36,942 nucleotides of DNA from Chlamydiota bacterium. GTDB taxonomy: Bacteria > Actinomycetota > Thermoleophilia > Solirubrobacterales > Solirubrobacteraceae. The stretch lies in contig CAJCHW010000064.1 of assembly GCA_903970125.1 (NCBI GenBank), positions 1-36,942 of the forward strand, given 5' to 3'. This document shows, piece after piece, positions 1 to 36,942 of the stretch. The notes beneath the pieces are model-generated. The model saw only the letters and a list, made by a program, of their open reading frames with translations. It was not told the DNA's origin and did no database searches. A program made the translations under genes and the position numbers. Within the stretch, counting starts at the first letter, position 1; every line of letters begins with the position of its first letter.

Positions 1-340
1 GCAGGTAGATCGGCGTTTGGCTGCGCGCGCAGCGCGCGCAGTAGTGCGCCATCAGGTCGGGCCCGTAGACGCGAGTGGCCTCGGGTTGCCCGAGCAGGTG
101 CAGCGCCCACACGAGCGGCTGGCCGTCGGGCACAACGAGCGTGGTGTCGAGCACGGCTGCCATCACGTCCGGGTACTCGTGCGCGGACATGATCAGGTTT
201 ACGGCGGCGGCGGTCACGCAGGCGCGCTGGTCCGCCGCGATCGTGGCGTCCATCCAGTCCATCACGGACTCGTAATTGGCAACGGCGAGCGGAATGCCCA
301 GGACAGACGCGCGCTTTAGATCCGTTGGCGCGCCGTTCAC
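1..340 (-). CDS. WecG/TagA/CpsF-family glycosyltransferase, 3' end cut by the window edge
   Basis: Reading the minus strand from a GTG at 340 gives 113 residues with no stop before the edge. The start VLGIPLAVANYESVMDWMD is followed by VTAAAVNLIMSAHEYPD, a VVPDGQPLVWAL segment and RVYGPDLMAHY. This is the conserved N-terminal half of the WecG/TagA/CpsF (GT26) family, which moves an N-acetyl-mannosamine-type sugar from UDP onto a polyprenyl-diphosphate-linked acceptor at the inner membrane face. Full members have about 230-260 residues, so roughly half is missing. The start lies about ten residues before the conserved LG-P motif, as usual; no strong Shine-Dalgarno is visible, so the start is moderately certain. 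It is divergent from the sigma-factor gene, 57 nt away, and fits the polysaccharide theme of the window. Confidence 0.85.
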   Translation of the reverse strand, partial: MNGAPTDLKRASVLGIPLAVANYESVMDWMDATIAADQRACVTAAAVNLIMSAHEYPDVMAAVLDTTLVVPDGQPLVWALHLLGQPEATRVYGPDLMAHYCARCARSQTPIYL

Positions 341-348
341 TGATCTGC

Positions 349-364
349 GGCCAACCCATTGGCC
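349..364. promoter_or_regulatory. Inverted repeat between divergent genes (candidate operator)
   Basis: GGCCAA-CCCA-TTGGCC is a perfect 6-bp inverted repeat with a 4-nt spacer. It sits in the short gap between the WecG/TagA-like gene and the ECF sigma gene, 9 nt before the GTG of the former. It could be a protein-binding site or a small hairpin. No factor can be assigned. Confidence 0.3.
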
Positions 365-397
365 CGATTGCACGTTTGACGTCGGAAAAGGGAGCAC

Positions 398-1831
<1,434 letters not shown>

Positions 1832-1865
1832 ATAAGCCGCGGGCGTGTACAGCGCGCAAGCACGT

Positions 1866-1894
1866 TTGACTGGGCCCGCTGCGGTCGCTAGTGT
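1866..1894 (+). promoter_or_regulatory. Sigma-A-like promoter for the secreted Ig-like protein gene
   Basis: TTGACT (1866-1871), a 17-nt spacer and TAGTGT (1889-1894) form a near-consensus housekeeping promoter. It predicts transcription from about 1901, ahead of the Shine-Dalgarno AAAGGA at 1925-1930 and the GTG at 1936. This rules against the upstream in-frame codon at 1891, which overlaps the -10 element. Confidence 0.6.
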
Positions 1895-1935
1895 TGATGG
1901 TGGTGAGGCTGCCGGTCTCAGGGGAAAGGAACTGC

Positions 1936-3615
1936 GTGACGTCGCACGGATCGCGAGTTGGGATGCAGGTTGGCACGATGCTGCGCGTGCGGTGGGTCGT
2001 CTGCGGGGCACTGGTGGCCATGGGGCTGTTCACGCCGGTGACCGCTGCCGGCGCGCAGAGCCACCGCGACCCTTCGGCTCGCAGCATGACGTTAGTAGGG
2101 GGGATATACAGCGGACTGGAAGGTTCCACGGAACTGATCGAGTTGGCCGGGCGCCAAGTCCCTCAGTTGTGGGTGAGCGAGCCGGGCAACGAGTCAGAAA
2201 GTTGGGGTTGCCCACCGTGGGAACTTGTCGACGGTCAGGTCTACACGCTGCTCTCGACCACCGGTGGGCTCTCTGGTGAGTTCGAATCGGCCGGCGGCGA
2301 AGTGCTGCCCGACGGCAGTGTGATTTCCCTGTACGGGCATTTTGACGTCTACTTCTGTGACTGGTTCACCCTGAAGCCCGAGTTAAAAATCCAATACAAC
2401 GAGACGGGCGATCCGCAGACGGTCACCGGCACCGTGGTGAATGGGACAACCGAACGGGTGTCGCAGACGTTTGTCTCTTACCAGACCGTGGGGCCTACCG
2501 TCACGAACCAACCCTTCGAAGTGGCCGCGACGGTATCGGCCAGCTCTGGGGTGGCCACCGGCGTTGTGACGTTTGACTCCGAAGTCGGCTCTGTGCTACC
2601 TGGTTGTGCGGCGCGGCCGGTGGTGGACAACGACGGCCAGGCCACAGCCTCGTGCCAAACAGCGATTGCCGTCGACGACGCCAATCCTCCTTGCGGGAAG
2701 GATTGCCCACCGGGGGATGTGGCAGGATATAAGGACGCCCTGGCACGGTTCGAACCGGCTAGCGGATCTCGGCTGCTGCCGTCAATGGAGCACTTCGAAG
2801 CCAAAGTTGGTCCTGCGCCCACTGCGACGGCGCTCAGCGTAACGCGCTCATTGGTGGAGGTTGGCCAAGCCGCTGGTTACACCGCGACGGTGACGCCTGA
2901 GTACATCGGTGCGACCATACCCGCGGGCACGATCGAGTTCAGCGAAGGGGTGCGTCCCGTCGAAGGTTGCGCAAGCCAGCCACTGGTGGCGGTCAGCGAA
3001 CGTGGGGTGGCGACGGCGACCTGCACGATTTCCTACACATCCACAGGCGAACACCAGATCACCGCCAGCTACGCGGACGAAGACCCTGAATACAGCAAGA
3101 CGGCCCCGTATCCGGGCCGGCGCCCGGGGCCGAACTTCCTCGGGTCGACCACAGCCACCCCGGCGCGCGTCGCGGTCACAGAACAGCCGGCCACCTGGGC
3201 GAGCACCGAAAAGAGCACCGCGATCGAACCGGTGGCCGTTGAAAGCACCGTTGCCCCGGCTGTCTCGGGCTCATCGCAGGGGGCTGAGACGGCTGGCCCG
3301 CTCTCCGACCTGATTTCCATGCTTCCAATCGCGCCTGGCGACGTGCGCGTTGCTGCACGAAGCCTCCGGGTGCTCCACGGGCGCACTGCGGTCGTGCTGT
3401 TACGGTGTTCGGGCGAACTCGCTTGCACCGGGAAGGTCACGCTGAGCGGGCGTGTGCATCGCCACGACGGCGGGCGATCCTTGTTTGGCTCAGCCGCGTT
3501 CTCGATCGCCCCGCACAGCAAAGACGCGGTGGCGATCGTGCTTACGGGCGCGGGCCGTGCGGCGCTCACCGGCAGGCACAAGCGCCACGGCGCAACGCTG
3601 ACGGTAACAAGCTAG
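1936..3615 (+). CDS. Secreted protein with bacterial Ig-like repeats
   Basis: 559 residues from GTG 1936, chosen because AAAGGA lies 5 nt upstream and a promoter sits at 1866-1894. The N-terminus has basic residues (RVRW), a hydrophobic core (VVCGALVAMGLF) and an AAGA-type cleavage region near residue 40: a signal peptide. Two modules (about 175-290 and 295-390) show the pattern of bacterial Ig-like (Big_3-type) domains, with TFVSYQTVGPTV / TATALSVTRSLVEVGQ openings and GVVTFD / GTIEFSEG cores. The second module is clearer (HQITASYADEDPEYS). A Ser/Thr/Ala-rich linker follows, then a C-terminal Cys-containing beta-type module ending TLTVTS without a membrane anchor. Probably exported and structural or adhesive; no catalytic motif seen. 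It follows the sigma-factor gene on the same strand but has its own promoter. Confidence 0.7.
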   Translation: MTSHGSRVGMQVGTMLRVRWVVCGALVAMGLFTPVTAAGAQSHRDPSARSMTLVGGIYSGLEGSTELIELAGRQVPQLWVSEPGNESESWGCPPWELVDGQVYTLLSTTGGLSGEFESAGGEVLPDGSVISLYGHFDVYFCDWFTLKPELKIQYNETGDPQTVTGTVVNGTTERVSQTFVSYQTVGPTVTNQPFEVAATVSASSGVATGVVTFDSEVGSVLPGCAARPVVDNDGQATASCQTAIAVDDANPPCGKDCPPGDVAGYKDALARFEPASGSRLLPSMEHFEAKVGPAPTATALSVTRSLVEVGQAAGYTATVTPEYIGATIPAGTIEFSEGVRPVEGCASQPLVAVSERGVATATCTISYTSTGEHQITASYADEDPEYSKTAPYPGRRPGPNFLGSTTATPARVAVTEQPATWASTEKSTAIEPVAVESTVAPAVSGSSQGAETAGPLSDLISMLPIAPGDVRVAARSLRVLHGRTAVVLLRCSGELACTGKVTLSGRVHRHDGGRSLFGSAAFSIAPHSKDAVAIVLTGAGRAALTGRHKRHGATLTVTS

Positions 3616-3629
3616 GTCGCGTTCCCGGC

Positions 3630-3645
3630 CCACCGTGAACGGTGG
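3630..3645. terminator. Hairpin between convergent genes
   Basis: CCACCG-TGAA-CGGTGG, a perfect 6-bp stem with a 4-nt loop, lies between the convergent stop codons at 3615 and 3676. There is no U-tract on either side. It is a candidate bidirectional terminator, of the U-less kind common in high-GC actinobacteria. Confidence 0.4.
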
Positions 3646-3675
3646 CGAGAAACCGCTGTGCGCTTGCCTACCCGC

Positions 3676-5013
3676 TCAGGGCTGCGGAAAGACCTTGACG
3701 AGCTTCTTCAGTCCCAGCGGGTTTCCGCGGATACGCAGTCGGCCTGTCACGAGAGCTCGCCGCGGGTCAAGGCGGCGGCCGATGATGTCCACGTAGTCCT
3801 GGTAGGCCACAGCCAGGCGCAGCGCAGGCGCAGCGACCGGACCCTCAGCCGCGACGGCGGTCCCGTTGTCGACCGTGAGATGCCACGTGGCGATATCGGG
3901 ATCGACGAACTCGTACTGGAAGGTCGTCGGGCGCGAGAGGCCGTGCTTTGGATCGACCGTGAGCGCCATCGTGTTGAACAGCAGCGCGACGGTCTCGGGA
4001 TCGCGCTTTGTGGGGCCTTCGCGGACGCCGGTGATGCCCGCCATCGCCAGTTCGCGACCGCGACGCGCGACCTCCTCGGGAGTAAAGCCCGCAAACATGA
4101 CCGGCGGCCCGGGCAGCTGCTCGGGAGCCAGGCCGGCGGCCTTCAAGCGCGCGACCAAGGAGCTGGCGCCCATACCACCGACCTGGTCGAAGGTGTAGCC
4201 AAAGCAGGACACGTAGCGCTCATCCCACCCGGGAGGCATCAGCACCTGCCCGGTGTGCTGGAGCACTTCGTGCAGCAACCTCGCCACCGCGGCGGGCACG
4301 CGTGTGTCTTCACGAGCGAGGTCGGCGAGCAGCTTGACGCCAAAGCCGATATGGCGCTGCTCGTCGAGCGCCACGTTGCGCATCCCCGCCGTGAAGGCGG
4401 GCAGGATCTCGCGACGCTCAAGGTACTCGGAGATCATGTGTTGGCCGGGATGGGCCAGGGCAGCCTCGACGACGAAGTGGTACAGCGTGACGCCCGCGGC
4501 CAGCTGGGGCCTTGAGCGGTTGACGCGCAGTTCGTCGGCCATGCGGTCGAGGCGCTTGAAGATGGTGCGAATGCCGGGAGTCAGCTGCGGCTTGATCGCC
4601 GCAAGGCCCGATGCCACGGACCCGTCCCCGAGGCCGCAGACCTCCTGCACAAAGCGCTTGAAGAAGACCGCGTGACGCGCCTCGTCAGCCTGCTGCGTGG
4701 CCAGAAAGTACTTCTGCTCCGGCAGCGGCGCGGCGTCGATGTAGGGGGAGAGGTTGTCGGCCACCGAGTCCTCGCCCCAGAAGAATTGGGCGTAGTTCCA
4801 CAGCGCCGCCGTGCGCTCGAAGTCCGTGAGCTGCTCGCGCCACTGCCGTGCGTCTTCGGTGAAGTCGAGCTCGGTGGCGCTCCAGTGGCCACGCTCCCAG
4901 CGGGCGTAGAGGTCGTCGTATGAGATTGCATCAGCGGCGAGGGTCGCCCCGTCGTGTGTGCCGGCGCGCACCTCTGCATCGGCGGGTGAGGTTGATTCGG
5001 TGGCGATTGCCAT
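3676..5013 (-). CDS. R2-like ligand-binding oxidase (R2lox type) fused to a C-terminal SCP2 domain
   Basis: 445 residues. Residues about 35-290 form a ferritin-like diiron domain with all six ligands visible: E81 (FWGED), E111 and H114 (DEARH), E183 (VVEAALA), E218 and H221 (DEQRH). The first ligand is Glu, as in R2lox proteins, not Asp as in class I ribonucleotide reductase R2. V84 (ligand +3) and Y178 (third-Glu -5) sit where R2lox makes its Val-Tyr ether cross-link. From about 335 to the end the chain resembles an SCP2 sterol/lipid-binding domain (DPETVALLFNTMA ... WHLTVDNGTAVAAEG ... RLRIRGNPLGLKKLVKVFP). R2lox binds a long-chain fatty acid, so a lipid-carrier partner makes sense: probably a lipid-modifying oxidase, substrate unknown. 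It is divergent from a TetR gene, whose likely operator overlaps its promoter. Automatic annotation would probably call it NrdB, which I judge wrong. Confidence 0.82.
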   Translation of the reverse strand: MAIATESTSPADAEVRAGTHDGATLAADAISYDDLYARWERGHWSATELDFTEDARQWREQLTDFERTAALWNYAQFFWGEDSVADNLSPYIDAAPLPEQKYFLATQQADEARHAVFFKRFVQEVCGLGDGSVASGLAAIKPQLTPGIRTIFKRLDRMADELRVNRSRPQLAAGVTLYHFVVEAALAHPGQHMISEYLERREILPAFTAGMRNVALDEQRHIGFGVKLLADLAREDTRVPAAVARLLHEVLQHTGQVLMPPGWDERYVSCFGYTFDQVGGMGASSLVARLKAAGLAPEQLPGPPVMFAGFTPEEVARRGRELAMAGITGVREGPTKRDPETVALLFNTMALTVDPKHGLSRPTTFQYEFVDPDIATWHLTVDNGTAVAAEGPVAAPALRLAVAYQDYVDIIGRRLDPRRALVTGRLRIRGNPLGLKKLVKVFPQP

Positions 5014-5062
5014 GCGTTCTTTCGTGGCGCCCGTGGGCTGTTGTCGAGCCGACTGCCAGCTA

Positions 5063-5090
5063 ACTGTAGCGGCTCCGACCGCTCAGATAA
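5063..5090 (-). promoter_or_regulatory. Candidate promoter of the R2lox-SCP2 gene
   Basis: On the minus strand TTATCT (5090-5085), a 16-nt spacer and TACAGT (5068-5063) form a plausible -35/-10 pair, giving a leader of about 45 nt before the ATG at 5013. The -35 hexamer lies within the inverted repeats described next. Confidence 0.4.
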
Positions 5091-5110
5091 CAGACGCTAT
5101 CTCAATAGCG
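5085..5110. promoter_or_regulatory. Overlapping inverted repeats: candidate TetR operator
   Basis: Two palindromes overlap here: AGATA-N8-TATCT (5085-5102) and CGCTAT-CTCA-ATAGCG (5095-5110, perfect 6-bp arms). They lie between the divergent R2lox and TetR genes, over the presumed -35 of the former and 26 nt before the TetR ATG. This is where a TetR repressor would control both genes. Which palindrome is bound cannot be decided from sequence. Confidence 0.5.
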
Positions 5111-5135
5111 CTCGCTCTTCAACTACGATGGAGCG

Positions 5136-5765
5136 ATGGCGCTCGCGCAAGCCAAACGTCTGACGCGCGAAGAGAGCAGGGCGGCAACGCGTGAACGTCT
5201 GCTCGATGGCGCCCGGACCGTGTTCGCGCGGGCCGGATTCCACGGGGCCTCGGTCGAGGAGATCGCATCAGAGGCCGGGTTCTCCACGGGGGCGTTGTAC
5301 TCGAACTTCGACGGTAAGCAGAATCTGTTTCTGGCGCTGATGGAGCGCGAGATCGACCGTCACGCGCGGGAGATTGCGGCGGCTGTGGGCCACCGGCCTT
5401 CGGTCAGCGCGCGCGCGGCCGGCGGTGCGCGCCAATGGATGAGCACGATTGACCGCGAGCCCGAGCTGGTGCTGCTGTTCATGGAGTTCTGGGCTTACGG
5501 GATTCGCGATCGCAACGTGCGCCCACAGGTGGCCGCTCGCTTTGCGCAGGTGCGCTCGATGTTGACCGAGTTGATCGCGGATGCGATGCGCGAGTTCGGG
5601 ATCAGGCTCCAGTTGCCAGCCGAACATCTGGCGATCGCAATTGATGCGCTTGCCGACGGAATTGCTCGGCAGAAGCTTGCCGACCCGGAGGCGGTTCCGG
5701 CGGATCTGCTGGGACGGGTGATCGCGCTGCTGGTTGCAGGCGCCACCCGCCCCTCCGAGCCGTAG
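5136..5765 (+). CDS. TetR-family transcriptional regulator
   Basis: 209 residues, normal for the family. The N-terminal DNA-binding domain is classic: TRERLLDGARTVFARAGFHG (helix 1), then ASVEEIASEAGFSTGALYSNFDGKQNLFLALM, the helix-turn-helix with the GALYSNF recognition helix and K/LF continuation. The C-terminal half (about 75-209) is a helical ligand-binding domain with no diagnostic residues. It is divergent from the R2lox-SCP2 gene with inverted repeats in the shared 122-nt gap. Inferred role: ligand-responsive repressor of that gene and itself, possibly sensing a lipid. The polymerase gene starts 10 nt after its stop, so the two may be co-transcribed. Confidence 0.9.
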   Translation: MALAQAKRLTREESRAATRERLLDGARTVFARAGFHGASVEEIASEAGFSTGALYSNFDGKQNLFLALMEREIDRHAREIAAAVGHRPSVSARAAGGARQWMSTIDREPELVLLFMEFWAYGIRDRNVRPQVAARFAQVRSMLTELIADAMREFGIRLQLPAEHLAIAIDALADGIARQKLADPEAVPADLLGRVIALLVAGATRPSEP

Positions 5766-5774
5766 GCTCAATAC

Positions 5775-7931
5775 ATGGAAAGCCACTCGGTGGAGCCGGC
5801 GCGGTCGGCGCTACCACGCAAACGGGCGCGTTCGGGCACGAAGCGTTCGAGCAGGAAACGTTCAAGCACGAAGGGCATCGCTGAGTTCCTGCGCGGGTCT
5901 CCGATCGTGGTGCCCGCCCTGGGTGCGCTGGCGCTGTTCGTCGCGTGGGCGACCAACCAGGGTGGCTACCCGCTGACACACTGGGCCCCGGGCGCGTTGA
6001 TCGTGCTGGTATTGCTCGGTATCGCTGCGGGCTGGATCCCGGTCCGCATTGGCGAGCTCCCGCGAGCGGTGCTTGTTGCGCTCGCTGGCATGGCGTTGTA
6101 CACGGCGTGGAGCTTTCTCTCGATCCTCTGGGCGGGTGTGCCGGGAGACGCCTGGGAAGGCGCCGATCGGACGCTCTTGTATCTGCTCGTCTTTGCGCTG
6201 TTTGCGACCTGGCGTATGCGCGCAGAGGCCGCTGCGTTGCTGGTTGTGGTCTGGACGCTGGCTTTGACGGGCGTGGCGGCGTTCGTCGTGGTGCATCTGG
6301 ACACCCTTGGTGGTCTCGGACTGGAGGCGGCACTACCTGCGGGACGACTGGTCTATCCCGCGGGCTACGTCAACGCAAACGCGGCGCAGTGGATGATGGT
6401 GGCGTTTCCGGCGCTGCTGCTCGCGCGCAGTGGGCGCTTGCACCCAGCACTGCGCGGGGTCCTGGCCGGCGCCGCTGTGCTGCTCACAGACGTTGCGCTG
6501 CTCAGTCTGAGCAGGGGCTCGGTGTTCGCGAGCGCAGCGCTGCTCCTGGTCGTGTTTGCCTTGGCGCCCGGGCGCCTGCGCACATTTGCGGTGCTGGTGC
6601 CCGTGTTGCTCGGTGTGGCGGCGTCAACGCCGCTGTTGCTGAAGGTCGGCGATCGGCTGCAAGCACCGGAACAGACGCAGACCGCTGCGAGTGCGGCCGA
6701 AAGCGCCGTACACCATGCGAGCGCGGCGATGTTCGCTGCGACGGTTCTGGTGGCCCTTGCGGTGGCCCTGGCAGCCGCGTTTGAACGCAACCGCAGCCGC
6801 TGGCCCAACGCCCGAGCCCCCCTGCGCCGCGCCCTCAGCGTTGCCGCGGTGGTCACGGTCGTGGCTGGGATCGGCGGCGTCTTTGCAGCTGTGAGCAACC
6901 CGATCGCGCGGGTCAGCCACGAGTGGGACACCTTCACGAGCAGCCAGGGCTATAGCGCCAACGAAACGGGCAATCGGCTTATCAGCGGGCTGGGGTCAAG
7001 CCGCTACGATTTTTACCGCGTTGCATTGGACGAATTTGCTGCGCATCCACTGCTTGGGATTGGCGCGGACAACTTCGCCCAGCAGTACCTGCGTAAGGGC
7101 CACAGCAACGAGACGCCCCACTATCCCCACAGCGTCGAGCTGCGCACGCTCGTGGAGACTGGGCTCATCGGGACCGCGCTGGCCCTGGTGGGTGTGATCG
7201 CTGCCCTGTTCGCCGCTGGGCGGGCGATACGACGCTCGGATGGGCTTGGTCGCGCGGTGGCGGCTGCAGCGCTGGCGGGCTTTGGCTACTGGGCCGTCCA
7301 CGGGTCGGTCGACTGGTTCTTTGAGTACGCAGGCCTTGGTGCACCCGCGTTCGCGATGCTTGGCATCGCATGCGCGCTGGATCGCGGACGGCCGGTCACG
7401 CAGAGCGGTCGCCTTGCGCGCACCTGGCAGCGGCTCTGGCAGGTGCCGATTCGCCCGCTTGTGCTCGGCTTGCCGGCGGCGGCGGTCGCGCTCGTGATCG
7501 CCGCGTCGCTCGTGGCACCCTGGTTGAGCGGGCTCGAGCAGGAGAGCGCAGCGCGCGTGTGGGTGCAGTCACGCGCCGCCGCGTACTCCCGCTTGAACAC
7601 CGCCGCCGAACTTGACCCGTTGAGCGCTGAGCCGTACCTGGTCGCGGGCAGCATCGCGATCCGCCTGGAAGAATTCGGCCGCGCCGACCACGAGTTTGCC
7701 CTCGCGCTGGGGCGCGTACCGCAGAGCCAGTACGCGATCCTCGAGCGCGGCACAATCGCGTCTCAGCGCGGCGAAGGCGCGGAAGCGGTGAGGCTGTTGC
7801 AGCGGGCTGTCGTACTTTATCCCCGCGACAACCTGGCCCACGCGGCCCTGGCATACGCACGCGAAGGGGTCAGGATCAGCGTCGCGCTGCTGAATGCGCA
7901 GATCCTCAAGGAAGGTCAGGAACTTCAGTAG
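5775..7931 (+). CDS. O-antigen ligase/polymerase (Wzy_C-type) membrane protein with TPR-like C-terminus
   Basis: 718 residues. After a very basic N-terminal tail (about 1-37) come about eleven hydrophobic segments. A large extracytoplasmic loop (about 375-455) carries the family pattern: N-E-T-G-N-R-L, then SRYDFYRVALDEFAAHPLLGIGADNFAQQYL and HYPHSVELRTLVETGLIG. The R...A...HPLLGxGxxNF and H(S)...L...ETGL motifs mark the O-antigen ligase/Wzy superfamily (PF04932), which joins lipid-linked glycans outside the membrane. After the last membrane segment, residues about 595-718 are helical and repeat-like (AYSRLNTAAELDPLSAEPYL; QYAILERGTIASQRGEGAEAV), consistent with two or three TPRs that may recruit partners. 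No Shine-Dalgarno is obvious; it starts 10 nt after tetR. A second polymerase-like gene lies at 25412. Polymerase versus ligase cannot be decided. Confidence 0.85.
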   Translation: MESHSVEPARSALPRKRARSGTKRSSRKRSSTKGIAEFLRGSPIVVPALGALALFVAWATNQGGYPLTHWAPGALIVLVLLGIAAGWIPVRIGELPRAVLVALAGMALYTAWSFLSILWAGVPGDAWEGADRTLLYLLVFALFATWRMRAEAAALLVVVWTLALTGVAAFVVVHLDTLGGLGLEAALPAGRLVYPAGYVNANAAQWMMVAFPALLLARSGRLHPALRGVLAGAAVLLTDVALLSLSRGSVFASAALLLVVFALAPGRLRTFAVLVPVLLGVAASTPLLLKVGDRLQAPEQTQTAASAAESAVHHASAAMFAATVLVALAVALAAAFERNRSRWPNARAPLRRALSVAAVVTVVAGIGGVFAAVSNPIARVSHEWDTFTSSQGYSANETGNRLISGLGSSRYDFYRVALDEFAAHPLLGIGADNFAQQYLRKGHSNETPHYPHSVELRTLVETGLIGTALALVGVIAALFAAGRAIRRSDGLGRAVAAAALAGFGYWAVHGSVDWFFEYAGLGAPAFAMLGIACALDRGRPVTQSGRLARTWQRLWQVPIRPLVLGLPAAAVALVIAASLVAPWLSGLEQESAARVWVQSRAAAYSRLNTAAELDPLSAEPYLVAGSIAIRLEEFGRADHEFALALGRVPQSQYAILERGTIASQRGEGAEAVRLLQRAVVLYPRDNLAHAALAYAREGVRISVALLNAQILKEGQELQ

Positions 7932-8193
7932 CTGGGGTGGGTGTGAGGTGCCTCACAGAGTCCCTTGGCCGGGAAAAATCCATTGCCAGGACGGCCGCTG
8001 TTCGCTACCCTTGGAGGACATCGTTCGTCGCTTGGTGGAGGACGGAGCAGACGAAGCGTGTGCCGGCGCTCACATCGGACGGGATTGCGAACGAGACAAG
8101 ATGGATGAACTAGCTCAAGGACGAGGCCAGGCTGACGATGCTGCGCGCTGGGAGGCTGGCGCCAGGCTCGCGGCTGCATACGCTCATGGGCGT
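7932..8193 (+). other. Leader region with inverted repeats before the Ser/Gly/Ala-rich protein gene
   Basis: This 262-nt stretch stays open in the frame of the downstream gene, but its predicted peptide (Cys- and charge-rich, no motif) looks unlike a protein start. It holds GTGAGG-TG-CCTCAC (7943-7956), and a perfect 8-bp hairpin GCATACGC / GCGTATGC with a 6-nt loop (8176-8197) that encloses the ATG at 8194. An alternative in-frame ATG lies at 8101. I recognise no riboswitch class here. Confidence 0.35.
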
Positions 8194-8799
8194 ATGCTTG
8201 GCGAGAAAGGTGTCTCACTGCGCTTACTGGGTACAAAAGCTCTGCGGGTAGGTGTGTTGCTCATCGTGGGTTTCACTCCGGGAGCGCTGCTCATGCTGCC
8301 TGCGCAGGCGACAGCTGTCGCTGCGGACACATCTGCTCCTGCTGGGTCTGGCCACAGCGGAGCATCGGGGCCGATCCTCAGCGGCTACGGCAGTTCGGGC
8401 GCCAATGTCCAGGTGCTTCTGGGCGCTGCGCTGGCCAGCGGCCATGGGACAAGCGGCGGGACCGGGGGCTCCGGTTCGACGGCCACCACGGCCACCACCG
8501 TCTCTACCTCAACGGCTTCGGCGTCCGCTGGCAGTGGGACCGCGGGGACCGGGACGAGCGGTGGCGCTGGTGCCGGTGGCTCAGGAACGGCTGCCACCAA
8601 TGGATCCGAGGCTACAGGCGCGACCCAGGGCGCCTCCAGCACTCTGGCAGGGCACGCCATCGTTGGCACGCAGCCTGCGATAGTTGCTGCACAGCCGCTG
8701 GGCCTATCCGGCGGCGATCTGGTGGCCGTGCTTGTTGTGGCGTTGGCCCTTGTGCCCATCGGTCTGTTGACCCGGTCCGTAGCCAGGGGTAATCGATGA
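8194..8799 (+). CDS. Low-complexity exported protein with C-terminal membrane anchor
   Basis: 201 residues from ATG 8194, a start that gives a clean signal peptide: basic n-region (K, R, K, R within about 20 residues), core VGVLLIVGFTPGALLML, then PAQATAVAADT. Residues about 45-165 are almost only Ser, Gly, Ala and Thr, with runs such as TATTATTVSTSTASASAGSG. The C-terminus has a hydrophobic segment (DLVAVLVVALALVPIGLL) and a short basic tail RSVARGNR, an anchor-plus-stop-transfer pattern that resembles sorting signals but has no LPxTG. Function unknown; it looks like a flexible, possibly glycosylated surface stalk. It lies between the polymerase and the initiating transferase on the same strand. 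In-frame starts at 8101 or 8035 would add a long hydrophilic N-terminus and are less likely. Confidence 0.55.
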   Translation: MLGEKGVSLRLLGTKALRVGVLLIVGFTPGALLMLPAQATAVAADTSAPAGSGHSGASGPILSGYGSSGANVQVLLGAALASGHGTSGGTGGSGSTATTATTVSTSTASASAGSGTAGTGTSGGAGAGGSGTAATNGSEATGATQGASSTLAGHAIVGTQPAIVAAQPLGLSGGDLVAVLVVALALVPIGLLTRSVARGNR

Positions 8800-8863
8800 T
8801 CGTGTGCAATATGGCTACCAGAATGAGAATGCCTTGTTATTTGCTCGGGGATAGGACGATGCA

Positions 8864-10492
8864 GTGAGCAGCGAGATGAACCGACCGCGAGTAACCAGAC
8901 AAACGACGACCGAGTGGCTGCCGCTGCCCGCTGGTGTGCCGCTGTCGCATCACGGCTTCGACACTGCCCCAGTGCGGACGCAGGTGGTCGCTGGGCCACT
9001 TCAGTGGTGGTTGGAAGGCCGCGGTTGGGACGTATTACGGCCGGTTGTAGACCTGCTCACGGCCTGTCTGGCGACGGTGATCGCGCTGGGCGGCTTGCAC
9101 GCCACGGTGCGCGTCTCGGCCACCAATGCACCTTTGCTCGTGCTGCCGGCATTTGCACTGCTTTTGCTGTACCTGCGGGGGATGTACCGCTCGCGTTTGC
9201 GGGCGCTGCCGTTGGATGGCATTGCCCCGGGTTTGGGCGCCGTCTCGGTGGCTGTCATGGCCGTGGTCGTGCTGGGCGTCGTAGTCAACGGACACGCTCC
9301 GCAGGAGGCCTACTGGCTGCGCGGCTGGGTACTCGCGCTGGTGGCTGTTGGCGTGGGCCGCGCCGCGCTGGCGTTTAGCCAGCGGTTGGCACGCAGCTGC
9401 GGGCTGATCGGCCGCCCGGTGCTGATACTGGGCGCAGGTGTGGTCGGCTCGCAGGTCGCACGCCGGCTGGAGAGCCACCCGGAGTACGGGCTGCGGCCAC
9501 TCGGGTTCCTCGATGACCACCCACGCATGGCATCCGAGGTCGGCGAGAGCGATGTGCCGGTAGTGGGCACAGTCGACGATGTCGATGAGGTCGTGGCGAG
9601 CACTGGCGTGCGGCACCTGATCGTGGCGTTCTCCTCGGCTACAGACTCCCGCGTGAGCGCCCTCATACGACGCTGCCAGGAGCTGGGCGTCGAGGTCTCG
9701 GTGGTCCCGCGTATGTTCGACACGATCAACAACAGGGTCGGCTACGAGTCCGTTGGCGGTCTGCCGCTGCTGAGCTTTTCCAGCGTCAGTCCCAAGGGCG
9801 GGCAGTTCGCGGTCAAGCACGCTGCCGATCGTGTGCTCGCGACGCTGCTGCTCTTGGCCCTCTCGCTGGTGATGGCGTGCGTGGCGCTGGCGGTGCGACT
9901 GACCTCACCGGGCCCCGTGCTCTTCCGTCAGCGGCGTGTTGGCCGCGATGGCAAGCTTTTTGACCTCTACAAGTTCCGCTCGATGCGGATGTCCGAGTCG
10001 GGAAGCGGCGTGGGCGGCGACGGCGACCTCGGCGACGATTCAGATCTACCGTTGCTTGACAGCCGTGTGGGCCCGGTCACTATGGCCGGCGGTCGCGACG
10101 ACACGGCCTTCGGGGCTGGTACAGACACTGCCCCAGGCGGTGTCGAGGGCACCGACCGGCGCACTGTGGTCGGCCGCTTTATCCGGCGCACGGCCCTGGA
10201 CGAGCTGCCGCAGCTGATCAATGTGATCCGCGGCGAGATGAGCCTCGTCGGCCCGCGTCCGGAGCGCCCCGAGTTCGTCAACCTGTTCCGCGAGGAGGTG
10301 GCGCGCTACGGCGATCGCCACCGCGTCAAGTCCGGCATCACGGGCTGGGCGCAGGTGCACGGCTTGCGCGGCAACACATCGCTGGCCGAACGGGTCGAGT
10401 GGGACAACTACTACATCGCCCACTGGTCGCTCGGCCTGGACCTGAGGATCCTGCTGCTGACCGTGCTTGTGCTGTTCCGCGACGCGGAGTGA
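8864..10492 (+). CDS. Polyprenyl-phosphate sugar-1-phosphate transferase (initiating glycosyltransferase)
   Basis: 542 residues from GTG 8864, with GGGGATAGGA upstream; ATG 8876 is an alternative. Four hydrophobic segments (about 57-80, 88-105, 120-142, 152-172) precede a Rossmann-like CoA-binding_3 domain (GRPVLILGAGVVGSQVARRL, about 183-305). A fifth membrane segment (about 322-346) leads into the bacterial sugar transferase domain: SPGPVLFRQRRVGRDG, FDLYKFRSMR, RRTALDELPQLINVIRGEMS, LVGPRPERPEF, YGDRHRVKSGITGWAQVHG. This is the WbaP/CpsE/EpsL-type enzyme that transfers a hexose-1-phosphate from a nucleotide sugar to undecaprenyl phosphate, starting the repeat unit. Oddity: between KFRSM and GRFIRR (about 376-433) there is a Gly/Asp-rich stretch longer than usual, without the typical DPRVT element. 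The sugar specificity cannot be read. Confidence 0.93.
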   Translation: MSSEMNRPRVTRQTTTEWLPLPAGVPLSHHGFDTAPVRTQVVAGPLQWWLEGRGWDVLRPVVDLLTACLATVIALGGLHATVRVSATNAPLLVLPAFALLLLYLRGMYRSRLRALPLDGIAPGLGAVSVAVMAVVVLGVVVNGHAPQEAYWLRGWVLALVAVGVGRAALAFSQRLARSCGLIGRPVLILGAGVVGSQVARRLESHPEYGLRPLGFLDDHPRMASEVGESDVPVVGTVDDVDEVVASTGVRHLIVAFSSATDSRVSALIRRCQELGVEVSVVPRMFDTINNRVGYESVGGLPLLSFSSVSPKGGQFAVKHAADRVLATLLLLALSLVMACVALAVRLTSPGPVLFRQRRVGRDGKLFDLYKFRSMRMSESGSGVGGDGDLGDDSDLPLLDSRVGPVTMAGGRDDTAFGAGTDTAPGGVEGTDRRTVVGRFIRRTALDELPQLINVIRGEMSLVGPRPERPEFVNLFREEVARYGDRHRVKSGITGWAQVHGLRGNTSLAERVEWDNYYIAHWSLGLDLRILLLTVLVLFRDAE

Positions 10493-10502
10493 ACTGCAGC
10501 GT

Positions 10503-10522
10503 GGCCGCCGCGCGCGGCGGCC
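10503..10522. terminator. GC hairpin between convergent genes
   Basis: GGCCGCCGCGCGCGGCGGCC is a perfect 20-bp palindrome (8-bp stem around a CGCG centre). It lies 10 nt after the transferase stop and 49 nt before the stop of the convergent glycosidase-like gene. It lacks a U-tract and would serve either strand. Confidence 0.5.
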
Positions 10523-10571
10523 CCCCGCTCGTGTCGCGCACCGCCGGCGCGGGCGCGTCTAGGCGCGCCGA

Positions 10572-12038
10572 TCAGATCGAAAGTTGCGCCGCTGTGGTTG
10601 GGCTGGTGCCGTACGGGTAAAGCCGCACCGTCACACCGGTTGTTCCCAGCGACGCTGGCAGGCGGTCCGAGAAGGTGTTGGAGGTATCGAGCGTAAAGGT
10701 GTCGCCGTAGAGCATGTGGCCGTCCTTGAACGCTTCCAGCTCCATCACGCTGCCGACGGGGCCGGATCCGAAGGCAACTATGCCGTTTGTCTCGGGCCCA
10801 AGGTGCAGGACCACAGGGGAAGGCTGGGCGAAAGGCGTCGCAAAAGCGCTCGCGAGCGCGTCAAACGACGGCTTGCGCGCTCCGCTGGCGGTGAGCACGC
10901 CGAATTCGTTACCCGCTGTGTCGCGCATCTTGTAGAGGATTGCGGCTGCCACGTAGGGCAGCCGCACGACGAGGTGGACGATGTTGGCCACGTTGACGGC
11001 TTGCAGTTGAGGGGTCACGCACGCCTGTTCTGCCTGTTCTGAGAACTCGGTCTGACCGGGTGTGCAGCTTGGGTACCCGAACTCGTCCAACCACAGAGGC
11101 TTGTTGTCGCCGGCTTGCAGCTGCACTTCATGGACGCTGCGTAACGCGCTGATCGTGAGCGTGTAGTAGTGGACGGCGAGCCCGTCGTAGTAGCCCTGAA
11201 TGCCTTCCGCGTACAGATCGCGTAGAAAGACCCCGTTTGACCCGACGAGCGCGCCGGCAAGGACTGCGATGTTCGGGTCGGCGGCTTTGATCGCGGGGTA
11301 GGCGGCCTTCAGGATGCGGGCGTACTCTTCCGCCTTGTCCGGCCCGGCGAGGTAGTTTTCGCCGTTATAGTCGGGCTCGTTCCAGACTTCGATGGCAGCC
11401 AGCGCGTTGCCATAGCGGTGCGCAAGTTCGGCAACGAAGTCGCCGTAGTAGGAGGGGTTCGACGGTGGCCATGCCGACGCCGTGCTGGCCTTGCTGGCAA
11501 CGCATTCGAGCTCTTCGGGCGCTGGTGCCGAGGAGGCCCAGCACGGGCTGCTCTGAACGACGGCTACCACCTTTAGGCCTGCGGCCGAGGCGGCATTGAT
11601 CACGGAGTCGAGGGCGGCCAGTGGGACAGGAGCGAGCTCGCCGGGCCCTTCTGGCTGCATCGCCGCCCAGCTCAGGTTGATGCGCAGCACCTGCGCATGC
11701 AACGCCTTGGCTTCGCTGACTTCGTGTTCGACTTCAGCGTTTGAGCCGTAGTTGGAGATCGTGACGCCCCTGAGCAGAGCCGTCGCCGGTTCCACCTGCG
11801 CCTGCGCCTGATTTTTCGTACTGCCCTTCCGCTTCTTCTTCTTCTTCTTCTTCTTGTGCTTTGCCTTGTGGTGCTTCTTGTCGCGCTTGTGTTTCTTGGT
11901 CGCGTGGGTCTTGCTCGCGTGCGCCGCGCCACTGGCCGCGGCTGCGGCAGAAAGTGCCGTAGCGGCGCAGAAGAGCGCCGCCAGGGCAAAGAAAAGGCTG
12001 ATTATCCGAGAGCGGGAGAGCATCCTTGGGTGGCGCAC
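10572..12038 (-). CDS. Secreted glycoside-hydrolase-like protein (clan GH-A TIM barrel) with Lys-rich N-terminus
   Basis: 488 residues from GTG 12038 (GGTAGG 5 nt upstream); ATG 12023 is a possible start. The signal peptide (RSRIISLFFALAALFCAATALSAAAA) is followed by a very basic tract (about 43-75: His/Lys-rich with eight consecutive Lys). The barrel then shows clan GH-A features: IEVWNEPDYNGENYLAG with E221 as likely acid/base, GYYDGLAVHYYT, and LWLDEFGYPS with E319 as likely nucleophile. Cellulase-superfamily enzymes such as GH39 and GH5 share this layout. The substrate is unknown; in this locus it may cut or remodel the exopolysaccharide. The cationic tract could bind acidic polymer or the wall. 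Its closest visible relative is the gene at 12850-14217, in the same orientation. Confidence 0.82.
   Translation of the reverse strand: MRHPRMLSRSRIISLFFALAALFCAATALSAAAAASGAAHASKTHATKKHKRDKKHHKAKHKKKKKKKKRKGSTKNQAQAQVEPATALLRGVTISNYGSNAEVEHEVSEAKALHAQVLRINLSWAAMQPEGPGELAPVPLAALDSVINAASAAGLKVVAVVQSSPCWASSAPAPEELECVASKASTASAWPPSNPSYYGDFVAELAHRYGNALAAIEVWNEPDYNGENYLAGPDKAEEYARILKAAYPAIKAADPNIAVLAGALVGSNGVFLRDLYAEGIQGYYDGLAVHYYTLTISALRSVHEVQLQAGDNKPLWLDEFGYPSCTPGQTEFSEQAEQACVTPQLQAVNVANIVHLVVRLPYVAAAILYKMRDTAGNEFGVLTASGARKPSFDALASAFATPFAQPSPVVLHLGPETNGIVAFGSGPVGSVMELEAFKDGHMLYGDTFTLDTSNTFSDRLPASLGTTGVTVRLYPYGTSPTTAAQLSI
11832..11855. repeat. (CTT)8 trinucleotide repeat encoding a Lys run
   Basis: Eight perfect CTT copies on the plus strand (AAG on the coding strand) encode Lys-8 in the glycosidase-like protein, inside a wider Lys/His-rich segment. 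Slippage would change the number of lysines without shifting the frame. Confidence 0.95.
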
Positions 12039-12252
12039 TGGAACCTACCGTGTTGACCCAGTCAGGTGCGCCGCCTGGCTGCATCGCGGGCCCTCACTGG
12101 ACGAATCCCGGCCTGCAAACGCGCGGGAATGGCATCTGCTGCGGTCACCGTGACAAGAGCACGATCGCCGCCAACCGGGCACCAACGCGATCCTACGCGA
12201 TCGAGCCGGGCGGAGTCACCACCTGCTCTCGGCGGATTGGGGCGGTCCCAGC

Positions 12253-12282
12253 TTGTCGCACGCGCCTCGGGGCGGCTATGAT
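12253..12282 (+). promoter_or_regulatory. Sigma-A-like promoter for the universal stress protein gene
   Basis: TTGTCG (12253-12258), an 18-nt spacer and TATGAT (12277-12282) give a good housekeeping-type promoter, with transcription from about 12289 and a leader of about 65 nt. The rest of the 315-nt gap 12039-12353 holds no gene that I can support. Confidence 0.5.
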
Positions 12283-12353
12283 CGGCGCCGCGTCGACAGG
12301 CGCCCAGCGGTTGGCCAGACCAGCGTGAGACTCGACGACTCCTAAGGGGAAGC

Positions 12354-12797
12354 ATGTTCAAGACCGTGGTGGTGGGAACAGACGGCTCGGAGACGGCCAC
12401 CCAGGCTGTGCGCCAGGCAGTCGAACTGGCGAAGGCGCTGGGGGCGTCGATGGAGATCGTCAGCGCCTATGAGCCGGTGCCGGCGCAACGCCTGCGTCAG
12501 GAGCGTCGCGAGACGCCGGAGGAATTGCAGTGGGCGATCAATCCACGCGAGGACGTGGAGTCGACGTTGGAGGCGGCAGCTGAGATTGCCCGCGAAGCGG
12601 GACTGGAGGCAAACACGCATCCTCGCCAGGGGGACCCTGCGGACGCGGTGTTGGATGTGGCCGAGGAGCGCGGGGCGGACCTGATCGTGGTTGGCAACAA
12701 GGGCATGACCGGGGCCAAACGGTTCCTACTCGGGTCGGTGCCCAACAAGGTCTCCCATCACGCTCCCTGTTCGGTGTTGATCATCCGCACGACCTGA
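12354..12797 (+). CDS. Universal stress protein (UspA family)
   Basis: 147 residues, typical length; AAGGGGA lies about 5 nt before the ATG. The fold markers are present: MFKTVVVGTDGSETATQAVRQAVELA at the start (first strand with the conserved Asp), GDPADAVLDVAEERGADLIVVG, then GNKGMTGAKRFLLGSVPNKV, matching the ATP-binding G-x2-G-x9-G-S/T motif, and final strand CSVLIIRTT. ATP-binding Usp proteins act in the cytoplasm in stress and dormancy responses. It stands alone on the plus strand between two paralogous minus-strand glycosidase-like genes and has its own promoter, so it may have no direct role in polysaccharide assembly. Confidence 0.95.
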   Translation: MFKTVVVGTDGSETATQAVRQAVELAKALGASMEIVSAYEPVPAQRLRQERRETPEELQWAINPREDVESTLEAAAEIAREAGLEANTHPRQGDPADAVLDVAEERGADLIVVGNKGMTGAKRFLLGSVPNKVSHHAPCSVLIIRTT

Positions 12798-12805
12798 TCA
12801 GGCGA

Positions 12806-12821
12806 CGGGGCAGCGGCCCCG
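12806..12821. terminator. Hairpin between convergent genes
   Basis: CGGGGC-AGCG-GCCCCG, a perfect 6-bp stem with a 4-nt loop, 8 nt after the Usp stop and 28 nt before the stop of the convergent glycosidase-like gene. No U-tract follows. Confidence 0.45.
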
Positions 12822-12849
12822 GCCGCGCGGATGCACCTCGGCGAGGGGC

Positions 12850-14217
12850 TCAGGCCCGCGCTGATGCGCCGGTGAGGGGGCTCATTCCCTCCTGGTAGAC
12901 GCGCAGCCTGAGCCCGCTGGTACCAAGCTGGCTGGGGAGCGTAACCGAGTAGGTGTTGAAACGGCTGAGGCCAAAAACGGCCAGGTACTCGCGCTTGTGG
13001 TGCTTTGAGACTTCGAGCTTCATGAAGTCGCCGACCGGCGCCGAGCCGCTTGCCACGAGCTTGCCGTCGCGGTGGCGAACACGGAGCGTTACCGGCGCGG
13101 GGTTGCCGAAGGGCGAAGCAAAGACGCCGGCCATCGCGGCAAACGACGGCTTGTGCGCACCTGCGGCGGTCAACACACCGAAGTCTTCGCCACCGGAATC
13201 GGTGAGCTTGTAGAGCACCTCGGCGCCGACATACGGGGTGTGCGCGAGCGTGCGGGTCAGGTTGACGATGTTTTTGGCCTGGACCTTGGCCGTAACGCAC
13301 GACTGTTCCTTCTGGACCTGTTCCTTGGGCCAGCAGGTCGGCCAGCCCACCTCGGTCAGCCACAGTGGCTTGGTGTCGTGGTACCTCGTCTGGACCTTAT
13401 GGATCGCCCGCAGTGAGGCCAGGGTGTCGCTGTAGAAGTGCACGGCGAGTGCGTCGTAGTAGCCCTGGATGCCGTCTGCGTACAGGTCGCTCAAAAACAC
13501 GCCGTTGGAGCCTACGAAGGCGCCACCGAGCACCGCGATTTCGGGATCGGCGCTCTTGATCGCGGGGTATGCGGCCTTCAAAAGGCCGGCATACACTTCA
13601 GCCTTGTTTGGCCCCGCCAGGTAGTTTTCGCCGGCGAAGTCAGGCTCGTTCCAGATTTCAATCGCGTCTAGCTTGTTGCCGAAACGGTGCGCGAGTGCGC
13701 CTACGAACGCGCCGAAAGTTGCGGGATTCGACGGTGGCCACGCATCAGCTTGTGATTCGCCCCCGGGCACACAGGCACTCTCGATTGCAGCGGGCGCCGA
13801 CGAGGCCCAGCAAGGCGTGCTCTGGACGAGGGCTATGACCCTGAGCCCGCTGGCCGCTGCGCTGTTGACGAAGTTTTCAAGCTCACCTCCCCAGGAGGTG
13901 GAGGTCTGGCCCTGTTCTGGTTCCAGCACAGCCCACCGCAGTTCGATCCGGACGACCTTGGCATGGAGCGCTTTCGCCTCCGAGATCGTTGCCTGTGCTT
14001 CGGCTTCGCTGGCGCCGCCGGGGACGTTGACCCCCAGCAGGAGGGATTCGTCGCGCTTACTCTTGAGTTTTTTGGCGTGGTGCTTGGCGGCAACGGCATG
14101 GGCACCCGCGGTAGCAGCGGGCCCAACGGCTGCGCAGGCCACCGCGATGCATCCCAGCAAAAGAGCCCACGTGCGAGAGCGTGTGGCGGTCACCTGGAGC
14201 TTGTGTTGGCGGGGCAA
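12850..14217 (-). CDS. Secreted glycoside-hydrolase-like protein (clan GH-A), paralogue of the 10572-12038 product
   Basis: 455 residues from TTG 14217, a start supported by GGAGG (14228-14224) 6 nt upstream; GTG 14193 is the alternative. A signal peptide (RSRTWALLLGCIAVACAAVGPAATAGAHA) is followed by a shorter basic tract (KHHAKKLKSKR). The catalytic domain parallels the neighbouring paralogue almost block by block: SEAKALHAKVVRIELRW, LVQSTPCWASSAPA, DAWPPSNPATFG, IEIWNEPDFAGENYLAG (E191, acid/base), GSNGVFLSDLYADGIQGYYD and LWLTEVGWPTC (E289, nucleophile). The pair looks like a tandem duplication, with the Usp gene now lying between on the opposite strand. Differences lie mainly in the N-terminal tract and the loop after the nucleophile. 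Likely role: hydrolysis or transglycosylation of surface glycan outside the membrane; substrate unknown. Confidence 0.82.
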   Translation of the reverse strand: MPRQHKLQVTATRSRTWALLLGCIAVACAAVGPAATAGAHAVAAKHHAKKLKSKRDESLLLGVNVPGGASEAEAQATISEAKALHAKVVRIELRWAVLEPEQGQTSTSWGGELENFVNSAAASGLRVIALVQSTPCWASSAPAAIESACVPGGESQADAWPPSNPATFGAFVGALAHRFGNKLDAIEIWNEPDFAGENYLAGPNKAEVYAGLLKAAYPAIKSADPEIAVLGGAFVGSNGVFLSDLYADGIQGYYDALAVHFYSDTLASLRAIHKVQTRYHDTKPLWLTEVGWPTCWPKEQVQKEQSCVTAKVQAKNIVNLTRTLAHTPYVGAEVLYKLTDSGGEDFGVLTAAGAHKPSFAAMAGVFASPFGNPAPVTLRVRHRDGKLVASGSAPVGDFMKLEVSKHHKREYLAVFGLSRFNTYSVTLPSQLGTSGLRLRVYQEGMSPLTGASARA

Positions 14218-14297
14218 TTAGAACCTCCGATTTGCCGCTGCCCACAGCGAATGCGTGGGCGTTTTTCAAGTTCAGCCGCCAGCGGGTCTGTGCCACC

Positions 14298-14417
14298 GTG
14301 AGCACGGCTGAGCGGGTACGCTCTCAGCCGGTGTCTCCGAGCTGGATTTGGATGCAGGTCGCGATCGTCGTGTTCGTGCTGGCGGGCATCATCATTGCGA
14401 TCACGAAGCTAGCGTAA
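14298..14417 (+). CDS. Small single-pass membrane protein (39 residues)
   Basis: A GTG at 14298 opens a 39-codon frame ending in TAA at 14417. The product has a short hydrophilic N-terminus (STAERVRSQPVSPSWIW) and one strong hydrophobic segment (MQVAIVVFVLAGIIIAITK) that must be a membrane helix. It is divergent from the glycosidase-like gene (80 nt apart) and ends 57 nt before the convergent phosphatase gene. The clear amphipathic-to-hydrophobic design, with Pro-Ser-Trp-Ile-Trp just before the helix, looks like selected coding sequence. Function is unknown. An in-frame extension upstream to 14181 overlaps the other gene and is not convincing. No strong Shine-Dalgarno precedes the GTG. Confidence 0.6.
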   Translation: MSTAERVRSQPVSPSWIWMQVAIVVFVLAGIIIAITKLA

Positions 14418-14435
14418 CGCGTTGGCGGCAGCGCG

Positions 14436-14453
14436 GGGCCGCATTAATGGCCC
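14436..14453. terminator. Hairpin between convergent genes
   Basis: GGGCC and GGCCC arms with an 8-nt AT-rich loop (GCATTAAT), between the stop at 14417 and the convergent phosphatase stop at 14475. The stem is short, so confidence is low. Confidence 0.3.
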
Positions 14454-14474
14454 TGAGGACGCGCCGGCCGTCGA

Positions 14475-15260
14475 TTATGGCTGGCGGCGCCATTTCCGCC
14501 ACCGGTTCTTGGTGGGCGAGATCGGCACGGTCACGGCGGGTCTCGGCGGGATCTCGCGGCTCTCCAGGATCGCGAGGGGTACTTCACGAGTCAGCCAGTC
14601 GGCGAGCCCGCCCAAGCCGGCTTGCTCAAGCTCGCCCACGGCTCCCGGCGGCCTCCTCACGATCGAGTGGAAATCGGACGCCACGTTGTGGACCAGATCG
14701 GCCTCGAACAGCGCCAGCGCAAAGCGGCGGACGACCCCGCCGAACCGACCGACAAGGGAGCCGGCTGTAATCGAGGTCAGGGCTCCGTCGTCGACGAGCG
14801 CTTGCAGTAGCGGGGGGTCGCGATGAAAGATGGCGCATCGCTCTGGATGCGCCAACACCACCCGGTGGCCGCGGGCCTGGAGGTCGTCGATGGTGGCTTC
14901 GATACCGGGCGCGAAAACGCTTGCTGGTGGCTCAAGCAGAAGGCACTCGCCGCCGCCGAGACCCAGTCTTAGGAGCTCGTCGGGATCGAGCTCGGGAATG
15001 CGCGCCAACGCGATCTCGGCTCCTGAAAGGACATCGATGGCGGCGGTGGTGTGCGCGCCGTCGGCGAGTCGGGCGTTGAGCTCCGTCACGGCACGCGTGA
15101 TCGTGGTGCTCTCGTTGTAGAACTGCGAGCTGACGTGGGGTGTGGCCACCAGCCGTTCGGCACCGTTTGCTTGCGCCGCCGCCACGAGTGCGAGGGACTC
15201 CTCGATGGTTCCGGGGCCGTCGTCGACGCCGGGTAGCACGTGGCAGTGCAGGTCGATCAC
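14475..15260 (-). CDS. CpsB/YwqE-type PHP-domain protein-tyrosine phosphatase
   Basis: 261 residues from GTG 15260, placed so that the conserved VIDLHCHVLPGVDDGP opens the protein as in CpsB/YwqE/Wzb-type enzymes (about 250 residues). TTG 15266 is possible; longer in-frame extensions overlap the divergent flippase gene and look non-coding. Metal-binding PHP motifs follow: ATPHVSSQFY, SGAEIAL, VVLAHPERCAIF and VASDFHS. The family uses a manganese-dependent PHP fold to remove phosphate from tyrosines of the BY-kinase that controls capsule or exopolysaccharide chain length. Its presumed substrate is the Wzz-BY-kinase fusion at 23828-25396, which is not adjacent. Gly-rich GGGECLLLEPP is the usual family segment. 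It is divergent from the flippase gene, with 136 nt between. Confidence 0.88.
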   Translation of the reverse strand: MIDLHCHVLPGVDDGPGTIEESLALVAAAQANGAERLVATPHVSSQFYNESTTITRAVTELNARLADGAHTTAAIDVLSGAEIALARIPELDPDELLRLGLGGGECLLLEPPASVFAPGIEATIDDLQARGHRVVLAHPERCAIFHRDPPLLQALVDDGALTSITAGSLVGRFGGVVRRFALALFEADLVHNVASDFHSIVRRPPGAVGELEQAGLGGLADWLTREVPLAILESREIPPRPAVTVPISPTKNRWRKWRRQP

Positions 15261-15396
15261 GCGCAATACGTTACGCGGCGGCGGCGACACGGGTAGCGAG
15301 TCAGCGCGGTGCCACGCGACCAAATCGCCCGAGGCGCGCGTTACCGTGGCTAAAGCAGGAGCACTGTCGCGCTCACGAACAGGACTGCCCACCCCT

Positions 15397-16860
15397 ATGT
15401 CGACCTCCGCCCGCCATGCCACGCGAAAGCGCGCTGGCCGCGACATCGCCATGCAGGTGGTGGTACGCGTGGGCAACCTCGCGCTCGGGGTTGTTGTCAC
15501 GGCGCTCGTGGTGCGGCACCTCGGCCAATCAGGTTACGGGCAGTGGTCAACCGCGCTGGTGGTTCTGAGTTTGGTCGCTTACTTCATGAACTTCGGTATG
15601 GAGTCGGTGGCGGTGCGCGAAGCGGCGCGTCAACCGCAGCGCGAGCACGAGTGGATTGGCGCAGTCATCTTCCTGCGGCTCGTGTTGATCGTTCCGGTGA
15701 CGCTTGCCTCCGTGGGGGCAATGGTCCTGCTGCACCGCAGCCACGAGATGCTCGTTGCGAGCTTGATCCTGGCGGTCGCGATGCCGTTCGGGGGCGTCAG
15801 CTCGCTCGGGTTGCTGTTCCAGCTGCGTGTGGACAACAGGGTGCCGATGCTCGTGCTGAGCATACGGTCCATCCTCTGGACGGCTGCTGTCGTTGCGATC
15901 GTTGTGCAAGGCGGCGGCATGGTGTGGCTGGCGATCGCGATGGCGGCGACCAACGCCGCTGGTTCCGCGGTGCAGGCGGTGGCCGCATGGCGCCTCGAGG
16001 CCCGCTGGCCGCGGCCGTCGCGCGCGCAGCTGCGGCCATTAATTCATGCGGGCATGTCCGTGGGCATCGCTGGGGTCCTTGTAACCGCGTACGCGCGCAT
16101 CGATCAGGTGATCGTCTACGGCTTGGGCAGCAGCAGGCAGGCGGGGCTCTACGGAGCCGTCTACAACGTCCTCGACCAGTCCCATTTTGTTCCGCTCTCG
16201 ATCCTTACGACCCTGGCGCCCGTGCTGGCGGCGTCGTGGCCGGGCGATCGCGCAAAGCTGCTGCGCACGGCACGGCTGATCGCGGAGCTGCTGGCGGTGA
16301 CTTCGTTCGGCGCTCTCGCGTTCGCGATTGTCGCTGCGGGGCCGTTCGTGCACCTGGTGTTTGGCCCCGGTTTTGCTCATGCTGCCCCGGCGCTGCCTGT
16401 GCTTGGCGGCGCCTTCGTGTTGATCTGCATGGGCTATCTGACCTTCAACTTGCTGTTGGTCCTGGAGCTTGAAAAGCGTCTGTTATCGATTGCGGTGGCG
16501 GCACTCGTCTTCAATGTCGTGGGCAACGTCATTCTGGTGCCATGGGTCGGATTCATCGGAGCAGCGTGGATGACCGTGGCCACGGAGGCAATGGTCCTGC
16601 TTCTGGCAGTGCGTCTGATAATGCAGAAGCTTGAGCTTTCGCATCGTGAGCTCTCGCAGCTGCATCCAGGCCGGATGCTGCGAACAGCGCTCGCCGCGTC
16701 GGTGTTGGGTGCAGTGCTTGACGTCATGCGGATCGTCCACGTGCCGTTCGGTGCACTCGTAGCTGCCGCCTGTGCTGCGTACCCGGCGCTTTTGTTTGCC
16801 CTGCGGGCACTTTCGCTCGACGATGTGCGACTGGTGCTCAGGCGCGGCGAGCAGGCCTGA
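15397..16860 (+). CDS. Wzx-type polysaccharide flippase (MVF/MATE-like superfamily)
   Basis: 487 residues from ATG 15397; the frame is open upstream to 15142 but that part opposes the phosphatase gene. The N-terminus TRKRAGRDIAMQVVVRVGNLALGVVVTALVVRHLGQSGYGQWSTALVV is the standard opening of polysaccharide-biosynthesis flippases, with the RxLGxxxYGxW motif after the first helix. About 12-14 hydrophobic segments follow, with the internal RIDQVIVYGLGSSRQAGLYGAVYNVLDQ repeat element in mid-protein. It should move undecaprenyl-diphosphate-linked repeat units across the membrane to the polymerase. It is the only flippase candidate in this window, while two polymerase-like proteins are present. It ends 29 nt before the convergent glycosyltransferase stop. 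Confidence 0.9.
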   Translation: MSTSARHATRKRAGRDIAMQVVVRVGNLALGVVVTALVVRHLGQSGYGQWSTALVVLSLVAYFMNFGMESVAVREAARQPQREHEWIGAVIFLRLVLIVPVTLASVGAMVLLHRSHEMLVASLILAVAMPFGGVSSLGLLFQLRVDNRVPMLVLSIRSILWTAAVVAIVVQGGGMVWLAIAMAATNAAGSAVQAVAAWRLEARWPRPSRAQLRPLIHAGMSVGIAGVLVTAYARIDQVIVYGLGSSRQAGLYGAVYNVLDQSHFVPLSILTTLAPVLAASWPGDRAKLLRTARLIAELLAVTSFGALAFAIVAAGPFVHLVFGPGFAHAAPALPVLGGAFVLICMGYLTFNLLLVLELEKRLLSIAVAALVFNVVGNVILVPWVGFIGAAWMTVATEAMVLLLAVRLIMQKLELSHRELSQLHPGRMLRTALAASVLGAVLDVMRIVHVPFGALVAAACAAYPALLFALRALSLDDVRLVLRRGEQA

Positions 16861-16889
16861 CGCGGGCTGCGGCGCCCGGGGAACGCCGG

Positions 16890-18011
16890 TCACAGGGAGG
16901 GCAGCAGCTCGCGCAGGTGATCGAGCAGCGTTTGGAACTGACGGGCGGCGTCATAGTGGCGCTCGCACCGCCGCCGCCCGTGGGCACCGAGCTGCGCGCG
17001 CAGCTCGGGATCGCCGAGCAAGGCTTGCAGCCCCTCGCGCAGTGCGCGCGCGTCGCCGCGGGGCACGAGCACGCCGGCGCCACCGTCTTCCAGCATCTCG
17101 GCGATCGCTCCCACTTCAGTCGCGACCACGGGGGTTGCGCACGCCATCGCCTCGAGCAGCGCCCACGGAGTGGCGTCGGCGTGGGTTGGCAGGCAGAGCA
17201 CGTCTGCCTGCTGCTGCAGTTGGAGTAGGCGCGGGTCACCGGGGCCGAGTCGGTGCACCCGCACGCCGGGTCGCGCCTGCACCTCGGGCGCCGGAGTAAC
17301 GATGTCAAGCTCGACGTCCTTGCCAAGACTGTCGCCGAGGGCAGCCAGGAGGTCCTCCCCGCCCTTCTCGGCGAAGCGTCCACCCACGAACAGCACCCGT
17401 GGGCGCTCGCGGTCGGTGCGGACCGCGGGACGGTAGTGCCCGAGATCCAGTCCTGGATGGTGCTCTATCACCCGCGCTCCGGGGGCATCGCGCTGCACTG
17501 CGCGCCGCGCCCATGCCGTCCAGGCGAGCACCAGCCGCGCTTGGCGCAGCGCGCGACGCTCCAGCGCTGTGCTGAGCGCGAGCTCCGTGGCGGCGCGTCG
17601 CCGCGAGGGGTGCGAGGCGGGCATGTTGGCCCAGTCCCGAATGGTCGCATCCACGGAAAGCACAACTGGAGGCAACTTGCGCATCGGGCCCAGTAGCAGC
17701 GCTACAGATTGGCTGTGCAGATGCACGATGTCGGCAGGCCACTGCTCCAGGGCGCCACTGAGGCGCCTGCGCGTGCGCACCGATTGGACCAGGTGCCAGC
17801 GCAGTGATTGAAGATCGAGGTCCAAAGCGGTGAGCGGCTGGATCGGGCGGGTAGCCAGCGCGTTGCCCCAGCGTCCGAGTGCGCCCAGGTCAACAAAATG
17901 GGCCTCCACGTGGGGCGTTTCCCTCAGGCCCGTGTCCAGAGCTGCGTCGAGTTGTCCATGGCCGAGCACGTACGTGCCGAGGTTGCCCTCGTTGAAGAAC
18001 AGGATCCGCAT
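16890..18011 (-). CDS. GT4-family glycosyltransferase
   Basis: 373 residues from ATG 18011 (MRILFFNEGNLGTYVLGHGQ, the usual GT-B opening); a longer in-frame extension is not supported. The N-terminal Rossmann half contains VVLSVDATIRDW and a helical arginine-rich region. The C-terminal nucleotide-sugar half has RPRVLFVGGRFAEKGGEDLL, the strand-plus-KGG signature, and ADATPWALLEAMACATPVVATEVGAIAEML, where the EX7E motif appears as D-x7-E. It adds one sugar from a nucleotide donor to the growing lipid-linked unit at the cytoplasmic face. It is last in a minus-strand set with the acyltransferase (91 nt upstream) and the methyltransferase. Donor and acceptor are unknown. Confidence 0.88.
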   Translation of the reverse strand: MRILFFNEGNLGTYVLGHGQLDAALDTGLRETPHVEAHFVDLGALGRWGNALATRPIQPLTALDLDLQSLRWHLVQSVRTRRRLSGALEQWPADIVHLHSQSVALLLGPMRKLPPVVLSVDATIRDWANMPASHPSRRRAATELALSTALERRALRQARLVLAWTAWARRAVQRDAPGARVIEHHPGLDLGHYRPAVRTDRERPRVLFVGGRFAEKGGEDLLAALGDSLGKDVELDIVTPAPEVQARPGVRVHRLGPGDPRLLQLQQQADVLCLPTHADATPWALLEAMACATPVVATEVGAIAEMLEDGGAGVLVPRGDARALREGLQALLGDPELRAQLGAHGRRRCERHYDAARQFQTLLDHLRELLPSL

Positions 18012-18102
18012 TGAGGCCACCACGTTAGATCCCAACGGACGCGTGCCGGCCACGGAGTGTGGGCTGGCGCTCGCCACCAAGCCGATAACCGCAGGCGCCG
18101 GG

Positions 18103-19062
18103 CTACTGGGCCGGCGCGTCGGCTTCGCGACTGCGGCGGCTCGAAGCGACCCATTCGACCGCGGTGGCTCCGTCACCCCAGTCGAACGTGGCCGGGTCGG
18201 CCATCGCCTCGGGGGTTTCAAGAATCCACTGTTCGTGGCACTGGGCGAGCGCCGCCTGTAGCTCGTCCACGCCCCCGATCCGTCGCGGGTCAAGCGCTGG
18301 TGCGACGTCTACCTCGACCTCATACTTCACGCGCCGCGCGCGCAGCGGCAGCACGAGCGCGTCGGTCTCGACGGCAAGGCGAGTTGTTCCGTCGGCAAGC
18401 ATTGCGGGCTTGCCAAGAAATCGTGTGCGGCGCGATCCGGGCATGTCGAAGAACAGGTAAACGGTCTCGCCCCGTTGCAGCAAAGCCCTGAGGATGGGGT
18501 AGGACCCCTTTGAGAGCACCATGCGGCTGGCAGAGGACCGCTGCCAACGTGCCAGCCGCCTGCCCCAGTAGTCGTGGCTGGGCGGCTCAAAGAACCACGG
18601 CCCGGCGACGGTGAAGGGGACGACTCCCAGCTGCGTGAGCGTTGATGGCCCTGTGTACAAAGGCCCGACGTGGCAGACGCTGATGAGCACCGCGCGATCG
18701 CTGTGGATGTGCTCGCGCAAGCGCGCCGCAGACTCGGGCGCGAGGATCGGCCGCGGCCAGGGCTGCCACTGCAGCGCCTCGGTCACGGTGCTCTCGATCA
18801 GTTGCAGTCGCGCAAGCTCGTGAACTTCGCCGGCGCGCGGCGTGCCCGCCACGACAGCTTCCATGATCTCGGTGGCCCGACGCCGAGCCTTTGCATCCCG
18901 TTGCCAGATCATGGAGGCCTTGCGTGTGGCCCGATTGATCACGAGCGGCGTTGGGACGATCCGCCGCAGCCACATCGAGGTCTTCATGCGAACGGCGAAA
19001 CTCGCGGGAGGCATCGGGGCGGGCGTCGATGGCCGCGGGGGCATGGCCAGCACAGTTGCCAT
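18103..19062 (-). CDS. LpxL/HtrB-like lysophospholipid acyltransferase family protein
   Basis: 319 residues from ATG 19062, chosen because AGGAAG lies 8 nt upstream; ATGs at 19086 and 19107 lack one. The C-terminal two thirds follow the LpxL/PIM-acyltransferase layout: AVLISVCHVGPLYTG (motif 1 with H131), VVPFTVAGPWFFEPP, RMVLSKGSYPILRALLQRGETVYLFFDMPGSRRTRFLGKPAMLADGTTRLAVETDALVLPLRARR. This fold transfers an acyl chain from acyl-ACP or acyl-CoA to a glycolipid at the inner membrane. Oddity: the catalytic H-x4-D/E dyad is not seen; the residue five after H131 is Tyr. It may use another acid or have changed chemistry. Middle gene of a methyltransferase-acyltransferase-GT4 set, suggesting decoration of a glycolipid or of the repeat unit. 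Confidence 0.75.
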   Translation of the reverse strand: MATVLAMPPRPSTPAPMPPASFAVRMKTSMWLRRIVPTPLVINRATRKASMIWQRDAKARRRATEIMEAVVAGTPRAGEVHELARLQLIESTVTEALQWQPWPRPILAPESAARLREHIHSDRAVLISVCHVGPLYTGPSTLTQLGVVPFTVAGPWFFEPPSHDYWGRRLARWQRSSASRMVLSKGSYPILRALLQRGETVYLFFDMPGSRRTRFLGKPAMLADGTTRLAVETDALVLPLRARRVKYEVEVDVAPALDPRRIGGVDELQAALAQCHEQWILETPEAMADPATFDWGDGATAVEWVASSRRSREADAPAQ

Positions 19063-19132
19063 GTCCGACGCTTCCTGAGCAGTCATCGGCTCGCTTGGGC
19101 GCGTCATGAGGTGGGAACGCCGGCTCTCGGTG

Positions 19133-19912
19133 TCACGCAGCTGGCGCGCTGCGACCATCGCCGCCGCCGGCCCCTCGACGCGCCACGTAGTGCAGTTCTG
19201 CGGACTCCGAGGCCTCCTGGCCCACGTCGACGAGGCGACCTTCCGCGTCCAAGCATTCCAGCGGTTGGAAGCCCTGCTGGTCGAGTTGGCGAACCTGGGA
19301 GTCGCGCGAGATGTAGTAATGCAGGAGCGTGTAATCGTGCGCGTCGTCGTTGACGAGCGCATAGTCGGCCTCTGAGCGCTCGAAGGGCAAAAGACGCCGC
19401 CTGTTGCGCACACGCAATGGGATCAGGGCCAGCTTTCCGGCCGCCCGGAGCAGGTTACGAGCCCCGCGAAGATCCGTTGGCTTGCGCAGGTAGGGGATGT
19501 GCGCGCGGTTATGCGCGGACATCGCCAGCACGCCGCCCGGCTTGAGTATCCGCCGCAGGTCACGCAGCACCCGCACACGCTCCTCGTCGCCCAGCACGTC
19601 GAGCACGTTGTTGGCGCCCAGCACCGCGTCGAAGTGTTCGCTCTCAAACCCGGACATATCACGCAGGTCGGCAACGGTGAAGGTACCGGTGGGGTAGGTA
19701 CTGCGACAGTAGTCAACCATGGCCGGTGACACGTCGATTCCGTGAACGGCCGCGGCCAGTTCGACGAGATAACCGGTCACCCGCCCCGCGCCGATACCCA
19801 ACTCCAGCACGCGGCCCGAAAAGGCGCCTGCGTGACGTACGAGCAGGATTACCTCTGCCGGTCGCAGGGTGCGCGACGCATAGTGTCGGACAAAGTTCTT
19901 GTTGCGCCACAC
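19133..19912 (-). CDS. SAM-dependent class I methyltransferase
   Basis: 259 residues from GTG 19912. Motif I is VLELGIGAGRVTGYL (SAM-binding glycine loop), followed by VHGIDVSPAMVDYC (acidic residue for the ribose), FDAVLGANNVLDVLGDEERVRVLRDLRRILKPGGVLAMSAHN (motifs II and III) and a C-terminal half with HDYTLLHYYISRDSQVRQLDQQGFQPLECLDAEG. Similar proteins methylate sugars or small molecules; the setting suggests O- or N-methylation of a surface glycan. The frame stays open for about 20 codons upstream (DDAQARLNLAV), but no ATG, GTG or TTG is seen there. It is divergent from the GT2 gene (92 nt apart) and 70 nt ahead of the acyltransferase gene. Confidence 0.85.
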   Translation of the reverse strand: MWRNKNFVRHYASRTLRPAEVILLVRHAGAFSGRVLELGIGAGRVTGYLVELAAAVHGIDVSPAMVDYCRSTYPTGTFTVADLRDMSGFESEHFDAVLGANNVLDVLGDEERVRVLRDLRRILKPGGVLAMSAHNRAHIPYLRKPTDLRGARNLLRAAGKLALIPLRVRNRRRLLPFERSEADYALVNDDAHDYTLLHYYISRDSQVRQLDQQGFQPLECLDAEGRLVDVGQEASESAELHYVARRGAGGGDGRSAPAA

Positions 19913-20004
19913 CGCCAGGTTTAGGCGAGCCTGGGCGTCGTCGGGTGTGCGATTGTGAGCCGGTGGATCCAGGGCACATGTAATGTAGACCCAATGGGGT
20001 ACCG

Positions 20005-21258
20005 ATGCGGTGGCCTAGCATGAGCTTGCAGGGTGCGCCAATCGGTCGAGGTACGCGTGAAGCAGGGTCTGGCCGACCGTCGCTTTCGGCTTGCCTCATC
20101 GTCCGTGACGAGGCCGCGATGCTCCCTGGCTGTCTGGCCACGGTGGCCTTCTGCGACGAAGTGCTGGTAGTGGACTCCGGATCGACGGACGCCACCGTCG
20201 AACTTGCCAGACGGGCTGGCGCTCGCGTTCTTGAGCACCCCTGGCTGGGCTTTGCGGCACAGCGCAACTTCGCCATCGAGCACGCGACTGGAGATTGGGT
20301 CTTGGAGGTCGACGCCGACGAGCGCATCAGCACAGAGCTGCGGGCCGAAATACAGCAGTTCCTGGTCACGGCTGCCGCGAACTACGAGCTGGCCGCGATG
20401 CCGCGGCGCCAGATCTTCCTGGGAGAGGCGCTTGGAAGATCTGCCAAGTATCCGGAGTACAGCCACAGACTGCTGCTTCGCGCCGCCTACCGCCACGACG
20501 AGGCCCGCACCGTGCACGAGGGTCTGATTCCCGCAGGACCGGTCTACCCGCTGAGCGGCGACCTGGAGCATCTGCTGGCCACGAGTTGGCGGGAAGTGTT
20601 CACGGACGCTTGGCGCTACGCGCGTTTGGAGGCAGATCAGCTACGGGCCAGACGCTCGCTGGCAGCTTGGCTAAAAGGTGCCCTCGTGCGACCGCTGACC
20701 AAGTTTGTTTATCGCATCACGATCGACGGGGGATGGCGCGATGGCTGGCGGGGGCTCGCAAAGATCGCGGTCGACTGTTGGATCGACAGCGCGGTGTGGA
20801 CTTTGCACTTGTTGGGCAAGGGCGGCCGACCAAAAGCGGATTCGGGCGTGCCCGCGGGGTCACACTACGGCGCCCGCAACCTTTACCGTGGCTCGCCACG
20901 AGTCGCAGGGGTGGCGCTGGGTGCGGGCGCGACCGACTGGGCGGTGTCATGGCTGGCAGCAGCAGCAGCAGCCGGTGCCGACGTGGTCCTCGTGACCGAT
21001 GAGCCGTCCAGCGCTTACGGACACGGCGTGCGGGCTCGATCCATCGATGGGCGTGGCCAGATCGCGCTGATCCGTGCGCTTGACTCCGAGGAGCAGTTGC
21101 GCACGATTGACGGGCTGGTGCCATTTGGCTGGCGGGCTAGGGCCATGGCACGCTTGGTTCCGGCCCCGTTGAGCGGCCACCTGACCTGCGCCCCGGGTCG
21201 GGATCCGGCGTCTGTCGTGCAGCGATTTCTGACGACCCGTCCGGAGCCGGCCGCATGA
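20005..21258 (+). CDS. GT2-family glycosyltransferase (WaaE/KdtX-like) with C-terminal extension
   Basis: 417 residues from ATG 20005 (GGGG 5 nt upstream); ATG 20020 is possible. The GT-A domain shows LSACLIVRDEAAMLPGCLATV, DEVLVVDSGSTDATVELARRAGARVLEHPWLGFAAQRNFAIEHATGDWVLEVDADER, with D103-A-D105 as the metal-binding DxD. That block is typical of WaaE-type enzymes that glucosylate lipopolysaccharide or capsule cores. A helical region and KFVYRITIDGGWRDGWRGL follow. Residues from about 290 (GARNLYRGSPRVAGVALGAGATDW to the end) form an extra alpha/beta-like domain of about 125 residues not found in simple WaaE proteins; its role is unknown. Its stop overlaps the next start by 4 nt, so the two are translationally coupled. 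Confidence 0.88.
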   Translation: MRWPSMSLQGAPIGRGTREAGSGRPSLSACLIVRDEAAMLPGCLATVAFCDEVLVVDSGSTDATVELARRAGARVLEHPWLGFAAQRNFAIEHATGDWVLEVDADERISTELRAEIQQFLVTAAANYELAAMPRRQIFLGEALGRSAKYPEYSHRLLLRAAYRHDEARTVHEGLIPAGPVYPLSGDLEHLLATSWREVFTDAWRYARLEADQLRARRSLAAWLKGALVRPLTKFVYRITIDGGWRDGWRGLAKIAVDCWIDSAVWTLHLLGKGGRPKADSGVPAGSHYGARNLYRGSPRVAGVALGAGATDWAVSWLAAAAAAGADVVLVTDEPSSAYGHGVRARSIDGRGQIALIRALDSEEQLRTIDGLVPFGWRARAMARLVPAPLSGHLTCAPGRDPASVVQRFLTTRPEPAA

Positions 21259-22415
21259 CGCTGACTGGCAGGGACATCGTGTGCGTCGGCTTCTCTGATT
21301 GGGAGATGGACACCCTGACCAACCAGCAGCATCTGCTCGTGCGTGCCGCGGAGCACAACCGCATCCTTTTCGTGGAGTCCCTTGGGCTGCGACGGCCACA
21401 GTTGGCCGCGCGGGACGCAAAACGGATCGCGCGCAGGTTGCGCCGCGCCCGCGAGCCCTTGCGCGAGGTCGATGGGCTGCATGTGCTCTCGCCGCTTGTG
21501 TTGCCACTGCACTCCAATGCGCTCGTCAGGCGCGTCAACGCTGAGTTGCTGCCGCGGGCGGTCACGCGCGCGGTCAACACACTCGACCTCCACGATCCGG
21601 TGCTGTGGTCCTTTGTGCCGCAGGCGGAGGTGCTCATCGGTCCGTTGCACCCCTCCAAGGTGCTCTACTACATCGACGACGATCACGCAGCCAAAGCTGG
21701 CATCGATGCGCCGAGCTTTCAGGCTGCGGAGGAACGCTTTGCGCGACGCGCGGATGCGATCCTGGCCAGTGCACCGGAGCTCGTGACGCGCATGCGCGCG
21801 TTCAACCGCAACGTTCACTACGCCCCCAATGTCGCCGACACGCGGATGTTTGCCGGGGCGCTTGGGCCAGGACCCATCGACGCGGCGCTCGCGAGTCTCC
21901 CGGCTCCACGGATCGTATTCGTCGGCGCCATCCTGGCGGCCAAGATCGACGTCGAGCTTGTTGTCGCGCTGGCGCGCCTGCGACCGGGCTGGACGTTCGC
22001 CTTCTTCGGGCCTGTAGGTCCTGGAGATCCGCGCACCAACATTGACGCGCTGCGGGGGCCTGCCAACGTCCATCTGCTTGGGCACCGGTCATATGAGCAG
22101 CTGCCGGATGTGTTGCGCGGCGCGGACGCCACGATCATCCCCTACTTGCTCGACGGTGAGATGCGCAGCGTGTTCCCGATGAAGACCTACGAGTACCTCG
22201 CGGCGGGCCGAGCCGTGGTCTCCACCCCGCTGCACACCCTGCGTGACGTGCGCGAGGTCGCCAAGGCCGCCACTGCCGAGGAGTTCGCTGGGTGCCTGCA
22301 GGAGATCATCGACACCGACACCGACGACAAGCGCGCGGCGCGGTCGTCTGCCGCGCAATCCCATTCCTGGGAGGCGCGACTGGACCAGATCGCGGCAGTC
22401 CTCGACGGCGCCTGA
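21255..22415 (+). CDS. GT-B glycosyltransferase (TuaH-like)
   Basis: 386 residues; ATGA overlap with the GT2 gene. The opening DIVCVGFSDWEMDTLTNQQHLLVRAAEHNRILFVES matches the TuaH group of GT-B enzymes (teichuronic acid and related glycans). It continues with VLYYIDDDHAAKAG, ERFARRADAILASAPELVTRM, VHYAPNVADTRMF, and the C-terminal donor site PRIVFVGAILAAKID, FFGPVGPGDPRTN and VFPMKTYEYLAAGRAVVSTPL, in which the KxYEYLAAG block supplies the phosphate-binding glutamate. It should transfer a sugar in the cytoplasm as part of repeat-unit synthesis. It ends 3 nt from the convergent GT4 stop, so any terminator would lie inside coding sequence. Confidence 0.85.
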   Translation: MTLTGRDIVCVGFSDWEMDTLTNQQHLLVRAAEHNRILFVESLGLRRPQLAARDAKRIARRLRRAREPLREVDGLHVLSPLVLPLHSNALVRRVNAELLPRAVTRAVNTLDLHDPVLWSFVPQAEVLIGPLHPSKVLYYIDDDHAAKAGIDAPSFQAAEERFARRADAILASAPELVTRMRAFNRNVHYAPNVADTRMFAGALGPGPIDAALASLPAPRIVFVGAILAAKIDVELVVALARLRPGWTFAFFGPVGPGDPRTNIDALRGPANVHLLGHRSYEQLPDVLRGADATIIPYLLDGEMRSVFPMKTYEYLAAGRAVVSTPLHTLRDVREVAKAATAEEFAGCLQEIIDTDTDDKRAARSSAAQSHSWEARLDQIAAVLDGA

Positions 22416-22418
22416 GTT

Positions 22419-23501
22419 TCACGCGCCTGTCGCCTCCGTCAAGACCGCACGCGTCCGCTCCGTGACCTCCGACCAGCGAAAGCGCGCCGCATGTCGCAGG
22501 CCGGTATCGATCAGCCCTTGCGGTCGCTTGATCGCCTCCTCGAGGCTGTCCAACCAGGCTGAAGGTGTGCGCTCACGAACCACGATCGCGGCTGCGCCGC
22601 TGGTCTCCTCCAGGCCGCCGGAATCGCCGGCAATCACCACGGGTGTCCCGCAGGCCATAGCCTCAAGTGGCGCGATGCCGAAGCCCTCGGATATGGCAGG
22701 CGCCGCGAAGGCATCCGCGGCACGGTAGAGGCTCAGCAGCTCGGCTTCGCTGACCGCGCCGAGCAGGCTGCACGCGCCGCTGGCGCGGGCCCGCGCCGTG
22801 ATTTCGTCTCCCCGGAACCCGGCGGCTCCGGCGAGTACCAGGCGCCAGGGTGCGCCGCGCTCAGACGCCAGGGCGGCCGCATCGATCAGCACGTCGAGTC
22901 CCTTGCGCGGCTCGATCGATCCCACGTGCAGCACGAACGGCGTGGTAATTGCCCAGCGCTCACGCACGGCTCCGATGGCAACGGTGCGGTCACCGGGTGT
23001 AAGCCAGTCGTCAACTCCGTTGGGCACGATCCGTACGGTCCCCCCGCCAAGGCCCCACAGCTCGCGGAGATCGTCGCTCGTGGCTTGGGACACCGCGATG
23101 ACTCGTGTCGCACGCCGGGCCGATCGTGCCACGGCGCGGCGATACTGCCGCACGTGCACGTCGGGCTTGGTACCTGGGAAGCGCAGCATGGCCAGGTCGT
23201 GCACGGTCACCACGGTGGGGACGAGCGGATGCCACGGCAGCACGCCCTCCGGCGCCCACAGTACTTCGATGCCGAAGCCTTTCAGCCATAAAGGCAAAAA
23301 GCCGTTGCGCCAAAACACGGTGCCCTTGACACGTACGTTCACCGGCCGGGTGCCGGCGACGACATGCGTGGGATGGCGGGAGTTGCGCAGCAGAAAGACC
23401 TCGTCGCCCGTAGCGGCCAGCCCGGCGGCGATACGGTCGGCGTATTTGGGGATCCCGCCCCAGTTGCCCTCGAGCACATTGGCATCGATCGCGATCCGCA
23501 T
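22419..23501 (-). CDS. GT4-family glycosyltransferase (mannosyltransferase-like)
   Basis: 360 residues from ATG 23501. Features in order: MRIAIDANVLEGNWGGIPKYADRIAAGL (acceptor half), LPWHPLVPTVVTVHDLAMLRFPG, ATRVIAVSQATSDDL, VRIVPNGVDDW, PFVLHVGSIEPRKGLDVLIDA, LVLAGAAGFRGDEI, and EGFGIAPLEAMACGTPVVIAGDSGGLEE with an intact EX7E. This is the pattern of WbaZ/MtfA-type mannosyl- or rhamnosyltransferases. It is monocistronic on the minus strand. The region just before the ATG is occupied by an inverted repeat and has no clear Shine-Dalgarno. Confidence 0.92.
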   Translation of the reverse strand: MRIAIDANVLEGNWGGIPKYADRIAAGLAATGDEVFLLRNSRHPTHVVAGTRPVNVRVKGTVFWRNGFLPLWLKGFGIEVLWAPEGVLPWHPLVPTVVTVHDLAMLRFPGTKPDVHVRQYRRAVARSARRATRVIAVSQATSDDLRELWGLGGGTVRIVPNGVDDWLTPGDRTVAIGAVRERWAITTPFVLHVGSIEPRKGLDVLIDAAALASERGAPWRLVLAGAAGFRGDEITARARASGACSLLGAVSEAELLSLYRAADAFAAPAISEGFGIAPLEAMACGTPVVIAGDSGGLEETSGAAAIVVRERTPSAWLDSLEEAIKRPQGLIDTGLRHAARFRWSEVTERTRAVLTEATGA

Positions 23502-23534
23502 AGTCGCCCACGGTAGCCCGGTAATCGGGCGACT
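23502..23534 (-). promoter_or_regulatory. Inverted repeat directly before the GT4 start codon
   Basis: AGTCGCCC (23502-23509) and GGGCGACT (23527-23534) are perfect 8-bp arms with a 17-nt loop. On the minus-strand transcript one arm touches the ATG at 23501, so the hairpin would cover the ribosome site. It may be a translational control element or an operator. Confidence 0.35.
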
Positions 23535-23724
23535 TGCGTTGGCTGGGAGTCGCGCCGCGCTGGCGCTAGGATTGGCGGCGCCCGGCGAGGTTCTCGATCA
23601 CGCTTGCCGGCTGCGCGCTCAGTTCATTTGGCAAAGGCGAGGAATACGGCTGCAAGTGGCGAACTACATGGAGTCCAACTGACCGCAAACACCCGATCTA
23701 CGGCAGTTGCCTGGGAGGGGCTTG

Positions 23725-23754
23725 ATGAGCCGCGCCTCAAGGCCGCGGCCTTGA
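23725..23754 (+). CDS. Possible 9-residue leader peptide
   Basis: ATG 23725 opens MSRASRPRP and stops at TGA 23752-23754. A strong Shine-Dalgarno, GGGAGGGG (23713-23720), precedes it by 4 nt. The reading frame runs into the perfect palindrome at 23736-23755, so translation could affect hairpin formation. It lies 70 nt before another short frame that leads into the Wzz-kinase gene. Evidence is only sequence pattern. Confidence 0.3.
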   Translation: MSRASRPRP

Positions 23755-23755
23755 G
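23736..23755. promoter_or_regulatory. Perfect 20-bp palindrome in the Wzz-kinase leader
   Basis: CTCAAGGCCGCGGCCTTGAG reads the same on both strands. It could be a dimeric-regulator operator, or an 8-bp stem with a CGCG loop in RNA. It stands 73 nt before the kinase start, in the 326-nt gap 23502-23827, which otherwise holds no recognisable gene. Confidence 0.5.
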
Positions 23756-23774
23756 GGACGATAGGAGACCAGTC

Positions 23775-23831
23775 GTGACAATTGCTGTCTGGATCGGCCG
23801 CGCAACTTCTGCGTGGGAGCGTGCCCAGTGA
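23775..23831 (+). CDS. Possible 18-residue upstream peptide coupled to the Wzz-kinase gene
   Basis: GTG 23775, with AGGAGA 6 nt upstream, opens MTIAVWIGRATSAWERAQ and ends in TGA 23829-23831. The TGA overlaps the GTG start of the Wzz-kinase gene at 23828 (GTGA), the arrangement used for translational coupling. The frame is also open further upstream to 23604 but without a better start. It may be a real leader peptide or a chance frame. Confidence 0.4.
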   Translation: MTIAVWIGRATSAWERAQ

Positions 23832-25396
23832 CCGCCGGTGATCGGCTGGAAGCAGTGCGCCAGAGCGAGGGCCTTTCGAGCACATGGCGGGCCTTCATTG
23901 GTCGCTGGCGCATCGTGGTGGTGATTGTGATCGTGTGCGTTGCGGCCGCAGCCGCGCAGCACGAGCGTGCACCCAAGTCCTATGGCGCGACCGCAGGCGT
24001 GACCTTCGCAAGCGCCACGCTCTCTGACGCGGCGCTTGCAGTCTCCCCGGTTGCGGGCGAACCTCAGCGCGAAGCCGACACCGAGGCGCTCATAGCCCAC
24101 TCGCCGGAAGTGGCGGAAGCTGTCCGCTCAGAACTGCACACCTCGGCATCGATCAAGGAATTGCTCAGCCTTGTCAAGGTGGAAGCGGCGCCCAGCGCGG
24201 ACGTGCTCGACATCATTGCGTCAACGAGCAACCCGGTCTACTCGGTTCGCCTGGCCAACGCATTTGCTAAGCAGTACATCAACTTCAAGACACAATCACA
24301 GCTGGCCGGAATCAACAGCGCCCAAGCTCAGCTTGAGAAGCAGATCAGCGCCCTGCCGGTCAACTCGGGCGAACGGGCGACCCTGGAACAGTCGCTGCCG
24401 CGCCTGAGCGCACTGCGAGCTGTGGCTGGGGGAAGCGCGACGATCATTGGTCTCGCCGCCCTGCCGGCACAGCGGTTGGGTCTGAGTCTGTCAACCACGC
24501 TGGTCATCGGCCTGCTGATCGGTCTGGCGATCGCGTTTTCCGTGGTGTTCCTGCTGGAGACACTCGACCGCCGCATCGGATCGATCGAGGATTTCGAACG
24601 CGAGTACCGCCTGCCGGCTCTCGCAAGCGTGCCGCAGTCGGCGTTTGACCCCAAACACGCCAACGAACGCTCGGCGCTGCTGGAGCCCTACCGTATTCTC
24701 CGCGGCGCAGTGAACCTGGCTGCGGTCGGCCGCACGATCGACACTTTGCTGGTCACCAGTGCGGTGGCCGGCGAGGGCAAGACGACCGTCGCGATAGACC
24801 TGGCGCATGCAGTCGCGCTGACCGACCGCAGGGTGGTCCTCGTCGAGCTCGATTTGCGCCGGCCAACGTTTGCCCAGCACTTCAACCTGGACGCACGCCG
24901 CGGCTTTACGACCGCAGTCACTGAGCCCGATCACGTGATGGAGTTTCTGGTACAGCCGTTCTCTGACCTGCCGAACCTACTTGTGCTGCCCTGCGGTCGC
25001 CTACCTGCGAATCCCTCAGAGTTGCTTGGGTCGCCGAGCACCGCCGCGGTGCTCTCGAGGCTCGCGAGCGAGGGCGTGTTGACGGTCATAGACGCCCCGC
25101 CCTTGAATCCTGTTGCAGATACACAGGAGCTCATCGGGAGTCCGGAGGTCAATGCGGTGCTATTGGTCGGCAGGGCAGGAAAGACCACCCGCGACGAGGC
25201 GCGCCGCGCGCGCGCCATTCTTGACCGCAACCTGGTCGAGCCCATCGGCATTGTGATCGCGGGCCTACGAGACGCCAGTCGCTACGGCTACGAGGCCTAT
25301 GAGGCGGACAACTCCGCGCTGGAGGCCGGCATAGCGGCACCGTTGCGAAGCGACGATGCCGCCGCAAGCTTCGTTCGTCAGCCACCGACGGCCTGA
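23828..25396 (+). CDS. Chain-length determinant (Wzz) fused to a BY-kinase
   Basis: 522 residues from GTG 23828 (GGGAG 8 nt upstream). Residues about 25-43 (WRIVVVIVIVCVAAAAA) and 223-246 (TLVIGLLIGLAIAFSVVFLLET) are two membrane helices around an extracytoplasmic Wzz domain of about 180 residues. LLETLDRRIGSIEDFEREYRLPALASVP leads to the cytoplasmic kinase: EPYRILRGAVNLA, Walker A SAVAGEGKTT (K318), Walker A' VVLVELDLRRP (340-346) and Walker B VLTVIDAPP (D422). Tyrosines at 486, 488 and 491 are a short C-terminal cluster for autophosphorylation. The family controls polymer length and export, switched by tyrosine phosphorylation. Fusing both parts in one chain is the Wzc layout, while Firmicutes usually split them. 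Oddity: Walker A' has Glu where the first Asp of DxD is usual. The likely phosphatase is encoded at 14475-15260. The polymerase gene follows after 15 nt. Confidence 0.9.
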   Translation: MTAGDRLEAVRQSEGLSSTWRAFIGRWRIVVVIVIVCVAAAAAQHERAPKSYGATAGVTFASATLSDAALAVSPVAGEPQREADTEALIAHSPEVAEAVRSELHTSASIKELLSLVKVEAAPSADVLDIIASTSNPVYSVRLANAFAKQYINFKTQSQLAGINSAQAQLEKQISALPVNSGERATLEQSLPRLSALRAVAGGSATIIGLAALPAQRLGLSLSTTLVIGLLIGLAIAFSVVFLLETLDRRIGSIEDFEREYRLPALASVPQSAFDPKHANERSALLEPYRILRGAVNLAAVGRTIDTLLVTSAVAGEGKTTVAIDLAHAVALTDRRVVLVELDLRRPTFAQHFNLDARRGFTTAVTEPDHVMEFLVQPFSDLPNLLVLPCGRLPANPSELLGSPSTAAVLSRLASEGVLTVIDAPPLNPVADTQELIGSPEVNAVLLVGRAGKTTRDEARRARAILDRNLVEPIGIVIAGLRDASRYGYEAYEADNSALEAGIAAPLRSDDAAASFVRQPPTA

Positions 25397-25411
25397 GGCA
25401 CCGCAACACGC

Positions 25412-26881
25412 ATGCTTGCGATGCGGCTGCAGCCACCGCGACTTCGCAGCACCGGCGTCATTGCGGTGGGTCTCGTGGTTACGGGCACGGCCTTGCTGGC
25501 GCTGCTGCCGGTCCAGCACGCGGGCGTCGTGGTCCTGCTCGCACCACTCGCAGTCACGCTGTTTGTAATCGTTATCCGCAGGCCCATTCTGACAGTGACG
25601 CTCGTGGTCGGGCTCACAGTTCTCTGCGAGGGCCCTGGCTTTGGGATCCTCACCTTCAGTTCCAAGCTGTACTCCCACATTGGCAAGGACCTGACGATCC
25701 TCGACGGCTTGGTGGTGCTCGCCGTCGTGTCGGTGGGGCTCGATCTGATGCGTCACCGCAGGCCGGTGCGCGTGCCGAGACTGCTGGCACTACCCCTGAC
25801 GATGCTGGCACTGGCGATGGCCGTGGGCGTCGTCGCAGGCCACGCAAACGGCGGGTCCCTGCGCTTTGTCGTGCTGTCCGAGGACGTGCTCGCGTATCTG
25901 TTGATGCTGCCGCTGGCAGTCGCCAACCTCGAACTCAGCGAGAGCCAGATCCGGCGCCTGCTCATAGGCGCGACGGCGGTGGCAGGCCTGAAGGCGGTAC
26001 TCGGCATCATCGAGGTGGCGGGCCATTTTGGCCAGCCGATCGAAGGCACCGCCACGCTGACCTACTACGAACCAACCGCCAACTGGATCGTGATGGTCGT
26101 CCTGTTCGGTGTTCTGGCAGCCGTCTTGGCTCGCGCGAAGCCGCCGCGATGGGTTCTTTTGACCAGTCCGCTGCTGATAGCGTCATTGCTGTTTTCCTAC
26201 CGCCGGTCGTTTTGGATTGGCACGGTTCTCGGTTTGCTGTTTGTGGTTCTCGTTGGCACGCGGCCGGCGTGGCGGCGTCTGTTGCTCCCGGCAGCCTTGG
26301 GCGTGGCGGTGGCAATCTGGGCGCTGGGATCCGTCAATTTCCAGGCCCAGGTTCCGGTGCTCAAGCGGGTGGCATCACTGAACCCGTCAAAGCTTGAGAC
26401 CAATGCCGAGGATCGCTACAGGCTCGATGAGCGTGCCAATGTGCTGGCCGAGATCCGAGCCCATCCGATCACGGGATTGGGCATGACGATTCCTTGGGCT
26501 GCCACAGCGACACCCTTGTCGGTGGAACACGAAGGCGGCCGTGAATACGTTCATTTTGCGGCACTCTGGTACTGGCTAAAGCTGGGCATACTCGGGCTGG
26601 TCGCCTATGTCGGTTTGCTCATATCGAGCGTGCTGCTGGCATGGCGGGCATGGCGTCGTAGCGCGGATCCCTGGTTGCGGGCGTTTGCGCTGGCATCGGT
26701 CTGCGGGTTGGCCGCGCTGATGGTGATCGAGACCACTGGAAGCTTCACCGGCGTAGACCCACGTTTCACGGTGCTGTTTGCCGCACAGCTGGGGATTCTC
26801 GCGCAGGTGGTACGCCTGGCGGGGGACCGTGATCAAGGCATTATGGTGGCGTCGGTTGACGGGGAGAGACTCCAGGAGTAA
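25412..26881 (+). CDS. Wzy-like O-antigen polymerase/ligase-family membrane protein
   Basis: 489 residues from ATG 25412; ATG 25421 is an alternative. About eleven hydrophobic segments, with the main extracytoplasmic loop near residues 310-385: RYRLDERANVLAEIRAHPITGLGMTIPW, then EYVHFAALWYWLKLGILGLVAYV. The R-x-N-x3-EI-x2-HPITGLG and H-x4-WYWLKLGILGL blocks are the polymerase/ligase signature. A short charged C-terminus follows the last helix. It should link repeat units outside the membrane. It lies 15 nt after the Wzz-kinase gene, so polymerase and chain-length control are probably co-expressed. Compared with the 5775-7931 protein it lacks TPR-like repeats and the motifs differ, so the two are not recent duplicates. 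Confidence 0.85.
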   Translation: MLAMRLQPPRLRSTGVIAVGLVVTGTALLALLPVQHAGVVVLLAPLAVTLFVIVIRRPILTVTLVVGLTVLCEGPGFGILTFSSKLYSHIGKDLTILDGLVVLAVVSVGLDLMRHRRPVRVPRLLALPLTMLALAMAVGVVAGHANGGSLRFVVLSEDVLAYLLMLPLAVANLELSESQIRRLLIGATAVAGLKAVLGIIEVAGHFGQPIEGTATLTYYEPTANWIVMVVLFGVLAAVLARAKPPRWVLLTSPLLIASLLFSYRRSFWIGTVLGLLFVVLVGTRPAWRRLLLPAALGVAVAIWALGSVNFQAQVPVLKRVASLNPSKLETNAEDRYRLDERANVLAEIRAHPITGLGMTIPWAATATPLSVEHEGGREYVHFAALWYWLKLGILGLVAYVGLLISSVLLAWRAWRRSADPWLRAFALASVCGLAALMVIETTGSFTGVDPRFTVLFAAQLGILAQVVRLAGDRDQGIMVASVDGERLQE

Positions 26882-26882
26882 C

Positions 26883-26900
26883 CCACGGCAACGCGCGTGG
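26883..26900. terminator. Short hairpin between convergent genes
   Basis: CCACG and CGTGG arms with an 8-nt loop fill the 19-nt gap between the convergent stops at 26881 and 26901. The stem is weak and there is no U-tract. Confidence 0.25.
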
Positions 26901-28403
26901 CTACTGCTCACGGACGATTTCCGCTTTGGGTTCGTCGCTCAGTTGCCGCAGCGTAGCTGTGCTCACAGTTGTTGGTTTCGCGGCCGTGAACCGTGACACT
27001 GAAAACGTTTCTGTCCGGCGGACTTCGCCGGCCCGAAATCCCGGCGGCGCTGTCGTGAGCACAGCAGGAGGTGCCGGCGATCGGCCGGTGCGACGGGTAC
27101 GCAGCGCGACGAAGTCGACTTCTCGCGTTACCACGGACGGTTCCGACAGCAGCTCGATCCGAGGCAGATATATCGCTAACGGCGCAGCGCTGTACTGAGG
27201 CCCCACGACAACGCTTTGCGGCCAATGTCCAGACAGCGAACGCGCCGCGCCGCGCCAGTCATCGCGTTGATAGCCGGGGGTCAACTCGACGCCCGCGATC
27301 ACCAATAGCGAGATCGCGCACAGGGCGGCGCCCAAAAGCCCTCCGAGGCGCGGCGATGCTCGCACTCCCAGGCCGACGGCCACGATGACGCTGCACGGAG
27401 TCAGGGCGGCGATCACGTTGCGGCCGTTGAAGACATCCTCAATGTGTGTGGCGGCAAGCAGAGCTGGTAGCGCCAGTGCCCACACCGCGATCACGGCGGT
27501 GTCCCTTGCTGAGCGTTTCTCGTCTGCGTTGCCACGCCTCACCAGGAGCGCCACGGCGCCGGCTGCGAGCAGCGCAGCGATCGACGCTGTGAGGATCTCC
27601 AATGGGCTGTAAAGACCGACGAGGAAGTCCTTGGGAGCCTGGGCGAGGCGCGTCAAAAGCGAGGATGCTTGGATCCAGTCCGACTGGCCGTCGGAGCGCT
27701 GCCGGATCGCCAGGGGCGCGAGCGCAGCGCCGACGAGCACGACAATCCCGGCGGGCACAAGGATGCGCCGCCACCCCAGGCGGCGGGCGAGCACGACCGC
27801 CTCGGGCACGAACATAAACGCGGCGAAGTAATGCGTTAGCAAGGCAAGCGATGACGCCAGTGCCCACCACGCAAGATCACGGTTGCGATGGCTTTCCAAC
27901 ACGCGCTGCCATAACACAAACGCGATGGCGCAAAAAAGGATCAAAAGCGCGTAGCAACGCGCCTCTTGTGAGTCGTAGAACATCATCGGGTTGACGGTCG
28001 CTAGAGCAGCCGCCCACAACCCGACCCGCGGCGACGTGCGCCGGCCGGCGGCGTACACCACTGGGATTGTCACGGTGCCAATGAGAGCCGAGAAGGAACG
28101 GAAGCCAAGCACAGTGGCGCCAAAAATCCTTGTCCAGCCCCACACACCGATGTAGTACAGCGGCGGCGCAGACTCGCTCGTGGGCAGGTGCGAGAGCATG
28201 CCGAAAAAACCCTTGTGCACAAGTAGTATCGTCACCGCCTCATCGAGCCAGACGCTCTGTACATTCAACGTCGCAAACCGCAACGCTGCAGCGAGTGCCG
28301 TGAGACCGATAACGATCCACGCCGTTGTGGATATGCGCTGAAGCTGACTTAGACCCCGGTGCGAACTGCGACCCGGCACGGGGGAAGCTCCAGCGGCCGC
28401 CAT
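26901..28403 (-). CDS. GT39-like (GT-C) membrane glycosyltransferase
   Basis: 500 residues from ATG 28403, immediately preceded by an in-frame TTG. The first membrane helix is followed by SVWLDEAVTILL with D54-E55, the catalytic-loop acidic pair of GT-C enzymes such as ArnT and PMT. Next come SESAPPLYYIGVWGWTRIFGATVLGFRSFSALIGT and FYDSQEARCYALLILF, both typical GT39/PF13231 blocks. About ten membrane segments follow, then a C-terminal extracytoplasmic domain of about 120 residues (GYQRDDWRGAARSLSGHWPQSVVVGPQYS). These enzymes use polyprenyl-phosphate-linked sugars on the outer face, so it may add side-chain sugars after flipping. It is convergent with the polymerase gene. Confidence 0.88.
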   Translation of the reverse strand: MAAAGASPVPGRSSHRGLSQLQRISTTAWIVIGLTALAAALRFATLNVQSVWLDEAVTILLVHKGFFGMLSHLPTSESAPPLYYIGVWGWTRIFGATVLGFRSFSALIGTVTIPVVYAAGRRTSPRVGLWAAALATVNPMMFYDSQEARCYALLILFCAIAFVLWQRVLESHRNRDLAWWALASSLALLTHYFAAFMFVPEAVVLARRLGWRRILVPAGIVVLVGAALAPLAIRQRSDGQSDWIQASSLLTRLAQAPKDFLVGLYSPLEILTASIAALLAAGAVALLVRRGNADEKRSARDTAVIAVWALALPALLAATHIEDVFNGRNVIAALTPCSVIVAVGLGVRASPRLGGLLGAALCAISLLVIAGVELTPGYQRDDWRGAARSLSGHWPQSVVVGPQYSAAPLAIYLPRIELLSEPSVVTREVDFVALRTRRTGRSPAPPAVLTTAPPGFRAGEVRRTETFSVSRFTAAKPTTVSTATLRQLSDEPKAEIVREQ

Positions 28404-28509
28404 CAAATGAGCCTAGCGCAGGGTTGGTAGGCGCAGCTGGGCCGGCTCACCAAATCGCCGCGGTCATGTGGAGAAGCGGCCCGGCGCCCAACGGCGCGAA
28501 CCGTCGACG

Positions 28510-30315
28510 CTAGTTGCTCGCGAGCAGTTCTTGAACCTGCGTGGTGAACGCGCCCTTGGCCTGCCCTTGGTGCTGAAGCGCCCCAAAGTAGGCTTCGGGT
28601 TCGGTCGAGGTTCCTGTGACCTGCTGGTCGCGGACCTGGTAAAGCATGAACATCCCAAAGCGGCTTCCGAGCGTCTGTCGCATTTCGTTGAATGTCGTGT
28701 GCAGCGTGGCGGCGGCTTCACCGTAGGTCATGCACTTGTTCAGTCCATAGTTTTCGGTCAGGCAGCGACCGTTGTCGGTGGTCACTCCCCACTCCGTGAT
28801 GTCGATGGGAATCGTGGACGGCGCGCCGTGGGCGGCGGTCTCGTTGAGAATGTCCTGGAGCTTGGTATGCCATTCCGAGCCGTAGGGATGGCTGACCCAG
28901 CCGGCCACGTAGTCGCTGAAGTTAGGAACGGCGGCGTACACCGCATTCATCCAGTTTCCGGTCCAATCTTCGACCTGGGCCAAAAGGCCCACGGTGACGC
29001 CGGTGGAGGAAATCGCTTCTGCGGCTTCCTTGAAGCGGATTGCGTAGGTCTGAGCCCGCGCCATGTATGACGGTTCGCCGGCATTGTCGCCGTATTGGTA
29101 ACCGTAGGAGGTCTCGTTGCCGAACTCGATCGACTGGATCGCGAGGCTTGCATCGGAGCGTCCCGCCCAGAACGTACCTCCGGGTCCGTACGCTGCGGCC
29201 CAACCCGCGACATTCTGCGCTTCGGCAGCCGAGGGCATGCGGCCGGTGAACGTGGCCAGCGGCAGCACCCTGACGCCAATCGCCGCGTACTTTTCGATTG
29301 CCGGCTGTATCTGCGCAGCGGAATCCTCGATTGGGAATGCGAGTCTGACGAGCTTGGCTCCGAGCAGGGAGGTGGAGCTGAAGTCAGTAGGTTCCACGCC
29401 GGAGTTGATCCCGGTCTGGGGCATATTGGCGGTGGTCGATTCCGTGGCGGCGTATGTGATCGAGACTTCAAGCCCCCACGTGCTGCCGTCAACGGCGGTC
29501 CGGACGCTGTAGGAGACTGTCTTGCCGGGTACCGCAGGCGGGGTTACCGTTGTGCCGGCGACCACCGAGTACTGTACGGCTTCGCCGGGCACCTTCGTGG
29601 CCAGCACGTATGTGCTTGCTCCGGCGACTGCGTTCCAGTCGAGTGTGTCGCCGGAAACGGTCAACGTGGGCGCAGCCTGGCGCTGAGTGGCTTCGGTGAC
29701 GGAAGTAGCCGCTGGGTACGTGATGGAGACCTCGGCCGACCATGGCGCGCCGTTGACGGCTGCGCGCACGGCGTAAATGACGGTCGTGCCTGGGACTGGC
29801 GGCGGTGTCACCGACGTTGTCGAGACCACCTCTGCCTGGGGCGACTGGCCGGGCACGTCCCGCGCCACCACGTAGTCACCGACGCGGCCGACACGGCTCC
29901 ATTGCAGCTGCTGGCCGGAAACGATCAGGGTTGGAGCGCCGATGTGCGACGCCGTTGTGGCGTTGCCCGCGGTCGTGTGTGCAACATGGCCCAGGCGTCG
30001 CTCGGCCGCCTGCAGGTGGCGTCCGGCCTTTTGGAGCTTGCCGCGCACGCTGGTGCAGCCGGCGGAATGTGCGCCGAGGCACTTCCGCAGCGTCTTGGCG
30101 TCGGACACGAAGCTGCGTTCGGCTGCGCGTGCATGCTTCGATGCGCTGCGCAGCGATCCTGGTGAGACATGAAAGCTTGCGCCGGCTGTGCTTGCGCCGG
30201 CATTTCCCGCCGCCTCGGTAGCTGCTGCGATCGAGACCATGCCTGCGGTCAGGCACACCACTGCGAGTCGTTGGCCGATCCTGCGCCGGGCAATCCGTGC
30301 CGGGTAAATTCTCAT
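28510..30315 (-). CDS. Secreted protein with two FN3-like modules and a GH-A-type catalytic domain, riboswitch-controlled
   Basis: 601 residues from ATG 30315; AAAGGAG lies 10 nt upstream. The signal peptide (RRRIGQRLAVVCLTAGMVSIAAATEAAG) leads to a helical, basic region (about 55-112). Two tandem beta modules follow (about 127-203 and 216-291), near-duplicates of each other: both begin APTL-VSG, contain SVTPPPVPGTTVIYAVRAAVNG / TVTPPAVPGKTVSYSVRTAVDG and end EVSITY; they look like fibronectin-III folds. The catalytic half has KLVRLAFPIED, SIEFGNETSYGYQ (E401, acid/base), AGWVSHPYGS and IPIDITEWGVTTDNG (E508, nucleophile), the clan GH-A layout. It probably cleaves exopolysaccharide or a wall glycan; substrate unknown. 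A c-di-GMP-I riboswitch precedes the start, so expression should follow c-di-GMP level. The region 28404-28509 between it and the GT39 gene holds no gene. Confidence 0.82.
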   Translation of the reverse strand: MRIYPARIARRRIGQRLAVVCLTAGMVSIAAATEAAGNAGASTAGASFHVSPGSLRSASKHARAAERSFVSDAKTLRKCLGAHSAGCTSVRGKLQKAGRHLQAAERRLGHVAHTTAGNATTASHIGAPTLIVSGQQLQWSRVGRVGDYVVARDVPGQSPQAEVVSTTSVTPPPVPGTTVIYAVRAAVNGAPWSAEVSITYPAATSVTEATQRQAAPTLTVSGDTLDWNAVAGASTYVLATKVPGEAVQYSVVAGTTVTPPAVPGKTVSYSVRTAVDGSTWGLEVSITYAATESTTANMPQTGINSGVEPTDFSSTSLLGAKLVRLAFPIEDSAAQIQPAIEKYAAIGVRVLPLATFTGRMPSAAEAQNVAGWAAAYGPGGTFWAGRSDASLAIQSIEFGNETSYGYQYGDNAGEPSYMARAQTYAIRFKEAAEAISSTGVTVGLLAQVEDWTGNWMNAVYAAVPNFSDYVAGWVSHPYGSEWHTKLQDILNETAAHGAPSTIPIDITEWGVTTDNGRCLTENYGLNKCMTYGEAAATLHTTFNEMRQTLGSRFGMFMLYQVRDQQVTGTSTEPEAYFGALQHQGQAKGAFTTQVQELLASN

Positions 30316-30333
30316 CGCGTCCTAGCTCCTTTA

Positions 30334-30400
30334 GGTAGCCGGGCTGTCTGCTTGAGACCCCTTGCTTTGCGAACCCACCTCGCGGCGGGGGTGCCTTTTT
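30334..30400 (-). ncRNA. c-di-GMP-I (GEMM) riboswitch
   Basis: On the minus strand AAAAAGGCACC leads into a helix CCCGCC / GGTGGG closed by the GNRA tetraloop GCGA (30389-30374). The invariant CGCAAAGC follows (30371-30364). A second helix GGGTCT-CAAGC-AGAC then carries ACAGCCCGGCTACC, ending at 30334. This order (GGCA, GNRA-capped stem, CGCAAAGC, GGGTCT...AGACAGCC-GGCTACC) matches the GEMM-I consensus, the tetraloop docking into the second stem. The outer P1 helix is not obvious. The Shine-Dalgarno AAAGGAG begins 2 nt after the aptamer, so translational control is likely. The remaining gap up to 30545 holds a hairpin (separate entry) and no gene. Confidence 0.82.
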
Positions 30401-30499
30401 CGGGAGTGGCGCCAACTGGCTGGAGCGAATGCTCCTTGCGCTTACCCGCGTCCTTGCATCTGTTTAGTCGGGCTGCGGGGGGTGATCGCTGAGTGCACG

Positions 30500-30529
30500 A
30501 GGGCGTGGTGGACGCATGTCCACGGCCCT
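30500..30529 (-). terminator. Hairpin after the four-gene minus-strand operon
   Basis: A perfect 6-bp stem GTGGAC-GCAT-GTCCAC (30508-30523) is extended by AGGGC / GCCCT outer arms (30500-30504, 30525-30529). It starts 16 nt beyond the stop of the last GT4 gene on the transcribed strand. No U-tract follows; candidate intrinsic terminator separating the operon from the riboswitch gene. Confidence 0.5.
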
Positions 30530-30545
30530 GTAAGCGTGGGCTTTG

Positions 30546-31727
30546 TTAGGCCAGAAGCGCCGAGGCGAAGGCCTCGGTGAAGCACTGTGGGCGGAACTGG
30601 GCCGCGTTGGCCCGCAAGGCGCGGTCGTCGAAGCTGATTGTCTCGGCACGCTCGATGGCGGCGCAGAGTCCGTCCACGGTCGCGTCGTCGTAGAGCACGC
30701 CGGTCTCGCCGTCGAGGACCGAGTCGCGCACACCACCGCGCGCGTTTGCGATCACTGGCAGCCCGGCCGCCTGTGCCTCGACGGGCACGATCCCGAAATC
30801 CTCCTCGCCGGGCAAAAGCAGTGCTCGGCAGCGTGCGAAGAGCTCGGCGACGTGGGCGTCGGGCACGTGGCCGAGAATCGTGGTGTCGGGTCCTGCCAGC
30901 GACCGCACCTGTTCAAGCCCACGGCCGTCGCCGGCCACGATCAGGGGGCGCTCAAGCCGCGTGCATGCTTGCACTGCGAGGTCGACCCGTTTGTAGGGGA
31001 CCACGCGGCCGAAGACGAGATATGGAGGCCTTTGAGCGCCGGTTAGGCCGTCGCCGGCCCCCGCGGGCGAATCGGACCCCGCGGGCGAATCGGTTGCCGG
31101 CGGGCGATGCAGAAAGCGCTCGACCTCCACGGGCGGGTGAATCACGACCGCCTCGCGCTTGTAGTAGTCGGCGATGCGCTGGGCCACCACGGTGGAGTTC
31201 GCGATAAAGCGGTCGACCCCGGCGGCACCGCGCAGGTCGACGCGGCGCAGCCGTGGCAGCGCGGCTGCGAAAGCCAGCCGCCCGATCGGAGAGACGCGCT
31301 CGGTCGCCAGGAATGAGGGATCCCAGGCGTAACGCATGGGTGTATGGCAGTAGCAGACGTGCGTGGCCTGTGCCGGCGCCCTGACGTTCTTGGCGCACGC
31401 GTGGTTTGAGGAGATCACCAGGTCAAAGCCCCGCAGGTCAAAGCTGCGAAAGGCCGCGTCCATCAGTGGCAGCAGCCTGGCGTAGTGGCGCGTGGCACCG
31501 GGCAGGCGATTCAGGAAGGAGGCGTGCACGGGTCGATCGGTGATCACCGCCGGCCACGGCTCTGGGTCATAGACGGAGGTGAACAGCTCCGCGTGAGGGA
31601 ACAGCTCAAGAATTGCAGCGAGCACCTTCTCTGAGCCACCGGGGATGGTCAACCACTCGTGGCTGACAGCCACGCGGCGGTAGCGGTCGGCCAGCGCGGC
31701 GCGGAGCTCATCCCGGCGCCCGCTCAT
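30546..31727 (-). CDS. GT4-family glycosyltransferase (mannosyltransferase-like)
   Basis: 393 residues. Acceptor half: VAVSHEWLTIPGGSEKVLAAILELFPHAELFTSVYDP, FDLVISSNHACAKNVRA, THVCYCHTPMRYAWDPSF, blocks common to a subgroup of GT4 enzymes in exopolysaccharide loci. After the interdomain linker comes PPYLVFGRVVPYKRVDLAVQAC, PLIVAGDGRGLEQVRSLAG and EEDFGIVPVEAQAAGLPVIANARGG with an intact EX7E motif. It should add a sugar, possibly mannose, at the cytoplasmic face. The linker holds an 18-bp tandem duplication coding S-D-S-P-A-G-type residues. Its start overlaps the upstream GT4 stop by 4 nt; it is the last gene of the four-gene operon. Confidence 0.92.
   Translation of the reverse strand: MSGRRDELRAALADRYRRVAVSHEWLTIPGGSEKVLAAILELFPHAELFTSVYDPEPWPAVITDRPVHASFLNRLPGATRHYARLLPLMDAAFRSFDLRGFDLVISSNHACAKNVRAPAQATHVCYCHTPMRYAWDPSFLATERVSPIGRLAFAAALPRLRRVDLRGAAGVDRFIANSTVVAQRIADYYKREAVVIHPPVEVERFLHRPPATDSPAGSDSPAGAGDGLTGAQRPPYLVFGRVVPYKRVDLAVQACTRLERPLIVAGDGRGLEQVRSLAGPDTTILGHVPDAHVAELFARCRALLLPGEEDFGIVPVEAQAAGLPVIANARGGVRDSVLDGETGVLYDDATVDGLCAAIERAETISFDDRALRANAAQFRPQCFTEAFASALLA
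31059..31094. repeat. 18-bp tandem duplication in a glycosyltransferase gene
   Basis: CCCCGCGGGCGAATCGGA is followed directly by the same 18 bp with T instead of the last A. In the protein it repeats a six-residue Asp/Ser-Pro-Ala-Gly unit in the linker between the two GT-B halves, so the length change should be tolerated. Confidence 0.9.
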
Positions 31728-32851
31728 GCCGCGATGCGCTCCGCGAGAGCCTGCACTGAGTACTCGGCCTCGGCAAGCCTGCGCCCGGCGGCGGCCAGCG
31801 TGGAGGCGCCCTCGCGCAGCACACCAACGATCGCGTGCGCGAACGACTCAGCGTCATCGCCTCGGAGATAGTGCTCGCCGGCGACGGCGTCGAGCCCTCG
31901 GGCCGCAAACCCGGTGGCAACGATCGGCACCTGGTACGCGAGCGCTTCGACGAACTTCAACGGTGTGCCGCCGCCGGTGGTCACGGGCACGACCACGCAC
32001 GCGGCCTGCTCGTAGACGCTTTCGAGGTCGTCCACGAACCCGGCGGTTTCGATACGTGGGTCCGCTGGCGGCCACTCCCGCGAGCCGCGGCCCACGAGCA
32101 GCAGGCGCGCGTCGGGAAGATCGCGCCAAACCCGTGGCAGGATCTCCTCGACCAGCCAGTCGCGCCCGACGCGGTTGGGCGCGTAGTGGAAGTCCGCCAC
32201 CATCAGCAGCAGCGCGCCCGGGGCAGCTGCGCTGTTGACCGGGTGGATCGCTGCGACGTCGACGGCGTTGGGGACATAGCGAAGGTGGGCCTCTGGCACC
32301 ATCTTGTGGGCCGCCTTCATATCGTTGCGGCTGACCATCCAGCTCTCCGCCGCGGCTCTCAAAAGGCGGCGTTCATGAATCTGGGTTGCGGTCGCGGAGA
32401 TCGCGAACCGCGGTTCGGTCACGCCGAAGTTCGCGGGACCGACGTTGTGGGAGTTGTAGATCACGGGGCGCTGACGGGCGACGTCCAGCAGCGCGGTTGC
32501 AGCGCTTGGATCGCCCGCGACCACGCGCCCGCGCTTGGGCTCAAGGGCCAGTCGCATCCCCTCCGAGATCAGCTCCGGACTGACGGCGCGGGCACAACTG
32601 TTGGGCACCGCATGCACGCGCGCCTGCGCGTATGCGGCGGCTCGCCGCAGGCCCCGTGATGGAGAGATGGGATGGAATGCCAGATCATCGATTCCGAGGT
32701 ACTCCGGTGAGGGGTCTTCGCCGGAGAGCAGCACATAGGCCAGATCGACCGGGCCAAGCATGGCCAGGGCGCGAATGCACGTGTATGTACGCAGAGCGCG
32801 GCCACTGCCAAGCTGGGGCTCAAACGCGGAGACATAGAGATCCCTGGTCAC
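31724..32851 (-). CDS. GT4-family glycosyltransferase
   Basis: 375 residues; start overlaps the stop of the hydrolase gene (ATGA). The sequence shows LYVSAFEPQLGSGRALRTYTCIRAL, RPVIYNSHNVGPANFG, WMVSRNDMKAAHKMVPEAHLRYVPNAVDV, GALLLMVADFHYAPNRVGRDWLVEEILPRV, ARLLLVGRGS, AGFVDDLESVYEQAACVVVPVTTGGGTPLKFVEALAYQVPIVATGFAARGLD. The N-x-DFxYxPN and GGGTPLKFVEALA blocks are typical of a GT4 subgroup related to sugar transfer protein TuaC/WcaC. The first Glu of EX7E is replaced by Gly, as in that subgroup. It presumably adds a repeat-unit sugar. Third of four overlapping genes. Confidence 0.88.
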   Translation of the reverse strand: MTRDLYVSAFEPQLGSGRALRTYTCIRALAMLGPVDLAYVLLSGEDPSPEYLGIDDLAFHPISPSRGLRRAAAYAQARVHAVPNSCARAVSPELISEGMRLALEPKRGRVVAGDPSAATALLDVARQRPVIYNSHNVGPANFGVTEPRFAISATATQIHERRLLRAAAESWMVSRNDMKAAHKMVPEAHLRYVPNAVDVAAIHPVNSAAAPGALLLMVADFHYAPNRVGRDWLVEEILPRVWRDLPDARLLLVGRGSREWPPADPRIETAGFVDDLESVYEQAACVVVPVTTGGGTPLKFVEALAYQVPIVATGFAARGLDAVAGEHYLRGDDAESFAHAIVGVLREGASTLAAAGRRLAEAEYSVQALAERIAA

Positions 32852-34689
32852 GGCGTCGTGGCGGCCCGACCTTGCGACCGGGCGAGTTCATCGGCGAGGC
32901 TCTCGTCGATCAGGCTGTGCACGCGCTGTTGTACCCACAGTGGCCGCAGTGTGTGAACCTCCTCGGGCAGATCGATGTACTGCAGTGAGACGTTCGGCCA
33001 GCGTGGCAACCGCTCAACGCGGCCTTCGGCGAGCAGGCGGTGGTAGAGCGGCTCCTGGCCCGCAAACACAATCGCCAACCGGCGATTCTCGCCAAGCAGG
33101 CGATCGAAGTCGCGATCGAGCGTGTCGGCGCGCCGCGCGCCACGGCTGCTGATGCGTGAAGGCAGTTCGCGCAGCCTGCGCCAGGCACCTGCGACGAGCA
33201 TCCGTGCCGTGCGCACATGGGCCGAGATCGTCGTCTGACCGGCGATTACACGCTTCCATGCCGCCAGACTCATCGCCTTTTGCGCGAGCGTGCGTGCCTC
33301 TCGCTGGGCCAGTGAGAGCCCGCCGTCCCACACCAGGGCACCTGGGTTGAGGAGTATCGCCCCGGCCACGCGACGATCGTCAAGGATCGTTCGCAGTGCC
33401 CAGTATCCCCCCGCACACAGGCCGGCCAATACGAACCGCGCAGGCAATCCCCTGCCCTCCAACGCGTCGAGGACTGCACGGACCTGTGCCACGTAGGCGT
33501 CGGTGTAGAACGATCGCGAGTCGGCAAGCGGGAGCGGATCGCCGTCAGCGTCGCCGATGCCTGCCAGATCGACGCGCAGGCTTGGCACGCCGCGCGCCGC
33601 CCAGCGTCGTGCCGCCTCGACCCACATGCGGTTGGGTCCCGTGTGTCGCTGGGGGCCGGCGTTGAGCCAGACGACGCACATCTGCGCGCGCTGGCCGGCC
33701 GGCTCGGCGATCACGCCGAACGCGTCCCCCGAGGGGTGAGGGCAGGCAAAGGGAGTCTCGCGCACACCCACGCCGAAACCCTCCGACAGCTCCACCGGCG
33801 ACTGCGCCGAGGGCGCTACCGACGGCTGCGAGCTCGGCCGCGAGCTGCTGCGGCCGCGAGTCGGGGGCTCGCCTGCCTGAAGCCAAGTGGCGACCCGGTC
33901 AAAAACCGCCTGGGCGGGTACGGCGTACTGCGGCTCCAGTGTCACCATCCGTTCGTAGCCCTTGCCGGGTGCGACCGTCAACGCGGCAGCCGACGCTTCG
34001 ATCGCGCCTTTGAGGCGCTCATCGACCGCGCGTCCGTCGCGCTCGAGCAGCAGCACGCGGCGCTGGTTGGCATCGGGCAGGGAAAGCTCGGTGAGATCCG
34101 TCGCGTCGAGTTCCGCGAGCGTCTGAGGACTCAGCAGGTACCCCGCCACCCCAAGCGATCCCTCGGGGACGTCCGCGGAACGCTGCCCACGGTCGCCGGC
34201 CTGGCCTGCTTCCATCGCTGAGAACGCACGCAGCTCGCGCGTGTGGCTGCGCCCGCGCGCGTGGACCGCCCACAGTGCGAGGTCGTCAACTGGGGCGCCG
34301 GCGGCGGTGGCACGGTACGCGACGAGCCCGCCGATGCCAATGCCCACGGCGACGATGCGGCTCGCGTCAGACTCATCGGCAAGCCGGCCGGCGGCGACTG
34401 CGACTGCGTCTGTCCAGGACTCCAACTGCTTGGGGTCGCGCGGTCCGCCGCCGCTGTCGCCGCTGCCTGGAAAGTCGATGCGCAGCGTCGCGTGGCCACT
34501 GCTTGCGAGCTGTTGCGCCCAGGTCCGGCGGCTACGGTACGAGCACATGTCCTCCCAGCCGAATGGGGGGCATAGAAGCACCGCGATGGGACTACGCGGC
34601 TCTGCAGCCGCATGAAAAATCGCAAAGATCGGCTTGCCGGCGCCGTCGATGTACAGCGGCCGGGGCGCGGCCGGGGCGGTCGGTCTCAT
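32848..34689 (-). CDS. Tandem alpha/beta-hydrolase protein with altered nucleophile elbows
   Basis: 613 residues; both ends overlap neighbours by 4 nt. The N-terminal half (about 1-270) is an alpha/beta-hydrolase: IAVLLCPPFGWEDMCSYRS, LASSGHATLRIDFPGSGDSGG, RIVAVGIGIGGLVAYRA. After a Ser/Pro-rich linker (about 275-300) a second hydrolase follows: FACPHPSGDAFGVIAEP, VVWLNAGPQRHTGPNRMWVEAARRWAARGVPSLRVDLAGIGDADG, FVLAGLCAGGYWAL, a late LPEEVHTL with a possible catalytic His. The GxSxG elbow reads G-I-G-I-G in the first half (no nucleophile) and G-L-C-A-G in the second (Cys425). Fold and context resemble hydrolases found with exosortase or polysaccharide loci. It could be a cysteine-type acyl/ester hydrolase or a non-enzymatic scaffold; the substrate is unknown. 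Confidence 0.75.
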   Translation of the reverse strand: MRPTAPAAPRPLYIDGAGKPIFAIFHAAAEPRSPIAVLLCPPFGWEDMCSYRSRRTWAQQLASSGHATLRIDFPGSGDSGGGPRDPKQLESWTDAVAVAAGRLADESDASRIVAVGIGIGGLVAYRATAAGAPVDDLALWAVHARGRSHTRELRAFSAMEAGQAGDRGQRSADVPEGSLGVAGYLLSPQTLAELDATDLTELSLPDANQRRVLLLERDGRAVDERLKGAIEASAAALTVAPGKGYERMVTLEPQYAVPAQAVFDRVATWLQAGEPPTRGRSSSRPSSQPSVAPSAQSPVELSEGFGVGVRETPFACPHPSGDAFGVIAEPAGQRAQMCVVWLNAGPQRHTGPNRMWVEAARRWAARGVPSLRVDLAGIGDADGDPLPLADSRSFYTDAYVAQVRAVLDALEGRGLPARFVLAGLCAGGYWALRTILDDRRVAGAILLNPGALVWDGGLSLAQREARTLAQKAMSLAAWKRVIAGQTTISAHVRTARMLVAGAWRRLRELPSRISSRGARRADTLDRDFDRLLGENRRLAIVFAGQEPLYHRLLAEGRVERLPRWPNVSLQYIDLPEEVHTLRPLWVQQRVHSLIDESLADELARSQGRAATTP

Positions 34690-36942
34690 GCGCGCACGGC
34701 CTCGGCGTGCGCCTGGATTGGCACGCGGCCACGAAGATTGACGGCGCTCAGCGTGCCGTCCAGAGGGGCCGCCCCCGGGTGGCTCGCGCGTAGCTCCAGC
34801 GTGCGCCCGCGACCGGGCTCAACGCAGAAGGCATCGTCGTTGGGGATGAATCCGGGAATCTCGACACGCACGCCGTAAGCCAGACGTTTGCAGGCCACGC
34901 TCACCGCCACTGCGCCACCACCGGTGTCTATGGCTGTGGCTTGGAGGCCGAGCTGCTCGGCACTCTCGACGCCGCTCGGGTAGCCGACTGGGAAGTGCAC
35001 AGCCTGCGAGAGCAGTCGCGTGGTCGGCCCGTCCTGTGCTTCGAGACTGACAACGATCAGATCCTGCGCGGGCGGCCCGAATCGGTAGCTCCATGACGCG
35101 TCGACGAAGCCGCCAAGTAGGGCCTCCAGATCGCGCTCACAGGTGCCGCGCGGGGCAAGCTCGACCGCCTCGACCGCCTCGCCCACGCAGCGCTCAAGAT
35201 CGCTGTAGAGCGACACGCGCAGTTGGGCGCTGAGGGCGCTTGGGCGCTCATTGGCCATGTGGGCCACTATGCCGTTCAGACCCTCGTCGGTCGTCCACAC
35301 GGCGACGGGCGCAAAGGCACGGCGGAGGTGGTGGTAGGCAGCCTTGGGTGCTCCGCATTGATCGATCAGGCCCCAGCCGGCTCCGGCTTTTAGATCGCGC
35401 AGCCAGAGCACCAGGCCGCCGGCGCACGGCGATGCCTGGCGTCGCCACTCACCGAAGACGGCAGCCATAACCTCGCCGCTGACCGAGCGCGAGAGCGCCA
35501 GGTAGTGGTCCGGATCCTCGCTGCGCAAAGCAGTCGGGTCGACGCCGAAGAGCAACGCCAGGTAGTGGTCGCGCACGTCCTCAAAGTCCCAGTCGTTGCC
35601 AACGTCGCGCGGTATCCCGGCTTTCCAGCGGGGATCGCTCAGCTGCTGCCCTGCTGAAGCGTCGCCGAAGCTTCGATCCAGCGTCGCTTGCTCGGGCACG
35701 TTGGATATCGCCAGGCACTCCGATGCAAACAGGACCCCGGCGCGACGGACGTCCTCCAGCGGGCGCCGGTAGCCGCCGACACCAAAGTAGTTGGCGACGC
35801 CGGCGTTGGTGCGAAACGGCAGCCCCGGGCCGCAGGGCGCAGACGGTATGTACGCAGCGTCGGCGCGGCTGTCGGCCACGAGCGAGGGCAGCAGCTCGTC
35901 GAAGAGCTCGCCGCGCGCGAGCGCGCGATCCAGGCCGAGCATCGTCACCTGCTGCTCGACCTCGCTGTTGCCGCACAGCACAACCAGACTGGGGCGACCC
36001 GCGAGCTCGTTCAGCACCCCGCGGGCCTCGGGCTCGACGGCTCCCCGGAAACCCTCGTCGGCGACCGGGTAGTCCATGTTGGCGAACATGAAATCCTGCC
36101 AAACAAGGATCCCGAGCTCGTCACAGAGATCGTGGAAAGCGGGCACCTCGTAGGCGCCGGTGCCGGGAATCCGCAGCATGTTCATGCCGGCGTCCCGGAC
36201 CTGCTCAAGCGTTGCACGCAGCTCGCCGGTGGTTGCCTGCAGGCCGGTCAGGTCCAGCGGCGTCCACAACGCCCCGCGGCAGAACACGGGCACTGCGTTG
36301 ACGTGCAGGTCGAGCCCTTGCGAGACCACGTCGTGCCCAGGCTCGGGCCCAAACGCGAGCGTGCGAAAGCCGACGCGCCCGCACTCGATCTCGCAGGGTC
36401 CTTGCGTTGTGTCGACGCGTAGGCGCACCTCATAGAGCGTGGGCTCACCGTGCGTGTGCGGCCACCAGAGCTCGACGTCTCCCACGCGCAGCTCGCCCTC
36501 GAAGGCGACGCAGTTGTGGCTGCTTACAGGCTCCAGGTCGCGCGCGCCGGCCTGCGCCTCGGTGCACTCCAGCGCAACGCGCACGGAAGTGGCTGACGGC
36601 CGGGACAGCTCAAGCTCGACTGCGCGCGGCGCAGGTCCACCGAGGCCGCGCAAGCAGCCACTGACTGAGAGCACTCCCGTGGCACCGTCAACGCGGGTGC
36701 GCAGCGCCAGTTGCTGCACAGCTGTCGTGCGCAGGCGATGCAGGTAGACCGGTCGCCACGGGCCAACCGCGGCGGGTCCGGGCGCGAAGCCGGGAGTGCG
36801 GCCCATGAGCATCGTGCGAAAGAAGCGCAGGCCGCCGTTTGCGACCAGGCGTGTGCGCCAGCGTGCTCGTGGCCGGCGTTGGATCTCGAGCTCTGCAGCC
36901 AGCGCGCGGCAGCGGATGGCCAGCTCGTTGTGCTCATGCAGG
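34686..36942 (-). CDS. GH2 beta-mannosidase-like glycoside hydrolase, 5' end cut by the window edge
   Basis: About 751 residues are visible; the frame runs off the right edge in phase (LHEHNELAIRCRAL...), so the internal ATG at 36812 is not the start. The visible N-terminal part, RRPRARWRTRLV...LRFFRTMLMGRTPGFAPGPAAVGPWRPVYL, is the beta-mannosidase carbohydrate-binding domain with its conserved VGPWRP. An Ig-like middle domain (VELWWPHTHGEPTLYEVRLRV) follows, then the TIM barrel: GALWTPLD, RDAGMNMLRIPGTGAYE, LGILVWQDFMFANMDYP, VVLCGNSEVEQQ (acid/base Glu, visible residue about 327) and VLFASECLAISN (nucleophile Glu about 408). C-terminal beta domains end at 34686. No signal peptide can be judged because the start is missing. 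GH2 mannosidases remove beta-mannose from glycans; here it may edit repeat units. First visible gene of the operon. Confidence 0.88.
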   Translation of the reverse strand, partial: LHEHNELAIRCRALAAELEIQRRPRARWRTRLVANGGLRFFRTMLMGRTPGFAPGPAAVGPWRPVYLHRLRTTAVQQLALRTRVDGATGVLSVSGCLRGLGGPAPRAVELELSRPSATSVRVALECTEAQAGARDLEPVSSHNCVAFEGELRVGDVELWWPHTHGEPTLYEVRLRVDTTQGPCEIECGRVGFRTLAFGPEPGHDVVSQGLDLHVNAVPVFCRGALWTPLDLTGLQATTGELRATLEQVRDAGMNMLRIPGTGAYEVPAFHDLCDELGILVWQDFMFANMDYPVADEGFRGAVEPEARGVLNELAGRPSLVVLCGNSEVEQQVTMLGLDRALARGELFDELLPSLVADSRADAAYIPSAPCGPGLPFRTNAGVANYFGVGGYRRPLEDVRRAGVLFASECLAISNVPEQATLDRSFGDASAGQQLSDPRWKAGIPRDVGNDWDFEDVRDHYLALLFGVDPTALRSEDPDHYLALSRSVSGEVMAAVFGEWRRQASPCAGGLVLWLRDLKAGAGWGLIDQCGAPKAAYHHLRRAFAPVAVWTTDEGLNGIVAHMANERPSALSAQLRVSLYSDLERCVGEAVEAVELAPRGTCERDLEALLGGFVDASWSYRFGPPAQDLIVVSLEAQDGPTTRLLSQAVHFPVGYPSGVESAEQLGLQATAIDTGGGAVAVSVACKRLAYGVRVEIPGFIPNDDAFCVEPGRGRTLELRASHPGAAPLDGTLSAVNLRGRVPIQAHAEAVRA

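What the first reader, a model, noticed from the sequence alone, without database searches (positions are those of the whole stretch)
30334..30400. c-di-GMP-I riboswitch in front of a secreted glycosidase-like gene inside an exopolysaccharide locus
The minus-strand leader shows a GCGA-capped 6-bp stem, CGCAAAGC and a GGGTCT/AGACAGCC...GGCTACC element in the exact GEMM-I order, ending 2 nt before the Shine-Dalgarno. c-di-GMP normally promotes polysaccharide synthesis. Here it would switch a putative polysaccharide-acting enzyme with FN3-like modules, giving a direct link from second messenger to matrix remodelling or dispersal. The other two glycosidase-like genes show no such element, so only this one would respond.
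Basis: partly seen in the sequence, partly recalled or inferred. Interest (0 to 1): 0.8.

Follow-up and report, generated by a model that had tools for sequence, protein, structure and literature searches.

The report
c-di-GMP riboswitch controlling a matrix-cutting enzyme
A soil actinobacterium carries an RNA switch, of a kind that senses the "settle down" signal c-di-GMP, directly in front of a secreted-looking sugar-chain-cutting enzyme in its slime-making gene cluster; the RNA is real, and comparison with relatives predicts, without proof yet, that the signal shuts the enzyme off.

Summary
The riboswitch is real. Window 30405-30331 (-) matches Rfam RF01051 at 52.6 bits (cut-off 35); its three ligand-contact positions are canonical. 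Close named relatives are Solirubrobacterales.

The gene behind it (601 aa) has a signal-peptide-like start, a helical hairpin, two FN3-like domains and a (beta/alpha)8 glycosidase domain. The best PDB fold matches of that domain are PslG, the Psl-matrix enzyme of Pseudomonas.

The arrangement is conserved: 11 of 24 genus genomes and 3 of another genus have the riboswitch in front of a homologue. In the genus, close relatives of the catalytic domain occur in the same 7 of 24 genomes as those of the locus' polymerase and chain-length kinase.

Mechanism: no terminator-like site lies between aptamer and gene. In these leaders the Shine-Dalgarno abuts the aptamer and can pair with its 5' strand as an extension of P1, with compensatory changes. 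So c-di-GMP should switch translation OFF, opposite to the leaders of a 210-aa surface protein. The sign is a prediction; the window also has a rival ON hairpin.

Verdict: ordinary riboswitch class, new and interesting circuit.

The parts
30331..30405 (-). c-di-GMP-I (GEMM-I) riboswitch aptamer, RF01051
   Evidence: cmscan 52.6 bits, cut-off 35, E 1.2e-07; positions equivalent to G20, A47, C92 are G, A, C (numbering recalled, the three positions are named in a passage of PMC4744006)
30401..30406 (-). 5' strand of P1 (CUCCCG); CUCC is complementary to GGAG of the Shine-Dalgarno, the last G can pair with C at 30334
   Evidence: sequence; constrained fold of the bound state pairs them; covariation in relatives
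30326..30330 (-). Shine-Dalgarno AGGAG abutting the aptamer; start codon ATG at 30315-30313
   Evidence: sequence
28510..30315 (-). riboswitch-led gene, 601 aa, secreted-looking glycosidase-like protein
   Evidence: translation; no Pfam match at E 0.001 or NCBIfam match at E 0.01; matches in 28 of 146 family genomes, own included
29449..30162 (-). N-terminal module of that protein: helical hairpin (residues 52-120) and two FN3-like beta domains (about 128-289)
   Evidence: AF2 model, mean pLDDT 72.3, pTM 0.35; listed Foldseek hits are mostly tandem FN3 domains
28513..29433 (-). catalytic domain, (beta/alpha)8; invariant Glu of GNE (residue 401) and of TEWG (residue 508) are the presumed acid/base and nucleophile
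   Evidence: alignments A1, A2; AF2 pLDDT 95.4, pTM 0.93; top three fold matches PslG
26901..28406 (-). PMT-type glycosyltransferase, next gene downstream
   Evidence: PF13231
23813..25396 (+). chain-length/BY-kinase-like protein of the EPS locus
   Evidence: TIGR03018 and TIGR01007, both below their curated cut-offs; co-occurs with the catalytic domain
25412..26881 (+). Wzy-type polymerase/ligase of the EPS locus
   Evidence: PF04932 above cut-off; co-occurs with the catalytic domain
30546..36812 (-). upstream operon-like run: GH2-like protein, alpha/beta hydrolase protein, two GT4 glycosyltransferases
   Evidence: overlapping stop/start codons
8864..16860 (.). core EPS genes: initiating sugar transferase (8864-10492 +), two GH5-like proteins (10572-12038 -, 12850-14217 -), CpsB (14475-15500 -), Wzx flippase (15142-16860 +)
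   Evidence: Pfam

Best explanation
A c-di-GMP-I riboswitch controls translation of a secreted PslG-like glycosidase that acts on the exopolysaccharide made by its own locus. Without ligand P1 is weak and the Shine-Dalgarno is available, so the enzyme is made. With c-di-GMP bound, P1 closes; its 5' strand (CUCC) pairs with the abutting Shine-Dalgarno (GGAG) and translation stops. High c-di-GMP would thus protect the matrix, while leaders of other surface genes (the 210-aa protein, perhaps the pilins of the genus) are predicted to turn ON; falling c-di-GMP would release the matrix-cutting enzyme. Shown: the aptamer, its conserved position, the predicted fold, the EPS context, the complementarity and covariation. 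Inferred: ligand binding, the OFF sign, the substrate, the role in release. My separate estimates: real riboswitch 0.97, c-di-GMP as ligand 0.92, translational control 0.85, OFF sign 0.6, own EPS as substrate 0.65.
For: RF01051 52.6 bits. Ligand positions G/A/C in 130 of 133 parsed family aptamers, window included. 32 GGDEF and 11 EAL matches in the genome. No terminator-like site on the - strand between aptamer and gene. In 26 distinct abutting leaders kept, pair 10-99 is U-A in 14 and C-G in 9 (3 broken; Fisher p 2.7e-5, related sequences), 11-98 pairs in 22, 12-97 in 19, 9-100 in 13. The bound state makes the Shine-Dalgarno harder to open in the 13 GH-A leaders (mean +1.09 to +1.95 kcal/mol over four context lengths; OFF-like 7-9, ON-like 2-4) but easier in 18 leaders of the 210-aa protein (-1.71 to -1.92; ON-like 10-12, OFF-like 0-2; Mann-Whitney p 0.0004 to 0.0037); 11 other abutting leaders (cl5+cl7) show no shift (-0.22 to +0.22); with the GH-A 5' strands shuffled, the mean bound cost reached the real one in 0 of 40 trials. 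Window: opening cost free 1.7, bound 7.3 with 12 nt of upstream context; 3.0 and 4.8 with 25 nt. Fold: PslG chains are the top three PDB hits, E 1.2e-11 to 8.3e-11, TMq 0.64-0.67. Catalytic domain (at least 53% identity), Wzy (at least 52%) and BY-kinase-like protein (at least 52%) occur in the same 7 of 24 genus genomes and, at those levels, in none of the other 17. In G112 four upstream neighbours are 61-74% identical and the N-terminal module 55%, but the catalytic domain 27% and the kinase 34%.
Against: Energies are model-based. With a generic Shine-Dalgarno choice and 30 nt of context the GH-A signs were mixed and the window's difference was only 0.7 kcal/mol. CAP-like (14) and cluster-6 (6) leaders, which are not abutting, also lean OFF in the uniform run (+0.58 to +1.06 and +0.62 to +1.80), so an OFF lean is not special to this design. 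In the window position 13-94 is a C/U mismatch, and its 3' strand can form a -8.1 kcal/mol hairpin over the Shine-Dalgarno, the strongest of the 13 GH-A leaders, which fits an ON switch. Shuffling bases of the 5' strand is reached in 54 of 500 trials for all 38 abutting leaders (26 of 500 for the Shine-Dalgarno part; GH-A 14, GHL15 21, cl5 410, cl7 208 of 500). The shuffle on bound cost does not support the GHL15 leaders (32 of 40 reach). The ON side is also not firm: a test for specific P3-strand/Shine-Dalgarno pairing fails for the 210-aa leaders (150 of 300 reach) and the genus pilins (107 of 300) but is passed by other pilins (1 of 300) and CAP-like leaders (2 of 300), which the energies call neutral or OFF. 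One search kept only leaders with CGAA and a CG that sets the register, so its first two pairs are by construction. Relatives are not independent. The fold match has 12-14% identity and about 5 A rmsd. Co-occurrence is partly linkage of neighbouring genes, and several genomes are incomplete. G095 and G104 hold 44-45% relatives of the domain without a Wzy relative. In G105 kinase and polymerase lie on another contig, and L247 shows no EPS neighbour.
Confidence: 0.5

Rival explanations
1. ON switch. Without c-di-GMP the P3/P1 3' strand (GGCUACC) pairs with AGGAGCU and hides the Shine-Dalgarno; ligand binding frees it. The enzyme would be a synthesis-coupled editor, needed when the EPS is made.
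For: The window and L110 have the GGCU-A-CC/GG-AGCU hairpin, -8.1 and -5.6 kcal/mol. The 210-aa leaders of the same family look ON by energy. The title of a reference listed in PMC10485009 says that PslG levels are critical for Psl biosynthesis (reference entry only).
Against: Across 38 abutting leaders this hairpin is weaker than with swapped P3 strands from other leaders (own -3.83, swapped -5.44, 300 of 300), and it is only -0.6 to -1.2 in five of 13 GH-A members (L113, L121, L131, L132, L133). The 5' strand covaries with the Shine-Dalgarno.
Confidence: 0.27
2. The aptamer senses another cyclic dinucleotide or is an orphan GGC-type variant.
For: RF03167 scores 57.6 in the window and is above its cut-off in 6 of the 7 riboswitch-bearing loci among 12 named relatives scanned. 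One homologue (L131) has A at position 20, and L174 has C.
Against: The RF03167 consensus has G where the window has A (CGCGAAGC against CGCAAAGC). The window keeps G/A/C at the three contacts. RF03167 is below its cut-off in the window.
Confidence: 0.05
3. The enzyme feeds on foreign polysaccharide or cell wall, and its place in the EPS locus is incidental.
For: No substrate data; one search lists mannanases, glucanases and glucuronidases after PslG. L247 shows no EPS neighbours and L235 only the PMT gene.
Against: Three or more EPS-type neighbours in 10 of 13 flanks. Catalytic domain type tracks polymerase and kinase, including the swap in G112.
Confidence: 0.2
4. The aptamer is a relic with no regulatory effect.
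For: A passage of PMC6366702 says that only 11 of the C. difficile 630 c-di-GMP riboswitches (12 class I and 4 class II) are functional.
Against: Conserved in front of homologues in 14 genomes of two genera with an intact binding site in the window.
Confidence: 0.05

Closest known systems
c-di-GMP-I (GEMM-I) riboswitches, Rfam RF01051 (Vc2, Vc1, Cd1, Bc1, Bc2)
   Same: Same aptamer, contact positions and kind of target (surface and secreted genes). PMC6366702 says that V. cholerae has two class I switches of opposing direction, neither acting by transcription termination (passages).
   Different: Here the Shine-Dalgarno abuts the aptamer and is predicted to pair inside an extended P1. PMC4744006 found no apparent terminator or anti-Shine-Dalgarno for Vc1 and calls its mechanism unclear (passages).
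C. difficile ZmpI/PPEP-1 circuit
   Same: A class I c-di-GMP riboswitch lies in the mRNA of a secreted enzyme that releases adhesins and is negatively regulated by c-di-GMP, while class II riboswitches activate adhesins and pili (PMC6366702, passages).
   Different: Protease cutting adhesins there, predicted glycosidase cutting EPS here; opposite signs come there from two riboswitch classes and here, by prediction, from one class with different leaders; transcription termination there, predicted translation here.
PslG of Pseudomonas aeruginosa (GH39)
   Same: Top three fold matches; glycoside hydrolase encoded in the EPS operon whose polymer it cuts (PMC10485009, passages; endo-beta-glucanase per the title of PMC11912335, of which I saw passages).
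   Different: 12-14% identity; the catalytic domain has no PDB sequence match at E 0.01 and, in the window, no Pfam match; FN3-like N-terminal module; a riboswitch in front.

Membership tests
c-di-GMP-I riboswitch (RF01051) | covariance-model score above gathering (35 bits) | tested here: met
   52.6 bits, full length
c-di-GMP-I riboswitch (RF01051) | ligand contacts G20, A47, C92 | tested here: met
   G, A, C by structural parse (numbering recalled, positions named)
c-di-GMP-I riboswitch (RF01051) | binds c-di-GMP | not testable with these tools
   needs in-line probing or calorimetry
c-di-GMP-I-GGC (RF03167) | score above gathering (59 bits) | tested here: not met
   57.6 bits in the window; met in 6 of the 7 riboswitch-bearing loci among 12 named relatives scanned
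c-di-GMP-I-GGC (RF03167) | G at the position of A47 | tested here: not met
   window A; model consensus G; none of 133 family aptamers has G there. That this base defines the variant is my recollection of its naming.
Clan GH-A glycoside hydrolase | (beta/alpha)8 barrel | tested here: met
   AF2 pLDDT 95.4, pTM 0.93; 398 PDB matches at E <= 0.001, the 50 listed mostly glycoside hydrolase barrels (clan membership recalled)
Clan GH-A glycoside hydrolase | catalytic Glu pair (NE and a C-terminal-half Glu) | tested here: met
   N106-E107 and E214 invariant in 19 sequences of A2; clan rule recalled
PslG / GH39 | sequence membership | tested here: not met
   no PDB profile hit at E <= 0.01; no Pfam hit for the window domain, member hits of A1 are PF00150 (5 of 8) and PF11790 (1 of 8)
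PslG / GH39 | cuts the EPS of its own operon | not testable with these tools
   only co-occurrence and swap evidence

The most novel reading that the evidence does not exclude
In Solirubrobacterales one riboswitch class is wired with both signs in one cell. Class I aptamers with the Shine-Dalgarno inside P1 turn OFF a locus-specific matrix glycosidase, while class I aptamers with other leaders turn ON the 210-aa surface protein and perhaps pilin. Behind the same riboswitch the catalytic domain is exchanged together with the EPS polymerase and chain-length kinase, so each lineage keeps, under c-di-GMP control, the enzyme that cuts its own matrix.
Probability: 0.35. Interest if true: 0.72.

Novelty: new variant of a known kind. 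Interest (0 to 1): 0.57.

Why it matters
How c-di-GMP acts in this actinobacterial order seems little described: in the library searched, no paper holds c-di-GMP, riboswitch and Solirubrobacter together, and none holds 'c-di-GMP riboswitch' and 'glycoside hydrolase' together; that says nothing about other wording or papers not held. If right, a short RNA links the second messenger directly to a matrix-cutting enzyme, with opposite sign to other surface genes, and the exchange of catalytic domain with polymerase offers a way to pair EPS types with the enzymes that cut them. The sign is testable with one reporter.

Tried and rejected
I first read the window leader as an ON switch (hairpin over the Shine-Dalgarno; note). 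The comparison across leaders went against it as a class feature, so I demoted it to a rival. A first energy run (generic Shine-Dalgarno choice, 30 nt of context) gave mixed signs for the GH-A leaders; it was followed by a run with fixed core helices and a uniform run over four context lengths. Specific P3-strand/Shine-Dalgarno pairing as the ON device of the 210-aa and genus pilin leaders, which I had seen by eye, was not supported against swapped partners (150 and 107 of 300 reach); after re-reading this I lowered the novel case from 0.40 to 0.35. A conserved hairpin upstream of the aptamer was tested by shuffles and is weak (GH-A mean z -1.0, 10 of 18 below -1; pilin group 43% below -1): not claimed. 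A transcription terminator as expression platform: none on the - strand in 28300-30900. Pfam families for the 601-aa protein: none. A first scan for named relatives with the single protein found none; the alignment A1 found 26 loci.

Rows dropped: 133 aptamers were parsed, those I fetched (the listing was itself cut). 117 of 133 had a usable start, Shine-Dalgarno and upstream sequence. Thirteen were set aside by hand for an unclear start or gene, among them L117, a GH-A member without a recognisable Shine-Dalgarno; the others fell out in the script. Starts of L091, L032, L098 and L133 were set by hand. L133 was read one base off its ATG (noticed); its GGAG and its catalytic domain are unaffected. 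Identical leaders were counted once in the 39, 38, 26 and counts. One search keeps only leaders with CGAA after position 92 and a CG that sets the 5' register, so the window itself (CUAA) is not among its 26. Cluster labels other than prepilin (PF07963 in the one member scanned, L005) and GHL15 (PF14885 in the two scanned) are by eye.

Full report
Observation. A covariance-model scan of all 36,942 bases gives one RNA family match above its cut-off, the c-di-GMP-I riboswitch RF01051, at 30405-30331 on the minus strand, 52.6 bits against a cut-off of 35. A permissive scan of the same window (E up to 0.5) lists the same element only, there best scored by the sibling model RF03167 (c-di-GMP-I-GGC) at 57.6 bits, below its own cut-off of 59. 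The positions that contact c-di-GMP are G, A and C, as in 130 of the 133 aptamers parsed in this bacterial family. The RF03167 consensus differs from the window at the middle one. The host genome gives 32 GGDEF and 11 EAL matches, so the signal is very likely made and broken down there.

Host. The assembly is unnamed, 2.66 Mb, 87% complete. Named records with the closest catalytic domains are Solirubrobacterales and Solirubrobacteraceae metagenome-assembled genomes and Svornostia abyssi J379 (lineage).

The gene. The aptamer match ends where the Shine-Dalgarno AGGAG begins; ATG follows at 30315. The 601-aa protein has no Pfam match at E 0.001 and no NCBIfam match at E 0.01. Its N-terminal 294 residues are modelled with modest confidence (pLDDT 72.3, pTM 0.35) as a first helix, a helical hairpin and two beta domains, and the listed structural hits are mostly tandem FN3 domains. 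The C-terminal 307 residues are modelled with high confidence as a (beta/alpha)8 barrel (pLDDT 95.4, pTM 0.93). Its top three PDB matches are all PslG (E 1.2e-11 to 8.3e-11, TMq 0.64 to 0.67, 12-14% identity). The two glutamates expected of such enzymes are invariant in 19 sequences. A profile search of PDB sequences finds nothing at E 0.01, so this is likeness of fold, not membership in GH39.

Conservation. Matches to the protein occur in 28 of 146 family genomes and 15 of 24 genus genomes, the window's own included. Crossing this with the riboswitch searches, 11 of the 24 genus genomes have RF01051 directly in front of a homologue (G000, G095, G098, G099, G100, G101, G104, G105, G108, G110, G112). 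So do three genomes of another genus (G139, G140, G141). Of the four remaining genus genomes with a match, G109 and G111 are cut by contig ends within or just before the gene, and G092 and G106 match only in the FN3-like or N-terminal part and show no riboswitch at the loci scanned. Relatives without a riboswitch exist (L136-L138, L145-L148), and of 12 named loci scanned only 7 have one.

Regulon. The genus has 45 matches in 20 of 24 genomes; the family has matches in 89 of 146. Behind 133 aptamers the largest product groups are type IV prepilins (23), a roughly 210-aa protein with a signal-peptide-like start (18), the glycosidases related to the window's (18), CAP-like proteins by eye (15) and a group of 10 in which two of two members scanned match PF14885 GHL15. 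In the window's own genome the two other aptamers precede a prepilin and a 209-aa protein.

Substrate. In 10 of 13 flanks read, homologues of at least three EPS-type window genes lie within the stretch (20 kb, 12 kb for L243) around the riboswitch gene. In the 8 genus ones (L236-L243) they include the BY-kinase-like gene; in L244 and L246 they include a Wzy homologue about 5-6 kb away. L245 has only a Wzy homologue 8 kb away, L235 only the PMT gene and L247 nothing. The window's Wzy (at least 52% identity), BY-kinase-like protein (at least 52%) and catalytic domain (at least 53%) occur in the same 7 of 24 genus genomes (G000, G099, G105, G108, G109, G110, G111) and in none of the other 17 at those levels; G095 and G104 have 44-45% relatives of the domain and no Wzy relative, and lower-identity kinases are found in most genomes. 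In G112 four upstream neighbours are 61-74% identical to the window's and the N-terminal module is 55% identical, but the catalytic domain is 27% and the kinase 34% identical, and no Wzy relative is found (G112 is 63% complete). Conversely L121 shares 68% of the catalytic domain and no detectable N-terminal module. This fits an enzyme whose specificity changes with the polymer. Linkage of neighbouring genes explains part of the co-occurrence. PslG, the nearest solved fold, itself sits in the operon of its polymer (PMC10485009, passages).

Sign of control. No terminator-like site lies on the minus strand between aptamer and gene, so translation is the likely level. In 40 leaders the start codon lies within 20 nt of position 93. 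In 39 distinct ones the 5' strand pairs with the Shine-Dalgarno-bearing strand at a mean of -5.79 kcal/mol, against -3.84 with 5' strands of other leaders (0 of 300 trials reach). Exchanging 5' strands among abutting leaders is reached in 24 of 300. Shuffling bases within the 5' strand is reached in 54 of 500, or 26 of 500 for the Shine-Dalgarno part; by group 14 of 500 for GH-A, 21 for GHL15, 410 for cl5, 208 for cl7. So the support rests on the GH-A and GHL15 leaders. In 26 distinct leaders with the same register, pair 10-99 is U-A in 14, C-G in 9 and broken in 3; 11-98 is standard in 22, 12-97 in 19 and 9-100 in 13 (Fisher p 2.7e-5 for 10-99 and 0.056 for 12-97, not corrected for relatedness). 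Both pair types occur within the GHL15 group, which makes more than one change likely.

Energies agree as a class. The bound state makes the Shine-Dalgarno harder to open in the 13 GH-A leaders at four context lengths (+1.94, +1.95, +1.09, +1.15 kcal/mol), and easier in the 18 leaders of the 210-aa protein (-1.75, -1.92, -1.83, -1.71). The five genus pilins average -3.67 to -1.48, but with 40 nt of context they split 2 ON to 2 OFF. Other abutting leaders (cl5+cl7) and pilins of other genera show little or no shift. CAP-like and cluster-6 leaders also lean OFF. A test for specific pairing of the P3 strand with the start region does not support the 210-aa leaders or the genus pilins, and does support other pilins and CAP-like leaders. 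So ON is fairly supported by energy for the 210-aa class, tentative for genus pilins and unsettled elsewhere. For the window alone the sign is less sure: it has a C/U mismatch in P1 and a -8.1 kcal/mol rival hairpin; the comparison gives 1.7 free and 7.3 bound, or 3.0 and 4.8, by context length, and an earlier run gave a difference of only 0.7.

Known comparisons. PMC6366702 (passages) describes class I and class II c-di-GMP riboswitches acting as off and on switches in C. difficile, including a class I riboswitch in the mRNA of the protease ZmpI, which is negatively regulated by c-di-GMP and releases adhesins that are themselves activated by it. The present circuit would be the same logic with a polysaccharide enzyme and one riboswitch class. 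PMC4744006 (passages) reports that Vc1 promotes production of a secreted protein with no apparent terminator or anti-Shine-Dalgarno.

Verdict. The element is a standard member of a known riboswitch class. The circuit, with a PslG-like enzyme of the locus under a leader that is predicted to hide the Shine-Dalgarno in P1, is a new variant of a known kind. No binding, expression or activity was measured.

Noticed in passing
L005 (G000:C133), aptamer at 17575-17651 (-): The pilin riboswitch of the same genome follows a GGDEF-EAL gene (matches at 18626-19102 and 17864-18565, both in an 840-aa frame, same strand). A TTGACT-16-TACACT promoter-like pair lies before the aptamer (spacing counted by eye).
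   Followed up: partly
L131 (G141) and L174 (G011): Two family aptamers have A or C instead of G at position 20. PMC9481103 links a key change in the binding pocket of c-di-GMP-I variants to c-AMP-GMP sensing (passages).
   Followed up: no
L144 (G086), 3049-3192 (-): A c-di-AMP riboswitch (RF00379, 76.7 bits) lies about 0.4 kb upstream, on the same strand, of a match to the N-terminal/FN3-like part of the window protein: a related protein may answer to a different second messenger.
   Followed up: no
L112 (G096:C2:81710-81786): A c-di-GMP-I riboswitch precedes a protein with an HD_5 domain (PF13487), possibly a c-di-GMP phosphodiesterase and so a feedback loop.
   Followed up: no
L101, L108, L125, L095, L096: Aptamer, Shine-Dalgarno and start codon look like the pilin or 210-aa leaders, but no clear matching reading frame follows: decayed or replaced genes.
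   Followed up: no
L133 / Svornostia abyssi J379 CP088295: The glycosidase gene behind the riboswitch changes reading frame in its N-terminal part as deposited.
   Followed up: no
window 32848-34689 (-): One reading frame of 613 aa matches both exosortase-A-system-associated hydrolase families, TIGR03101 and TIGR03100, both below their curated cut-offs, apparently two such domains fused.
   Followed up: no
window 3676-5013 (-): A 445-aa frame joins a ribonucleotide-reductase-small-chain-like region to an SCP2 domain.
   Followed up: no
G092, G114, G117, G123, G028: Several genomes carry two RF01051 aptamers 0.8-1.2 kb apart; where I read the genes (all but G028, one of two in G123) they are pilin or 210-aa genes.
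   Followed up: no
L217 (CAMCUD010000001.1): A contig titled Bifidobacterium breve carries the Solirubrobacterales-type locus; its contig length equals that of G141:C1, so the record title looks wrong.
   Followed up: no
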